A stretch of DNA of 64,000 nt from Aurantiochytrium sp. KH105 (Eukaryota; Sar; Bigyra; Thraustochytrida; Thraustochytriidae). The notes beneath the pieces were generated by a model, which made no database searches, was not told the DNA's origin, and saw only the letters and a list, made by a program, of their open reading frames with translations. Each line of letters starts with the position of its first letter. Positions within the stretch are counted from its first letter, which is position 1. The DNA is taken from contig BGKB01000029.1 of the NCBI GenBank assembly GCA_003116975.1, forward strand, positions 186,001 through 250,000. Reading direction: 5' to 3'. Below, piece after piece: positions 1-64,000 of this stretch. The translations under genes were made by a program, and so were the position numbers.

Positions 1-1
1 T

Positions 2-445
2 GTTGCCGCAATCGAGAGCCCGGGTCTCACGAGCTCGCCAGCGATTGCCGAGATGGTTCGCGAAATTCTGCAGGGTGCCGGTCTTGCGCTGGAAAAGAAG
101 GACAACTTTCAGCCTTCGCGTCGTCATCCCGTCAGACAGCTTGACCTCGGCGTCAACCCTTCGGAGAGCGATAAAGAAATCGTCTGTACCTGCGAGCAAA
201 TAAGTCGCGGTGCGATTCGTCAGGCCATTCGTCAAGCTGGTATTCCCATCACTTCGACTGACTCCGTCAAGTGGCGAACTCGCGCTGGCATGGGCCATTG
301 CCAAGGCGCACGCTGTCGTGCCGAAGTCGCCGAAATTGTTGCGCAAGAGCTTGACAATGACGTCTCCTTTCAAGACGTACCAAAGCGTGTGAAGTCGGCC
401 CCAGAACCAGCACGCGTCGCACGTAAAGACCTCTCCAAGCTCTAA
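2..445 (+). CDS. FAD-dependent oxidoreductase (DAO family), 3' end only, with BFD-type [2Fe-2S] domain
   Basis: This is a partial gene whose 5' part lies before the window; the frame is open from base 2. The visible 147 residues start with a VAAIESPGLTSSPAIAEMV stretch, typical of the FAD-binding region of DAO-family dehydrogenases such as GlpA-like glycerol-3-phosphate dehydrogenases. A small Cys domain follows: IVCTCEQ (Cys-x-Cys) and later MGHCQGARC (Cys-x4-Cys). This is the ligand pattern of the BFD-like [2Fe-2S] domain found at the C-terminus of bacterial GlpA and related enzymes. A basic tail ends the protein. By family, it would oxidise a hydroxy or amino substrate with FAD and pass electrons through the cluster. 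The substrate cannot be named from this fragment. The last codons are duplicated just downstream. Confidence 0.75.
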   Translation, partial: VAAIESPGLTSSPAIAEMVREILQGAGLALEKKDNFQPSRRHPVRQLDLGVNPSESDKEIVCTCEQISRGAIRQAIRQAGIPITSTDSVKWRTRAGMGHCQGARCRAEVAEIVAQELDNDVSFQDVPKRVKSAPEPARVARKDLSKL

Positions 446-728
446 AATAGTCCAATGTCACGTTTCCCCATTTCTATGTCACCTCCCTTGCAAGTGGGTG
501 ACCTTTTTTCTTGCAAGTCGGAAACGATTAGGCTCGGCAAATGTCCAAGCGCGCCAAGATGGCCCCCGAACTAACGCGCGTCACATGTAAAGACTTTCCC
601 AAGCTCTACAAAGGCTCAGTATAGTTCATTGTCACGTTCTATCACTATTATGTGATCTCTCTTGCAAGTTGGTGACCATTTCTTAGAAACTGGGGAGATG
701 TTGCTCGGCGATTGTCCAAGCGCATCGG
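386..728. repeat. Imperfect tandem duplication of a gene 3' end (two ~170-bp copies)
   Basis: Copy A (about 386-557) holds the last ~20 codons, stop and 3' flank of the FAD oxidoreductase. Copy B (about 551-728) repeats the same order with point changes and small indels: the GTAAAGAC...CCAAGCTCTA coding tail (423 and 587), CTTGCAAGT-GGTGACC (488 and 661) and TGTCCAAGCGC (542 and 713). The offset is 164-173 bp throughout. In copy B the stop-codon position no longer reads as a stop, so it is a decayed non-coding copy. It ends 2-3 bp before the stop codon of the convergent gene. Confidence 0.8.
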
Positions 729-730
729 CG

Positions 731-2689
731 CTAACCCAGTCTTTTTTGCAGAAAAGTTCGAATTCGGAGTGGCACGGATCCAAAAGTAGGCCAGGTCTCG
801 CAGCACTGGATCGCGATCGCCACATAGATGACCATATGGAGACCGTCGACAAGGCTACCGGCCCACCATTGGGCAGCACTCTGTGCAGTGAATGCTGCCA
901 TGATGACGGTGGCAATTTTGTGAGCTCGAACGCACCACACCGCGGAAATGGCTGACACCATGAGCAAGAAACAGAGGACGATACCGACGAGCGCGAGTGA
1001 TTGTTCCTCGGATCGACACGGCCGCGACTTTGCCCCTGAGCTCTCGCAAATTTGCATAACAAGAACAGCACGGCGAATCAACTCCCAAAGCGTCAAAAGA
1101 CCCAGGGCAAGACTTGGTGCATGCTGGAAAAACGCAGACGAAGATTTCTCCATTTCCACATGCTCGTTAGCTGACTCCGAACAAAGTTTTGCTTCTCGCG
1201 CCGTACCGATTGTGGTGCCCGCTTCCTCATCCTTTGGCAACACGGGTGGTATCGTTGGTTTGGGGGTCCGTTTCCGAAGACGCTCGGTGAAAACGTTGCG
1301 AATCTGCCCAAGAAGTGCCAAGACCTTGATGCCACGAGCTTTGACCTCCTCCGCGTGGTACTTGAGAGCAAGTTGAAAGGATCGCGCAATGCGATTTTGC
1401 GCATGCAAGGTGGCTCGATCCCAAGGCTGCATCTGGCGCAGCGAGTCAACGTGGCTCCGAATTGTTGCGTCGTCTCGGAGCGAGCGAAGCTGCATCTGAC
1501 AGCGCTCAACCGCCACGGTGAGATTATTTTCCATACTACGTAGCTCGGTCGTGTCCACGCACGCAAAGAAACCAGCCTTTTCGAGATGGACGAGGATGCA
1601 AAGTACCTCGGTGGTAAACGAGGGGTTCTCTCCGAGCGCAAGATACGCGTGGAAAAAGTCTTCCTCGCAGACCCTTTGTACAAAAACCTGCAAAGCGGTC
1701 TGACCGCTGTGATCTCGCTTCCGGGGATTGATGGCCACTTCGTTGCTCGTGAACTTGAGAAGGCGCTCAATGACCTGCAGCGGCGGCGGCGACTCTCGCA
1801 GTAGCGTCGTGAGAAGTGTCTCGCGTGCTGGACCCGCGACAATCTCATCGCTATGTAGTTTACCACAAGAAAGAAACGTGGCGAGATGCTCCTCCGAAAG
1901 CTCAACATCGCACTGCGTGTGCATGGAGCGTATCGCTAAGAAGGCGATACAGACAGAAGCGCGATCTTGGTTCTGCAGAACTTTGGTAAGTGCCCGCGTC
2001 CAAGTGGCCTCAAAGCTCGCTTCCCAGACCACGCCGTCGCCTGCTGCATTGATGGCCGTCTCGGGTATCTTGACGATGCGCAAGAGCTCGCCAAGTGCGC
2101 CGCCGGCCGCGCCGCCCTTGGGGGTCTTTATCAAGGTTTTGGTCTTTACCGCGTCGTGGGCCGCGTTGTCCGGGCAGACCACTTTGACAGCAGGCCTCGA
2201 CATGGACAAGAACGACCGCGAAGATCTCAGCGCGGGAGCAGCCGCGACTGCATTGTGCGGACTCACATTCTGCGCTGGCGGTCCACGTTTCCGCATGGAT
2301 GCAAAGGAAAACGACGCGGACCTTTTCAACAAGACGCTCGACCTGGATTTCTTGGTCGGGCCGCTGTTGTTCGTGGGCTGGGCGTCTTCCGGGGTTTTGC
2401 TTTCGCGGCGCTTGCGCACGCTCTTGCCCTTGATGATCATACTGCGTTTGCGCAGCCTTCCCAAGACCTTGGCCGGCTCGTGCGAGCTGGGCTGAACGGG
2501 GCCCTCGGAACCCTCGACATCAGCCTTGGGTCTCGAGGCCGTCGGCTTTTGCGAGGCCAGGGTCTTGGGCGCTGCCGCCGCTGCGAGACTGCCGCGCCGC
2601 GACCTGCGGAGCATCGTGCCGGCTCGGCCCGGCCAGCGCAGAGAAGGGGTTCTGCGGCCTCGTGGCCGGAGAGCCACCTTCGATCGCAT
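731..2689 (-). CDS. Hypothetical protein, basic N-terminus, C-terminal membrane segments
   Basis: I do not recognise this 652-residue protein. The start is an ATG at 2689. Residues 1-180 are Arg/Lys/Ser/Ala-rich and look disordered (repeated RKR and SRS patches). Residues ~220-480 look folded and alpha-helical, with one ankyrin-like phrase (DHSGQTALQVFVQ) but no repeat array. Three or four hydrophobic segments lie near residues 526-546, 565-586 and 590-617, followed by a short basic tail. It is probably a membrane protein anchored at its C-terminal end, with a large basic cytosolic region. The gene converges on the oxidoreductase and is divergent from the CHMP2 gene across a 1.7-kb spacer. 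Confidence 0.65.
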   Translation of the reverse strand: MRSKVALRPRGRRTPSLRWPGRAGTMLRRSRRGSLAAAAAPKTLASQKPTASRPKADVEGSEGPVQPSSHEPAKVLGRLRKRSMIIKGKSVRKRRESKTPEDAQPTNNSGPTKKSRSSVLLKRSASFSFASMRKRGPPAQNVSPHNAVAAAPALRSSRSFLSMSRPAVKVVCPDNAAHDAVKTKTLIKTPKGGAAGGALGELLRIVKIPETAINAAGDGVVWEASFEATWTRALTKVLQNQDRASVCIAFLAIRSMHTQCDVELSEEHLATFLSCGKLHSDEIVAGPARETLLTTLLRESPPPLQVIERLLKFTSNEVAINPRKRDHSGQTALQVFVQRVCEEDFFHAYLALGENPSFTTEVLCILVHLEKAGFFACVDTTELRSMENNLTVAVERCQMQLRSLRDDATIRSHVDSLRQMQPWDRATLHAQNRIARSFQLALKYHAEEVKARGIKVLALLGQIRNVFTERLRKRTPKPTIPPVLPKDEEAGTTIGTAREAKLCSESANEHVEMEKSSSAFFQHAPSLALGLLTLWELIRRAVLVMQICESSGAKSRPCRSEEQSLALVGIVLCFLLMVSAISAVWCVRAHKIATVIMAAFTAQSAAQWWAGSLVDGLHMVIYVAIAIQCCETWPTFGSVPLRIRTFLQKRLG

Positions 2690-4435
2690 GTCTGGAGCAG
2701 ATCACATGACATGGTGCAGGGCTCGCAAAAGGTCTGGCCCGGGTCCGGGACCAAGCGCGGGCGCCGCAACTGTCCGCCAGCAGCGGCTACCCCCAAAGCC
2801 CCAGGACGCGCTTGCCGAGGGGAGGCGGCGCGCCACGACCGGCCAGTGCGTTTGCCTTTTGCGTCCATCGACGCGATCGGGGGTGCCTGCAGTGCAGTTC
2901 TTGCGGCTGGTGGGATGGCATTTTGGCGTAGGGTGTTGTGGGACACGGCACGGGATGCGAGCGACAAAAGGGCGGCGACAGTTCCCAGGCCAGTGATGTT
3001 CGCTTCTCAGCTGTAGATTGCAGGCCGATGTGAGAGGATGTGAACGACTCAAAGCAAAGTAAAGCATTTTCAGTTTGTCGAAAAGTAGTAGAAAGGGATC
3101 TTGGCGACACGAAGAGTGCTTGAAGAGAGGGTGAAAAGAGGAGGGGGAAGGGGGGGTCCGTGAAACTTTTCCTGTGCAGAATGGTTGGCGAAGGCACGGT
3201 ATACGCAAGTAGACCAGAGTCCAGTTTGAGATGTCAATATGCGATAAATGCGAGCGATAAATGAAAGTGATAAATGCGAGCGAGTGCGGTACACGGGTTG
3301 ATTTCTTCTGTTTCGAGTTGCCATTGCATGCTGGACTCAGAAACTAGAAGTGAGCGTGACATGGACTATACTGACGCACAGCCGTTCTCCCTCTTTGTGA
3401 TTAGCTTTTGTAAAGCCAAAGGGCGCCGCGCACTTCAAATGTGGGTCGTTTTTTTCATTTGTTTCTTTCTTACAAAGCCGCTTGACGCCTCAGCGCCGGG
3501 ACACGGCATTATGATTCACCCTCTTTCTAGCTTGCTTTTTCAAATAACCGTTTTGATTGGCTTTCAGAAAGTCAAATTTCTCGCTGTGCAGTTAGTTGCC
3601 TGCAAGACCAAAAAAACACAAGACATTTCTCCTTTTTCCTTGATCGTTTCAGCTAAAGGTTTTTCAACCAACACGGAACTGCGCCTAGCCCTAGTCGCCG
3701 TCGCTTCGCGATGCTCGCGACGGTCTCTTGTGACACCCCACCGTCCTGTGCTATACCCTTCCTTCCCAAACTTTACAGTTAGTCAGGCGCGGCAAGTTCC
3801 GCGTGACCGTCTTTCTCGTCCGGCTCTCCTCCACTCCCTCCGACCGACAAGCCGGTCCCTCGTCTCCGCTCGAGAGTTGGTTTCCTGGCACGAGCGACCA
3901 GCGTCCACGGTATTAGGATTGGTCATCTAGACTGGAGCATCAGGGGCCACTGTAAAGCGTCCTGGTTGAAGATGGCGGCCTGGGACCTTGTTTGTCACCA
4001 TGGCGCGCATGATGAGACAGACATCTCGAAGGCAGGCACCGGCGAAACTCCGGTTCTCCAAGTGTCCCCGGTGCCCACCTGGATTCGCCGATTCGCCGGC
4101 GCAAAACACTTCGCCAAACCGGATTCGAGCGAGCGCACGGGACGCCTTCGGCCACAGACGTTGCGCGCGAGCGCGCCGGAGGGGAGAGCAGGGCCTGCGC
4201 CGCCCCCGCGTGGACCGCAGCGTACCTGTCGCTTCCGTGCGGCCAAGCCGGTGCTGACCTGCGGAAAGTCCAGGGCCCGCATTAGCGATCGATTCGGTAG
4301 CCTCGCGAGCGAGCGCACACGCTCCGTGTACGCCCGCGCTGCGCTACGTTGCGCTGCGCTGCGCGTAAAGCAGGACCACCAGAACCATCGCCATCAAGAC
4401 CAACACCAAGACCAAGCCACCGCAAAAACAAGAAG
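2690..4435. promoter_or_regulatory. Divergent intergenic region (1.75 kb)
   Basis: This spacer separates the start of the unknown membrane protein (minus) from the start of CHMP2 (plus), so it must hold both promoters. The 3.2-3.8 kb part is AT-richer than the flanks and contains a triple 13-bp repeat. The last 150 bp before CHMP2 are rich in GCGCTGCG-type words. No tRNA and no convincing gene were seen. A 218-codon open frame at 3274-3930 has no recognisable domain and mixed composition. Confidence 0.45.
3243..3281. repeat. Three tandem 13-bp units carrying GATAAATG
   Basis: GATAAATG occurs at 3243, 3256 and 3269 with an exact 13-bp period; units 1 and 3 both read GATAAATGCGAGC. The array lies in the shared upstream region of two divergent genes, so a regulatory role is possible but is inference. 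Confidence 0.6.
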
Positions 4436-5062
4436 ATGTCAAACCCTTTCAGAAAGGTTTCTGTAAAGGATGAGGCAAAGAAGACGAAGCGCGAAGTAGG
4501 CAAAGGTCAGCGCGAACTTAACAGGGAGCGTGCCCGCTTGGAGAACGAGGAGAAGCGCCTTGTGGCAGAGATCAAACGTACTGCCAAGAACAGTGGACGC
4601 GAGGCCGAAGTTCGAGCTCTTGCCAAGCAGCTCGTCCAAGTCCGGAACGCAAAAACCCGACTCGTAACAATGCATTCGCAATTGGGCGCAGTCAAAACCA
4701 AGGCGACCATGATGGCCGCCACGGACTCGATGGGCACTGCCCTTAAGAGCACCACCAAGGCTATGAAGCGCGCGAACAAGGCTGCCAACGTGCAGAAACT
4801 GCAAAGAAACATGATGGACTTTCAAATGGGCATGGAACGTCTCAGTGTCAACGAGGAAATGATGGACGATGCTCTCGCAACTCTCGACGATGACGACATC
4901 GAAGAGGAGGCTGACGAGATGACGCAACAGGTCCTGGATGAGATTGGCGTTTCGCTGAACGGAGAGCTCGCTTCTGCGCCCACCAGCCGCGTAAGTACGG
5001 GTAAGCAAGCCGAAAAGGAAGAAGAGGGCCCGACCGCGGAGGAGCGTGCCCTCTTTGATTGA
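4436..5062 (+). CDS. CHMP2B: Charged multivesicular body protein 2 (CHMP2/Vps2), ESCRT-III subunit
   Basis: This 208-residue protein has the Snf7-family layout. It has a basic helical N-terminal half (EIKRTAKNSGREAEVRALAKQL aligns with the CHMP2 'EIKKMAK...EA..LAKQLV' block, shown here in part) and an acidic C-terminal half with DDDDIEEEADEM and QVLDEIG, which match CHMP2B closely. The family polymerises on endosomal and nuclear membranes and recruits Vps4. The ATG at 4436 is chosen because it gives the family-typical MSNPF start; the open frame upstream has no ATG. The C-terminal MIM helix is short (AEERALFD), and the stop codon sits in a GATT microsatellite. The call could equally be CHMP2A/Vps2; the QVLDEIG block favours 2B. 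Confidence 0.85.
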   Translation: MSNPFRKVSVKDEAKKTKREVGKGQRELNRERARLENEEKRLVAEIKRTAKNSGREAEVRALAKQLVQVRNAKTRLVTMHSQLGAVKTKATMMAATDSMGTALKSTTKAMKRANKAANVQKLQRNMMDFQMGMERLSVNEEMMDDALATLDDDDIEEEADEMTQQVLDEIGVSLNGELASAPTSRVSTGKQAEKEEEGPTAEERALFD

Positions 5063-5074
5063 TTGATTGATTGA
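5057..5074. repeat. (GATT)n microsatellite containing the CHMP2 stop codon
   Basis: About 4.5 GATT units begin inside the last codons of CHMP2. TGA appears in all three frames of a GATT run, so repeat-length changes cannot extend the protein far. Confidence 0.85.
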
Positions 5075-5467
5075 AGAATACCGAGCCACGTTGTTGCTTG
5101 GCGTCCAAGCAAGCTTGATGGCAGCTCTTTATGCACACGTTACAAGTTATTTCTTTCGAATGAAAGACAAAACAATAAAATTGAATAGTTTTCCTACATT
5201 ACTGTGAAGTAGGCGCATACGAGTACGTTTTGCCAATGTCACCACCTTTTCTTATAATCTACCACACTGTTGCGCATGCGGTCTGTACACTACCATGCAC
5301 TCGAAAGTGCAGACTTGCAGCGACCAATGCGTTTGTGTCTGTCCTCTTGTCAAACTTGCGCATCTTCTGGACGCCCGGACGCCCGGACTCGTCTTCCTTT
5401 CATGTCATCTTCAGTCTCCACAGAATCTTCAGTGCTCAATGATGACATCAGTCTTGGTTGGACACCA
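5063..5467. terminator. Convergent 3' intergenic region
   Basis: This 405-bp spacer lies between the stops of CHMP2 (plus) and the 881-residue coiled-coil gene (minus). It contains an AATAAA on the plus strand at 5174-5179, a plausible CHMP2 polyadenylation signal. A short ACGCCCGG doublet lies near 5370. Nothing else was recognised. Confidence 0.5.
5174..5179 (+). terminator. AATAAA polyadenylation-type hexamer for CHMP2
   Basis: An exact AATAAA lies ~110 bp downstream of the CHMP2 stop in an A-rich patch. The position is reasonable, but function is inferred. Confidence 0.45.
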
Positions 5468-8113
5468 TCACAGCTCGACAACACTCGCATCGTCAAGGTC
5501 AGCGTCGTCCATTTGCGTGACACGAAAGGAAAGCTCTTGGGGAGTACTGCGCGACCATTGTGTTGATCGGGGAAGGAAGATTCTTTTCTCTTGACCCGGA
5601 GGCTCGTAATGTGCTGCTGCAAAGGATAGGGTCGCACCTGGGACGACCCTCAGAGAAGTCTGTAACTCCTTTTGGCATGCCCGAGCCCAGTCCTCGTTCG
5701 GGAATTGCGCTCTGAAACGTTCAAGCTCGACCTCGAGGCGTTTGTTCAGACCACCAAGGCGCGCCAACAAGCACTCCTTCTCAACGCGGACCTGGGGCGC
5801 ATTTCTCACGTCCCACGATCCCTGACTCAAGGCCTGCGTAAGCGCCTCTCTCTCGCCAAGGAGCTTGGCAATTGGAATGCGCGCGGCCAACATGTGAAAA
5901 TGCCGCTCCAGAAGTTTTTCAAAGTCTGCAGAGTACGGCGCTGCGTGGAAAATTTCGAGAAAAAATGATTCGCAGTCCGAAGCTTCAAGCTTGAGTGATC
6001 CCCACAGCGAAATGATGCGTTCGCGATGCTCTTGCATCGCTTGGGCTCCAGCTCGACGCCTCATCTCCTCCTCGCCCAGGCGGGCCTGAAGCTTTTCTAG
6101 CTCCACGGAATCCCCGATCCTGTCGCTCATGGTCTGTTGCACGCCCAAAACGTGTGCGGACTTCAGAACCTGAATCTCTTGGCGTGCCTTACGCAGCTCC
6201 TCGGCAAGCTCACTCAGCGCTGCGGTGTGCTGCTCCCGGAGATCTGCGAGGGAGCGTTCGTGTATCTTTTGGACTTCGGCGACATAGGCGGCCTTGTCCA
6301 GCTCACCGCACACGCGAACCTTTTCGACACGGAGCTCGAGCTGCGCGCGTGTCTCGGCAGCGTTTGCAGCCTGCTGCAGGATTTCTTCCTGAAGCGCTCG
6401 CAGTCTTTTTTCACTAGCGCGAACGTAACGATCCATACGCTCATGAAAAAGACGCTCGCATGTCTCTTTGAAGCTTGTCTCGGTGTGGGCAAAAGTATCG
6501 ATGATTCGTGTTTGCTCTTCTGCCCAGGCAGCCTCCGTAGCCGCACGAAGTTCGTGCGCTGCTTGAAGACGATCTTCAACGCCCCGCAGCTGCGTGTCGA
6601 AACGCTGCGCGAGATCGGTCTGCAGCATGACGCGGCGCTCTTCTTCCTCTCGTTTCCAAGCGGCGGCTTTGTCCCGCAAGGTTTGCTCCCATTTGGTCGC
6701 GGCCTGCTTTTCTGCGCGCTGCGCAGCCTCGGCCGCCATTCTCGACTCTGTTCGCTCCATGAGCGCCTCCTTTGCGGATAGTTCGACCTGTCGCTCCATT
6801 GCCGTCTTTGCGGTCTCGGCGTGCTCTTCTCGCAGCGTCGAGGCAAGAAGCTCGTACTGGGCTCGAATTGTCGCTTCAAAGGCGGCTTTTTCCGTCTCCA
6901 TGCGCTCACGCTCTTGCTTAAAGAGATCCTCAAAGCCCTTGCGGCTCTCTTCGTGCTGACCTCGGATCGACTCCAACGAAGCATGCCATGCATCGCGTTC
7001 CTGTTGGACAATTTGCGACATTGCGGTGATTTGTCCGGAAAGAATGTCCTTTTCGCTGGCTTCGCGTGCCTCGTCTCCCCGACGTTGCGTTGCCAGAGCC
7101 TCGGAGAGTCGAGAGGCCCCTTCATCGACCATTGCGCGGACTCGCGTCGCGTGTGCATCCTGGACAGAGGCGAGTTTCTCGAGATGTTCGGCGAGTCGAG
7201 CACTCACGGCTTCGTGCGTCTGTGAAGACTGGGCCAGCATGGCCTCTATACTCTCCTCGGCCTTGTGGTGAAACATTTGCATGAAAGCATCCAAAGACGC
7301 TTCGCCGGTTTCGTGCATGGCGGCGCTAAGTTCATTTCGCAGCTTTGTGTGCTCGCCGTGCAATTTGGCCTGCATATCTTTGATGGCGGTTTCAAGCTTG
7401 AGATGGTACTCGCGCTCGAGTGTTTCTGCTTCGGCGGCTTGTTGCGCAAGAGCGGCAGCGTTTTCTTTGGCGAGCTGACCGCGAACATCTCGTTCAATAG
7501 ACTCGTACAGACTTCCTGTGCGAAGCGCGCACGCGTTGCGCAATTTATCCTCGACACCTTGGCGGATCGAGCGAAAAACCGGGTTTCCGGGACCTTCGGC
7601 GCACTCTTGCTCGACAAAGCCAGCGGTGGCCTCCATGACAAGGTCGAGTAGTTTGCCCTCGCCTGCATTGACCTGAGAGCGGAGCAAGGTCATCATGCGT
7701 TCCTCGAGACGCTCAAAGACGGGGCCGCGCTGGCGGTCAATCTGCTCTTCAACCTCTGCGGCTGCGGTAGCATGCACGCGTTTCATTTCCTCTTGGTGAT
7801 TGGCTCGTGTCTCGTGCAGTTTGCGCGAAAGTGCGGAGAGTTCGCTGCTCAGAGACTGCTCCTCGCGCCGTTGTAGCGACTTGGACTTTTGCTCATCTCG
7901 GAAACGCAACGCGCGCTCGCGTTCCAGGGCGTCTCGAAGTTCTTTGACCTCGAGCTGGAGACTTGCAACCTGGCTCTCCTCCTTGGACTTGGGGTGGTAC
8001 ACGCCAAGACGCTCGAGTGCGTGCTTGCGTCTATGATCCGAAGACGCCTTCGCTTCCTCCTCTGCGACTTCGACGACGCTCTTGCGTCGCTCGCCAGCGC
8101 CGGTCGCAGACAT
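5468..8113 (-). CDS. Long coiled-coil protein, function unknown
   Basis: The protein has 881 residues and starts at the ATG at 8113. Residues ~50-700 are almost continuously Glu/Arg/Ala/Leu/Gln-rich, with heptad-like spacing and few Pro or Gly, so a long coiled coil is expected. A region from ~690 to 790 (RERIISLWGSLKLEASD, then further helices) looks like a compact helical domain. The C-terminus is acidic (MDDADLDDASVVEL). No catalytic motif is visible. Such proteins are common in centrosome, basal-body and flagellar structures, but this protein could also be a vesicle tether or cytoskeletal scaffold. It shares a 468-bp divergent promoter region with another coiled-coil gene, which may imply co-expression (inference). 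Confidence 0.75.
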   Translation of the reverse strand: MSATGAGERRKSVVEVAEEEAKASSDHRRKHALERLGVYHPKSKEESQVASLQLEVKELRDALERERALRFRDEQKSKSLQRREEQSLSSELSALSRKLHETRANHQEEMKRVHATAAAEVEEQIDRQRGPVFERLEERMMTLLRSQVNAGEGKLLDLVMEATAGFVEQECAEGPGNPVFRSIRQGVEDKLRNACALRTGSLYESIERDVRGQLAKENAAALAQQAAEAETLEREYHLKLETAIKDMQAKLHGEHTKLRNELSAAMHETGEASLDAFMQMFHHKAEESIEAMLAQSSQTHEAVSARLAEHLEKLASVQDAHATRVRAMVDEGASRLSEALATQRRGDEAREASEKDILSGQITAMSQIVQQERDAWHASLESIRGQHEESRKGFEDLFKQERERMETEKAAFEATIRAQYELLASTLREEHAETAKTAMERQVELSAKEALMERTESRMAAEAAQRAEKQAATKWEQTLRDKAAAWKREEEERRVMLQTDLAQRFDTQLRGVEDRLQAAHELRAATEAAWAEEQTRIIDTFAHTETSFKETCERLFHERMDRYVRASEKRLRALQEEILQQAANAAETRAQLELRVEKVRVCGELDKAAYVAEVQKIHERSLADLREQHTAALSELAEELRKARQEIQVLKSAHVLGVQQTMSDRIGDSVELEKLQARLGEEEMRRRAGAQAMQEHRERIISLWGSLKLEASDCESFFLEIFHAAPYSADFEKLLERHFHMLAARIPIAKLLGEREALTQALSQGSWDVRNAPQVRVEKECLLARLGGLNKRLEVELERFRAQFPNEDWARACQKELQTSLRVVPGATLSFAAAHYEPPGQEKRIFLPRSTQWSRSTPQELSFRVTQMDDADLDDASVVEL

Positions 8114-8581
8114 GTTAACAGAGTATTCTGCTGGAAGGGCCTTGCGCCTGAGCGCAGCCCGCGGCTCGCAGACGTGACCACGCGCACGCGCTGAAGATGC
8201 TGTCGCGTCTCGACGCGTCTAAGTCTGTTTCTTTCTTGGCCGCACTCCTCTCGCTTCGCGTCCGAGGCCGTGTCCGTGTGTCAGTCTTGCCTTGCCTTGC
8301 TTTTGCCTTGTCCTGTGTATCAGGAAATGAGGTGTGTACTGCGCTCCACATTCCACTGCTAAAAAACGAACCTTTTTTTTTCTCCCTTTTCCTTTTACTA
8401 TCTCTCTCTTTCACACACACATACTTTGTAGCATAGCATACCTTGTGCGCGTTTTACGAGGTGGAAGGGAGTCTTTGTTTGTGTATACGTCGATCATCAA
8501 TCGCCTGGCGGCACGCATGCGTGCGTGCGTGCGTGGCGCGTAAATGCATGCGTGCTTTAACGCAAGGCCAAAAGTGAAAGC
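8114..8581. promoter_or_regulatory. Short bidirectional promoter region between two coiled-coil genes
   Basis: These 468 bp separate two divergent start codons. They hold a strong pyrimidine tract on the plus strand (about 8371-8415: T-run, then CT and CA dinucleotides) and a GCGT-type tetranucleotide run at about 8514-8536. No ORF of note was seen. Both genes must be driven from here. Confidence 0.6.
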
Positions 8582-11500
8582 ATGGGCGGGCGCGATCCTG
8601 TGACCGCGGGTCGCTCGAGCGATCAAGAAGAGGCCGATGCGGCACCTGCAGAAGAACGAGAGATGAAGCGCATCATGGCCAAGGCTTTACGAGGTCAGGA
8701 AGACGGACGTGGAAGCGAAAGTGCGGAACAGTCGCCTCGAACCCGAGAAAAAGTGCGACCGCATCATCGACGCTTTCGTTCAGACTCGTTGCAAGCACAG
8801 GTGCGCGTGCTCGAAGCCAAACACAAGTCAATCTGGCACGAAGAAACTTTGACGCGGCAACGTGAACTTGAGGAAAAAATCACGGGCGAGCCTCCTGGCG
8901 TCGACCTCGACTTGGCCGGTCGCAGCGATACGGAAAGACTCCGACGGCCTTCGACTCTTATTACAACAGACACCAACGGCAAGAGCAAACCTGTCGTCGA
9001 CCCGGCCTATGCCCTTTCCTGCGTAGAAGCGGTGGAAGAGATGGCCAAAGCTAGGCACATGACCCCGATTGTTGGCGACGTTTTACGTAATGCCTGCAAA
9101 GCGATTCGGGAAGGCCTAAATGGAGGCGAGACGACTGGCGTGAAGCAATCGCGCAACTTTTATTGCATTGAAACTGGGGTGTTGAAGCGTGAAATTGAAG
9201 CTCTACGCGAACAGTGTAAACGGAAGCAAGCTCGCGTCGGCACAATGAAACACGAGTATGTTGACCTTGTGCAGCAATTTGCAGCTGTCGAGGATGACCT
9301 CGAGAAGATTCTTGAAGAATACCACGCGATTGAGGCATCGCGCGAGAAAGGAAAAGGTGTGGTAGAAATTATTCAGGCCCAAGTGGACGAAGAAGTTCGA
9401 AAGCAAGAGCAGTTTGCGGTGGCGATTGAGGAACAGACAAAGGCTGTCTATCGCATCTCACAGCTCTTGTACGAAACCACCAATCGCCGCAGAGACCTGC
9501 GCGTTGACCTGCGGCGGGCCACAAAAAAGTTTGAGACCTATCGAGAAGAAATGGAGCTGAATAAGGGCACCGTTGCAAAGGAGGAGTTCGAGGCCGTATG
9601 CCAAGAGATCCTTGAAGTGAAAGATCAAATCGCTGTCCGAGAAGCGTCAATGCAAATGCGGCAAGCAGCGTACATGGAAGTGGGACACGGAATTCAGGAC
9701 CATAATGAGGAATTGCGTCGTGAGCGTACCGAGCACCAAAGCAAAGTGGAAAAGGAAAAGGAGCTGGAGCGATCGCTGACACCGCGCCCTCGTCTCGAGG
9801 AAGCTCTTCCGCTATGCAAAAATATTGTCATGGATGAGGGCAAGCTCTTAACGACCCGTGGCTCCTCGCCTGCGCTCGCTCCGCGCCTCAAGCGATCGCA
9901 GTCACGTCGCGCAGCCATGCTGAAAAGGAGTCAGTCGGTTTCAGAAGCGGAGGCCAAGCGTGCGCAGTTTTCCCGGAGTGGATCTTCTATTGGAACGACA
10001 AAGGCGTCGTCTCCTGCCCCTCCCGCGGTAATGCGTCGAGGTTCTTCGGTCGCAAGAGCGATCGTAAGACAGTCTTCCATGGAGAGCTTTAAGATGAGCG
10101 GAAAGAAGCTCGGATCAAGCTCGACTCCTCGTTCAAGAGGCACATCGCGCGGTTCTCGACAGTCCCGGGGCTCGTCCTCCTCAAGCATTAATCAGGCTGC
10201 CAGCTTGGACTTCTCATCGATTGTGTCGGCCGCCACGAACGCGATGCGATCCAAGGTACCAGCATCGCCCAGCCAGGGCCCGGCCGTTGTTCCAGGCAAT
10301 GATCGGAACCAACTACTTCGGCCGACGAAAGAAGCGGTGCTGGAGATTGCCAAGGAGATTGAACGGCTTGGTCTCGATGGCCCGAAGCTCCTCCAGGCTC
10401 ACGAGGAACTCCGCACGCTGCAAAAGGAGCTGCGAGATGCGCGATCTCAGCTAAAAGTTGCAGAGTCGTATGTATCGATGGAACTTACTCTGGCGAACCG
10501 CAAATTTCTTACAATGTCGGGCCGCGTACGCGCTTCCATTTCAACAAGCGCCGATAATGTGGCAGAACTTGAATGGTACGAGCGCGAAATGTACTTTGAG
10601 CATAACAAGCGTGGTGAGCTGCTTTTGCACGCCTTGGGACGTGGCTCAAAAGTTCCGCACTTTCTCAAACACGAAGGAACCGTACCGATACGCATGATGC
10701 CTCGCGGCGAGCTTCGCGATCTCATTCACGAGGTGTGGAACTTCAAGTTGGTCAAGGAGAAGTCAAGTGCGGTCGGATCGAGCTACGTTTCTCTTGCGGA
10801 TGCCTTCAATCACGTTTTGAAGAACAGGTATGGCCTACAGTCTGTAGTGACGCGGTGGGCATACAATGTATTGTATTCTTTAGAGCAGATGAAATGGGAC
10901 CCTGACCTGGAGCTCTTCCGTCTTGCGCTCATCCGATCGATTCCGGAGGGCGCCTACATCGACCAGCAGGTGATGCTCACGTCATTGCGATCGTTTCTGC
11001 AAAAGCTCAGCTCGCTCGACATGGGTGGCTCTCTCGGAGAAGTCTCGAAAGCGACACTTTTTGCATCGCTTGGAAGCATGTTTCCGCAAAAGAAGGATGC
11101 CTTCATGGACGAGCTCGAAGAATGCGTTAATGCCGAACAGCCCATGCCTCTGGTCTTTATCGACTTGTTGCTTGAGGCACAAGGTGAAAATGGCCAAGCA
11201 AGCAATACAGACACGTTTGTAGCTGTGATCAAGCGTCAGCACCTTGAAGAAATTCGAGACTTTTACGTTGCCCTGGTTGAGGGTCTGCAGGTGGCTTCGC
11301 TCAAGTACGACCAGATGGGCAACTGCAAGGTGAATGACTTGACGCAACTGTTGCAGAAAATCGACGAAACGATTCATGATCCGCAGTTGGAACACTTTTT
11401 GTGGAATGCTTTTCCTGACCGGATTCACTCTCATGAGGACGCGCAACATGTGCGCCGTACCGGCAAATTTAAAGAGTCTGCAAAACGCGAGGACGGAAAG

Positions 11501-11644
11501 GCAAATGTCAAAGGGGAGGCCAGTGAGAGCTCTGCGGACCCCGAAATGTTTGCAATCGATCAGTTTCTCGACACCATTCGTCGCGGCGTGGTGAAGCCTT
11601 CGAGCAATTTCGCAATTGACCCTGAACCTGTGATTCATACGTAA
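8582..11644 (+). CDS. Coiled-coil protein with C-terminal helical domain; possible TSNAXIP1-like flagellar protein
   Basis: The protein has 1020 residues and starts at the ATG at 8582. Residues 1-110 are charged. Residues ~140-180 form a small domain (PAYALSCVEAVEEMAKARHM). Residues ~190-400 are strong coiled coil. Residues ~420-560 are Ser/Arg-rich and disordered (LKRSQS twice, many SRGS). Residues ~680-980 are an ordered helical region with MPRGELRDLIHEVWNFKL, a RYG...WAYN phrase and repeated aromatic-rich helices. The order coiled coil then helical C-terminal block recalls TSNAXIP1-type ciliary proteins, but only weakly and from memory. It is divergent from the other coiled-coil gene and convergent with BCKDH E2. 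Confidence 0.75.
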   Translation: MGGRDPVTAGRSSDQEEADAAPAEEREMKRIMAKALRGQEDGRGSESAEQSPRTREKVRPHHRRFRSDSLQAQVRVLEAKHKSIWHEETLTRQRELEEKITGEPPGVDLDLAGRSDTERLRRPSTLITTDTNGKSKPVVDPAYALSCVEAVEEMAKARHMTPIVGDVLRNACKAIREGLNGGETTGVKQSRNFYCIETGVLKREIEALREQCKRKQARVGTMKHEYVDLVQQFAAVEDDLEKILEEYHAIEASREKGKGVVEIIQAQVDEEVRKQEQFAVAIEEQTKAVYRISQLLYETTNRRRDLRVDLRRATKKFETYREEMELNKGTVAKEEFEAVCQEILEVKDQIAVREASMQMRQAAYMEVGHGIQDHNEELRRERTEHQSKVEKEKELERSLTPRPRLEEALPLCKNIVMDEGKLLTTRGSSPALAPRLKRSQSRRAAMLKRSQSVSEAEAKRAQFSRSGSSIGTTKASSPAPPAVMRRGSSVARAIVRQSSMESFKMSGKKLGSSSTPRSRGTSRGSRQSRGSSSSSINQAASLDFSSIVSAATNAMRSKVPASPSQGPAVVPGNDRNQLLRPTKEAVLEIAKEIERLGLDGPKLLQAHEELRTLQKELRDARSQLKVAESYVSMELTLANRKFLTMSGRVRASISTSADNVAELEWYEREMYFEHNKRGELLLHALGRGSKVPHFLKHEGTVPIRMMPRGELRDLIHEVWNFKLVKEKSSAVGSSYVSLADAFNHVLKNRYGLQSVVTRWAYNVLYSLEQMKWDPDLELFRLALIRSIPEGAYIDQQVMLTSLRSFLQKLSSLDMGGSLGEVSKATLFASLGSMFPQKKDAFMDELEECVNAEQPMPLVFIDLLLEAQGENGQASNTDTFVAVIKRQHLEEIRDFYVALVEGLQVASLKYDQMGNCKVNDLTQLLQKIDETIHDPQLEHFLWNAFPDRIHSHEDAQHVRRTGKFKESAKREDGKANVKGEASESSADPEMFAIDQFLDTIRRGVVKPSSNFAIDPEPVIHT

Positions 11645-11839
11645 TAAGTTAAATTTGTATCATGCGCGTAAGTAGCTTTCTTTTTAGCGCCACAGATATC
11701 AGGGGAATGGTCTCGCTACAGGCCATTGATCGCCCGACGCATGCCAACTTTGGACGCATTCGTGTGTTTGTTTCATTTTGTTTTGTTTGATTTGTTCTTG
11801 TTTTTGACGAGCTTTCTCAAATTGTTGCACGCACGAAAA

Positions 11840-11845
11840 AATAAA
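11840..11845 (+). terminator. AATAAA polyadenylation-type hexamer
   Basis: An exact AATAAA lies ~195 bp after the stop of the 1020-residue coiled-coil gene, within a T-rich then A-rich convergent spacer (11645-11911). Function is inferred from position. Confidence 0.45.
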
Positions 11846-11911
11846 AATTGCATTGCATTGCCTACATGGAATGAGGAGTCTTACAAGAACTAGAAAATGG
11901 TCCCAAGCCAG

Positions 11912-13675
11912 CTAGTGCAGATCGGATACCATTGAGCTGGGCGACTCAATGTACTGCTTGAGCTGGTTGGAAAAACGGGCCATCGTGGCGCCGTCGACGA
12001 CGCGGTGGTCTGCGGCCCAGCTAATGTTCATCATTTTGGCTGGGTAAACACCTGCGTCGGGGTCGCGCTCATCGCGGAAGCGCGGGAGCGTCTGAATCTT
12101 GCCAATCGCACCGATGACCAGGGTCGGCGAGGGAATGACCGGCGAGGCGTAAGTGCCGCCAATTGCTCCAATATTGGAGAGGGTAAAGGTGGCGCCGGAA
12201 AGTTCTTTCTCGCCGAGCTTGTTATTCTTGCCAAGCTCCTGAAGACGCACAAGGTCTTGGGCAACCTCGAGAATGCTCTTGCTCTGCACATCCTTGATGA
12301 CAGGCACAAGCAATCCTCGTGGAGTGTCCATGGCAACGCTAATGTTGTGCGAAGCTTTCTGAGTCACTTCGGTGGCATCGGCATTGATGTGCCCGTTGAG
12401 GCCCGGGAATCGGAAGAGGGCAAGCGAGGTGGCCTTGATGAGGATTGGCATGTAACTGAGACGAATGTCACGCGTCTCCGCGACGGCCTTGAGCTCATTA
12501 CGGAAGTCAGCCATTTGCGTCATGTCGTACTCCTCCATCAAGTTGAAATGGGGGATACTAAGAGACGCTTCCATGGACTTTACCATGATGCGCTGGATGC
12601 CGCGAACGGGGACAACGACGTCGTCAGTGAGGCGCTGGACCCCCGCGGCGGCCTTGCTATCGTCACTAGTGCTTTCTTTGTCCGAGGTCGAAGGCGCGGG
12701 GACCTCTTCTGGCTCTCCACGAGCGGCCCGCGCTTCCTTGGCTGCCTGATCACGAGCAGCCTGGGCCTGTCTGCGGCGCTCCTCGATGGGGACAGACGCA
12801 ATGTACGCCAAGACGTCACCTTTGAGGATGCGGCCCTGCGGCCCAGTTCCTTCGATGACACTAAGGTCGAGGTCGTGATCGCGCGCAAGGCGGCGCACGG
12901 CGGGCGTGGTGGTGATCTTGTCTCCGGGGCGCGAGGGCGCGACCCTGGGTGTGGATGGATCCGGAGCAGGCGAGGAGCTCGGGCGGATGACAGGGTCCAC
13001 GGAGAAGGTGCCCTCGCGCTCGAGACCCCGAGGCGGCGTGGCGACCTCGACGGCAGGTTGCGGGGTCTTGCTGTTGCTGGGTTCGGGAGAGGAAGCGTTG
13101 GCCCCCTCGCCTTGGGCAAGGGTATCTTTGGCCTCGGCTTCCTCGGGCAGCTCGTTTTCCTTGACTTCTTGCGCGGAAGCGGACTCTTTCCCCTCGACTT
13201 CCATCCAGACGAGGGGCTCGCCGACCTGGGCCATGTCGCCGACCTCCCATTCGAGCGAAAGGATCTTGCCGTCGTACCGGGAGGACACCACCACGGTGGC
13301 CTTATCGGAGGAGACCTCGCAAATGCCTTGGAACTGCTCCACGGTATCGCCAGGCTTGACCTGCCACTCGATGACCTCGCATTCCTTGATGCCCTCACCA
13401 ATGTCGGCCAGGAGGAACGGGATTTTTCCCTCTGCTGCGCGGGTCGCGCGGAAGCCGCGCACGCCTCCGAGGCGGGTCGCTGCGCCTTCGCGCGTGAGGC
13501 CCAGGCCCAGGCCGAGGTTAAGGTCCACGCCGGTCGGGTTCTCGGCGGACAGAACTGCCGCCAGCGCCCGCGCAGGCTGCCTCAGCGCGGCCTTCCTCTG
13601 CGCGGTCGCGGTCGCGGACACTGCCGCCCACGACGCCGCGCTCGCCGCGCCCCGGCGCGCCACGCGGGCCCACAT
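11912..13675 (-). CDS. DBT: Branched-chain 2-oxoacid dehydrogenase E2 (dihydrolipoyl transacylase), mitochondrial
   Basis: The 587-residue protein contains all E2 parts in order. An Ala/Arg-rich mitochondrial presequence (residues 1-80) is followed by a lipoyl domain (84-160) with the lipoylated Lys in SSDKATVV (K125). A Glu/Ser/Pro-rich linker leads to an E3-binding domain (255-291; TTPAVRRLARDHDLDL). A catalytic acyltransferase domain (~350-587) carries SWAADHRVVDGA, with active-site His557 and Asp561. GIKECEVIEW and the FPGLNGHIN region point to the branched-chain enzyme rather than PDH or OGDH E2. The family acyl-transfers in Val/Leu/Ile breakdown in the mitochondrial matrix. The ATG at 13675 (MWARVARR) is chosen because it starts the presequence; the frame is open for 252 codons upstream, but that part is low-complexity GC-rich DNA without an ATG at its 5' limit that fits. 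Confidence 0.93.
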   Translation of the reverse strand: MWARVARRGAASAASWAAVSATATAQRKAALRQPARALAAVLSAENPTGVDLNLGLGLGLTREGAATRLGGVRGFRATRAAEGKIPFLLADIGEGIKECEVIEWQVKPGDTVEQFQGICEVSSDKATVVVSSRYDGKILSLEWEVGDMAQVGEPLVWMEVEGKESASAQEVKENELPEEAEAKDTLAQGEGANASSPEPSNSKTPQPAVEVATPPRGLEREGTFSVDPVIRPSSSPAPDPSTPRVAPSRPGDKITTTPAVRRLARDHDLDLSVIEGTGPQGRILKGDVLAYIASVPIEERRRQAQAARDQAAKEARAARGEPEEVPAPSTSDKESTSDDSKAAAGVQRLTDDVVVPVRGIQRIMVKSMEASLSIPHFNLMEEYDMTQMADFRNELKAVAETRDIRLSYMPILIKATSLALFRFPGLNGHINADATEVTQKASHNISVAMDTPRGLLVPVIKDVQSKSILEVAQDLVRLQELGKNNKLGEKELSGATFTLSNIGAIGGTYASPVIPSPTLVIGAIGKIQTLPRFRDERDPDAGVYPAKMMNISWAADHRVVDGATMARFSNQLKQYIESPSSMVSDLH

Positions 13676-15453
13676 GCTTTGTGTGTCTCCTGCTCCGCGC
13701 TCGCTCGCGCTCTGCTCGCGCGTTTCCCGCGCTGTCTCCGCCGCTCCTGCCGCTGCGCTGCCGCGCCGCGCGCGCCTCCTCCCCGCGCCCCGCGTCCTCG
13801 CGCGCCCTCGCGCGCTGTGCCCGCCCTGCTCGCCCTCCTCGCCGCGCGTCGCGCCGCGTCGCGCCGCGTCGCGTTCGGGTTCTGCCGCGTCCCAGCCGGA
13901 CCCGCCCGCTTGCCCGCTTGCCCGCTTGCCCGCCGCCCCTCCCTCGCGCCGCGCCCGCCTCCCGCGCGCCCTGCGCCGCCGCGGCCGCTGTCGAGGCGAG
14001 GCGAGGCTGCGAAGGCGGTCTGCTGCGGCCGCGGGGGGGCGCGGGACGATCGGCGGGTGGCGGGAGACAGGAATTGACGCCGCCGCGGCATCTTCTCGCG
14101 CGGCGGCGGAGACACAAAAGAAGGAGGCCAGGCGCGCCGCGGCGTGCACGGGAGGGAGACGGAGGCGAATGTCCGACGGCAAGATTGAGGCGGCAAGATT
14201 AGAGAGAGCAGATTGAGATTGGATTGCGGATGCCTGCTTGGGAGCGCGGCCGCGACGAGGCGGAGGAGGACCGCGAGGGCGACGCGGAGGAGGAGGAGCC
14301 GGAGGAGAGGCGCGAGGCGGAGGGTGGGAATGCGCGGGAAGATATGGGCAGCGGGAGGAGGGAGGGGACTGCGAGGCGCCGGCCACTGCGGGTTGATCGA
14401 TGACTTCGTGATAGGACAAGGGCCAGGCCACAAAAGGGACGGAGGGAGTTCACGGCTCTCTGGGAGGGACGACGCAAGGCGATGTTGGGGGAGAGGATGA
14501 AGCGCTCGCCGACGTGTATGTAGCGAGCTGCTGCTGGCTGTGGCTGCTGGGAAGCGGGGAGGGAAAGGATAGGAAACGTGGGCCTTGGAGAGGGGAAGAG
14601 GTGCGTGCGGAGGGGCGGTTCGGGACACATTGTGACGTGGACCGGGAAGATGTTGGCTTGCAGAAACAAAAGGCAATGGGTAGAAAATGAATCCGGCAGC
14701 CTCGTGAGCAAACAGCAGAGGATCAAATGGAAAGAAAAAGGTCCGTGGCTACGGAGCGTCCCAGCATTCTGAATGTATCGAAGTCACGACTCAAAACAAA
14801 AAAGAAAAAGCGGAAGGATAGTTTTTGCAATGCATGCATGGTAAAGCATGGGGGGAGGAAGTCTACAGAGCGAATTGCTGCTAAACTTGCAGACGCTAAG
14901 TCGTGCGTTTCCATTCGAAAAGTTCGTTGGGTCAGTTTCTGGTTTTCAAATCCGAAAAAATGCAAAGCAGGAAACGACGCTCAGAACGTCCGCGCCGGCC
15001 AAGAAAGCCATCAGGTTATCATTCAAGCTTTTGATGCAAGTGCGAGCAAAGTAGACCCTATCGATCGCAGGCCGCTTTCATCCATGAAAACTGTCATCAC
15101 CATAATGACCAGAAGTCATGCGCAAAACTGGTCCTTACCATCTCATGCAGAACTTGAATGCTCAAGAATCGGTGAGCATACGAAAACAATGTCTTGAGCG
15201 TCTACGACTCTCGCGATGTCATGGATGTCAGCCATTATCCCGTGCAAAATGGAATGCTTGCTCGTCCTGCCCCTCCATCATCACACGTCGTCGGCGAAGT
15301 GCCATGAATAACTGCAACTTGCAAAAACAACAAACCGTCAAAAGATAGATAGATAGAGAGCTCCGCGAGCCCAGCAGCCAGCGAAGCCAGCGCGAGAGCG
15401 GAGCAGCGCGCACGGGCGAAGCGAGGCCGCGGCGACGACGCGAGGAGACCAAG
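13676..15453. promoter_or_regulatory. Divergent region between BCKDH E2 and dynein IC (1.8 kb)
   Basis: The first ~750 bp next to DBT are extremely GC-rich and strand-biased (C-rich on plus to ~14000, G-rich on plus 14220-14500). They keep several overlapping frames open on both strands, a composition effect. The middle (14750-15250) is AT-richer and featureless. A TAGA tetranucleotide run lies at about 15346-15357. The last 100 bp before the dynein gene are GCGAG-rich. No gene is supported. Confidence 0.45.
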
Positions 15454-17421
15454 ATGGACGAGACGCGGCGGCGCAATGAGGAGCGCAAGCGCGCCCTCGA
15501 GGCCAAGCGGAAGCGGCTCGAGGAGATGCGCCGCAGCAAGCGCGCCACAGCAGAAGCCGCGTCGACGACGCGCGAGCCTTCGGCGGGTGGAGAAGCAGCA
15601 CCAGCAGCAGCTGCTGCAGCACAAGGAGGAGTAACCAATGCAGGCGAAAAACCACCTCGGCAGCCCCAACAAGAGCAGCAGCAAACCTCGGACGAAGGTG
15701 GCAACCTTGACAACCTCATCGAGTCGCTCCTCTCTGCACCTAGCACCGAACAGGATGCAGAGGACGCTGCCCAAACCCAAGATCACAGCGCAACTCCCTC
15801 GCAAGACCAAGCTGACGACGCACCAAGAGGCCGCGGCCCTATCGTGAGCTTAAAGCGGGTCACGCAACTTGGCACGGTCAACGTGGCCCTGCGCGAGGTT
15901 GACACCTACGACAAGGGAACACAAACAGATCCACTCGACGATATCGATGATAACCCGAACGAGGTTGATGGAGGCATCCGCGGCCCGGGCTCGCCAACAA
16001 GTAAGCGAAGGTCTTGGCGAGGAGGCTCTGTGCAGGCGGCCCCTTCGCCGTCGACGCCCTCCTCCCCGCGCCTTGCAGAATCTGCCGCCACCATGACCGA
16101 GACGACCGCACCCGAACCACCGAGCCTCGACGAAGAGGAACGTACTGTCCTCGAGGCCGAACCATCGTACACGAACTTTCTGAATCAGAGCGTGCGGGTG
16201 GTAGAGCGCGCCATGAAGCAAAACAGCCTTTTTGACATCACAATCGATTACGGCGGCCTCGAGTCGAACGGCCAATCCGAAGCAGAGCGGATAACCCTCA
16301 GCGAGTCCATTTCCGACGAGCGATGGAGCCGAGGCCGCACTGTCACGGATATTCAGTGGTCTCCGCATCACAAGGAGCTCTTTTTGGCAGCGTACACGAA
16401 ACGCATGGTCAGCTCTGAACTGGACTGGGCCAGGGGCGCCTCGGACCCCAGCGGCGTTGTGCTCATTTGGTCCACGCACATGTCAAGCGAGCGCCCCGAA
16501 TATGTCTTTACCTGTCCCTCCCCTGTGCACGCGGCATGCTTTCACCCATACTCGGCAAATCTCGTGATTGGCGGCACATATTCAGGCCAAATTGTGCTCT
16601 GGGACATGCGCGCTAAATCGGTTCCCGTGCAGCGAAGCCTGCTTTCTCCGGAAAGCCATACGCATCCAGTTTATTCCATGACCGTCACGGGGTCTGCCAA
16701 TGCACACAATCTCGTGAGCGTGAGCACGGACGGTCGCCTGTGCGTGTGGAACCTGGCAAACATTTCGGCCCCCACGGACAGCAGACAGCTCAAGTATAAC
16801 AAAAAGGACGTGACGGCGACCTCGTTGGCCTTTGCGGATGGCGAGACCAACGAGCTTTTTGTCGGCGCCGAGGACGGTCGACTCTTTCGCGCACAGGTGC
16901 ATGGGACCAAGGCAGGGGTTCAGTCACAGACCGAGGCGCACTTTGGCCCGGTGACCAAGATGCACTTTCACAAGGGCACGTCTGCGACCGCGGATCTCAT
17001 GCTTTCCGCTTCAATGGATTGGACGGTCAAGCTTTGGTCCCATCGCTCGGGTGACAAGCCTCTTGCCTGCTTTGAGGGATCGGAGGACTACGTATTTGAC
17101 GTCAAGTGGAGCCCCGTGCATCCCTCGGTGTTTGCCACAGTCAATGGCGCTGGCATGCTCGATGTTTGGAACATCAATGTCGACCTCGAAGTACCACAGG
17201 CCCGGTTCAAGGTCCCCTTGCCCGCGGGGGCGCAAGGGGCAACTGCCGCCTTGGCAAGTCTACAGTGGGCGCCGAGCGGTCGCAAGGTTCTTGCTGGAGA
17301 TGCTCGAGGCAACATTCACGTCTTTGACCTAGCTGCAGACCTTGCCAATCCGCGCAGGGACGAGTGGGCGCGCCTCGAGACCTCCGTTGCAGATCTCGTC
17401 GACGAAATGGCTTCGGTATGA
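15454..17421 (+). CDS. DYNC1I: Cytoplasmic dynein intermediate chain
   Basis: This 655-residue protein starts at the ATG at 15454. Residues 1-35 are a basic, charged helix (MDETRRRNEERKRALEAKRK), the p150Glued-binding end in this family. A disordered linker follows. At ~150-160 the DTYDKGTQTDP motif matches the TQT-type light-chain (LC8/TCTEX) site, SKETQT in animals. Residues ~285-650 are a WD40 propeller with clear blades (VLIWSTH, IVLWDMRAK, LCVWNLANI, VKLWSHRSG, LDVWNINVD). The chain holds the dynein heavy chain and light chains together and recruits dynactin. It converges with CWC27. Axonemal IC is less likely because of the N-terminal helix plus TQT site. Confidence 0.9.
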   Translation: MDETRRRNEERKRALEAKRKRLEEMRRSKRATAEAASTTREPSAGGEAAPAAAAAAQGGVTNAGEKPPRQPQQEQQQTSDEGGNLDNLIESLLSAPSTEQDAEDAAQTQDHSATPSQDQADDAPRGRGPIVSLKRVTQLGTVNVALREVDTYDKGTQTDPLDDIDDNPNEVDGGIRGPGSPTSKRRSWRGGSVQAAPSPSTPSSPRLAESAATMTETTAPEPPSLDEEERTVLEAEPSYTNFLNQSVRVVERAMKQNSLFDITIDYGGLESNGQSEAERITLSESISDERWSRGRTVTDIQWSPHHKELFLAAYTKRMVSSELDWARGASDPSGVVLIWSTHMSSERPEYVFTCPSPVHAACFHPYSANLVIGGTYSGQIVLWDMRAKSVPVQRSLLSPESHTHPVYSMTVTGSANAHNLVSVSTDGRLCVWNLANISAPTDSRQLKYNKKDVTATSLAFADGETNELFVGAEDGRLFRAQVHGTKAGVQSQTEAHFGPVTKMHFHKGTSATADLMLSASMDWTVKLWSHRSGDKPLACFEGSEDYVFDVKWSPVHPSVFATVNGAGMLDVWNINVDLEVPQARFKVPLPAGAQGATAALASLQWAPSGRKVLAGDARGNIHVFDLAADLANPRRDEWARLETSVADLVDEMASV

Positions 17422-17730
17422 CCGTCTCTACGTTGATGGAACTGTGAAAAAGAAAAAGGAAAAGATAAAAAGTATGCAACAACGGAGAAAAAGAAACAAA
17501 AAACATCTGTTCTTTCAATGATCATTCCATCTGTGAAAGGCGTATCGAAAGACTGTGTGACGATCGGTCAAGGATGCAGATTTGATAGCGCACGCCTGCG
17601 GCGTTGAACTCTCCACTCCGTATTATCTTGTTTCAGAAGCTCAGTTCGCTCGTTCACCCCGCAAACGCTTTGTCCCCAATGACTCGAGGAGTCAGTGCGG
17701 TGCCTTTGGCGTTAGATCTATGTCAAACGC
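17422..17730. terminator. Convergent 3' spacer, dynein IC / CWC27
   Basis: These 309 bp lie between two stop codons. An A-rich stretch follows the dynein stop (AAAGAAAAAGGAAAAG from ~17429). No clear AATAAA and no gene were seen. Confidence 0.4.
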
Positions 17731-19464
17731 TTACGCCCTCTTATGCAGTGGACCACGGTTTCTTTCATCTTCGAGCTGATCAAAGGCCGCGCGTCCCATC
17801 GCAGTCTTGGCGTCGATAATGGTCAATTCATCAGCATCGTCATGTTCGTCGTCCGTGTGGATCCCGTTTCCTTTGCCATGTTCATCAGTACGACCGTGAC
17901 TTTTTTCTCCGCGTTTATCAGAACGAAAGGCGTCGTCAATGTGCCGCTTGAATCTCAGCTCCGTGTGCATCCATTCATGTCCGTTGGCATCTTGGACACC
18001 CTCATCCTCCATTTGATTCTCACCAATGCCACCCTTGTAGTTTTCCTCCTCTTTTAAAGTATCATTTGTGTTGCTGGCACTAGTTGATTTGCCATTGGCA
18101 TGGGCGCCAGCTTTGGCAAGCTTGGCCTGAAACTCTTGCAACTTGGCAAGTGTGTTTCGCTGGTGCGACTTTTGGGACGCTGCGCCCGCAGGTCGCCTTT
18201 GCAGATACTTTGCACGTCGCTGCTCAAATGCGCTCATGGATGCCGAAGCCGATGTCGACTTGCCTTGCGCGTCCTTTGAAGTACCGCGAAGTTCTTGACG
18301 CAGCGATTCATACTCATCCTTTGGCTGCGCGTCGCTCACCCTTTTGCTCTTTTTAGCCTCGTTATCAAGCTTTTTATCCTTTTCCTTTCGTCTCCGTTTC
18401 TCTTTCTCTTCGCGAGTGCCATCGCTTTCGTCGCTCTTGTTTCTCTCGTCGTCACTTCGACGGCTCCGCTTGCGAGAGCGTTCCCGTTTGTCGTCCTTTT
18501 TCGATTTCTTTTCTTTCTTGGACCTCTTCCTTTCCTTTCTGCTCTCTTTCTTGTCTGCTCTCTTTGCTTTCTCGACCATCTCTGATTCGTCAACATCGAC
18601 CCGCGCAAGCTCCTGGCTCTCCTTTGCACTCTGTTTTTCTATATCCGTGTTTTCCTTTGCTTTGGGGCCTTCTCCGTCTTTCGCAGCACTTTCTTCCGTT
18701 GTCCGTGCATCCCGCGACGGTTGAAGTGCAAAATTCTGCAAGCTCAACGCAGCGGGGATATTCGAGCCATCGTCGGCATCTTCTTCATCTTCGTCAGCGC
18801 CAAAAGAGACGAGACGCGTATCCTTCTTGTCGAGATGTTTTTGTGCCTTCTTCTTGCGTTTCTCCTCTTTGCGAGCTTGCTTGCGTAACTTGGAGGCCTC
18901 AACCTCTTGCCGCGATTTGCGAGGCTTGATGTCGGGAAATGGCTGGTCCACGACCGTTGCAGAGAGAATGCGCGGCTCGGGAGCTACAGGACGACCACTT
19001 GCGTCCACCTCGACAGCCTCGAACTTGTGAAGATTGTAAATGGAGTCTCCGGTGACTTTGCCAAAGATCGTGTGCTGCTTGTTGAGCCATTCGCACGGCC
19101 CAAGCGTGACGAAGAACTGGCTCTGATTTGAGTTTCGCTTTTCATCCTTGGGGGCCATGGCAAGAAGACCAGCACGTGAAAAGAACAGCCTCTGGTGGAT
19201 CTCGTCCTTGAAGGCTTTGCCATCCTCGAAAATAGAGGCACCGCCTGCGCCGGTTCCCGTTGGATCGCCCGTTTGCGCCATGAACTTTTTCACGATGCGA
19301 TGAAAAATGACGTCTTCATAGTACCGCTCCATGCAAAGTTGTACAAAGTTTCTGCACGCGAGTGGCGCCTGCTGCGACCACAAGTCCACCTGCAGGTCTC
19401 CGACGCTCGTCTTGAGCACCACGCGCCCAGCGGTCGGCGGCTCCTCTATGCGCGGAGCCTCCAT
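17731..19464 (-). CDS. CWC27: Cyclophilin-type peptidyl-prolyl isomerase CWC27, spliceosome-associated
   Basis: The 577-residue protein starts at the ATG at 19464 (MEAPRIEEPPTAGRV), which aligns with the CWC27 start. Residues ~10-175 are a cyclophilin domain: FHRIVKKFMAQTGDPTGTG (Arg56, Phe61, Gln65), SNQSQFFVTLG and CEWLNKQHTIFGKVTGD. The QEPPT-type start and HTIFGKVTGD closely match CWC27. Trp126 is present at the cyclosporin/proline-site tryptophan, which human CWC27 lacks, so this one may be catalytically active. The rest is Lys/Glu/Asp/Ser-rich with many KKEKK runs, as in the family. CWC27 acts in activated spliceosomes. The frame is open 78 codons upstream, but that part crosses a GCTT microsatellite and is excluded. 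Confidence 0.9.
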   Translation of the reverse strand: MEAPRIEEPPTAGRVVLKTSVGDLQVDLWSQQAPLACRNFVQLCMERYYEDVIFHRIVKKFMAQTGDPTGTGAGGASIFEDGKAFKDEIHQRLFFSRAGLLAMAPKDEKRNSNQSQFFVTLGPCEWLNKQHTIFGKVTGDSIYNLHKFEAVEVDASGRPVAPEPRILSATVVDQPFPDIKPRKSRQEVEASKLRKQARKEEKRKKKAQKHLDKKDTRLVSFGADEDEEDADDGSNIPAALSLQNFALQPSRDARTTEESAAKDGEGPKAKENTDIEKQSAKESQELARVDVDESEMVEKAKRADKKESRKERKRSKKEKKSKKDDKRERSRKRSRRSDDERNKSDESDGTREEKEKRRRKEKDKKLDNEAKKSKRVSDAQPKDEYESLRQELRGTSKDAQGKSTSASASMSAFEQRRAKYLQRRPAGAASQKSHQRNTLAKLQEFQAKLAKAGAHANGKSTSASNTNDTLKEEENYKGGIGENQMEDEGVQDANGHEWMHTELRFKRHIDDAFRSDKRGEKSHGRTDEHGKGNGIHTDDEHDDADELTIIDAKTAMGRAAFDQLEDERNRGPLHKRA

Positions 19465-19626
19465 GATCGCTGGTTGGCTCTCGAGCTCGCGCTCAAGGTC
19501 GAGTGCCTGTCTGTGGCGGTCCGCGGTGCAAGCGCAGCGCTTAACGTAGCGCGATCGGAGACGGAGTCGGCGCGTCTGCCAGCGGTTGCCTCGACCTTTT
19601 CTCTTTGGGCTTGCCGTCGCGAGAGA

Positions 19627-19664
<38 letters not shown>

Positions 19665-20530
19665 GTGGTGGTCTTTTGTTGTTGACAAGGCGAGACAAGG
19701 GGGAAAAAAAATTGCAGCAACTTCAACTTCAAGATCATCATTTGCCCATCCAATGATGGTCTTTGCAAAGACAATCCTGCGTGTCTTCGCTTCAAAAGAC
19801 GTCACTTCAAACGACTTGGATCTCAATCGTCGCAATCGTCTTGCGCTCAAATTGTTTTGCTTCTTAAAAAAATCGTATTGTGCTCGAATCACCTGTCTTT
19901 CGTCCGAACATTATGGAGAGCTCACCTAACCTTTGGTTCCCAATGACGAAAATTACGATAGCTTTTTGATGAAAGCTTGTGGGTCTTGGCATATCAAGTT
20001 GATCAAGTCTTTGCATCTCTTTTCATACAGGTCAGAAAGAAAGGCTTATTCGGCCTCTCCGTGAGGTCCATGCATGCTAGTTGATTTTAGCAAAGAGCCG
20101 AGAGTGACCTCACATCTAGATTGTCTGGTCCTATCAACTTTCTGTCGAATGGTTCCTATCATTATTGGTGCAATCTACTGCACCCTCCTGCTCTGTTTCT
20201 TGGAAAGCAATATCCCTTCCTTGCGCCTACTTTCTTCTTCAAGGCTAGGTTCAACAACTTTCCATTCATGGTGAGGATTAACAGTGGCACACGTCTTTCC
20301 CATTCTTTTGCAAGGCCTTGCTCTCACTTTGCGGATGCACGAGCCACCTTGAATGCCCAAGATCTGCCTGCACGGATGACAATCTCCAGGTGCAGATGCG
20401 AAAACGGCCCAACACGCAAATAGACCTCATACGGAACGTCCGACGGCTTGGCAAAAGCGACACTAGCAAATCTACAATCCAGAAGGGAGCGGACGACCAG
20501 ACGCCAGGAGACGAACAACCAAGCGTAAAG
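19465..20530. promoter_or_regulatory. Divergent region between CWC27 and VOC protein
   Basis: This 1.07-kb spacer has a GCTT microsatellite close to the CWC27 start and an AT-rich, low-complexity middle (19680-20330). No ORF with a recognisable product was seen. It holds the promoters of both neighbours. Confidence 0.4.
19627..19664. repeat. (GCTT)n microsatellite, ~9.5 units
   Basis: This is a pure GCTT run 160 bp upstream of the CWC27 ATG. On the minus strand it reads as a KQAS repeat, which keeps an upstream frame open artificially. Confidence 0.95.
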
Positions 20531-21073
20531 ATGTTTAGTGCAAGCGGAAGGATCGCCGCGCGCGCGGCGCGAGGATTTGCGCAGCGCGAGCTCTCCTCGG
20601 CCACCAGCAAGGGCCCGCAGAGGTTCAAGGTCCTGGGCATTCAGCAAATTGCGCTCGGCGGCCTCGACAAGTCCGAGCTCAACAAGCTCTGGGTGGATAC
20701 CTTTGGACTGCGCAAGGTCAAGGAGTTCAAGAGTGAAAAGGAAAACGTGGACGAGGACGTGCTTGAAATGGGCAAGGGCCCCTACGCTGTCGAGGTCGAT
20801 ATCATGCAGCCCATTGATCCCAACAAGTCTCCCAAGGTCCACATTCCTGCGCTCAACCACATTGGCGTCTGGATTGACGATCTCGATGCTGCCTATGAGG
20901 AGCTCGAGGAGATGGGTGTCCGCTTTACGCCTGGTGGCGTGCGCAAGGGCGCCAGCGGTCACAACGTCTGCTTTATCCATCCCAAGGGTAACGAGAAGTC
21001 TCCCATTGGCGGCGCAGGAGTGCTCGTTGAACTCGTTCAGGCACCCCCAGAGGTCATCAAGGCCCTCAAGTAA
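20531..21073 (+). CDS. VOC (glyoxalase-fold) protein, probably mitochondrial; bacterial-type lactoylglutathione lyase-like
   Basis: This 180-residue protein starts at the ATG at 20531. Residues 1-27 are an Arg/Ala/Ser presequence ([20 protein letters not shown]), then two VOC modules. Likely metal ligands are Gln38 or Gln39 ([10 protein letters not shown]), Glu88 (AVEVD), His110 ([11 protein letters not shown]) and Glu167 (VLVELVQAP). This is the Gln/Glu/His/Glu set of human glyoxalase I. The [19 protein letters not shown] and HPKGN blocks resemble bacterial VOC proteins annotated as lactoylglutathione lyase. Methylmalonyl-CoA epimerase is an alternative, since it shares the fold and the mitochondrial site, and BCKDH feeds the same pathway. 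The substrate is not decided by sequence alone. Its stop lies 8 bp from the stop of the convergent ankyrin gene. Confidence 0.8.
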
Positions 21074-21081
21074 TCAACAAA

Positions 21082-22287
21082 TTAGGGTTTCAAAAAATTG
21101 CTGCTATCGTACGGAGGATGTTTTGCTCGAAACTCGGTGAGCGCCTTGGCTTTAGCCTCATTTTGTTTGCGTCGTAATAGCATCTCCTTGGCGCGAGTCT
21201 TGGCCAGATCTCGGAGTTGTCCTTCACTCATGTTTGCCGTTTCGCGGTCGTTCGGCGTGCCTCGCATGTCCTTTCGTACAGACTTGGCCAAAGCATTGAG
21301 CTCGTTCGCGCCATGTTGGCTTTTCAGCCAAGCGTGTGCCTTGCCTGTGACGTTCTTGACAGCTGCATCCGTGTATAGTTTCTCGCTTTGCTGTCGCTGA
21401 GTCTCGGCGGCGAGATGCTTTTCATGACAAAGAGCCGCAACCTGAGCGGCGTAAACTTGTGCCCGATCTGACACAGCGGCGACGCTGTCGTAACCATCAA
21501 GTTCTGCCTGCCGTAAACGGATCGCTTGGTCCTCTGTATGGCGAGCCTTGTCCATGATTTCCGCAAAACTTGGCCCTGTGTATTGGCGTAAAAATGCGAC
21601 GAGTCTTGCATCCGCCTCTGGATGCTCGGTCCTTCTTTGAGCAATGTCTACGGGTGTCCGTCCCCTTGCATTCCGCATTTCTAGTGATAGCATTGCGCGT
21701 GGCGATGCACGGAAAAGGGTACGAAGCATGAGCGTGTTGCCAGCACGTGCGAGCAAGTGGGCGCAAGTGTCGTTGTTTCGATCCACGGCAAGCACATTTG
21801 CTTGTTCAAGCTCCACAAGATTCCGTACGAGAAGAAGACGAAGCTTGATGTGGTTTTGCGTTCCAAGGCAAGCTTCCATGAGCGGTGTCGTTTGAGTTTC
21901 ATCGCGTTCATGAATGAGCCAAGGCGCAGCCTCGAGAAGCGCTCGGGCAACGCCCACATTTGCTGACCAGCACGCGACATGAAGCGCGCGTCGATTTCGT
22001 TGCAATAGTTTCAGTCCACCATCTCTGCAGCCTTGCAAGCATTCCGTCACAAAGCGTGTGTCACCGCGCTCGCACGCCTGCACAAAGCTGTCATGAAGCT
22101 GTGAACCGCAATATGCATCTGCACGCTCCAACTCGCTGCTCAGCTTCCACGACGCTCTGCGACGCATGCCAGGTCGCGCTACATGTACGTCATCAGTACC
22201 CTTTTCGCGGTCCTCCCCGCTATCATTGGAGCTCACCGTCTTGGCGTGTCGCAGTTTGCTCAGGGCCTTCTCCAAGTAGTCGGGCAT
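21082..22287 (-). CDS. Ankyrin-repeat protein, function unknown
   Basis: The protein has 401 residues from the first in-frame ATG (22287, MPDYLEKALSKL). The frame stays open to 22359 without another ATG, so an upstream exon or non-ATG start cannot be excluded. Residues ~75-240 hold about four ankyrin repeats (LHDSFVQACERGDTRFV, RRALHVACWSANVGVARALL, TTPLMEACLG, RGRTPVDIAQRR). The C-terminal 160 residues are helical and charged, ending FRAKHPPYDSSNF. No enzymatic motif is present. Ankyrin proteins usually bind partners; the partner is unknown. It lies head-to-tail with the next minus-strand gene, 212 bp away. Confidence 0.75.
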   Translation of the reverse strand: MPDYLEKALSKLRHAKTVSSNDSGEDREKGTDDVHVARPGMRRRASWKLSSELERADAYCGSQLHDSFVQACERGDTRFVTECLQGCRDGGLKLLQRNRRALHVACWSANVGVARALLEAAPWLIHERDETQTTPLMEACLGTQNHIKLRLLLVRNLVELEQANVLAVDRNNDTCAHLLARAGNTLMLRTLFRASPRAMLSLEMRNARGRTPVDIAQRRTEHPEADARLVAFLRQYTGPSFAEIMDKARHTEDQAIRLRQAELDGYDSVAAVSDRAQVYAAQVAALCHEKHLAAETQRQQSEKLYTDAAVKNVTGKAHAWLKSQHGANELNALAKSVRKDMRGTPNDRETANMSEGQLRDLAKTRAKEMLLRRKQNEAKAKALTEFRAKHPPYDSSNFLKP

Positions 22288-22499
22288 GGTGGTCGCGGCT
22301 TTGCTGGTCCGTGGTTCGTCTGCGACGACAGTTTCTGCCGTCGCAGCGCCTGCGGCCACTTATTTGCTCGCTGTCGCAAGACAAGAGAAGGATTTTCTGT
22401 CGTCGCGGCACTAGCTGCCTCTTGTATGCTCGCTGTCGCGTATGGAAGAGAGCGTGGCCTGTTCGAACATAAGGCTCGTTCGAGCGCAACGGATCTACT

Positions 22500-23201
22500 T
22501 TAAGGCTTGCTCACATCCCCTTCATCGGGAGTCCCGTTTTCGCCATCGCTGATCATCAAGTTGCTGCTGTCGTTCGACGAGCTCTCCGTCGCGAGATCAG
22601 GCGATGATGGCGCCAGCTGGCCAGAGGCTCGCAGGCGAGCAACCTGACGCCAGAGCCAACGTCTCGCTTCTGTCCTGGCTTGCTCTGTGTTAGCGATGGG
22701 GCGCTGTTCGAGAGGAACGCTGGCAAAAAAGAGCTCCAACTCTGCTTGGGGCCCGGGGGCCGACGTTGGGCGAGAATGGCGGCGTAAAACGTGAAGGAAA
22801 GTCAGCGAGCGCTTTGCCACAAGCGCAAGGGCCTCGGGCCTACCCAATTGTCCCACGTGCGAGACCAGAAAGTAGACTGTCGGCACGCGATGGGCCCAAA
22901 GTCGCCAAAGTAAATCTCCATCGCGAAGAACAGGCAAGAGCCAAGGATGCGCCACCATGGCGATCATAGTTGGCCCATTGCTTTGCGTCCTCCACGCAAT
23001 CACGTCGCCGTACCATATATTCACTTGCAAAAGAAATTCCTCTGAGAAATGTAGAGAAGCAAGAAAGTCTTTGTAGAGTCCTAGATCCTCGGTCGCAAGG
23101 TCATTCATTTTGCGCCAAAGCAAGCTGTTCCGCTGTCCGCTCGAGACAGCTGAAGAGCTTTGCGTTGTTAGTTTGTTGAATGAAGAGCTCCGTTTGATCA
23201 T
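22500..23201 (-). CDS. Hypothetical protein
   Basis: The protein has 233 residues from the first ATG (23201, MIKRSSSFNKLTT). The frame is open upstream to 23273 without an ATG. I do not recognise it. The central ~150 residues look folded, with many aromatic and hydrophobic residues (VNIWYGDVIAW, LLWRLWAHRVPTVYFLVSH, RRWLWRQVARL). The C-terminus is Ser/Asp/Glu-rich and disordered. No signal peptide or membrane helix is clear. It could be a small helical domain protein, or the 3' exon of a longer gene. Confidence 0.55.
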   Translation of the reverse strand: MIKRSSSFNKLTTQSSSAVSSGQRNSLLWRKMNDLATEDLGLYKDFLASLHFSEEFLLQVNIWYGDVIAWRTQSNGPTMIAMVAHPWLLPVLRDGDLLWRLWAHRVPTVYFLVSHVGQLGRPEALALVAKRSLTFLHVLRRHSRPTSAPGPQAELELFFASVPLEQRPIANTEQARTEARRWLWRQVARLRASGQLAPSSPDLATESSSNDSSNLMISDGENGTPDEGDVSKP

Positions 23202-24716
23202 CGAGCTCAGCCAACGTTGCCTCCGCGCGAATTGTGCAAGTTGTCTCCCGATGAAAAAGTCATTGGGGACCAAGTGATCGGGAGGCGCTCTCGTTCCTTC
23301 CTCATTTCTTGCCTCTGCACGAACCTCTCTTTGCTGGGCACTTCATCGTATCTTAAAAAAATAATCAGCCAAGTTTGTGTGTGCGCGAAATCTACGAAAT
23401 TTCTCCCGTTGAAAGTTATCAGGGAGAAAGCGAGCGGGAGGGGCTCTCCTTCCTTCCAGGATTCTTCTTTTATTCTTCAAAAAACGCGCCTTGGTGCAAT
23501 GGTCTGATCTCTTGCAATTGCAAAAGACTCGCAATACCGAAATGACACAGGCGCCTATGAAATGCACATAAACTCCCACCCGATGGCTGCATTTTTTTTT
23601 GATCGAATTTTGCAGCAGATTTTAAGCCACTCATGCTGATTACTGGAGTGACAAACACTGGGTTGAACGCTCAATTCGAGCTCGGTGTACACCATCAATT
23701 CACCGCAATTTTCGAGAGGCAGACAAGGTCGACATTTCATGTCCCAATGAAATGTTCTTCTTATTGACGCAAGTCTGATTGAAAGAAAGAACAACAAAGA
23801 TGATTCGTGTAAACGCATTGCGGTTCGCACGATGGGTAGGTACTTTGGATCTGCTTGTGCGTGGATGCTATAGCAGTTTACCACCCGCCCGGTGTCAAGG
23901 TGATGGGTAGCTCATCGTGACGGGTATCGTCGATTATCTTCTAAGACTTTGTTAACGCTCGTCGTCAGCATTCCTAGAATGGCTGCTACGTGTGTCTTCT
24001 GCGCTCCTCTCCGTCGGCTAGCCGAGAAAAAAAGGACTTGCTCATTTTGTTGTGCGAACGTGGCTACGGGTGCGTAATTCAGGCAGCGTCGCATCAAAGC
24101 TGCGCACTAGTTCTTGAACGCGCAGCTATGGCATAGCTGTGAAGGAGAGCGGCCTTGTTGTTTTGATTGTCACCACGCATACTTGACATCACCGCGAGCT
24201 TGCACATGATCCTGTGGTGAGCACCATCAGACCAGAGCTCTTGCTTGGAAAGTCAGGCACGTGGGTCATTCGGATTGGGCTGGACGGACCCTGAGGTCAC
24301 GAGGGATAGATAACCCACCCTTGACCCATGGTGAGATATGGGTTCGCGACTTATGTCTTTCTTCTCTCTTTCTCTCTCCCGCGCGCGTGTGTGGATTCTA
24401 GAAAGATCGAGAATGGATGTAGCATGTGCAGCTGGCGGGCGTCGGACTCTCGCGGAAGCTTTGGCTCCCTGAGGAAGAAAGTTGACCCTGCTAGAATCTT
24501 TAGAACTATAGGTCGTGTGCAACTTTTTTATTCCCTTTGGTGTATTTTATACCCTCCTAAGAGTGGAATGGGCTGCACACAGGCGTGGCTGTGGCCGGTG
24601 TATACGGCTTTATCCGGCTGTGTCACGAAAAAGAAGGAGGTATCGAAGAAGAGGTATGAAGTGTCACGAAAATCTGTAGTAGAGGCGCTCTCAGCAGCAG
24701 ATCTGATACTCGAGAT
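23202..24716. other. Intergenic region before the ARM-repeat gene (1.5 kb)
   Basis: This stretch is AT-richer than most of the window and lies between two divergent genes. It holds short A/T runs (a T-run near 23592) and a CT-rich tract at 24360-24380. No domain-bearing ORF, tRNA or clear repeat was seen. A frame open at 24328-24735 overlaps the ARM gene start in another phase and is unconvincing. Confidence 0.45.
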
Positions 24717-27700
24717 ATGTCAGCCCAATCCGTGAGCGAAGCCGAGCAGGCGCAAGCATGTCAAGTTGTCGAGAGAGTTTGCGCGATAGCCAATGAGGGC
24801 TTCGGACAAGAGCTACGGCTTGAGGTTGCCAACGAGTTGGTCGAGGCCATGCGCAAGTATGCGAAGAGCGAACATGTGCAGAAGGAGGCCTGCGGAGCTT
24901 TTGCGAAGTTCGCAGCCAAGAACGACCGCAACAAAGTGATCCTCGCTCAAGAGCTCGGCATCGGCAAGGAGATCCTCGCGGCCATGCGCAATCATTCCAG
25001 GAGCGAAGATGTTCAGAAAAATGCCTGCTCTGCTCTTTGGAGTCTTGCAGTCGATACTCGCAACAAAGAGATTCTCGGGCAGGAGCTAAAGGCCGGCAAG
25101 GAGATCGTTATGGCCATGCGTAACCATCCCATGAGCGCAGTCGTCCAGGAGAATGCATGTGGAGCGCTTCTCAGTCTAGCGTTTCAAAGCCGCAACAAAG
25201 AGACTCTCGGGCAGGAGCTAAAGGTTGGTGACGAGATTGTTGAGGCCATGCGCAATCATCCCTGGAGCGAATCTGTTCAAAAACAAGCATGTCGAGCTCT
25301 GCTCAATCTCGCATCCAACCAACGCAACCGTGTGGTCCTTGGACAAGAGCTTGAAGTCGGCAAGGACGTCGTTACGGCAATGCGCAACCATCGCGGAAGC
25401 GAGAGCTTGCAGGAGAAAGCATGCGGGGCACTTGCGAATCTCGCATCGAACAACAATCGCAATCAAGTGATCCTCGGACAAGAGCTCGAGGTTGGCAAAG
25501 AGATTGTCGCGGCAATGCGCAACCATTCCGAAAGCGAACTTGTTCAGAAGAATGCATGCGGAGCGTTGTCGTTTCTCGCATCCAACAAACGCAATCATGT
25601 GGTCCTCGGGCAGGACCTTAAGGTTGCCAACGAGATCGTTGTTGCCATGCGCAAGCATCCCAAGAGCGAATCTGTTCAGAAGAATGCCTGCTCTGCTCTT
25701 CGGAATCTCGCAGCCAATCGCCACAACATGGTGATCCTCGGGCAAAAGCTCGAGGTTGTTAAGGGGATAGTTGCGGCCATGCGCAACCATCCTGGAAGCG
25801 AATCTGTTCAAAAGAATGCCTGCTCTGCTCTTCATAAACTCGCAGCCAACGACCGCAACATGGTGGTGCTTGAACAAAAGGTCGAGGTCGGTAAGGAGAT
25901 TGTCGCGGCCATGCGCAACCACCTTAGGAGCGAGTCTGTTCAAAAATTCGCCTGCTGCGCTCTTGATACTCTCGCATTCAACGACCGCAACAAGGTCATC
26001 CTCGGACAAGAGCTCGAGGTCGGCAAGGAGATCGTCGCAGCCATGCGCAACCATCCCGAAAATGACCTTATCCAAAAAACCGCCTGCTCTGCGCTTTGGA
26101 ATCTCGCAGAAGATGCTCACAACAAGATTATTCTTGGGCAAGAGCTCGAGGTCGGCAAGGAGATCGTCACGGCGATGCGCAATCATCCCAAGAGCGAAGG
26201 CGTTCAGAAACTTGCCTGCTCTGCTCTTTGGAATCTCGCAGTCAATAATGATCGCAACAAGGTGATCCTTGGGCAAGAGCTTGAAGTCGGCAAGGAGATC
26301 ATCGCGGCCATGCGAAAGCATTCCGAGAGTGAATCTGTTCAGGAGAGTGCCTGCGGAGCTCTTAAGGGGCTCGTGGTGGCCAATGCTCGCAACCAGGAAA
26401 TCCTCGCGCAAGAGCTTGAGGTCGGCAAGGAGATTGCTGTGGCCATGCGCTTGCATCTTGGGAGCGCAGGTGTCCAATATTTGGCATGCGCTGCTCTTTC
26501 GAATCTTGCAGATAACAACTGCAACCAAATTATCTTCGGGCAAAAGCTCCAGGTCGGGAAAGACATCCTCGAGGCCATGCGCAAGCATCCAGGAAGTGAA
26601 ATTGTTCAAAGACAAGCGTGCGAAACTCTATCGAAACTCGCAGCTAACGACCGCAATCAGGTGATTCTCGAGCAAGAGCTCCAGGTTAGCAAGGAGATCG
26701 TCGCCGCCATGCGCAATCATCCCGGGAGCGAAGCTGTACAGGAGGATGCCTGCGGAGCTCTTTACAATCTCGCAGCCAATCCGCGGAACAAGGACATTCT
26801 CGGGCAAGAGCTCAAGGTCGGCAACGAGATCGTCGAGGCCATGCGCAATCATTCCGGGAGTGAAGGTGTCCAGAAGCAGGCCTGTGGAGCTTTGTGGAAT
26901 CTTGCAGCCAGAAATGCCCGCAATTGTGAAATCCTTGGGCAAGAACACAAGGTCGGGAAGGAGATTGTCGCGGCCATGCGTAACCATCCCGGAAGTGCTA
27001 TCATTCAGGAGCATGCCTGTGGAGCGCTTTCGTGTCTCGCAGCCAATACTCGCAACCAAGTGATACTCGAGCAATACCTCGAGGTAGGCAAGGAGATCCT
27101 GGCAGCCATGCGCAAACACCGCTGGAGCGAAGATGTTCAGAAGCAAGCATGCGGAGCTCTTGGGAATCTTGTCTTGAACAATAACCGCAATCAGGTAATT
27201 CTCGGACAAGAGCTTGAGGTCGGCGAGGAGATCGCCGTGGCTATGCGCGTTCATCCCAGGAGCGCAGCTGTCGTAGAAAATGCCTGCGGAGTTTTGGGGA
27301 GACTTGCAGTCAATGTCCGAAACAAAGTGATTCTCGGGCAAAAGGTAGGGGTCGGCAAAGATATCATTACGGTCATGCGCAAGCATCCAGGGAGCGCAAT
27401 TCTTCAAAAGAATGCCTGTTTTGCGCTTTGGAATCTCGCAAGCAATGATCGCAACAGGGAGATCCTCGGGCAGGACCTCAAGGCCGGCGAGGAGATTGTC
27501 GCGGCCATGCGCAACCATCCCAAAAGCGAATATGTTCAGGAATATGCCTGCGCTGCTCTTTGTGATCTCGCATTCAATGATCGCAACAATAAGATCCTCG
27601 GACAAGACCTCGAGGTCAGCAAGGAGATCGTCGCGGCAATGCGCAACCATTCCATGAGCGCAGTCATCCAGGAGAGAGCATGCGGAGCTCTCTGGAATCT

Positions 27701-29114
27701 CGCAGCCAACGCCCGCAACCAGGAAATCCTTGGGCAAGAACTTGAGGTTGGCAAGGAGATCGTCGCGGCCATGCGCAACCATCCCGAAAGCGAATATATT
27801 CAGAAATGTGCCTGCTCTGCTCTTCACAATCTCGCAGTAAACGACCGCAACAAGGAGATCCTCGGGCAAGACCTCGAGGTCGGCAAGGAGATTGTCGCGG
27901 CCATGCGCAACCATCCCGAAAGCGCAAACATTCAGGAGAAAGCATGTGGAGCTCTTTGCAATCTCTCGGTCAACGATCGCAACAGGGTGATCCTCGGGCA
28001 AGACCTCGAGGTCGGCAAGGAGATCGTCGCGGCCATGCGCAACCATCCCGAAAGCGCAAACATTCAGGAGAAAGCATGTGGAGCTCTTCGGAATCTCGCA
28101 GCCAAGAATGCTCGTAATTGTGAGATCTTTGGGCAAGAGCTTGAGGTCGGCAAAGAAATCGTTGCGGCCATGCGCAAGCATCAAGGGAGCGTAATCGTCC
28201 AAGAAAACGCATGCGGAGCTCTTCGGAATCTCGCAGCCAACGCCCGCAACCAGGAAATCCTTGGGCAAGAACTTGAGGTTGGCAAGGAGATCGTCGCGGC
28301 CATGCGCATCCATCCCGAAAGCGAATATATTCAGATCAGTGCCTGCTCTGCTCTTAACAATCTCGCAGTAAACGACCGCAACAAGAAGATTCTCGGGCAA
28401 GACCTCGAGGTCGGCAAGGAGATCGTCGCGGCAATGCGCAACCATCTCAAAAGCGAGTCTGTTCAGGTAAGTGCCTGCTATGCTCTTCGGAAGCTCGCAG
28501 TTGACGACCGCAACAAGGAGATCCTTGGGCAAGAGCTTGGGGCCGGCATCGAGATCGCTGCGGCCATGCGCAACCATTCCGAGAGCGAAATTATTCAAGA
28601 GATAGCATGCGGAGCCCTTGGGAATCTCGCATTCAAAAATGTTCGCAACAAGGAGAACCTCGGGCAGGATCTCAGGGTCGGCAACGAGATTGTCGCGGCC
28701 ATGCGCAAGCATCCCGGGAGCGCAATCATCCAGACGAATGCGTGCAAAGCTCTCTTCAGTCTCACGTATAACAAATGCAACCGTATAATTCTCGTGCAAG
28801 GCCTCGAGGTCGGCAAAGAGATCGTCGCGGCAATGCGCAACCACTCTCGGAGCAAGACTGTGCTGGAACATGCGTGCATGCTTTTTTCAGCACTCTCTTG
28901 TGCTCCATCCTCGAAGGATATTCTTCGAGATCAAGGTGCTTTGCAGGCAGTCGAACGTGCTTGTAACCAGTTCAAATCGCTTCAAGCTGCAAAAGTCGCG
29001 AAATCGAACCTTTCCGCAAAGAAAGTGGACTTTCGCTTCACTTTGTTCTCCATTGTAGGCCTACTGAGCTTCCTCTTGTACATTGCGTTCGGTACCTCGA
29101 CGATTGACAGATAA
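24717..29114 (+). CDS. Giant armadillo-type repeat protein with C-terminal tail anchor (31 repeats)
   Basis: The protein has 1465 residues and starts at the ATG at 24717. After a 44-residue leader it is built of 31 repeats, each starting with MR (mostly MRNHP or MRKHP). The consensus is MRNHPxSExVQxxACGAL followed by NLAxNxRNxxILGQELEVGKEIVAA-type residues. Most units are 44 residues (132 bp); eight (units 1, 5, 11, 12, 16, 18, 25, 29) have 45. The pattern is that of armadillo/Vac8-type helical repeats forming a solenoid. The last 60 residues break the pattern and end in a hydrophobic helix (LFSIVGLLSFLLYIAFG) with a short STIDR tail, as in tail-anchored membrane proteins. Repeats 22-23 and 26-27 are nearly identical in DNA. 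A membrane-tethered protein-binding scaffold is the likely role; the partner is unknown. Confidence 0.85.
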   Translation: MSAQSVSEAEQAQACQVVERVCAIANEGFGQELRLEVANELVEAMRKYAKSEHVQKEACGAFAKFAAKNDRNKVILAQELGIGKEILAAMRNHSRSEDVQKNACSALWSLAVDTRNKEILGQELKAGKEIVMAMRNHPMSAVVQENACGALLSLAFQSRNKETLGQELKVGDEIVEAMRNHPWSESVQKQACRALLNLASNQRNRVVLGQELEVGKDVVTAMRNHRGSESLQEKACGALANLASNNNRNQVILGQELEVGKEIVAAMRNHSESELVQKNACGALSFLASNKRNHVVLGQDLKVANEIVVAMRKHPKSESVQKNACSALRNLAANRHNMVILGQKLEVVKGIVAAMRNHPGSESVQKNACSALHKLAANDRNMVVLEQKVEVGKEIVAAMRNHLRSESVQKFACCALDTLAFNDRNKVILGQELEVGKEIVAAMRNHPENDLIQKTACSALWNLAEDAHNKIILGQELEVGKEIVTAMRNHPKSEGVQKLACSALWNLAVNNDRNKVILGQELEVGKEIIAAMRKHSESESVQESACGALKGLVVANARNQEILAQELEVGKEIAVAMRLHLGSAGVQYLACAALSNLADNNCNQIIFGQKLQVGKDILEAMRKHPGSEIVQRQACETLSKLAANDRNQVILEQELQVSKEIVAAMRNHPGSEAVQEDACGALYNLAANPRNKDILGQELKVGNEIVEAMRNHSGSEGVQKQACGALWNLAARNARNCEILGQEHKVGKEIVAAMRNHPGSAIIQEHACGALSCLAANTRNQVILEQYLEVGKEILAAMRKHRWSEDVQKQACGALGNLVLNNNRNQVILGQELEVGEEIAVAMRVHPRSAAVVENACGVLGRLAVNVRNKVILGQKVGVGKDIITVMRKHPGSAILQKNACFALWNLASNDRNREILGQDLKAGEEIVAAMRNHPKSEYVQEYACAALCDLAFNDRNNKILGQDLEVSKEIVAAMRNHSMSAVIQERACGALWNLAANARNQEILGQELEVGKEIVAAMRNHPESEYIQKCACSALHNLAVNDRNKEILGQDLEVGKEIVAAMRNHPESANIQEKACGALCNLSVNDRNRVILGQDLEVGKEIVAAMRNHPESANIQEKACGALRNLAAKNARNCEIFGQELEVGKEIVAAMRKHQGSVIVQENACGALRNLAANARNQEILGQELEVGKEIVAAMRIHPESEYIQISACSALNNLAVNDRNKKILGQDLEVGKEIVAAMRNHLKSESVQVSACYALRKLAVDDRNKEILGQELGAGIEIAAAMRNHSESEIIQEIACGALGNLAFKNVRNKENLGQDLRVGNEIVAAMRKHPGSAIIQTNACKALFSLTYNKCNRIILVQGLEVGKEIVAAMRNHSRSKTVLEHACMLFSALSCAPSSKDILRDQGALQAVERACNQFKSLQAAKVAKSNLSAKKVDFRFTLFSIVGLLSFLLYIAFGTSTIDR

Positions 29115-29270
29115 GGTCAATTTCCTGTTTCGCTTCTTTTGACATTGTTCTCGGCGTCTGCGTTCTTGTCAAGTTCAAGTTTGACGTGCATGGGGAAATT
29201 TGCTCGCAGACGTCATTCAAGCTCGCAAGCGCATGAAGATGAAGTTGCTACGATTCAGATAATGTCATAT

Positions 29271-32200
29271 TCATTTACGTTTAGCGAGTGCGGCACGGTA
29301 CTTTCTTCCTCGGAACGTATTTGAATATCCTCGACCGGCCATCTTGGCTCCAACAGGCGCAAGCCGTGGCGTCCGCCTCTGATAGGGCGCAGAATCTTGT
29401 GACAACTTTGACTCATCAAAACCTGAAGAGCGCGCATCCTCGGTTCGTCTGCCTCTGCGCTTTGAAAAGGAGGCCGTGAGATAGTCTTCAATTTGCGCAG
29501 ACAGGTCATCATCATCGCGATCGCCTGTGTCACCATCCTCGATCGCTGCGCGTGCTGCAGCAAATTCCTCTTCAAGATTGTCCATTTCAGCCAATATGTT
29601 CTCCGCTTGACCCATCTTTTGAGCATTACGCGAGACAATGTCGACCTGTAGCTTCCAATCCGGAGCCATGGAGGTCTCACCTTGACGCAGTGTGCCAAGC
29701 GGATTGCCTTCAAGGTCCCACACACGAACGAGACAATCACTCGCGGCGGCAATGACACAAGAGTAGTCACCTTCAACCTTGAGCTGCATGAATTGAATGC
29801 CTTCCGCGTGCGCCTCCCACGCGTGGAGCTGAGTCACGACATCGCTTCCGCAAAATACAGTTGTCGCCATGCTCGCGGTTGAGCCCCGCTTATCACTCCC
29901 ATTCGCATGAAAGGCTACAGTTGATACAGGTGCGCGCGGCGAGCGCAAATTCGCAAGAGGACCCTTGGCCGATACATCCATGTGGATACGTCGTCTGGCA
30001 TTCTCACACTCGTGAGGCTTAAAGTCTCCAATATCTGCCTCGACTTGAGTCACGAGCGAAGAATAGTCCCACGTTCTTACATAGCCTTGTTCGTCTGCGG
30101 TGAATACCAACTGTTTTTCCTGATGTAGACTTATGACGGATATGGCAGCTGGCTGGTTCTCATGACGGTTAACGATTCGAGCGAGAGGCTGGCTCCGCCA
30201 GCGCGAAGCCGGCCGAACGGCCCAAAACACCAGCCCTCCCGCGTCGTCGGCACTGACGAGTCCCGGAAAGCTCTCGTCAATGAAAGCGAGAGCAGTAATC
30301 ATCTTGGAAGACATTTTCTTCTTTTTGTCTCCTTTGGCCTGTCGCGTTGCCTGCGCCTCACTGTCAAGATCTTGCAAGAGAACTGCTTCAACACGGCCAA
30401 ACTCAAAGTCCCATAACACAATGGACGCCTCAGCGCACGGCGAGCCCGAAGCGATGAGTGAAAGCTTGTGCGAAAAGGCAAGCGCAGATATATCGGCGCC
30501 ATGATGACCGCCTTCTAGTGTGCGAAGCATGATGCCCTCTTCCGGATCCATTTCGTCGTGCAAAATAATGGTATCATCCCACCCGGAGGAAATGACAATC
30601 TTGTGCTCATTGCAATAAATGAGCGCAGAAACCTCGGATTTGTGCGCACGATGCGGATATGCAAATGCCTTCATTTCACAGCCGTTCATGTAATCAAAGA
30701 CCTGAATGCGGCCGAGATGGTCGCCAACTATGAATTTGCGCTCTCGGTCGTCAAGGCAGACTGCAGTGAGCTCTGCGCCATCCATGAGACCTCGAAAACG
30801 GTTGAGTAAAATACCCTTTTGTGCATCCCAAAGCCGAACGTCCTGATGTGAGGCTGTGAGAATAGTCAGTGTCGTTTCATTGAGCAGCGCGCAAAAAGTG
30901 GGAGCATCATTGGTTCTGTCTGGATTTTTCAGCGTCTCGTACTGAAATTGGTGCATGCGCCGACCGGTTGCAAGAAGCATCTTGTATGGCGTCGCGCTGG
31001 CAAAGGTATGCAACGTTTCGTCAGTATCCGGGGCAAATGTCTGCACGCAGCCAAAGTTGCGAATGTCCCACACTTTAAAGATGCCACTTGTGTCAGCCGT
31101 GATGATTTGCGGGGAGTCGGGAATCATCTCGACCTTGCATAGAGGAGCATTATGCCCGTGCAGCCGCAGGATGAGATGCTCTACGTATGGATTCCACACC
31201 AAAGCGTCATAGTCAAAACCTGCGCTCACCATGAACCTGTACTCGTCGTTGTAGGCCAGGGATCGAACGCCCTTTTCATGGCCTTCCAGAGTCTTTTTGT
31301 GGCGGCCTGTATGTACGTCCCAGAGTCGAATCGTCCGGTCCATGGAAGCCGAAGCAATGCTCCCAAGAGACTCGATTTGTAAAAGGTCAAGGACCATGTC
31401 TGTATGGGACTCCTTCATGATAAAGTGCGAGTAGGTATTTAAGACACCGCCCATGCAGTGTTTTTCCCGGCCGTCCTCGACGTCCCAACAATGCACAATG
31501 CCATTGAGGCCAGCTGAATAAAGGGATTTGGAATTCGGACTCCAGTCCAGGCAGGTCTGCGAGGTATCTGAATCAAAACGAAGACGTTCGCGCTGCGTTG
31601 CATCGTCGATGACAGAAATGGACAAGTTCGAGCTTGCCATGGCGAACTCGGCACGTCCGCTCAAATACGTAGCACAAAGAATGTTTCCTTCATCGATTGT
31701 CAGACGCCTCTCTAGTTCCAGGGATACGGGATGGTACAAGTTGAGCGTGTTGGACTGCGTTTCGCAAGTTCCGAACTTGCCAATGTCCGAAAAGTAGTAT
31801 GCTCGCTCGACAAAGCCCGAGTGTTTGCAGTCGTCCTGCCAAGCCGTTAAGGTGTAGGGCTGGATGCTGCTCGGGCCGTCCATGCGCTCCACATTTCCAG
31901 TCTCAACAATGAATGAAGTGAACTCGTCCCATTCCATGGTCCCGTCGCCGTTAACATCGATTTGAGCAAAGAGTTCGCAAAGATCAGAAACGAGTTGCGC
32001 TTCGTCTAGATGTGATCGCTTGAGATACTTGCGCATCACGTACACGAACTCGGCAAGCTCCAGGCCCTCTTCCTTTTGCTCGAATTCGTCGCGCAGCGCA
32101 GGCACCTTGTCAATGTCAAGAAGCATCATGATGTCCATGGTGCCCTGCTCCTTTTCATTCTTCTTTTCTTCTCCATTGTCCGCATCTTCTTCAAGAGTTT

Positions 32201-32315
32201 TGGCTGATCTCTGGCTTTCCCTGCGGACGGCCACCTCACGTCCTGTGTACGGGCGATCATCACCGTCAACGCCTTCGTTTTGCAGCTCCGTGAGACGAAA
32301 GAGGTCCCGCTCCAT
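29271..32315 (-). CDS. EF-hand / WD40-repeat protein, WDR49 (CFAP337)-like
   Basis: The protein has 1014 residues from the first ATG (32315, MERDLFRLTELQ). The frame is open to 32411 without an ATG, so an upstream exon is possible. An EF-hand pair lies at ~65-135, the second with a full Ca2+ loop (DVNGDGTMEWDEF, ~120-132). About twelve WD40 blades follow (HCWDVEDGREK, TIRLWDVHTG, ALVWNPYVEH, FKVWDIRNFG, VRLWDAQKG, IVLWDFEFG, VRTWDYSSL, VRVWDLEGN), making two propellers. The tail has an acidic helix. EF-hand plus double propeller is the layout of WDR49/WDR64/EFCAB8-type proteins; CFAP337 is an axonemal member. A flagellar, Ca2+-responsive structural role is likely but inferred. Confidence 0.8.
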   Translation of the reverse strand: MERDLFRLTELQNEGVDGDDRPYTGREVAVRRESQRSAKTLEEDADNGEEKKNEKEQGTMDIMMLLDIDKVPALRDEFEQKEEGLELAEFVYVMRKYLKRSHLDEAQLVSDLCELFAQIDVNGDGTMEWDEFTSFIVETGNVERMDGPSSIQPYTLTAWQDDCKHSGFVERAYYFSDIGKFGTCETQSNTLNLYHPVSLELERRLTIDEGNILCATYLSGRAEFAMASSNLSISVIDDATQRERLRFDSDTSQTCLDWSPNSKSLYSAGLNGIVHCWDVEDGREKHCMGGVLNTYSHFIMKESHTDMVLDLLQIESLGSIASASMDRTIRLWDVHTGRHKKTLEGHEKGVRSLAYNDEYRFMVSAGFDYDALVWNPYVEHLILRLHGHNAPLCKVEMIPDSPQIITADTSGIFKVWDIRNFGCVQTFAPDTDETLHTFASATPYKMLLATGRRMHQFQYETLKNPDRTNDAPTFCALLNETTLTILTASHQDVRLWDAQKGILLNRFRGLMDGAELTAVCLDDRERKFIVGDHLGRIQVFDYMNGCEMKAFAYPHRAHKSEVSALIYCNEHKIVISSGWDDTIILHDEMDPEEGIMLRTLEGGHHGADISALAFSHKLSLIASGSPCAEASIVLWDFEFGRVEAVLLQDLDSEAQATRQAKGDKKKKMSSKMITALAFIDESFPGLVSADDAGGLVFWAVRPASRWRSQPLARIVNRHENQPAAISVISLHQEKQLVFTADEQGYVRTWDYSSLVTQVEADIGDFKPHECENARRRIHMDVSAKGPLANLRSPRAPVSTVAFHANGSDKRGSTASMATTVFCGSDVVTQLHAWEAHAEGIQFMQLKVEGDYSCVIAAASDCLVRVWDLEGNPLGTLRQGETSMAPDWKLQVDIVSRNAQKMGQAENILAEMDNLEEEFAAARAAIEDGDTGDRDDDDLSAQIEDYLTASFSKRRGRRTEDARSSGFDESKLSQDSAPYQRRTPRLAPVGAKMAGRGYSNTFRGRKYRAALAKRK

Positions 32316-33774
32316 CGTGATGTCCGGCGTCCCCACGGGCGTCCGACCGCGACTCCGCCCAAAGCGGTCTACACTCGCGCCTGTCGTCCTGCCAATCCCC
32401 AATTTTGCCACGCTCGGCCTCTGGCAAGTGACTTACAGCCAGCAAGTGCGTCGACGGAAAGTTGTTATTGTTGTTGTTGGTTGCTGTTGTTGTTATATGA
32501 GTGGGCAAGCCCGGCGATCACGGTCAGTGGGATTTGTTGTTCTCAACGGCAACATGGGTGTGTGACGGGAATTCTGCGAGTGGACTCACATCAGCGAGGT
32601 ATATACCAAGAATCTGAAGTCTCCGCGAGCGAGTTGGTCAGAGCTTCGCCTCGCCGGAAAGGTCTCGCGCAGCTTGGACGTTGGAATGAAAAGTTTGCGA
32701 TTGGAACGTCGGCAAAGTCAATGCGCGAATACTTTCGACCGCACAAGCTCGGTATTTTGATGTTGACTGTCAGCCGCTGCTGCTATTATATTTGGCAAGA
32801 GAAGTCTGTTGCCTTTGTCATGAGCAACCAAAAAAAAGACTTTTCACCCGCCGCTCGTCTCTTCCTTGATTAGAGTAGAAACGAACGCCATTTGGCATGA
32901 TGTGCCATAGATGGATAGATTCCTGGGAAGCTTCACGACTTGGAAGTACGCTTCGCGGGCAGTGAGTTTGTCCAGGAATCATCCAATAACGGCATCCGCC
33001 GGCGGTCGCGCGAAGACCGGTCAAAAGTTAAAAAAGTTTAGGTCCTTCAATCACCGCTCGTGCGGCACCGACTTCCTTCGAAATTCCAAAAAACTGAAAT
33101 CTTCTTCGTTCCCTTTTCCTCGTATCCTCCACGTGCGCGTGGCAACAGGCGACAGACAGACACACAGACACGACACCCAGGCAGAACTCAATGAGAACCC
33201 CGGAAAGACCGGCCCCCAGCCGCCAACAGCAGCAGGCTTTGGTTTGCGACGCAGGCGATCGATCTTCTGTTGACAGTGCGTCCCAAACAAATGCATCTCG
33301 AGATGCCGGGTTTCCTTCTTGCTGGGGCAGCGCGGCAACCGCCGCAAGTGCAGTATAGCTTCACCCAAGTGCGCGTCGAGGCGCGCCAAGTGAACACCGC
33401 ATCCGCAAGTCGGCTATAGCGAGCCCACGCAGACCACGAACACGCGCAGGAAACGGAGCTCGCGGCGCCGGCGCGCGCGGACGGAGCTCGCGGCGGCTGC
33501 GAGGGCCGCGAGGCCCCCGGGACCCGGGCAGACGCGGAACGTGCGCGCGCTCGCTCGCGACGCCGCGCCCCGGCTCGTCTCGGCTGGGCCGTCGGCGCGG
33601 ACGAGGCGGGACGGCGGATCATCCCGAGGCAGGAAGGAGCCCAGCGGCCACAACCCGCGTGCGCACGTGCGTGCCTGCGTGCCTGCGTGCGAGCGAGCGC
33701 GCGCGCGTGCATCGGCGCGCGTGCGGGAGCAGACGCGAGAGCAAGAGGCTCCGACCCAAGGCTGCTAGGGTAAA
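32316..33774. promoter_or_regulatory. Divergent region between WDR49-like and GGNBP2 genes (1.46 kb)
   Basis: A GTT trinucleotide tract (about 32461-32496) lies close to the WDR49-like gene. The middle is unremarkable. The last 300 bp (33430-33760) are strongly GC-rich with GCGTGCGTGC- and GCGCGC-type runs, typical of the sequence just upstream of genes in this window. No gene was seen. Confidence 0.45.
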
Positions 33775-36129
33775 ATGGCGGCTTTGCAGCGAGGCAAGCG
33801 AAGGGCGTGGTTCCTCCACCACGAGGAGACTCAGGTGGTTGACTTCGTGCTCAAGAGCAACCAGGTGCCCGCAGATGCAGAGATCGTGCGCGGCCTCGAG
33901 CAGGTGTCAGAGGAGACGGCAGGCAAGTGCATGAAGTGCAAAAAGAGCGACATGCTCGAGTTGATTGCAAAGTACAATCAGGACATTGGATGCTCTGGCT
34001 GCGTCCGGCAGCTTCGGCAAAGCCTCGAGGGCAAAGGGTCGTGTCTCACAGGGCTCATGGGCGCAATTTTTGAAGAATACTCGGATGACACAGTTTGTCT
34101 CAGCCCTCGCTTTCAAAGCAACGAAGATATTGGCAAGGTTTTTGCAGCCTTCAACAGCCAAGCGTACTTTAGCAATCGCAAGGGCAGCAAACGACAGCGG
34201 TGCCCGTTGCACGCAGCAAACCCTCGCATGGACGAGCCGTGGATCCCCTTTTGGGATGAGATTCCGGATGAAGTGCAAGAGAGCATCGCCAGACTCGACG
34301 TGCACGAAATGAGTGACCAGCTCACAGAGCATCTCAAACAGCTATATTTTTGTCGCGACTGCAGAGGCAACGTCCTCAAGGCTCTCGATCTTTTGGTTGG
34401 TTTCATGCATCCCTATGACCTCGAGGACAATGAAGATGACGAGTACGCTCCCGAATATTTTCGTCCCTTCTTACTCGGTGGTCCCGATGACACGTTTTGG
34501 ACCGTTAGCATGGCGCGAGAGGCCGGCTCACGTCGCGAGCGACGACGACGACGCCAGCATCGACAAGAACGACGCAAAAATCGCAAGAGCGCAAATGCTG
34601 ATTCGACCAATAAATCCTGCAGAGATGCAGGTGCATCTAGACACGAATCTCACGGGCACGAAAGCGACGAGGACGTCAACTTGGGCGAGCTTGACGATGT
34701 TGACGAGACCGATTACCCAATTGATCTGGACGAGTACAAGGTGAAAACAATTTCGCCGCGCTCACTCGCCCTTCAAGAAAGCGACGAGCACAAACATGGG
34801 GACGCGCCAGAGTTAGAGAAACCGTCGCCGCAAGAGGAGATTTTCTCGCAGAGCAAGGCACAGCGCGAGGGCAAAGTGGATGCAGCAACGCTTTTGAAAC
34901 GTACTGGCCTCGATGGTGCTGTTAGTCGCGCTTCTGCCGGCGGTCGAGCGAGGGATGGCAAGAAGCGAAGTTCGAGCGAGCACAGCTGTGACTGCTGGGA
35001 CTGCGCTCGTGCACGCGATCGAGAGGACGCCGATGTCGACTCTGAGGAGGACGACGAGTACGACGATTCAGATCTCCTCCTCCTTCCTGATGATCTATAT
35101 GACGAAGACGAAGACGACAACGACGACGATGTCGACGGGGAAGATGGGGATGATAAATTTGCTCCAGGAATGAGTGGGTCGCATCTGTTGGTGAATCTCG
35201 ATGATGTGATTGTACTCATTCAACGCGCGGAAGAAGCTGACGCGCGCGATGAACTTAATCGTCAGAGTGGTGGATCGAGTGATCGTCATGCTCCGACTCT
35301 CAAGGACGGCCAGATGGAACTTTTGCATTGCATTGGTAAAGTCCTCCTCGATCGCATCCGGGATACCTGGATTGACCAGCTGTGTCTTGCTCGCACATGC
35401 GAGCTTTTGACGTGGATTGCGTTCTCGTGCATGCGGACGAATTTGCAATCTGCCTTGCAAGTCCAGAGCGAGGAATCTCTTTTCATGCTCCTTGACAGCA
35501 CGGACAGCAAGGAAAGCAAGGAGAAGAAGAAACGTAAGAAAAAGACCAACAAAAAGAAGAAGCAGCAGCAGCAGCAGCAGCAGCAGCAAGAAGAAGAAGC
35601 AGAAAAGGAAAAGGGTAAGGAAGAACTTCAAGAACTTGAACGAGAGAAAGAAAAGGAAAAAGAGAAGGAGAAGCTTCAGCAAAAGAAGCGTGACGATGAT
35701 GATGCAAAAGCGAGTCGAGACTCGGAACAGGAAAAGCAGGATGCCGTGCGAAAAGCTGCCGCCGCGCTCAAGCATTCAACGCCGAAATGGGCAAGCCCTA
35801 CGGGGTCCGGAACTTCCTCGAACAACTGGGATCAGGCCTGCGAGGCCCGTCTTTTGGAACAACTCGGCGCGGCGCCCACTCCTAGCGCGAGCTCGCCGTC
35901 TCTTTTTTCGTCACTTGCAGACGGCTCGCCCTCGAGCGAGGGTTTCTCCGAGCTGAATGGCGCCGAACCCGATACTCCTGCGAATGGAGAGGGCGAAGGG
36001 CTCACCGAGGACGAAATTCGCGAGGCCCAGATGCAGCTTCAGCGCATGATGGGATCTTCATCTCGTGCAGAATTCCGCGAGAATCTGCGCCAAAAATTTT
36101 ACAATCTCTCCAGCAAGACGGCTCACTGA
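33775..36129 (+). CDS. GGNBP2: Gametogenetin-binding protein 2 (GGNBP2/ZNF403) homologue
   Basis: This 784-residue protein starts at the ATG at 33775. Cys pairs at ~52-55 and ~73-76 (CMKC, GCSGC) match the GGNBP2 Cys motifs. RCPLHAANPRMDEPW then PDEVQESI, and FCRDCRGNVLKALDLLVG (~192-210), align with the GGNBP2 blocks RCQLHSLDTHKPKP, SQECRDEV and FCTDCKNKVLRAYNILIG. CIGKVLLDRIRDTW matches CLGIHLYERLHRIW. The C-terminal helix RAEFRENLRQKFYNL matches the GGNBP2 end (QYRQHLKEKFNKY). Between them lie a CDCWDC cluster, acidic runs and a 10-Gln stretch (~597-606, CAG repeats at 35560-35590) in a Lys/Glu-rich helix. The molecular function of the family is poorly known; in mammals it affects spermatogenesis and cell growth. 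Confidence 0.85.
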   Translation: MAALQRGKRRAWFLHHEETQVVDFVLKSNQVPADAEIVRGLEQVSEETAGKCMKCKKSDMLELIAKYNQDIGCSGCVRQLRQSLEGKGSCLTGLMGAIFEEYSDDTVCLSPRFQSNEDIGKVFAAFNSQAYFSNRKGSKRQRCPLHAANPRMDEPWIPFWDEIPDEVQESIARLDVHEMSDQLTEHLKQLYFCRDCRGNVLKALDLLVGFMHPYDLEDNEDDEYAPEYFRPFLLGGPDDTFWTVSMAREAGSRRERRRRRQHRQERRKNRKSANADSTNKSCRDAGASRHESHGHESDEDVNLGELDDVDETDYPIDLDEYKVKTISPRSLALQESDEHKHGDAPELEKPSPQEEIFSQSKAQREGKVDAATLLKRTGLDGAVSRASAGGRARDGKKRSSSEHSCDCWDCARARDREDADVDSEEDDEYDDSDLLLLPDDLYDEDEDDNDDDVDGEDGDDKFAPGMSGSHLLVNLDDVIVLIQRAEEADARDELNRQSGGSSDRHAPTLKDGQMELLHCIGKVLLDRIRDTWIDQLCLARTCELLTWIAFSCMRTNLQSALQVQSEESLFMLLDSTDSKESKEKKKRKKKTNKKKKQQQQQQQQQEEEAEKEKGKEELQELEREKEKEKEKEKLQQKKRDDDDAKASRDSEQEKQDAVRKAAAALKHSTPKWASPTGSGTSSNNWDQACEARLLEQLGAAPTPSASSPSLFSSLADGSPSSEGFSELNGAEPDTPANGEGEGLTEDEIREAQMQLQRMMGSSSRAEFRENLRQKFYNLSSKTAH

Positions 36130-36601
36130 TCGAGTCTCGACTTTGTGCAAATATCATCCACGCGACACGATGCGACGCGCTGCGGCGAGTTTCCGCACAT
36201 CCACCCATCCACCCGTTGATTTTCTGATCGATTGATTGATTGATTGATTGATAAGCGTCTGGATCAACTCTGATTGAGTAAAGGAAATGGAAAGGGGGGA
36301 AAAGGAGAAAAGGAAAAGTCGTGCCAAGAGTTGGCCTGGCACTAAGCCTAGTAGGCCTACTACGTTTCCTCGGTCTTAGAAAAAAATAATAATCTGTTGT
36401 GCTGCCTTTCTGTCCAACTTTGACCTTTTGAAGTGTTTTGAAGTGTCATTGCATTGATAATGTTTTTCAAGAAGACAAAAGTGGGGTTGTGAGAGGGGGA
36501 GGGGCGAGAAGTCAGGACAGAAGTTCAAGCCTTTGGATCAGTGGTCATTTGCTGGACGAAAAAAGGCTCAAACCTGGGAAGAGGATCAACCTTTTTTTTA
36601 T
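36130..36601. terminator. Convergent 3' spacer with GATT repeat and a perfect palindrome
   Basis: The spacer contains a (GATT)n run at 36230-36252 (~6 units) and the 12-bp perfect palindrome AGTAGGCCTACT at 36350-36361. T-rich DNA abuts the stop of the PA-domain gene. On the minus strand an AATAAA overlaps that stop codon by two bases (36597-36602). No gene was seen. Confidence 0.5.
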
Positions 36602-38011
36602 TTACTTTTCTTTCTGCATTTCGACGTATTTACTACCCATTGCAGAAAAGAGAGGGAACAAAATGTCCTGCGCGGCCTCTCGATGTTGAAGATTGAGCTG
36701 ACGAATGAGATGGCCGAATTCGCCCGGATGATGCTGCGGGAAACTGAGCATCTCCGCGTGCCGTTCGGCTTCCTCAGCGTTCTCGGCCAGAAGCTTGACT
36801 GCCAAAATGTCAATGTCTGTGTATTGAAAATGCGCACGGAGAGTGCCTTCTCCCTCTTGTTGCTGAAGGAGGTGCATCGCGTGCATGCCGGCGTGCTGGA
36901 AAGTGATGGCAGACCCCAGAAGGGATCCACTACGAAAACCAGATTCGTCCGGAATCATCTGGCTCTCAGCAACGCCTGGCAAAGAGATCTCGCCTTCGTT
37001 GTTGACAATGATTGCGGCACTCGCTCCTGCGTGCAGCGCATTCTCGAGTTTGTCTACAAAAGGACAAAGTCCCCTTTGAACAAGGACGACTGCTCCATGC
37101 GGAACTTCGTTGGACTCGAACGGTTCGCATGCCATTTCATTCCCAGAAGCTGGGACGACGATGGGGTACCCTTCGGCGCGAGGGGGTGGCATGGATGCGC
37201 CCATGAGCGACGCGAAGAAATCAAACGAGTACACTTCCTCGTTGGCGGCCCCACGCAACGTGACGACTCCACTTCGTCCACCGTGCAAGTACCTCTCGCG
37301 CTGTACGTTTTCCTCCTCGAGGGACAGACCTGTGATGCCACGCTGGCATTCGCCACAAGTCTCGAGCGTGACATGCATGGTGTCATCAGGACGCCTCGAA
37401 AACTCACCCTCGATGACGACCTTGCTTTCGGGGTGGCGATCAAAATGCAAACGGAGCAGCTTGGCTGACCGCGGACGAATCAACACGCTTGTAATATCAC
37501 GAAAATACTCCGGTTCGCGCTGTTTCTCCTTGGTATCTTCTTGCTCCGGGTCCGTGGATTTAACTGCGTTCGGATCTCGAGGCAGTCCAGCAGGCATGAG
37601 AAAGAGGCCATCCTTGGCGGTGTTTTCGACGATCATGGCGAGCGCTCCGGCACGAGCGACATGCTCCGCCTTTTGCTGAAAGCTACACGTTCCGCGTTTG
37701 ACGAGGACAGCCTTGCCGCGAACGTTTCCCTCCAAGGGAGAGCAGGCCTCGACAGGGTTTGCCTCTGCGAAGGCAAGAGGCGCGCATGGAAATTTGGTGC
37801 TGAAGTCGGCCGTAAAGAATTCGAGGCGCTCGAGCCCATTTTCAACGTAAAGATGGCCCCACCGACTCGGTTTCCCGTCCGGTGCTGCGCATTTACCCTC
37901 GGGCGTGCGCGGCTTCTTGACGATGGCCGCGCAGCACGTCGCTACCAGCAGCCCTAGGCACGCCACAACGAAAAGTGCCTTTCTCGCGCATCGCGACTTT
38001 GGCGCGGGCAT
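36602..38011 (-). CDS. Secreted or luminal protein with two PA (protease-associated) domains
   Basis: The protein has 469 residues and starts at the ATG at 38011. Residues 1-29 form a signal peptide (basic start, then ALFVVACLGLLVATCCA). PA domain 1 spans ~45-190 with the diagnostic GKAVLVKRGTCSFQQKAEH and AGALAMIVENTA. PA domain 2 spans ~270-410 with HGAVVLVQRGLCPFVDKLE and AGASAAIIVNNE. There is no transmembrane helix, RING finger or peptidase domain, so it is not an RNF13-type E3, a vacuolar sorting receptor or a full subtilase. PA domains bind peptides or cargo; a secreted or endomembrane binding protein is likely. The C-terminal ~60 residues are His/Glu-rich helix, ending MQKEK. Confidence 0.85.
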   Translation of the reverse strand: MPAPKSRCARKALFVVACLGLLVATCCAAIVKKPRTPEGKCAAPDGKPSRWGHLYVENGLERLEFFTADFSTKFPCAPLAFAEANPVEACSPLEGNVRGKAVLVKRGTCSFQQKAEHVARAGALAMIVENTAKDGLFLMPAGLPRDPNAVKSTDPEQEDTKEKQREPEYFRDITSVLIRPRSAKLLRLHFDRHPESKVVIEGEFSRRPDDTMHVTLETCGECQRGITGLSLEEENVQRERYLHGGRSGVVTLRGAANEEVYSFDFFASLMGASMPPPRAEGYPIVVPASGNEMACEPFESNEVPHGAVVLVQRGLCPFVDKLENALHAGASAAIIVNNEGEISLPGVAESQMIPDESGFRSGSLLGSAITFQHAGMHAMHLLQQQEGEGTLRAHFQYTDIDILAVKLLAENAEEAERHAEMLSFPQHHPGEFGHLIRQLNLQHREAAQDILFPLFSAMGSKYVEMQKEK

Positions 38012-39173
38012 TCTTCTGTCCTGGTCTGGCCGCTGCCGCTGTTATGCTGCTTCAACTCTCGCTTGCCAATGGACTTGGTTCACCAGCTCAGCCCGACTTG
38101 CGCTCGTGAAACGTGATCTCTCGAGTCGCACGCGACCCTCGCCCCACCCCGCTTCACACCACGCGGACTTGCGCTCTGCGTCTGCCGAACTCGTGGTCTG
38201 GTCTGCAGCGTCTCGGGCCTTCTGCCAGTCTGCAGCGCAAGGATGGACTTGCGCAGGCCTCTGTCTCTCTGGCTGTAGCTGGCAAGACAGCGAGAGCCCA
38301 GCCCAGCCCGGCCGCCGTCGCCGTCTCACGCTCACAACGGTTGCGACACTTGGGACGCGTCCCGCTGAACGGCTCTACATAGTAGGCCCATTCATTTGTA
38401 TTGCGTGCATGAGGACCACAACGACGCGAGGCCTTGCTTGTTGCAGTGCTGCGGCGGCTGCACGGGCATTCCAGGACAAAGGCCATGGAGTAGGGAGGAG
38501 ACCTTGATCGGTCTTTCGCGCATCGTGCGAGTAAGATGCTTCTCGTGTGTGTGTTTGGGGGAAAGGAAGTAGTAGGCTGGGAGGCAAGGAGAACGATGGA
38601 CGACGGCAGATCTCCGGAAGTCTCGATCTCGTAGACGACAATCTAATGGCATGACCAGGCGGCACAGATCCATTGATACCTCGTCAACGTCGAAATCTGC
38701 ATTTGACTAAATTCGAATTGAGGTCGGGCCATCTCATCTCTGAACGCTTTGCACGCGCCACCTTGTTATGGGGGGGAAAAGAAACTCCGAGAGACCATTC
38801 CATCGTTCAACAAATCATCATCATGGCCTGGGATCTAAAGAAGTACTCGCGACTTTCACCTTGTCTTCACATTAAGCTTTTCGTTGCAGGAGCGACCAAG
38901 TGCAATTTGCCGGAGTGCCATCCGGGCCCTTGAGCCGCCAACGGATTTTTTTTTTCCCCTTTTTCCTGGTTTGCTTTTGCATGGTCTCCTACTTGACAGT
39001 GAGTACGGCCTATAGCTAGCTGAGCGGACTTGGAGGCCAAACGCGTGCGCGAAGGACCTCGGCGCGGGCCCAGCCTGCCCGCGGGAGCAGGCGTCAGGCA
39101 GGCAGAGGATCGCGGGCAAGCTTTGCTCGCTCGCCAGAGGGCACGGCCCAAACGTCGGGCCGTGTCTGGCGCC
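38012..39173. promoter_or_regulatory. Divergent region between PA-domain protein and CCP gene
   Basis: This 1.16-kb region contains both promoters. It has GC-rich patches near both ends and a T-run at 38946-38956. No gene was seen. An open frame reaching back from the CCP gene to 39030 starts with TTG, not ATG. Confidence 0.45.
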
Positions 39174-42100
39174 ATGAACTTTAGAGCAGCCGGCAGCGGC
39201 GGAGCTAACGGCGCAACAGCGACAAGCAGCAATAATGTGTACGGAAACAAGGCGGTCGCCATTCTCACGAAACTACACACGCTTGCGGCAAATCGAACAG
39301 ATGGCGTGACAGAGGATGACGCGCGGAATTGCCAGGAATGTCTTGCGAATCTTTGCGTGCTTGCGCGTAAACCAGCAGCCAAGGCCATCATTCTGAAAAG
39401 TATCTGCACTCTGCTCTTGAACGCCTTTCGTCGGTACAGAGCGTATCCATCGACATTACAAGGTGCCTGCGATCTCGCGTGGAGCTTGGCATATCATGAC
39501 GATGTCACGCAGGGTGTCTTTGCCGAGAGCGGAATCACTGTTGCCGTCATTGAGTGCGCCTTGCATCACGAATCGCTCTTGAACATTCTTCGCTCAGCCT
39601 ATGGAGCTTTATCCAGTCTCTGCAGACATCCGGCAAATCAAGGTCTAGCGCGCAAGCATGGCATGCTGGATCTCGTGCATCGAACGCTTCAAAGGGACCA
39701 CTCACAGGACCCAGTACTTGTGCAATATACGCTCGATTGCGCGGCGTCCATTTGCCACGCTCACAAGGACAACGGAAATCACTTTCTTGCCTACGATGGT
39801 GCAAAACATGTGGTGAGTGCGCTCGAGGCGCTCATCCAGCATCAAGGTGTTGTGCGATCGGCCTGCATCGTGCTCGTCGTCTTGCGCGACCGCGCGGGGG
39901 GACCGAAAGCTGTTGCGAGCACCGGCTGCGTGCCAGTTCTCACGAGTGCAATCAACAAGCACACCACGGTGCCAGAGCTGGAGCACATTTTGTGCGCGTT
40001 GCTGGGGCAGCTCATGCGCGAAGTGCCGAGCACAATCCCGGAAGCACTTTCGGCTGGTGCGATTGGGGCATCGCTTGCTGCCATGAAAGCCAATCCCGGG
40101 CACTACTTTATTGTTGAGGCCGGGTGCATGATTCTAGGGGCGTGCTGCTCGCTCATTCTTCGTCGATCTGGTCAAGACCGTGCGCACCGAGGCGGGAGCT
40201 TTGGGCGACGAAGAAGCCGCAACAAGGTTTCAGACGCTGACGAGGCGGACAAGGAAACCAACGCTGCCGCCGAGGAACTCGAGATTGCGGTGGACGGCGT
40301 GGGCTGGGCAGGCATTGCAGCCGTGCTGCAAAGCACGGACGCCAAACCGAGTGCGTACGTCTCTTGTTTGCGCGTTCTCGTTCAGTTTTGCCAGATATCA
40401 AAGGGCAAAGGTCAAGCGCTTCAACGTGTCCACGATCTCCTACCGCGCGTTTTTATAGTCTGCGGAGCTCTTTCAGGCCCGCTTGCGCCCCAGGGACTCG
40501 GAATCATGGAGACGCTGCTCTTGAGTGATGCCGTGGACGTTCTTGCTGCTTCGGCCGTGTGTTGGACTTCGATTTGCATACTTACAATCCTCAAGGAGGC
40601 GCCAACGAGCGAAAAATCTTGCGCTGACAATTCTTTCCAGCCACACGCGAACAATTTTGCGGCCGTACGTGTGCACGGCAAGCTACAGGGGGATGCAGCT
40701 GCACTTTTGGCATGGAGAAGTGCCGCCGGGTCTTTGACAACAATCGAGATGCAAAAGATTGTGGCTGGGGCCTTGTGTCGGCTTAAACACTTGGAAACTG
40801 ACCGTACACAAGGCTTGCATCGCACGCAACAACGAATTTTTGTCCAGGTGCGCACCACTTTTTTCCTGCTTTCGGCATGGCTAATGACCCGACAAGGTCG
40901 TCAGGATGTGATGAACCTTATCGACCGAGATGTCACTTGGAGTGAACTTCTCGGATTTGCCATGACTTGGATGCGCGAGGCGCGCTGCGTGAGCGAGCTT
41001 CGGCTCAACGTCGGGGAGAACGGAGATCCGTCCATGGAGGACGCTTTACTCGTCATTGTTGCTGCCCTACAATTCATTGTCTGTACGTTACTCAAGGAAC
41101 GCCAGCTCACGCTGCGCTGCATGGCCTCAAACGGTGGAGTCACGCTCGTATTACAAATGCAAAAGCTTGTCAAGTCACTCGAGGAGATTGGGCGTCAAGG
41201 AGGGCGTCTTGTGCGGCTTCAATGCATGGCCCTGGATGCAACTGCTGCAATTCTTCGCCTGATTGGATCTGGCACGACGCCAAACGCAAACGGATTCCCC
41301 GAACAGGATGATCTTCTGCAGCATTTCAATGATGCAGCGGCGATCGAAGCGCGAGATCTCCGTTCGCTGAAAATCAGAGCACAAGAGGGCAAAACCGAGC
41401 TGGCCGAGGACGAGGACACCAACGACCGTGCCGGAGTGAATGCGCCCGAGTACGACACGGACGAAGCAGATCATCTTGAAAAAGGTTCCAACAATCGAAG
41501 ATCTGTGACGGGTTCTGAGCAAGAGGAGAACAAGAAAAACCGTGCCGCTCTTGATCGTGACGACGGTGCAGACGACGGCGACGACGACGGGTCAGACGCT
41601 GACGAAGGAGACGCCAACGACGACTCTGACGCTGACGACTCCGATGCTGACGAGGGCGTCAGTGGGGAAGTCGTCACTCGCCTTGAAGCCTCAGAAAATG
41701 CTGGCGCTGATATGCTCGCGGGAAAGACTGCATCTCAAACGGATAAAAAGGCTAGCAAGGCCGGAGCAGAGCAACGTTTGCGGGCAAGTGGGTTTCGCCT
41801 GGAAGCCTTTGTTCCTGGACAAGAAAGTGAGCGTGCACCGGCCAACTTTGTGGCCGTCCTGCCAAAGCTTGTGCACGATCTCACAGACGATGATCTAGAG
41901 CCCTGCATACCTATCGGTCAGCGACTAAATCCTACTGCCGCGCAGACGTTGTCGAAACTTGGTGAATACCAGTCTCGCAAACTTGTTTATGACTGGCGGC
42001 AGTCTCTTGGCGAAGGCGACGGCCGTGCCCGTTCCTCTGTTCCCATGGCGGTCCCTTACTCGGTCGGAACGGAGGAGGCTCTGCAAACGAACGAGCCTTC

Positions 42101-44216
42101 CATTCTGCTTCCAAGTGGGCCCTCGCTATCCCGCACGAGTTCAAGTGGTCTGCACGATCACTTTCTTCGCTTCGAAAGTCGTTTTGAGGGGGGAAACCTT
42201 CTTCAAGCGAGCAGAGTAGGCCCGAGGGAGTACGATTTGGTCATTCGGTCGGATTTACATACACGCTCGCACCATCAATGGTTCTATTTCGCCGTGTCAA
42301 ATACCCACGCCGCTGATGCGAGCGGAAGTGTGCAATACAAGTTCAACATTGTGAACATGACGAAACCAAGCTCAATGTTCGGTGAGGGTATGCAGCCCGT
42401 CATGTATTCCATGAAAGAGGCAAAAGAAGGCCAAGGCAAGGGATGGAGACGGGCCGGCAAGAATATTGCCTATTTTGCAAATTCGTATGCGACCCCGCCA
42501 TCACTTCAGAAAAAGAGCACGAGCGCCAACTACTATACCTTGACCTTTACGTTGACCTTTCCCAATCCAGATGACGTCTACTACGTGGCCATGTGCTACC
42601 CATATACGTACAGCCACCTTCAGGAGTTTCTCGACACGTTGTGTGTCTCTGGAAAGAAGGATAAGAAGTCGCCCATTTTTCGACGAGGGGTGCTGTGCAC
42701 GACCCTAGGGGGTTTGCCATGTGATGAGCTTACCATTACGGATTTCACCGCTTCACCTGCGGAGATCGCAGCGCGGCCCGCCGTGGTTCTCACTGCCCGC
42801 GTGCATCCTGGCGAAGTGGTCGCCAGCTACATGATTGAAGGCACGATTCGTTTCCTGTTGGGAACGAGTGCACTAGCTTGCGCGTTGCGTCGACTGTACT
42901 ACTTTAAGATTGTCCCGATGCTGAATCCGGACGGCGTGTACCATGGAAACTCGCGCACCTCGCTCAGTGGTTGCGACCTGAATCGCGCATGGATTGCACC
43001 CAATCCAAATGTCTTTCCAACGATCTACCACACCAAGCAATTGATTCGGCGCCTCATCGCACAACGCAAGGTATCACTCTATGTGGACTTTCATGGGCAT
43101 TCGCGCAAGAAGAACATTTTTCTTTACGGCGTCGAGTACAAGAAAGCCTCGGCGCGGCCGCGTGACGAGATTGCGCACGATATGTCGAACCCAGTTCGAG
43201 CCTTTCCAAAGCTCATGTCGGAGTCCGAGTACTCGAGCGACATTTTCTCTTTGCCGGACTGCTCATACACCGTGAGTAAGTCGCACGCGCAGGCGGCTCG
43301 CGTCGTCGTAGCCCGAGAGCTTGGCGTGCGCGCCTCGTTTACACTCGAGGCATCATTTTGCGGTGGCGCCTCTGGAACCCTTGATGCTCGTTTGGACGAT
43401 CAGCATTTCAATCCTGAGCACTATCGTCGCATAGGTCTCGGTCTGAGCGATGCTTTGCTGCGAATGAATCATCCAAAGGTGCACGCGGCGCTCCGCCAGC
43501 TTTGTGGAAGTGCGCCTATCGCATTGACGTCGGCACCACCGACGCTACTTGAAGAGTTGTTGGAGCGCACGCTTGGAAAAGCACGAAGTGCGGTCCCTGG
43601 AATTGGCGCAAGCTTCGAGTACAGTGGCGCGGGAGCGCACGCAGAGGCAGTGTCAGGTGGATCGCGAAAAGGTCGGCTCGACGAGCGCTCTCCGACGGCG
43701 GGCTCAAAGAGCTCCGGAACGAGCGCGGGCGGGGTGCCGCATTTCATGCTTGGGAGATCGCGGAGCTTTGCGCGCGGAAAGACGGCAGACCTGGCCCAAG
43801 GAGCACAAGCGGGGCCGAGACCCGATACGTCTTTTCGTTGGCCAGGACCAGATGTCACGACGGCGTCAGATCCTATGGCAACCATGAGAGACATTTTGCA
43901 GCCGCGCGCATCATCATCTGCCGTGACTGTTGTCGCCAAGGGGAAACGGAAAAAGTCCAAGCCGAGAGGCAAGGCCATTTCATCATTGACGACTTCAAAT
44001 TCGTCGTCATCGTCGTCCCCATCTCCGAGTTCTACGCCCACCTCATCGTCTTCAAACGCTGCAAGACGTGGTCGTAGTTCAGGGACGCGGCATCGCGTTA
44101 GCAAACAGAGTTCTGCCCGTTCCCTTCGGGCGACCATCACCGCAAGCGGTACATCTTCGAGCCTTTCGTTGCTACCTGCTGTGCAAAAGTCGTCTCCAAG
44201 TTCGCGGGGACGATAG
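39174..44216 (+). CDS. AGTPBP1: Cytosolic carboxypeptidase, CCP1/AGTPBP1-like (tubulin deglutamylase), M14D
   Basis: This 1680-residue protein starts at the ATG at 39174 (MNFRAAGSGGAN). Residues ~20-700 are an armadillo-like helical region, as in AGTPBP1/Nna1. An acidic, disordered insert (~730-860, DDGSDADEGDANDD) follows. The CCP N-domain (LRTRSHHQWFYF-like, YKFNIVNMTKPSSMF) comes next, then the M14 domain. Its catalytic residues are visible: HPGE (His1211, Glu1214), NPDG (Asn1251), DLNR, FHGHS (His1307) and Glu1392 in TLEASF. The C-terminal ~250 residues are Ser-rich. The family removes glutamates from tubulin tails and other proteins, so it fits the flagellar theme. At ~1680 residues it is longer than the animal enzyme (~1200) because of the acidic insert and tail. 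Confidence 0.92.
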   Translation: MNFRAAGSGGANGATATSSNNVYGNKAVAILTKLHTLAANRTDGVTEDDARNCQECLANLCVLARKPAAKAIILKSICTLLLNAFRRYRAYPSTLQGACDLAWSLAYHDDVTQGVFAESGITVAVIECALHHESLLNILRSAYGALSSLCRHPANQGLARKHGMLDLVHRTLQRDHSQDPVLVQYTLDCAASICHAHKDNGNHFLAYDGAKHVVSALEALIQHQGVVRSACIVLVVLRDRAGGPKAVASTGCVPVLTSAINKHTTVPELEHILCALLGQLMREVPSTIPEALSAGAIGASLAAMKANPGHYFIVEAGCMILGACCSLILRRSGQDRAHRGGSFGRRRSRNKVSDADEADKETNAAAEELEIAVDGVGWAGIAAVLQSTDAKPSAYVSCLRVLVQFCQISKGKGQALQRVHDLLPRVFIVCGALSGPLAPQGLGIMETLLLSDAVDVLAASAVCWTSICILTILKEAPTSEKSCADNSFQPHANNFAAVRVHGKLQGDAAALLAWRSAAGSLTTIEMQKIVAGALCRLKHLETDRTQGLHRTQQRIFVQVRTTFFLLSAWLMTRQGRQDVMNLIDRDVTWSELLGFAMTWMREARCVSELRLNVGENGDPSMEDALLVIVAALQFIVCTLLKERQLTLRCMASNGGVTLVLQMQKLVKSLEEIGRQGGRLVRLQCMALDATAAILRLIGSGTTPNANGFPEQDDLLQHFNDAAAIEARDLRSLKIRAQEGKTELAEDEDTNDRAGVNAPEYDTDEADHLEKGSNNRRSVTGSEQEENKKNRAALDRDDGADDGDDDGSDADEGDANDDSDADDSDADEGVSGEVVTRLEASENAGADMLAGKTASQTDKKASKAGAEQRLRASGFRLEAFVPGQESERAPANFVAVLPKLVHDLTDDDLEPCIPIGQRLNPTAAQTLSKLGEYQSRKLVYDWRQSLGEGDGRARSSVPMAVPYSVGTEEALQTNEPSILLPSGPSLSRTSSSGLHDHFLRFESRFEGGNLLQASRVGPREYDLVIRSDLHTRSHHQWFYFAVSNTHAADASGSVQYKFNIVNMTKPSSMFGEGMQPVMYSMKEAKEGQGKGWRRAGKNIAYFANSYATPPSLQKKSTSANYYTLTFTLTFPNPDDVYYVAMCYPYTYSHLQEFLDTLCVSGKKDKKSPIFRRGVLCTTLGGLPCDELTITDFTASPAEIAARPAVVLTARVHPGEVVASYMIEGTIRFLLGTSALACALRRLYYFKIVPMLNPDGVYHGNSRTSLSGCDLNRAWIAPNPNVFPTIYHTKQLIRRLIAQRKVSLYVDFHGHSRKKNIFLYGVEYKKASARPRDEIAHDMSNPVRAFPKLMSESEYSSDIFSLPDCSYTVSKSHAQAARVVVARELGVRASFTLEASFCGGASGTLDARLDDQHFNPEHYRRIGLGLSDALLRMNHPKVHAALRQLCGSAPIALTSAPPTLLEELLERTLGKARSAVPGIGASFEYSGAGAHAEAVSGGSRKGRLDERSPTAGSKSSGTSAGGVPHFMLGRSRSFARGKTADLAQGAQAGPRPDTSFRWPGPDVTTASDPMATMRDILQPRASSSAVTVVAKGKRKKSKPRGKAISSLTTSNSSSSSSPSPSSTPTSSSSNAARRGRSSGTRHRVSKQSSARSLRATITASGTSSSLSLLPAVQKSSPSSRGR

Positions 44217-44423
44217 GCCTCGATTGATTTTATAATCAGAGAAAAATCTTGCACTGCACTGCACTGCACTACAGCGCATTCCCACCATAGTTCCCCCCAT
44301 AAAGGTGGTTCTGGTTCGTCCAAACCATGATGACAGAAGGTCGCGGGGACGATAGGACTAGATTGATTTTATAACAGCAAGACCTTTGCACTGCTGGTTC
44401 TAGTTCGTCCAATTTATGATGAC
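44202..44423. repeat. Tandem duplication of the CCP gene's stop codon and 3' flank
   Basis: Copy A (44202-44334) covers the last codons, the TAG stop and downstream DNA. Copy B (44340-44423) repeats TCGCGGGGACGATAGG, then GATTGATTTTATAA, CTTTGCACTGC and GTTCGTCCAA...ATGATGAC. It differs by substitutions and lacks ~48 bp of copy A (the TGCAC repeats and CCCACCATAG segment). The duplicated unit therefore contains the coding end of the gene. Confidence 0.85.
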
Positions 44424-44601
44424 CGGAGCACGCTTGTCCAAAACCCAAGACTGCTGCGCTACAGCCTCCTCCGAGCCAGGAGCGCAGTCGAGGCCTCGAT
44501 CTCGCGATCTCTGCCCCGCCGGCCGGCCTCGCAAGCTCGGGCCTGCCGCGTGCGCGCCTACGAGTCGTGCGCTCCCACGCTGTCCACTCCATTCCTCAGC
44601 A

Positions 44602-44696
44602 CGCAAGTATAGTATACTAGGGCCTATAGTGTATAGTATACTTTAGTTTACTATGGTGTTATAGTAGTATGCTAGGTGTACTTTAGTTTACTTCCA
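44602..44696. repeat. AT-rich island with palindromic TATAC words
   Basis: AGTATAGTATACTAGGGCC and later ATAGTATACTTTAGTTTACT lie within 60 bp. ACTTTAGTTTACT occurs twice (about 44639 and 44680). The island is sharply bounded by GC-rich DNA. Confidence 0.6.
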
Positions 44697-44730
44697 TCCT
44701 CGCACAGCGCGGACCCTGGCCGGCCGGCCG

Positions 44731-44796
44731 GCAAGTGCAGAATAGCGCGCGCGCAAGTGCGGAATAGCGCGCGCGCAAGTGGAGAATGCGGCGCGT
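44731..44796. repeat. Three tandem 22-bp units (GCAAGTGCRGAATAGCGCGC-type)
   Basis: Units lie at 44731-44752, 44753-44774 and 44775-44796. Units 1 and 2 differ at one base; unit 3 is more diverged. Confidence 0.9.
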
Positions 44797-44806
44797 GCGC
44801 TGTAGC

Positions 44807-44866
<60 letters not shown>

Positions 44867-44867
44867 G
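44807..44867. repeat. (GTCT)n microsatellite, ~15 units
   Basis: This is an uninterrupted GTCT run of ~61 bp about 0.5 kb upstream of the phosphodiesterase start codon. Confidence 0.97.
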
Positions 44868-45358
44868 GCTGAATGAGACAAAGAGCGCCGCGCCGCGCCG
44901 AGTCAAGCGTGCCCAGTTCACGAAAGCGCGCGAGGGGCGCTCGCGCGAGGCGAGGCGAGCGACGGACGGCCGGCCGGCCGGCGCCGCGGGGCTGCGCACC
45001 GGCCCCCGCGCGCGTGCCGAGGGCGGCAGGCAGGCAGGCAGGCAGGCAGGCTGGAATTGAGGCGGAAATTCAAATCTCGCCGCGCGGCGAAAGCACGTTT
45101 TTATCCATCGCCGCTCGCGCCCGCGCTCGAGCTCGCGCTCGGGCCTGCGCGCGAGGCGGCGGCGGAGGAGGGGAGCGGACAGGAGAAGCGGCGCTCCGGG
45201 CGCGTCTTGCCTGGCCCCGCGGGGCGCGGCCTGCGCCGCCTTTGTGCGGGTTTCGGGGGTGCAAGGGGCACGAAGCCAGCCAAACGAAGGGCGGCGCTGC
45301 ACGCGCGCGCGCTGCGTGGAGGTGACGATCTGGCCACCCGCAAGCCTGCCTCGAGACC

Positions 45359-48300
45359 ATGGCGAACCTCAATTCCGGCGACAACAACAAGTACAGCAGC
45401 AGCAGCAGCAACATCAACGATGACAATAATGCTGGGCCCGACGCTGGGCGAGACCTGGAGGCCACTCTTGGCCTAGAGGAGGACGTCCGCGCGAGAAGGT
45501 CGTCCACGATGTCATCTGCCACGCGAAGACGACGTCGAAGGAGTAGCGGCGCGAGCAGCATGAGTAGCGGAGGCAGCAGTATGCACAGTGTGGTAGAAGT
45601 CCCTCTTGTGTCAGACATATTTCCGAGCGAGACGGTAATCGAGGGCGCCGAGACAAACACCGACAAATTCACAAACCATGGGTCGCGAGAGGGATGCAAC
45701 GCAAGCGCGATTGAGGGCCTAGAAGATCAAGGCGCAGACGCCGAGAGGGACCATCGAATTCCGCAAGACGGCGAAGAACTGCCGCAGGAGGAGGAGTCGG
45801 TCGCAAGTGACTCGCGAAGAAGCGGATTTGCGCTTATTCAATCGCAGATCGCCGAATTCTTTGTGAACAAATATGTAGAAATGGCAATGGCCCTGACGAG
45901 CATTCTTTACATGTGCCTCGTTTATTCCCAGGTCGCCCTTGCATTGCCGGGCTCGCCAGACACCTTTGAGGTGTGGAAGGCCTATTCGATTGCCAGTCTG
46001 GTGTTTCTGTCAATCTTTGCGTGCGACGTGGTGCTCCGTATGCTGGCGTTTGGCCGCTCGTACTGGGCCACGATCGCGAATTGCATGGAGTTCTGTATTG
46101 TGATGGCCGCGCTCGCGCTCGAGCCAATCGTGTATCAGCGTCTTGAAGCCGCCTCATCGGACACTGTTCCGGGCGTAAATGCCGTGACCATCATCAACAG
46201 TGTGCTCAAGCTTCTACTCTTTCTGTTTCGGTACAGACGCTTTGAGTACATTATTTCAATCAAGTATTTGCAGGCACAGGCTCTGTCGAGCCCTATGGAG
46301 TCGCTCTCCGCCTCGGACCGCGTGCTTGATCTCTTGCGCGAAATTCGTCGCAAGTACCCACTGACGACTCGCGAGGCGCAGGAAGTGAACTGGGCGAGCT
46401 ATCTCATTGGCACGCGTCGATTGTACAGCGATATTGCCGTCTATTCGAAGGCGGACGAGGACACCGAGAAGCTTTTCGAGGCCCTCGACGAGGACACAAC
46501 GAACTGGCTGCTCGCGACCTATTCACATGTCCAGCTCCAGGAGTCAGGCGCGAATGCAAATATCTCCCCGCCGGGATCTCCGGGGGCCACGAGTGACGGC
46601 GCGCGCTTGAACGACCTTGGCGAAAGCGATGGTGAGCTGATGCCGGCCTTTTCTCTCGACGATGAGGGCAATTATATTGGCACTTCAGCGACTGAGGAGC
46701 CAGAGTCGGAAAGGGAGGCATCCGAAGATGCCTTGCATTCCGAAACGCAACCTCCTTCGTCACCAAGGCACTTGCTCGGCCCTCGGTCACCCCTTCATGT
46801 ACCGATTCGCGATTCTGGAGGGTCTTCGTTTGTAAAACACCTTGATGCAAGCACCGCGATTGATGGGGTAACACCGGCGACAGGGGACGTCGGTGAGGCT
46901 GCCGGGGATACTCAATCTCGGAGTGCCACAAACGCTGATGATGTTGGGTCGTCGATGGAGGCAAGGGCCTTGAAAATGTCACCCACTATGGCCCCGCACA
47001 TCATTTCTCCGCTTCTCAAACACCAGAACTCGATTCCAAACGACGGCAAAGAGTCAACGGAAAAGGCCGACATTGGATCACCGATGCAAGGTCCGGCGCA
47101 GGAGAACAGCGCCCAAGCTTCGATTCCGATTGACGGACCGCCCGCTGATTTGGGCCGACATATTTCAGGTGGTTCCGTGGGTATTCAAGCGCGAGACTTG
47201 ACATTCCTTATTGAGGCGCTCTTGCGTGAAACGTATACGCCTCCCATGACTCCAGATCATGTTCCTTCCGCAACCCAACGACCTTTTCGTCGCGATCTCG
47301 GTGTAACTCAGGGTGGGCCTGCGAGCATGAGCTACAATAATTTGATTGAGATCAAAAGCGCCGAGGCGACGCGTCCAAATCTTTCTGTCACAACAGAGGA
47401 GGATGGAAAGGTGGAGAATTTGTCCGAGTCAACGATTCACATGGACTCTTCCATGCTGGCTCTCGATGCAAGCTCGGCCTCTATTGTTGGCAAGGCAGAT
47501 GGTCAGGTTGACTCGACCACAAGTCGAGATATTGCCACGTCGGAATCTCGTGCAGGTCACGACACCACGTCTCCAGATGGATCATTTTCGAGCGACTCGC
47601 AAGATGCGGACACTCGCTCCAGTGTCGAGGGTGAGAGTACTGACCAGTCACCATCGATGCTACCCTCCGACTCTTCGGATACTCGTGCTCATGACGATGT
47701 GCTGAAACTTCCGGAGCTCCGTCTGAAGCCCTTGTCACTTCATAATCGAAGTCTGAGCACCAGCGTGGCTGCACGGCGCGGTTCTTCTCAGACCAGGTGG
47801 ATGGATGGATTAAATGGTGATGGAGGCGATGGTCTTGGACGCGACGGCGACGACGACGGCGAAGTAAGCAGGGGGCGCCATTACCGAAGACGCACATCTG
47901 GCGCGGATCGGGAATTCTTGGGCCATGCAGGGTCCGATGAAGATGATGCTGAGCTCGATTATCACCAGCTTCCACCGCCGCCGCCGCATCAGCAGCAGCA
48001 GCAGCAGAACGGGTCTTCGTTTTCCTCGTCGCAGCAACACACTCCACGATCGTCTCCTGTCGTCTCGCAGTCGCAGGAATCGTTGCGGCAGCCACAGTAC
48101 CTGCGGCAGAACCGGGATCGACGCGCGCGAGCAGCGAGGGAGCCGGTTGACCTGGTGGGTGCAGATGGTCTCGAGCGCCTGAAGCTCCTTGCTGGCGAAC
48201 TGAGCCATTTAAAGAGCCTGCGATGGACGCAAGGTGAGCTCGACAGTCTGAATGACAAACTGGACACCTGGGATTTTGACGTCTTTGAGGCGGACACATT

Positions 48301-49810
48301 TTCCGCGGGAAGACCATTGTCGCTTGTCCTGCTAGGGGCGCTCCGCAAAAATCACATTTTCGAGCAGTTCCGTGGCTTGCGGCTTGGCATGGTCGTGAAC
48401 ATGATCAGCAACATTGAAAACGGGTACCGCCGAACGAACCCTTATCACAACCGCGTGCACGCTGCAGACGTTGTGCAAACGACGCACTATTTCATGACGC
48501 ACACGCTATTGCGCAATGCCGTAACGACCCAAGACGTGTTTTGCGCTCTTGTCGCGGCAGCGATTCACGATTATCAGCACCCTGGACTGAACAATGCATT
48601 TCTGGTGGCGACAGGCAACAAGCTCGCTGTGCGGTACAACGATCGCGCGGTTTTGGAGCACATGCACGTGGCTTCTGCTTTTGAAGTGATGCGTTCGAAG
48701 CGTTGCGACATTCTCAAAGCGGTGGGTGGCTTGGACCGGTATTTGGAGGCGCGCGAGACGGTGATCCAGATGGTCTTGGCGACGGATATGAGCCACCACT
48801 TTGAGGGTCTTGAAAAGTTCAACACGGACGTTGTGCAATACTACGAGCGCATAAGCGCGAAGCGAAAGGCGCGGGGTCACAACATGCACAATCACACGGC
48901 CTCGAGCTTGGATTCGATCATTGACGGCGACCTCGAGGGCGGGCTTGCCCTGTCGCCCGAAGGAGGAGCGGAGGACGTCGGGGGCGAGCGTGGGCTTGAG
49001 GATCAAGTTGCTCCTCTTGAGGTGCGACGCACCTTGCTCAAGACGACGCTGCATTGCGCGGACGTGTCAAATCCGGCCAAGGACCCACGCCTGAGTCGGC
49101 ACTGGGCGACGCTCGTGCAAGAGGAGTTTTTTCAGCAAGGCGATCGGGAGCGCGAGGCAGGTCTCAAGATCAGTACTTTTATGGATCGCACCAAGCCTGC
49201 CTTTCCCAAGTCACAGATTGGCTTTATTACGATTATCGTGCGTCCCCTGTTCAACTCGTACTGCCAGTTTTTGTCAACGCTCAAGCCACAGGTGGATTGG
49301 TGCCTTTCGGCCAATCTTGCGCATTGGGAACAGCGACAGGCCGAGGAGGAGGAGGCCCAGGGCTTTGGCGCAGCCTTGCAGTCCACGGGACAGCAGGCCG
49401 GAACCGGGTCGGTGTCCGGGTCGCCGCTCACGGGCCCGAGCAGCTTCCAGCGGCGCAAGTCCTTTCGCTTTGTTTCGTCGCGCATCAAGACGACTTTGTC
49501 GCGTTCGCAGACGAGCGCGCCGTCGAACGAGACGCCCGCGCGGCGTCGCGCCACGCGCTCGGGCGGCCTCGTCGTGGACATTCCTCCACCTTCGCCGCGC
49601 GCAAGTCACACTTCGTGGAGCGCCACGCCTTTTTCGGGGGCGTCGCCAACGCTGCCACCTTCGGCGTCCTCGCAGGCGTCGATGGGAGCCCCCACGGCGC
49701 CACTGTCTGCGCGGATGAGCGGCCCCGCGCCTCTTCGCCGATCGGCCACGGACATGGCCATCAACATAGGCCGCACTTCGAGCTCCAGCTCGCACCGCTT
49801 CTTGCCGTGA
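45359..49810 (+). CDS. Cyclic-nucleotide phosphodiesterase (class I) fused to a voltage-sensor-like 4-TM domain
   Basis: This 1483-residue protein starts at the ATG at 45359. After a Ser-rich, acidic N-terminus come four hydrophobic segments (~168-195, 205-230, 240-262, 274-299). Segments 2-3 follow the S2-S3 pattern of voltage-gated channels (FACDVVLRMLAFG, then an NCMEFCIVMAALAL stretch), and segment 4 ends FRYRRFEYII. There is no pore. A ~650-residue disordered linker (with a poly-Gln run) leads to a class I PDE domain: HNRVHAADVVQ (His1030, His1034, Asp1037), HDYQHPGLNNAF (His1070, Asp1071, His1074) and HCADVSNPAKD (Asp1235). All metal ligands are present, so it should hydrolyse cAMP and/or cGMP at a membrane. 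Whether it senses voltage is inference; the S4 arginines are fewer and closer together than in true sensors. Confidence 0.88.
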   Translation: MANLNSGDNNKYSSSSSNINDDNNAGPDAGRDLEATLGLEEDVRARRSSTMSSATRRRRRRSSGASSMSSGGSSMHSVVEVPLVSDIFPSETVIEGAETNTDKFTNHGSREGCNASAIEGLEDQGADAERDHRIPQDGEELPQEEESVASDSRRSGFALIQSQIAEFFVNKYVEMAMALTSILYMCLVYSQVALALPGSPDTFEVWKAYSIASLVFLSIFACDVVLRMLAFGRSYWATIANCMEFCIVMAALALEPIVYQRLEAASSDTVPGVNAVTIINSVLKLLLFLFRYRRFEYIISIKYLQAQALSSPMESLSASDRVLDLLREIRRKYPLTTREAQEVNWASYLIGTRRLYSDIAVYSKADEDTEKLFEALDEDTTNWLLATYSHVQLQESGANANISPPGSPGATSDGARLNDLGESDGELMPAFSLDDEGNYIGTSATEEPESEREASEDALHSETQPPSSPRHLLGPRSPLHVPIRDSGGSSFVKHLDASTAIDGVTPATGDVGEAAGDTQSRSATNADDVGSSMEARALKMSPTMAPHIISPLLKHQNSIPNDGKESTEKADIGSPMQGPAQENSAQASIPIDGPPADLGRHISGGSVGIQARDLTFLIEALLRETYTPPMTPDHVPSATQRPFRRDLGVTQGGPASMSYNNLIEIKSAEATRPNLSVTTEEDGKVENLSESTIHMDSSMLALDASSASIVGKADGQVDSTTSRDIATSESRAGHDTTSPDGSFSSDSQDADTRSSVEGESTDQSPSMLPSDSSDTRAHDDVLKLPELRLKPLSLHNRSLSTSVAARRGSSQTRWMDGLNGDGGDGLGRDGDDDGEVSRGRHYRRRTSGADREFLGHAGSDEDDAELDYHQLPPPPPHQQQQQQNGSSFSSSQQHTPRSSPVVSQSQESLRQPQYLRQNRDRRARAAREPVDLVGADGLERLKLLAGELSHLKSLRWTQGELDSLNDKLDTWDFDVFEADTFSAGRPLSLVLLGALRKNHIFEQFRGLRLGMVVNMISNIENGYRRTNPYHNRVHAADVVQTTHYFMTHTLLRNAVTTQDVFCALVAAAIHDYQHPGLNNAFLVATGNKLAVRYNDRAVLEHMHVASAFEVMRSKRCDILKAVGGLDRYLEARETVIQMVLATDMSHHFEGLEKFNTDVVQYYERISAKRKARGHNMHNHTASSLDSIIDGDLEGGLALSPEGGAEDVGGERGLEDQVAPLEVRRTLLKTTLHCADVSNPAKDPRLSRHWATLVQEEFFQQGDREREAGLKISTFMDRTKPAFPKSQIGFITIIVRPLFNSYCQFLSTLKPQVDWCLSANLAHWEQRQAEEEEAQGFGAALQSTGQQAGTGSVSGSPLTGPSSFQRRKSFRFVSSRIKTTLSRSQTSAPSNETPARRRATRSGGLVVDIPPPSPRASHTSWSATPFSGASPTLPPSASSQASMGAPTAPLSARMSGPAPLRRSATDMAINIGRTSSSSSHRFLP

Positions 49811-52800
49811 GAGAGCTGGTGAACATGCAGGATCTCGAAGGCGGGAGTGCCCGGCCAAGCCAGGCTAGACCTCGGTCCAAGATCTTGGTTGCGACCCGAG
49901 TCGCACCGCCGTGTTTGAGTTCGTGCTGGTTCCTCTGACCAGCTCGCTATGGCCGCCGTTGGCCAAACCTCAGACGAGGGGCTGACGCATGCAGCTGATT
50001 CCGTTCGACTCGATCTTTGCCCGAGATCTCGTCGAGAGCCTGGCGTCGATCGGCCACGGCGAGTCGATCAGGATATTTACGTCGAGCAATCTTGCGCAAG
50101 CCCGCAGAGTTTTGCTCGGTGCCAGTAGCTAGGTAGCTAGTTCAATTGATGATAAAATGATGACGAGAAACGGTGACGTCGATGGTGATAATTCCTGGAC
50201 CGTGGTGCAATTTGCGACGTCGCGTGTCGCGCGCAAAGATAACTGCCCGAGTGGCCAGACTTGACCTTCATTTCTGCCTGCCTTGTAGGATAGATTGCCG
50301 GCTGCGGAGCTTGGACGGAACCGTCGTCCCGGACTCGAATGTTCGCTCGTGCGACGTCGTGCGCCACGTGAGCGCCCGTCCACATTTTACCCGTCAGCGG
50401 AATGGTCTCCGCCAAGCAGAGAAACTTGGAGATAGAGAGAGTAGAGAGGGAGGCAGGGAGGGAGGAAGGAAGGAAGGGAGAGAGAAAGCGTGCGTGCATT
50501 TCGTGTCCGTCCCGCTCGTCCGTCTTTGAAATGCACCCCGGATCGATTACGCGCACGCTGGGCCATGACGCCATGCATCTCGTCATGGATTCTGCGACAG
50601 TCCAATTCGCTTCCCGGGTCACCAAGATACGGCCGGTCCTCTGTCCCTCATCCGTCGCCGGGTCCTCTCGCGAGAACGCAGCTTTTTCTGGCTCCTTCAA
50701 CGGTATGCCATTTCTCCTAGCCGTCAACCATCCATTTCTTCATCATCTTGATCTCGAACGGCCGCGCCGTTTCCGTCCCATCCGTCCCGTCCCTCCTTCC
50801 ATCGCTCTCTCCCTCCTCCGCGAGCTCAGCGCCGCGGGAGCGCCCCGTTCCCTCCCTCTTCCTCGTCGAGAGCGTCGCGCTCGACTCCGTCGTCGTCCTC
50901 GTCTTGGTGGCGGCCAAGCTGCGGCGCCAGGGCATGCGGCCACTCAGCTGCAGGTTTCGTCGATCGACGCCTCGCGCAAGCAAAAGTGTGCCACCGCAGC
51001 TCGGAGCGGCGGGGGGAAGCGGTGGTGGAGCTGTGGGGCGGTGGGGCCGAAGAGGAGGAGAAGGAAGGAGGCGACGGGAGAGAGACAGCGGCGGCAGGTG
51101 CGAGAGTGGGTGGCTACAATAATGCAGCTAGCTCTAGCTCTCTCTGGCAAGCGCAGCGCGGGCGCGCGAAGTGCCTGGCTAGCCACGGTCGCGGCAGCGC
51201 GGTGGCGCCAGGCCTGCGGACGACCGACGAGCCGAAGGCGCTGCGTCGACGAAGCGGGCGGTGATGGCGGAGAGCCCGAGGAAGCCGACGGTATGCTGGA
51301 AATGCAAGCACGCACGCACGCACGCACACACGCACGCACGTTGTGCTCCGCCTCGCGAGGTCCGCGGTCCACGGCGAGGCCGAGGGCGAGAGCGGGAGGG
51401 AGAAAGGCGACGGCGACGAGGTGGGCTGAATGGGCGCTGGGCTGAGGTGGGGGCGAAGGCGGGCTGGGCGAGGACGCGCGAGGACGGGCGAGAACGCGCG
51501 ATGTCGGTGTGGCGCGTGCAGCCCTTTGAGAAGGCCTGTGCGCTTCCACAGTTACGGGTCCCCTTTTGGAACGCCGAGATTCGCACCGTGCAGGGACCTT
51601 GCTGTCGCGCAAACAACCGTCTGCCGTAGGATTCCGAGGGCGGGAGCTCGATTGATTGTCGGTAGAAGGAGTGAGCGGCCGACAGAAGAATGGAGAGAAG
51701 AGCGTCGTGCTGGTGGCCAGCGCGGAGCGGAGCGGAGCGGGGCGGAGATGCAAGGAGCTTGCCGGCTTCAGTGTCTGCTTGCGTGCGAGCGAGCGTGCGG
51801 TGGTTGATCTATGACGGCGGACGGGCTTGCTTGCTTGCTTGCTGGTTGCTGTTGGCTGGGTTGGAATGAGCTTTTTTCTTTTTCTTTTCCTTTTCTTACA
51901 GGGTCTGGGAGTGTGGCTGGCAGAAACACCGTATTGGAACGCCGCTGCTTCGTCACGAGTGTGAAGCGGGTTAAAGTCTGGCGAAGGCGGATGGACGAAT
52001 GCGCGGTCGGTGGTTTCTGCGGCGTTCCCGGATTGGGGAGGGGGAAGCTACCAGGAGCCGGATCAGCGCGGAAATGACTTGCTTCCGGGAGAGATTGCGG
52101 CATGACGGAGGCGGAGAGGAATTGCTCCGCCATGAACGGTTTCGATGCGAGTCCAGGTTGGGCTCGCGAAACTCGAATCCTTTGACTTTTTTGTTGCAGT
52201 TGCTGCTGTTGCTTGCGATTGCGATATCCTTGCTCGAGAAATTGTAAAGCACTTGCAAATAATTTTTCCTCTTTTCGTTATTTTCTACAACTTGGACGCC
52301 TGTGCTTCTTTCTACCGTCTCGAAGAGGGAACAGGGCGCAGTTGCGAGAACGCAGGTTCATTGAAATAATCTTGCACGCGAGGAAGAGGACAAAGGCCGA
52401 GGCCTGATCAGGCTCGCTGACTGACGTGCTGACTGGCTGGATGTCTGGATGGCTGGATGGCTGGCTGGCTTCCTTGCTTGGCTGGTTGGTTGGCGTGGCT
52501 GGCGCGATCGACGCATAAATCGCGACCTCGGCAGCAGCAGTAGCAGCAACAGCAGACCGTGTGCGTATGTGAGCCCGTGAGAGTCCCCCGGCGCCTGCCA
52601 GTTATTCGATTCCTTCTTCCTGAAGGTATGATGAGGCCACCAGCCTTCTTCTTCCTAAGATGGAGACGTCATGCTGACCTCAGCGGTCGGTTGACTGGCT
52701 CGCCGGGCGCACGATGCAATGCATGCGTGTGCACCTTACATACGTCTTGCGATGACGAGTTCCTCGCTGCGAGAGAGTTCGCGGGTGAGAAATGACCGCT

Positions 52801-55800
52801 GCAGAGATTTCACACAAATTCGCGTACGTTGTCCGGATGTATTGGCCCCGCCTCGTGCTTGTCTCTCTGCAGAGCCTCGTGTCGCGGGTTCATACTTTGC
52901 GACGAGCGTTTCTCTGCTTTACTGCGAGCATACATACGGTTCAGAAGCGGCGGCGGCGATCGATTTGTCGCTCGCTTAAAACTGCCGATCCTCTTTGCTT
53001 GGCTTGCTTGCTTGCTTACTTGCTTTCGATGATGTGGCCCTCGATCACTCTGCTTGCGCGAGGAGACGACTCATTGCGGTTGGCGGTTGGTGAGGGGGCA
53101 GATGTGCTGCTTCGCTTACATGGATGAACGGATGGATGGATGAAAGAATCGGAGGCATGAATGGGTGGGCCAGTTCGGACATAAATAGTCGGGCCAGCTT
53201 CATCGTCCCGACTCTTTGCCCCGCGCTCGCTTCGCCTTAGCATAGCCCTGCACTCGGGTTTGGAAGCAGCGAACGCGTCATCGCCTCCGTCGCCCAGGTG
53301 CTCTCCGCCGCGCGAAACTCCTTGACTGTAAGTGCTTGGCTTGCCCCAAGCCACCATCATCATCTTCTGTATGTACGATGCCCCAGCTAGCGCTTGGAAA
53401 ATGCTGGCACAAGAGCTTTCGCCGGCCGCTAAAGGCTTCCTTTTGAGCTTGTATTATTTCCTCCCTTCCCCTCTAAAAGGCGTGGTTGGTCCCAAAGTTC
53501 CACATGCGCGATGGCCCCCCTTTTCACTAGCACTTGTATACGGGACTGGGCGGACCCCCTCGCGGCGCTTGCTCACGCGATGCGCAGTGTTGCCCCGCGC
53601 AGGTGCTCCTGCGCCGCCCACGATGCTCGCATGCGTGCGATCGCGAGCTCGCGAGTGCGCGAGCTCGAGGCGCCGGGGGTCCGGTCCGGGCGGCCCGTCA
53701 TCGGGCCCCGTCGCCAGGCCCTGCCTCGCGGGAGACGGCGATCGCTTGTCTTGTTTGTCTCATTCACCCGTCCCAGGAAGCTCATGCGCGCCGCGGCCGC
53801 GGGAAAGCATTTCATCTCATCGTTCCAAGTCAACGCGAGTCATCTTCGCTTCGCAGCGCAGCGCAGCGCATCGCCGCGCATCGCCGCGCTCCGCATCGCC
53901 GCGCTTCGCAGCTCCGGCTCCAGCGAGCGAGCACCAGAGCTGCATCGCAGGACGCCGGCATTCTGCATTTTGCGCGAAGGCAAATCGTCGTCGCTGCTGA
54001 CTGACTGGGCAAGCGAGCAAGCACGCAAGGCCTGCAAGCAAGGCAAGCGAGAAGGCGACAAGCGATCACCGAGCTCGCAGGAGTCGCGCGTCGATCAATC
54101 AGCGAGCGCAAGAGCGACTTGGTTCAGGAGCTCTGCGCGGAGTTCTGCGCAGTCGAGCCCGGCAGGGCAGTCCGGCAACGCCGGGGAGCCACGGTCGGTC
54201 GGCGGCCAGCGAGAGAGCGCAGCAGCAGAGAGCGAGCTCCACCGGCGCACTCGAGTCAAGAGGGTCGAGGTGTCTTGCATCGCATTGCATCGCTGCGACG
54301 GGAATCGACGAGGGACAGACGTGCGGGTGACTAGCAAGGCAAGGCAAGGCGAGGCGAGGCAAGGCAAGGCGAGGCGAGGCAAGGCAAGGCGAGGCGAGGC
54401 AAGGCAAGGCGAGGCGAGGACGTCGAGAGGACAATCTTCGCTGGGCTTATCTAGGTCTCGTGGCGAGCGAGAAAGGTCCGTGAGCCGCTGCGCTCATCTT
54501 TTCGTCGCGCGGCCGCTTCGTCCTCGACCGTCAGACGTCGACGAGCGAGCGAGCTAGCTATTTTAGAGAGCAAGCGGGCAAGCAAGCAAGCAAGCGCGTC
54601 GTCTCCGTCGCATCGCGTCGCAACGCCCGAGTCAGGTTTGTCCGCCAAGAACGCGACGAACGGAGCTTGCGGCCCCGCCGTTGCATTCTGCACTGCGTCA
54701 TTCGTTATCGTTCAAGGCGATCAGAGCATCGCCAAACAATCAACACCAGCAAACACCAGGAGCAAGATTGCCACCGCTGTCCCAGAGCGTTGGATTGCAG
54801 CTGAACCAAGCTGCCTGCCAACCAGCCAGGCCCATCGCCGGCCGCTCGATCTGCTTGACAGCCGTCGTACGTACGTACGTGCAAGCTTGCAGCGATTGAC
54901 GTCGTCCTTGCCATCCATCGTCATCCGGCCACCATCGCACGACAATTCGCCTCGGCGAGTCCCCCCTATTCTCCCTTGGCCCTTTCCAGGAAAGGTCTTT
55001 TCAGCACCCATCCTGCGCAACCCGTCCACCCGTCCTGGATATCCACCCGTCCATCCATCATCTTCTTCTTCCGCAAGGTCCTGGCTTTCAGAAACAGCTT
55101 CAGAAACAGCTTCCGCGGGCGCCCCGAACGGGCAAGTCGCCCGGAGCGAGGCCTGTTGACCGGGAGTTGATACCATACTACGTCTTGAGGCAGGCAGACA
55201 CAGGAGAGGCTGCAGGCGCCCCGACCGGCTCGCAGTAGCCGCGGTTTTCCGATCGAGCAAGGGAGCCCGTTTCTGCGTATACGTGCGTGCGTGCGTGCGT
55301 GCGTGCAAGGGAGGGCGGTGTGTGCGTGGGTCTGTCTCGCCGAGCATTCACTGCGTGGTGTCGAGCTGCGACAGATAAGTTAAATTGGCCTGGAGTCGCC
55401 TGGAGTGCAGAAAGAAGGAAACTGCGCGCGCACCGCGGACTGCGAGCGCTTGCGCCAGGCGAAGCTGCGCAGCCTGACGAGCGTGCACCAGGCAGCAGGC
55501 CGGCCTGGCAGGCAGGCAGGCAGGCAGGCAGGCCGTGAGCCTCCGCGCGGAGAGAGGCAGCGCAGGCCGCGTGCCCGGTCGCGACGCCCGCGCGGGCTAG
55601 CTAGCTAGATAGCACGTGAAAGAGTCACTCTGCAGGTCACTCGCCCTCATCTCTCAGCTCAGCTCGTCCCGTCTCGTGCTCTCCGTCCACGCCGGCCCGG
55701 CCGTCGCCAGCTGGGCGCAGCTCCTGCAGCCCGACCGCGACCGCGACCGCGACCGCGCCGCCGCCGGACGTCCCCGCGCGGCGCGGCAGGCAGAGCGCGG

Positions 55801-56321
55801 CGAAGCAGAGCGGGCGTGCGCCACGGCGCGCGGGAGCCGCGGTCGTCGTGAACACGCGCAAGCGCCAGGTTGCGAGCGCCTGCAGCAGGTGTGCACCCGC
55901 ACAGCGGCTGTGGGACTGTGGAGTGGCGAAGGCGGGCGAGAAAGCGGGGCGAGAAAGCGTGGAGGAAAGGAGGCTAGCGCGTGGCGCAAGCAGGCACGCA
56001 CCTCTCCTTCCGCACGTCTTCTTTCCTGCTGCTGCTGCTGCTGCTGCTTGTGCTTCTGCTCCGCAGAGGCCGGTAGGAAAGCACGCTTCGCGCGGGAGCC
56101 GCGAGCAGCGCACGTCGTCGCGAGCGCGGGTGAACCCGGCCGGAGTAGAACCGGGCGGCGGAGGTAGAACGGCGGATCGACCTGGCTGGGTCTGCGTGGC
56201 AGCCTGCTAGCCGTGATTAGGCGGAAGCTACGGGAAAAGGGCTTATATTTGATCCGGGCAAAGGGAGTGAGTGCGTGAGCCGCTTCATAGCTTGTCTTGC
56301 GCAGCGAGACCCTGGCAGGGC
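49811..56321. other. 6.5-kb gene-free, repeat-rich stretch
   Basis: I find no supported protein gene here. The stretch is GC-rich with many short tandem runs: CGCA (51307-51342), CTGG/ATGG (52420-52502), GCTT (~52995-53027), an AAGGC/GAGGC array (54336-54419), GCAA (~54585-54596), TACG (54866-54882), GTGC (55282-55307), GGCA (55505-55533) and CGACCG (55732-55757). Splice-acceptor-like tracts (long pyrimidine run then TTACAG at ~51867-51901; CCTTTCCAG near 54990) suggest introns or a non-coding transcript. A 47-codon ATG frame lies at 49989-50132. The last part is presumably the promoter and 5' UTR of the telobox gene. Longer open frames at 50402-51445 and 53511-54557 are low-complexity. Confidence 0.5.
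54336..54419. repeat. Higher-order 20-bp repeat of AAGGC/GAGGC pentamers
   Basis: AAGGC-AAGGC-GAGGC-GAGGC forms a 20-bp unit repeated about four times, with an extra leading AAGGC. The alternation is exact, implying expansion of the 20-mer rather than the pentamer. Confidence 0.93.
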
Positions 56322-57818
56322 ATGTCCGCTCAGTCGGGCAGCAAACCCGCAACCTCCTCGTCAAGCTCCAGCTCGAGCAGCTCAAGTAGCTCAAGCTCCA
56401 GCAGCTCCAGCAGCAGCAGCAGCAGCAGCTTCGTGACCCCGGCACATCATCATCAAAGCCAAATGGGCGCAGCGGGAGCCATAGACTCGGCAACGGCGGC
56501 AGGGCCCCTCACGATGGTGCCCGAAGCCAAGTTCAAAGACAAGGGGGGTTCCCCCGGAGACCAAGACGGCAGCGAGAGCAAAGGTGATGCAACGGCAGCA
56601 GCAGGAGCAGGAGGAGGTGAGGGCTCGGACGACAAGCAGGCCAAGGGCAAGGCAGGCCGCAAGTCCACGACCAAGGGCAAGAAGAGACCCCTCGACGTCA
56701 GCAAGTATCCGCTCCACTTCCGCACCAAGCGCGGCAGGCGCCGGTTCTGGACCAAGGAGGAACTCGCAGCCCTCCTTAAGGGCGTATCCCGGTACGGCAG
56801 CGGCAACTGGGTTCACATCAAATGCGACCCAGAACTCGGCCAAGTCCTTCACCAGCGCACCACCGTTGACATCAAGGATAAGTGGCGCACCTACAAGCGC
56901 GAGGAGCAGCGACGGCGTGAGGGCAAGGCAAAGTCTCTTCTCGAGCCGTCCAAAACCACAAAGCGCGCAAAGCGTACTCTCAGAGACACCGAGGACTTTC
57001 CTGGAGCCATCGTCAGCGATCCTTCCTCGCAGCCACCACCGCCACCTGTCCTCGATGCATCCGGTACCATGATGATGGGAAGCGCCATCTACGATCGAGA
57101 CTTTGCCCCTGAACCTGCTAGTGCTGCCGCGGGGGACACAGGGCCAAGCCGTGGTACAGGAGGCGCAAGAGGAGCAGCCGAATCAGACCTAGGCTTTGCG
57201 GACCGCCTCGAACATCCGCATCCCTTTCGACAGCACCAGCATCCGGCCTTTGGAGCTTTCCATGAACACCAGCACCATCAGCACCACGGCGAGAGCCGAC
57301 GCCCATCATCCTATGACAGAAGTCTCTTCCCTGGAGGCGATGATGGCAATCTCGGTTTTGAGACGAGCCCACTTCCATTTCCCTTTCCGGACCCGATGAT
57401 GAGCATGCCGCCGCCGCCGGCACCTGCGCCGGCGCCGTCCATGCAGAACGATAGCCAACCTGAATTTTGGACTGTACGTATGCAGCTCTTGCACCCCGAG
57501 CAATTCTCTGCCGAGATCTCGGCTTGCGGAGATGCAGAGCACCTTCACGTCATCAATGTTGCGCATGATTCGCAAACCAAGGATCTCGCTCAGTACCTGA
57601 TCACCCAGTGGTTCAAAAACCCGCAACTCAACCCAAATCGGTACCGATTTCACTTTGACGCATTGCGTCTTCATGACAACGACTTCCTCGCCACCAAGGG
57701 CCTCTGCGACAAGTCAACCATCTGGGTTGAGGTTGATCCCAACTCGCCCCTTCTTCTTCCGACGCCCGCGCCAATCGTACCGACCTTGGGCAACACCTCT
57801 GACCCTCATCTTCAGTGA
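56322..57818 (+). CDS. Telobox Myb protein (TRF/TRB-like) with C-terminal ubiquitin-like region
   Basis: This 498-residue protein starts at the ATG at 56322 (MSAQSGSKPATS); the frame opens at a GTG 51 bp earlier, which is not used here. A 25+ Ser run (~13-36) starts it. A single Myb domain lies at ~137-193: FWTKEELAALLKGVSRYG, GNWVHIK and the telobox VDIKDKWRTY (residues 182-191), compared with VDLKDKWRN in plant and animal telomere-repeat binders. A His/Pro-rich linker follows. Residues ~380-472 read like a ubiquitin-like fold ending FLATKGLCDKSTIWVEVDP; plant TRF-like proteins also carry such a domain, though before the Myb. Double-stranded telomeric DNA binding in the nucleus is the likely role, inferred from the telobox. 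A general Myb regulator remains possible. Confidence 0.8.
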   Translation: MSAQSGSKPATSSSSSSSSSSSSSSSSSSSSSSSSSFVTPAHHHQSQMGAAGAIDSATAAGPLTMVPEAKFKDKGGSPGDQDGSESKGDATAAAGAGGGEGSDDKQAKGKAGRKSTTKGKKRPLDVSKYPLHFRTKRGRRRFWTKEELAALLKGVSRYGSGNWVHIKCDPELGQVLHQRTTVDIKDKWRTYKREEQRRREGKAKSLLEPSKTTKRAKRTLRDTEDFPGAIVSDPSSQPPPPPVLDASGTMMMGSAIYDRDFAPEPASAAAGDTGPSRGTGGARGAAESDLGFADRLEHPHPFRQHQHPAFGAFHEHQHHQHHGESRRPSSYDRSLFPGGDDGNLGFETSPLPFPFPDPMMSMPPPPAPAPAPSMQNDSQPEFWTVRMQLLHPEQFSAEISACGDAEHLHVINVAHDSQTKDLAQYLITQWFKNPQLNPNRYRFHFDALRLHDNDFLATKGLCDKSTIWVEVDPNSPLLLPTPAPIVPTLGNTSDPHLQ

Positions 57819-58696
57819 GTGGCGCAAACAAGCAAACAAACAAATACAAAAAAAAATAACAGCGCCTCGACTCTTCAGCTGTCTCTCTTCTCTCTCGTAA
57901 AAAATCTGCACGCTTTCTTTTGAGTCTCTTATTTCCTTGTCTGCAAGCTGCTTTCATACGGCTTCAACAAGCTTGCTTGCTTGCTATGACTGCAAAGTTT
58001 TTTCGGATCCTGCAAACTAAGGTGACGTCCACCCTACTCTCTCTCTCTTTCTCTCTCACCCTTTCTTTGCTTGCCATTATAGAATAGAATTTTCACAATC
58101 CATCCATTCATCCGTCTAGGTATACCCATTCATCCATGGCCATCTTTCCATCAGCCAGCCGACCACCATGGCCAACCAAAGAACCAATCAACTTGAAGTC
58201 GAACAAGCACGCAGTATAGGCCTACTACATGTTTGTAAACGTAGTAGGGGAGCCGTGTTCCCGGAACCAAACTAGATCGTTCTAGGAACTAACTACTCTC
58301 AGGAAACAGCTATGCAAAACCTCCGCGGTGCACACACCCCGCAGAAGGACCGAGTTGGGAGGTCTTGCAGCGCGGATGGCGGCGCGGAGCCTCGAGCAAC
58401 GGCCACGCACGAGCTACATCTGGGACACGAGAATGGACGCCAAGCAGGCCAGGCTCGCGGAGTACCTGCTGCTCTTGGAAAATAGAGCTGGCTCTAAAAA
58501 TGGATAAACGACGCGCGGACACTTGGGTGTGTTTCCGTGTCCGAAACTACACAATAGCTCCACTACTATTGCTGCTGGTGCCACCGCCACTCACGGCCGC
58601 TGTCAAATCAAACGAGCCTGCATTCCATTTCCCTCAGAAAAAAGAAAAAGGTAAAAGCAAAGTCGTATTTGGCTGCTGTCCTGCCTCGACCCAAGA
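57819..58696. promoter_or_regulatory. Intergenic region with an inverted repeat
   Basis: This 878-bp spacer lies between the stop of the telobox gene and the start of the receptor gene. It has a CT-rich tract (58038-58062), CATC/CCAT runs (58100-58170) and an imperfect inverted repeat, CCTACTAC...GTAGTAGG (58221-58248). No gene was seen. Confidence 0.45.
58221..58248. repeat. 28-bp interrupted palindrome CCTACTAC...GTAGTAGG
   Basis: Eight-base arms flank a 12-base centre that can add four more pairs (GTTT/AAAC). The complement of the right arm reads CCTACTACGTTT, a word also present at 36356-36367 beside the other palindrome. Confidence 0.7.
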
Positions 58697-60811
58697 ATGC
58701 GTCTTCTGGGCGCCCCACGAGGCACGCGGTCGTGGCTCACGGCCGGCGCGGTGCTCTTGTGCAGCCACTATGTCACGTCGCAGCCCACGCTCCGCGGCGC
58801 CAACGTCGTCGAAGCCGTCAAGGACTCCGTGCGACGAGAGCTCGCTTTTGCTCCGGGCATCTACGCCCCAGATGCCGACCAGGACTCTGCTTGTATTGCA
58901 GCCATCGTCACCAGCAGCATCACCGTTGCCGCATGCAGTCTTGGTCTCGTTGCCTGGTTCACCTACCATCATTCTCCAGTGATGCGTCTCGCTAGCCCCT
59001 GGCTCAAGCACCTCCTCGTGCGCGTCTTTTTCCTCAACGTTGCAGCGATTCTGGCCACCGTGCCGCATCTCGCTTGCGTAACAAGCGCCACGCTTTTCTT
59101 CCTTTCCGCACCCGGCCTTTTCGTAATGCTCGGTTGCGTCGCGATCAAGTCGAAACTCGAGGAGAGACGCGCGAGCCGAAACCGTGCCCGCCGCGCAGGA
59201 GGTCTTGAGCCGCGACCTGCAAGGGTTTCGCCCAAGTTTATGCTCATTGCCGTCTACAGCACCGATGTCATCGCGCTCGCCTTCATCGGGGCCTTCCTAA
59301 TTTGGGAGACCGATACGCTCGAAGACGACAACCGCGCGCTCTGTGTCCATGGAGGCGAAGACCCGAATATTCCCATCGCCGTGCTCTATGGCATGCTTGC
59401 CTTTGTCAGTGTGTTTGGTCTTCTGGCCGCCGCGCGCTCTGCAAGCGTGCTCTCCGTTGGCTACGAATGCTTTGGCAATTTCTTCGTGGCTCTTTGCCTC
59501 TTTTTGCTTGTTGCTCTCCGAATTGCAGACTACGCGTCTATGGGAGGTGATGTCCTGGCAGAGATTATCGTCCTATTGAACACGCTTCTCTCGGCACTCG
59601 TTGCTTTCACTGCGCTTGGCCTCGTCCTTTTGCGCAAATTGCCATACGTGCACATGAGTGAACTCGAAGCCAAGGAAGCCGCTGTCGTGGCCTACGGTCT
59701 CGGTCTCGGCGCGGTACGGCAATTTCCTGGCGGAGACGGAGCCCCCGCGCGCCTCAAGGCCGGAAAACGCGGTTCGGCCGCCACTCTCTTCTTTGACCCT
59801 GTCAATGAGACGAGCTTCGGTGAAGACGACGAAAGCGATGACGGCAGTGACGAGGAAGGCGGCGACGAGCGTCGCATCAAGCGCAGCTCGTCCTGGGTCC
59901 CCGAGGACGGAGGTCAAACTGTCATTTCCCAAATCAATCTCAAGTATGGCCACGTCATGACCGAGCCTTCAACAGCTGGGTCTGCGCGGGGGCTTAGCCC
60001 TCGCGGCGATCGCAGCAAGCGATTCTTTGACACCACACCGTCGCCCCAATCTCCCAAACCAGATGCCGCTGCGAGTGAACCGCAATCTCCAGTACAAGGC
60101 TCGCCCATTGAAATCGAAGCATCAACGCGGATCCAAGCCATTGTTCGCGGCGCCATCACGCGGACAAAGCTTCATCCTGTCATGTGGCGCCAGCGCGCGG
60201 AGGCCGGCCAAAAATCGTCCACACCGGCCTGGCCGAATCTCGAAACGTCCAAGGATGCAAACGACACACGCAACGACCGCTCCGAGTCAGCGGCGCACCG
60301 CGCAGCGACGCGAATTCAAGCCATCTTTCGCGGGCGCAAGACTCGCGCTTGGTTTCGCCACATGCGCGAGGAACTCAAGGCCGCAACGCGGATCCAAGCT
60401 CTCTTTCGCGGGCGAATGTCAAGAAAACACGTGCAGGTGATCAGACGCTCGAGCTCTGCACCGACACCGTCGACGCATGGTCAGGAAGAAGAGATCTTTT
60501 CTTCGGCTCCCATGTTCACAAATGCAGACGGAACATGGTCGGCAGCGCGTCCTGGCAGTATCCAGACGCAAGGTCTTGACGAGCTTGCACTAGGAGACCA
60601 GGGGGCAGCTGCAGGTGCGCGGACTGGTGCCAGAGCGCAGCACCCGGCCTTGGCTGCGGCACGAAGCGCCTCTCCGGACTCTCCAGGCCGATCCGCTTCG
60701 TTTGGGTCAAGATTACTTTCTGTGCGAATTCCAAACGTACAATTGCCAAGGAATCCACTCCGTAGCCCGCGTAGCCCGTCTTCGCATCACAAGCGAAATC
60801 AGACACTTTAA
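58697..60811 (+). CDS. Class C GPCR-like 7TM protein with three C-terminal IQ motifs
   Basis: This 704-residue protein starts at the ATG at 58697. A signal peptide or anchor (1-29) and a short ~35-residue ectodomain precede seven hydrophobic helices at ~66-90, 104-122, 130-151, 180-203, 225-247, 257-279 and 288-313. Class C (GABA-B/mGluR) signatures are visible: HHSPVMRLASPWLKHLL after TM1, VAIKSKLEERR after TM3, VIALAFIGAFLIWETD in TM4 and VLLRKLPYVHM after TM7. There is no Venus-flytrap ligand domain. The cytosolic tail has an acidic patch and three IQ motifs (RIQAIVRGAITR ~477, RIQAIFRGRKTR ~537, RIQALFRGRMSR ~564), expected to bind calmodulin or calmodulin-like light chains. A Ca2+-regulated receptor is inferred; the ligand is unknown. 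Confidence 0.85.
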   Translation: MRLLGAPRGTRSWLTAGAVLLCSHYVTSQPTLRGANVVEAVKDSVRRELAFAPGIYAPDADQDSACIAAIVTSSITVAACSLGLVAWFTYHHSPVMRLASPWLKHLLVRVFFLNVAAILATVPHLACVTSATLFFLSAPGLFVMLGCVAIKSKLEERRASRNRARRAGGLEPRPARVSPKFMLIAVYSTDVIALAFIGAFLIWETDTLEDDNRALCVHGGEDPNIPIAVLYGMLAFVSVFGLLAAARSASVLSVGYECFGNFFVALCLFLLVALRIADYASMGGDVLAEIIVLLNTLLSALVAFTALGLVLLRKLPYVHMSELEAKEAAVVAYGLGLGAVRQFPGGDGAPARLKAGKRGSAATLFFDPVNETSFGEDDESDDGSDEEGGDERRIKRSSSWVPEDGGQTVISQINLKYGHVMTEPSTAGSARGLSPRGDRSKRFFDTTPSPQSPKPDAAASEPQSPVQGSPIEIEASTRIQAIVRGAITRTKLHPVMWRQRAEAGQKSSTPAWPNLETSKDANDTRNDRSESAAHRAATRIQAIFRGRKTRAWFRHMREELKAATRIQALFRGRMSRKHVQVIRRSSSAPTPSTHGQEEEIFSSAPMFTNADGTWSAARPGSIQTQGLDELALGDQGAAAGARTGARAQHPALAAARSASPDSPGRSASFGSRLLSVRIPNVQLPRNPLRSPRSPSSHHKRNQTL

Positions 60812-60888
60812 ACAGTACAAGAAATGCACCATGAAATCGCACTCACTATCCTACTCAGCTTGTGTAGCCAAAATTACCGGAACATGGA

Positions 60889-60894
60889 AATAAA
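60889..60894 (+). terminator. AATAAA polyadenylation-type hexamer
   Basis: An exact AATAAA lies ~78 bp after the receptor gene's stop, in the 151-bp convergent spacer before the ATG101 stop. Confidence 0.5.
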
Positions 60895-60962
60895 AATGAG
60901 GTTGAAGAAACGGAAAATGAAGGATACACGAGTTGTTGGGAACCCCATTAAAGTGGCACCAA

Positions 60963-61603
60963 TCAAGACACATTAAAACGCATGGACATGGGCGGGCCCT
61001 TGGACAAAAGCTGATTGAGCAGACCATCTTTTGGCGCTTCGTCAGAGGCCGGCGAAACAGTCACTTCGAAAGGAAAGGCTGGGTATTTTGGTGTGTCGAG
61101 GCGTGGCCAGCGCGGCAATAGCGCTGCGGTGTTTGCCTTTTCCAGCACAGAAAACATGATGTCACGGAGATTGTCCTCCGCGGCAACAGCTTGCAAGGAT
61201 CCCTTGTGCACAACTACAGGCATGCGCCAGCGCTCCCAGTACACGCGCGTCTCTGTCACGGCTCCTAGGCCGAGAAAGCCTTTGCGCTGTCGTGAATCAA
61301 AAAATGCGATCTCCACGACACCCCGGACCAAATCGGGACCGATCAGCTCCAGACGATCTTCGAGGCCATCGAGCGCCTCTGCCACGGTGTTCTCGATGAC
61401 TTTGGCGCCGCAGCGCACATAGGAGAGCGTCGGAAAGTGCAGCAGCTCGCGTTCCTCGACCTCGACGTCGCCCAGAGCACGATTGAAGATGATCGTGTGC
61501 ACGACAGCTTCGACTGCTTCGCGCACCTGCGCCTCGTCGACTTCCTGAGCGTGCGCAGTCCATCCACCAGCGAAAGCGTGCCGCGCGCGTGGCGTGTGTT
61601 CAT
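60963..61603 (-). CDS. ATG101: Autophagy protein ATG101 (HORMA domain), with an apparent 23-nt intron near the start
   Basis: The main frame (60963-61544) encodes a HORMA-type protein close to plant ATG101. VHTIIFNRALG matches LHTIVFHRALG, YWERWRMPVVV matches YWEQWYINLNV, and YPAFPFEVTV matches YPFEITI. This frame has no ATG. Upstream, in another frame, an ATG at 61603 gives MNTRHARGTLSL, which fits the MN(C/A)R start of ATG101s. Removing 61545-61567, which begins GTGGATG and ends CTCAG, joins the two as LSLEVDEAQVREAV, aligning with plant ELEVEHFEIREVL. ATG101 binds ATG13 in the ATG1/ULK1 complex that starts autophagosome formation. A single-base error instead of an intron is possible. A 14-codon upstream ORF (61605-61649) ends one base before the ATG. 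Confidence 0.82.
61545..61567 (-). other. Candidate 23-nt mini-intron in ATG101
   Basis: On the minus strand this segment begins GTGGATG and ends CTCAG, so it has GT-AG ends. Its removal restores both frame and family alignment. There is no room for a normal branch point. Confidence 0.5.
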
Positions 61604-62074
61604 GTCAGTCGTCTTCCTCGGGCCGTCTCTCTCCCTTGTTCTCCTCCATCTGCGTTCGTCTCAGCTTTCACCTGCCGCCGCGGCCGGAAAGACGCAGCAG
61701 AGACCCCGTCCCTCATCCCGCCATCTCGCCCGCCTTTTGCGCCGCCCGCGCGACGGCTCGTGGCCACGTACCAGCGCGCGCAGCTCGTGCTGCACCACGT
61801 TCGCCATCTTTCTTTCGGACTTTGCTCCGGGCTGAGCAGGGTGAATGCGAATGCAGAACTCGGTGGGGACTTGCGAGCGAGTTGCTAGGCAGGCCTTGAA
61901 CTATGGCCTGCGAGGCCAAGAGCAAAAAGAGCAGCCCGCAAGATCAGCGACATCATGATAGACAGAAAAGTTCGTGACGTCATGCGGCGAAGAGCAAACA
62001 AAGCAGCCCGCAAGATCAGCGACAGAATGATGGACAAAAATTCGCGGAGGCGTTTCTACGTTACCTTACTGTAA
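61604..62074. other. Region between ATG101 5' end and channel gene 3' end, with tandem repeat
   Basis: The part next to ATG101 is GC-rich and carries a 14-codon upstream ORF (61605-61649, minus). Two tandem ~72-bp copies (61909-61982 and 61983-62052) share a 22-bp identical core starting GCAGCCCGCAAG at 61931 and 62003. They lie in the 3' flank of the channel gene (stop at 62075). Confidence 0.6.
61909..62052. repeat. Two tandem ~72-bp copies in the channel gene's 3' flank
   Basis: Each copy holds a GCGAxG...AAGAGCAAA lead, the GCAGCCCGCAAGATCAGCGA core and a TGATxGACA tail. Offsets are constant at 72 bp; the second copy has substitutions and small deletions. Confidence 0.8.
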
Positions 62075-64000
62075 TCAGTCCTCGGCCGTCTCGCGCGCCA
62101 AATAAGCAGCAACAGCCGGAGAAAGCGACGGAGCGTCCGGCCGTACTACAGCGCGAAGCGAACGCAAAACGGCGCTCTCCTGGGCACTGACTCTCTCATC
62201 CGTAGACCGATTGGTCGAGGGCTTTTCATTTCTCGATTTCGCAGAAGGAGAGGATGCTGGAATGATTGACGATGGTGCTGACGCTGTCGAAGCTGATGGC
62301 ATGCGCAGATTGGCTCGGGCCTTGTCAAAATAGGAACGCAGAACAGCGACACGAACTTTACGCATTGAGTTGTTGATACTGTACAGTCGCTTGGATGAAA
62401 GGTCATCAAGTCTTACATCCGAACTGACTGCGTCCGGGCTGGCAAACTTAATTCGAGACAGCGAGAGACCCATGGTCCGCTGCGCGCGAGCTTGCATCGC
62501 CACCTGATGTACAACGTGGCGAGAATTTCCGTATCGAAGATGGTTCACAGCCAAGGCCAAAATTTCAAAAGGGATCGTGACAAGATTCAGAGGCGGGGGG
62601 ACGACAGGGAGGCCAGCGTAGTCGTTGATAAGCTGCATTCGCCCATTCAGGTACACCACATTTGCGGCGTCTTGCGTTTTTTGAAAGGAGAGATTTAGCA
62701 TGGCCACAAGCTGCAAGTGAACCAGATTAACAATACGGTCAGTTAGTGTCGTTCTTCGTCGTCATCCAACGTCGCAGGTGCCCTCGCAAGAAGCTGTAAA
62801 CGTACCAGATTTTGGCCCACAATAACGACCACAAGTAAATGGAGAACAACGAGCGTGTAGAAGGCCACAGTGTCAACAGTTGTCATCGAGACCACCGAGT
62901 CGTCGCCAGGAATCTCCCCCGAAAACAAACTCTCACCGAGAATGATCATGGCACCCTGCAATCCCGTTCGCATCGAGACTGCGCTTTCGCCATCGCCTTC
63001 GGCCGCACCAAGAGAGTCCAAATATACGCCGCCTCCGCCGTCGTAGCGTCGGAGCATAATCACCAGACAAAGAGCATTGCCCAAAAACAAAATTACCAAG
63101 AGAAAGGCGTACGAGGCGAGATCTCCGCCCATCTTGATAATGCTTTCGTAGAGAGGACCGAGACGCTGGTGAAAACTGCTCAAATGCACCAGGCGGTACA
63201 CCGCAAGCAAGGTGCCAACGGCGAGGCTCATTTCCGAAAAACTTACAACCGCAAACGAGTTCCACGTGCCATCTTCCTGGATCCAGCGTGTGGTCTGCGC
63301 ATACTCCTTGTCAAACGGAATGGTGAGAGCCATGGCCCGAAAGCAAAAGGCAACCACGATGCACACCAGGTAGAGACAGTCAATGAGGTTCACCGCGCTC
63401 TTAAAGTACTCACGCGAATTAAAATACATGGCTTGAAGCTCCGAGGCCACAAGACCAAGCGCCCAGGTGTACATGACGCGTTCCACACGAGAAAAAGGAC
63501 GCACTGCGGTTATTTCGACGCTGATCGGACTTGGAGAAAGTGCGTTTGCGCACATGACAGCAACAAAGCCGCAATGTAGCAGGGTAACGCTCAGAAACTT
63601 AAAGTAGGCGGAGTTGATGGCCAATCGGTCACGCCACATAGAAAGCTTGACGGAAAAGGGGGCGAGACACCAAGCAGGCATCATGATGACGAGCTCCATA
63701 AAAATGACAAGCGTGATGACCAAAGTAGCCAGGGACGACGAGGCGTAGCGCTCATAGACTGCAGGAAACCGATCAGGTCGCCACCATTCATAAAACCACA
63801 CCTGATTCTCATTTGTGCCTTGAAACCACTTCGAGGCCACTACACCTTGTATGCGCCGCGAGATGGCCATGTACAGAGCCGAGGTCTCGGCAGGAGGGCG
63901 CATCGTCACAAGAATGTGCTGATACGCTCGCTCAAGAGGATCGATAACTTGGTGCAGAAATTCCGTCGCCACATCTCCGCCCTGCGTTTTGGTTCGAGCG
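62075..64000 (-). CDS. TRP-like cation channel, 3' part, two exons (runs past the window)
   Basis: Exon 1 (62806 to beyond 64000) has no start in the window. Exon 2 is 62075-62710. Removing the 95-nt intron between them gives a continuous S6 ending NLLVAMLNLSFQ, the hallmark of TRP channels. Six or more hydrophobic segments are visible, including LATLVITLVIFMELVIM, SAVNLIDCLYLVCIVVAF, YAFLLVILFLGNALCLVIML (S5-like) and the S6. A pore-like loop carries GLQGAMIILGESLFSG. After S6 the QDAANVVYLNGRMQLINDY and LPVVPPPLN phrases match the post-S6 region of TRPC-type channels. The C-terminus is Ser/Ala-rich. Cation (possibly Ca2+) conductance at a membrane is the family role; gating is unknown. The missing N-terminus may carry ankyrin repeats. 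Confidence 0.85.
62711..62805 (-). other. Spliceosomal intron (95 nt) in the channel gene
   Basis: The minus strand shows donor GTACGT directly after an AAT-CTG codon pair, an in-frame stop, a CTAAC branch-point-like word ~36 nt before the end and acceptor CACTTGCAG. Splicing is phase 0 and restores the conserved S6 NLLVAMLN. Confidence 0.9.

Follow-up and report, generated by a model that had tools for sequence, protein, structure and literature searches.

Direct control of an enzyme by a voltage sensor is known mainly from the voltage-sensing phosphatases (VSPs). Among phosphodiesterases (PDEs), the excerpts of PMC7720076 drawn on here describe TgPDE4 of Toxoplasma gondii, in which an ion-transport domain is embedded in three transmembrane (TM) helices; its PDE is degenerate, with many substitutions at catalytic signature residues, it is listed as unexpressed in tachyzoites, and its authors regarded the combination of ion-transport domain and PDE as apparently exclusive. 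The corresponding parts of PMC12223298 report a family of Ion_trans-cyclase proteins in stramenopiles and alveolates, and give the Ion_trans-guanylate/adenylate cyclase proteins PPTG_13136 and PPTG_13761 of Phytophthora parasitica five and three TM helices. In the sections consulted of three further papers, Rh-PDE has an eight-TM rhodopsin and a 76-residue linker (PMC7644710), oomycete GPCR-PDE bigrams carry a membrane receptor N-terminally and a PDE C-terminally (PMC5784254), and six TM helices occur in apicomplexan PDEs and in human PDE3 (PMC10865986). None of 'ion transport', 'ion channel' and 'voltage' appears as a term in the main text of PMC10865986, and the portion of PMC2705460 used here, on oomycete domain fusions, names phosphodiesterase in a table only, without a channel domain.

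We analysed a 64,000-nucleotide stretch of DNA from Aurantiochytrium sp. KH105 (hereafter the window), in which an open reading frame at 45359..49810 (+) runs from ATG to TGA and encodes 1483 aa plus stop. The earlier note had claimed that one unbroken frame joins a membrane part to a PDE, and this held: the 1483-codon frame is stop-free across 4449 bases, and its codon usage, scored with a model trained on seven other ORFs from the same window, outscored the five other frames in 16 of the 18 blocks of 80 codons that make up aa 1-1440. The open frame suggests that both parts would be carried on a single transcript. That they belong instead to two genes or transcripts, with the intervening frame open by chance or part-translated, we regard as extremely improbable. 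The coding contrast in the linker is weak, with the annotated frame losing at aa 801-880 (as it also does at aa 1361-1440) and leading by a small margin in several linker blocks, e.g. aa 881-960, and 11 Met codons lie between aa 428 and 815; against such a split stand the absence of a stop and the overall block count, which includes six of the seven blocks starting between aa 401 and 881.

Hydropathy analysis (Kyte-Doolittle, threshold 1.6) placed four hydrophobic helices in the N-terminal part, the number originally proposed, and none elsewhere in the 1483 aa. S1 spans aa 176-196 (45884..45946, +). S2 covers aa 207-233 (45977..46057, +), aligns with S2 of Nav/Cav channels and carries F220 and D223 (FxxD) and R227; S3, merged from two overlapping hydropathy runs, covers aa 236-258 (46064..46132, +), aligns with Nav/Cav S3 and carries N241 and E244 (NxxE). 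The fourth, S4-like helix (aa 270-291) is followed by a basic end, and the two together, delimited by hydropathy and charge registers, make up aa 270-302 (46166..46264, +; K284, R291, R293, R294, K302). The segments singled out before could all be located: FACDVVLRMLAFG lies in S2, NCMEFCIVMA in S3 and FRYRRFEYII at the end of S4. Downstream of S4 no hydrophobic helix that could form S5-pore-S6 was found at 1.6, in agreement with the proposed lack of a pore segment, and when the threshold was lowered to 1.2 the sole run past S4 was aa 1287-1305, within the PDE domain. A voltage-gated ion channel with a pore was set aside on these grounds. The outer loops have charges of -2 and -2 and the inner loops of +2 and +3, the stretch preceding S1 being neutral; these charges fit a topology with cytosolic N and C termini, and we infer that both ends of the membrane unit face the cytosol.

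A search of the whole protein against Pfam, one of the checks proposed at the outset, gave an Ion_trans match at aa 181-294 (45899..46240, +) with E 5.4e-6 and 26.2 bits vs a cut-off of 25, covering profile positions 6-114 of 241, i.e. the S1-S4 half only. The membrane segment searched alone scored 31.4 bits (1.4e-7), and none of nine copies shuffled within 10-residue blocks matched Ion_trans; four of the nine matched other families weakly (best E 0.025). When aa 150-324 were compared with the PDB at E <= 10, all 52 distinct sequences retrieved were Nav, Cav, CatSper, TPTE2 or Nav-chimera chains, TPTE2 at E 0.025. The best E value, 4.3e-4, came from adding up three stretches of a single sodium channel, each 0.74 or worse; the best single-stretch match was 7k48 (E 0.0014). 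Local alignment with the NaChBac sensor spans S1-S3 only, so that S4 is assigned by position, and its score was reached by 0/500, 0/500 and 1/500 shuffles with blocks of 7, 10 and 20 residues, respectively. One profile search was dominated by its NaChBac row and was left out of the homology evidence. S2-S4 alone gave weak PDB matches (best E 0.07), a point against sensor descent. Nine of 36 were to FlhA; these fall on the loop between S3 and S4 and on the first part of S4, and the likeness was set aside as chance. Four TM helices with S1-S4 homology are thus present and, judged by sequence, the four-helix unit is related to voltage sensors and corresponds to that half of an Ion_trans protein which holds S1-S4.

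Two single-sequence AlphaFold models were of low confidence (pLDDT 63 and 57), and Foldseek found no match to either at E <= 0.001. For the first of these low-confidence models, the best 50 of 284 Foldseek rows comprised a transcription factor, CdvB2, 14-3-3 and other helical proteins; for the second, the Ci-VSP sensor came tenth among the best 50 of 79 (E 3.7, TM-score 0.36), amid unrelated bundles. As expected of collections not made up of eukaryotes, prokaryote genomes and viral contigs gave no confirmed relative of the membrane unit or the PDE, and plasmids none of the membrane unit; the viral contigs yielded no NaChBac relatives.

The kinship with channel sensors bears on the idea that the S1-S4 unit serves for docking: it would join channels that contain voltage sensors and bring the PDE into their complex without sensing voltage itself. 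S1-S4 units usually assemble by pore helices or coiled coils, which speaks against such docking, and we think it very unlikely. In its favour, most relatives of the unit with a known structure are voltage sensors of channels, and in Euplotes PDE and Ion_trans genes adjoin, which links both functions (PMC8670190).

The C-terminal part holds a class I PDE catalytic domain at aa 1029-1313 (48443..49297, +; PDEase_I 3.9e-76). HNxxH, HDxxH, a metal Asp and an invariant Gln are the defining features of class I PDE catalysis, and all were found, the catalytic residues H1030, H1034, H1070, D1071, D1235 and Q1286 being kept; the domain looks complete, with its metal ligands, as first described. On its sequence we identify it as a class I PDE with catalytic residues intact, a predicted enzyme. 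Among the best 60 of 102 PDB matches to the PDE part, the top 44 comprised 42 PDE4 entries and two named plainly 'Phosphodiesterase', and DVSNP contains N1238, which we take to be the residue typical of the cAMP-specific PDE4/7/8. The PDE4-like catalytic domain therefore probably prefers cAMP. Alignment and composition indicate an insertion within the domain at about aa 1169-1222 (48863..49024, +; limits approximate), where 66 residues separate two aligned stretches vs 20 in 6fg5.

How the two halves might communicate depends on S4 and on what follows it. F220 and D223 in S2 and E244 in S3 supply the residues of a charge-transfer centre, the S3 acid being Glu here and mostly Asp in the aligned Nav/Cav channels. 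The several basic S4 residues at every third position that mark a voltage sensor are absent: K284, R291, R293 and R294 are the basic residues of S4, and each every-third-residue register inside the helix holds at most two of them, one comprising R291/R294 and another K284/R293, then E296 and, past the helix, K302. The reduced S4 charge remarked on in the earlier note is thus real, and in the pairwise alignment L287 and F290 occupy the sites of the second and third arginines of NaChBac. VSPs have a more arginine-rich S4 and a short linker. Here, the post-S4 segment (aa 301-396; 46259..46546, +) contains more hydrophobic residues than the linker but has no Pfam match over about aa 301-396, its best PDB match being a splicing GTPase (E 0.25); it is possibly a coupling or regulatory element. 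The linker proper (aa 397-940; 46547..48178, +) has a disorder-type composition, and a Pfam search of aa 398-947 gave no match. About 545 disorder-type residues lie between membrane unit and PDE, and this speaks against a close coupling of the VSP kind.

With few S4 charges sharing a register, and with a long linker of disorder type, a tether fits better than a sensor coupled tightly to its enzyme. We consider it probable that the protein is a PDE tethered to the membrane and probably directed at cAMP, with a membrane unit that descended from a voltage sensor and mainly serves for tethering. The poreless S1-S4 unit, with both ends cytosolic, would derive from a voltage-sensor domain, and a flexible tether of roughly 545 residues would hold the PDE4-like domain under the membrane, where its most likely job would be local destruction of cAMP at the membrane bearing the protein. 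The S1-S4 unit would provide membrane targeting, perhaps with partner or dimer contacts, and would modulate PDE activity weakly at most. Counter to a tether, F220, D223 and E244 are kept and are unneeded by a mere anchor, and aa 301-396, if ordered, may couple S4 to the enzyme.

The alternative is a voltage-gated PDE, in which movement of S4 via aa 301-396 would set cAMP/cGMP breakdown in a VSP-like manner. S1-S4 homology, the retained charge-transfer-centre residues and the basic S4 end all favour it, as do the Ion_trans-cyclase proteins reported from stramenopiles and alveolates (PMC12223298) and the link between hyperpolarisation and a channel-joined cyclase in Paramecium (PMC4588038). The sparse S4 registers, the replaced NaChBac arginine sites and the flexible residues preceding the enzyme weigh on the other side, and from this analysis such gating appears possible but rather unlikely. 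Of the sensor-PDE originally proposed, the S1-S4 unit, the class I PDE, the single frame and the lack of a pore stand, while voltage sensing would be a less likely property, the S4 registers and the ~545-residue linker speaking against close VSP-like coupling. It is improbable that this is the first PDE under direct control of membrane potential, with a small gating charge in its S1-S4 sensor and as the opposite arm to the sensor-cyclases of stramenopiles and alveolates; if true, voltage would set both cAMP synthesis and destruction in one membrane, perhaps flagellar. A catalytically intact PDE joined to a unit of voltage-sensor type would let a single protein lead from membrane potential to the breakdown of cAMP, as a counterpart of the sensor-cyclase protein seen on a zoospore flagellum, and might be of use as a tool for electrical control of cAMP. 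Even if it acts as a tether, the unit would be a voltage-sensor domain recruited to one more class of enzyme.

The pairing itself has a precedent in TgPDE4, which the relatives listed before (VSPs and cyclases) omitted: by the published description in the excerpts of PMC7720076, both proteins combine Ion_trans and PDEase_I in one chain, but TgPDE4 has three TM helices and a degenerate PDE whereas ours has four and intact catalytic residues. The Phytophthora proteins, as described in the consulted parts of PMC12223298, synthesise messenger and have five and three TM helices, while the enzyme class found here destroys it and follows four. Ci-VSP/TPTE2 share an S1-S4 unit with a cytosolic enzyme and no pore, that enzyme being a PTEN-type phosphatase instead of a class I PDE. 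With PDEase_I and Ion_trans the sole Pfam matches at E <= 10, an Ion_trans-cyclase protein (no cyclase domain) and a voltage-sensing phosphatase (no PTEN-type domain) were both rejected. Rh-PDE likewise joins a membrane sensor to a PDE in a single chain, but in the sections used its eight TM helices and 76-residue linker contrast with four voltage-sensor-type helices and about 545 linker residues here; a rhodopsin phosphodiesterase was dismissed, given four TM helices, not seven or eight, and no rhodopsin Pfam match. The GPCR-PDE bigrams, on the partial account above, have the same order of N-terminal membrane module and C-terminal PDE, but no Pfam GPCR match was obtained and there are four helices instead of seven. 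The six-TM apicomplexan PDEs and human PDE3, from the same partial sources, also place membrane helices ahead of a class I PDE; four helices and the Ion_trans match exclude that type.

Outside these domains, the N-terminal tail (aa 1-149; 45359..45805, +) has few hydrophobic residues and is probably disordered and cytosolic, and the Ser-rich C-terminal tail (aa 1331-1483; 49349..49807, +) carries RRKS and RRAT motifs. G+C is 56%, and the window contains several long intronless ORFs and a eukaryotic gene set.

One uninterrupted frame at 45359-49810 (+) runs from ATG to TGA through 1483 codons with zero internal stops. Codon usage was modelled on another seven ORFs from the window and scored for all six frames in consecutive 80-codon blocks covering aa 1-1440. 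The annotated frame came out on top in 16 of the 18 blocks and lost in two, one within the linker (aa 801-880) and one within the C-terminal tail (aa 1361-1440); in several linker blocks it led by a narrow margin only. In seven blocks of flanking DNA, no frame scored above 0.13 bits per codon. We conclude that 45359-49810 (+) is a single predicted coding region. This frame matches both Pfam Ion_trans and PDEase_I, and the claim of the earlier note that a voltage-sensor-like unit and a class I PDE share one frame is upheld. Its nearest upstream neighbour is a 1728-aa ORF (39030-44216, +) whose C-terminal half carries an M14 zinc carboxypeptidase together with the N-terminal domain of cytosolic carboxypeptidases.

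Hydropathy at a threshold of 1.6 gave four helices, named S1-S4 after those of voltage sensors: S1 at aa 176-196, S2 at aa 207-233, S3 at aa 236-258 (merged from two overlapping runs) and S4 at aa 270-291. Residues 181-294 matched Ion_trans at 26.2 bits (cut-off 25; profile positions 6-114 of 241), rising to 31.4 bits when the membrane segment was searched alone. None of nine copies of this segment shuffled within 10-residue blocks matched Ion_trans; four gave weak matches to other families (best E 0.025). A same-window protein with a seven-TM-type match did not match Ion_trans at E <= 10. When aa 150-324 were searched against PDB (E <= 10), all 52 distinct sequences were voltage-sensor channels, chimeras thereof or the voltage-sensing-phosphatase-type TPTE2 (best single-stretch E 0.0014), and S2-S4 alone reached a best E of 0.07, with FlhA making up 9 of 36 matches. 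A local alignment with the sodium channel NaChBac, whose sequence as used here matched 6vwx, spanned S1-S3 with a score of 56, reached by 0/500, 0/500 and 1/500 shuffles (blocks of 7, 10 and 20 residues). Given these results, the sequence similarity of S1-S3 to voltage sensors is well supported given its short length, and the S4 assignment rests on position more than on similarity. Two single-sequence AlphaFold models (mean pLDDT 63 and 57) have helices at or near the expected positions; Foldseek returned no matches at E <= 0.001 for these low-confidence models. Net charges of 0 before S1 and of -2, +2, -2 and +3 from the S1-S2 loop onward fit a membrane unit with both termini in the cytosol.

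Alignment with channel sequences from the PDB searches places F220 and D223 in S2 and E244, preceded by N241, in S3; we take F220, D223 and E244 to occupy gating-charge transfer centre positions, the S3 acid being Glu here whereas it is mostly Asp in the aligned channels. The basic residues of S4 are K284, R291, R293 and R294. Read in every-third-residue registers, R291 and R294 share one, K284 and R293 a second (followed by E296 and, outside the helix, K302), and the third has none. The reduced S4 charge remarked on earlier thus holds, with at most two basic residues per register within the helix. In pairwise alignment K284 corresponds to the first and R293 to the fourth arginine of NaChBac, whose second and third face L287 and F290. 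For comparison, the S4 of SLC9C1 is given as K1, R2-R5 and K6 in a review (PMC13095418).

The PDEase_I match (aa 1029-1313) has an E of 3.9e-76. The invariant Gln, the proton-donor His and the four metal ligands are all present, in agreement with the claim that every metal ligand is kept. At E <= 1e-20 the PDE part matched 102 PDB sequences; among the best 60 of these, the top 44 were 42 PDE4 chains and two named only Phosphodiesterase, followed by PDE1B, one further PDE4B, PDE8A, PDE7A and PDE3. The domain also carries a DVSNP motif, whose Asn we take as typical of cAMP-specific PDE4/7/8; cGMP-specific PDE9 has the same Asn. Because of the PDE4-dominated matches and this Asn, cAMP is the likelier substrate of the predicted enzyme.

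Between S4 and the enzyme, aa 300-396 could be folded: their hydrophobic fraction is 0.33 vs 0.16-0.28 in the downstream linker, which has disorder-type composition over aa 397-940. Aa 300-396 had zero Pfam matches and nothing convincing in PDB (best E 0.25). In rhodopsin phosphodiesterase (Rh-PDE), the linker is only 76 residues and coupling is described as loose, with about two-fold light dependence (PMC7644710). Since coupling is loose there despite the shorter linker, tight coupling across about 545 flexible residues would be unlikely, unless aa 301-396 docks on the PDE. A pore-less, voltage-sensor-derived unit with a PDE of intact catalytic residues is really encoded here, and is unusual; with reduced S4 charge and a long linker, local tethering is more likely than strong voltage gating, a reading that the retained charge-transfer centre keeps open. 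Six R(R/K)x(S/T) motifs, presumably PKA-type, lie at 45494-45505, 45533-45544, 47774-47785, 47885-47896, 49451-49462 and 49544-49555 (+), all within disorder-type parts of the protein; putative feedback from cAMP-dependent kinase is possible.

Macronuclear chromosomes of Euplotes are mostly gene-sized, so some of its adjacent PDEase_I/Ion_trans pairs may be fusions. In this organism the two genes are always neighbours, according to PMC8670190. One direct published precedent for the architecture is Toxoplasma gondii TgPDE4, for which PMC7720076 describes an ion-transport domain (E 4.53e-9) set in three TM helices, alongside a PDE domain that carries many substitutions. As the domain pair is already in print, the fusion is not a new kind of architecture. 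Among the matches listed in the open-access literature, no report of a voltage-gated PDE was found. Other sources describe Ion_trans/cyclase proteins without pore-helix homology in Phytophthora parasitica, one of them seen mainly on just one flagellum of the zoospore (PMC12223298), a K+ channel domain joined to adenylyl cyclases in Paramecium (PMC4588038), and GPCR-PDE bigrams in oomycetes (PMC5784254).

Elsewhere in the window, 24717-29114 (+) encodes a 1465-aa armadillo/LRRK2-ARM repeat protein. A 704-aa ORF (58697-60811, +) weakly matches class C GPCRs: its 7tm_3 score is 22.6 bits, where the cut-off is 33.5. IQ calmodulin-binding motifs lie C-terminal to that match. Finally, a cation-channel-type ORF (62743-63999, -) matches Ion_trans at 29.4 bits and PKD_channel at 21.5 bits, the latter under its cut-off, and its frame continues past the window end.
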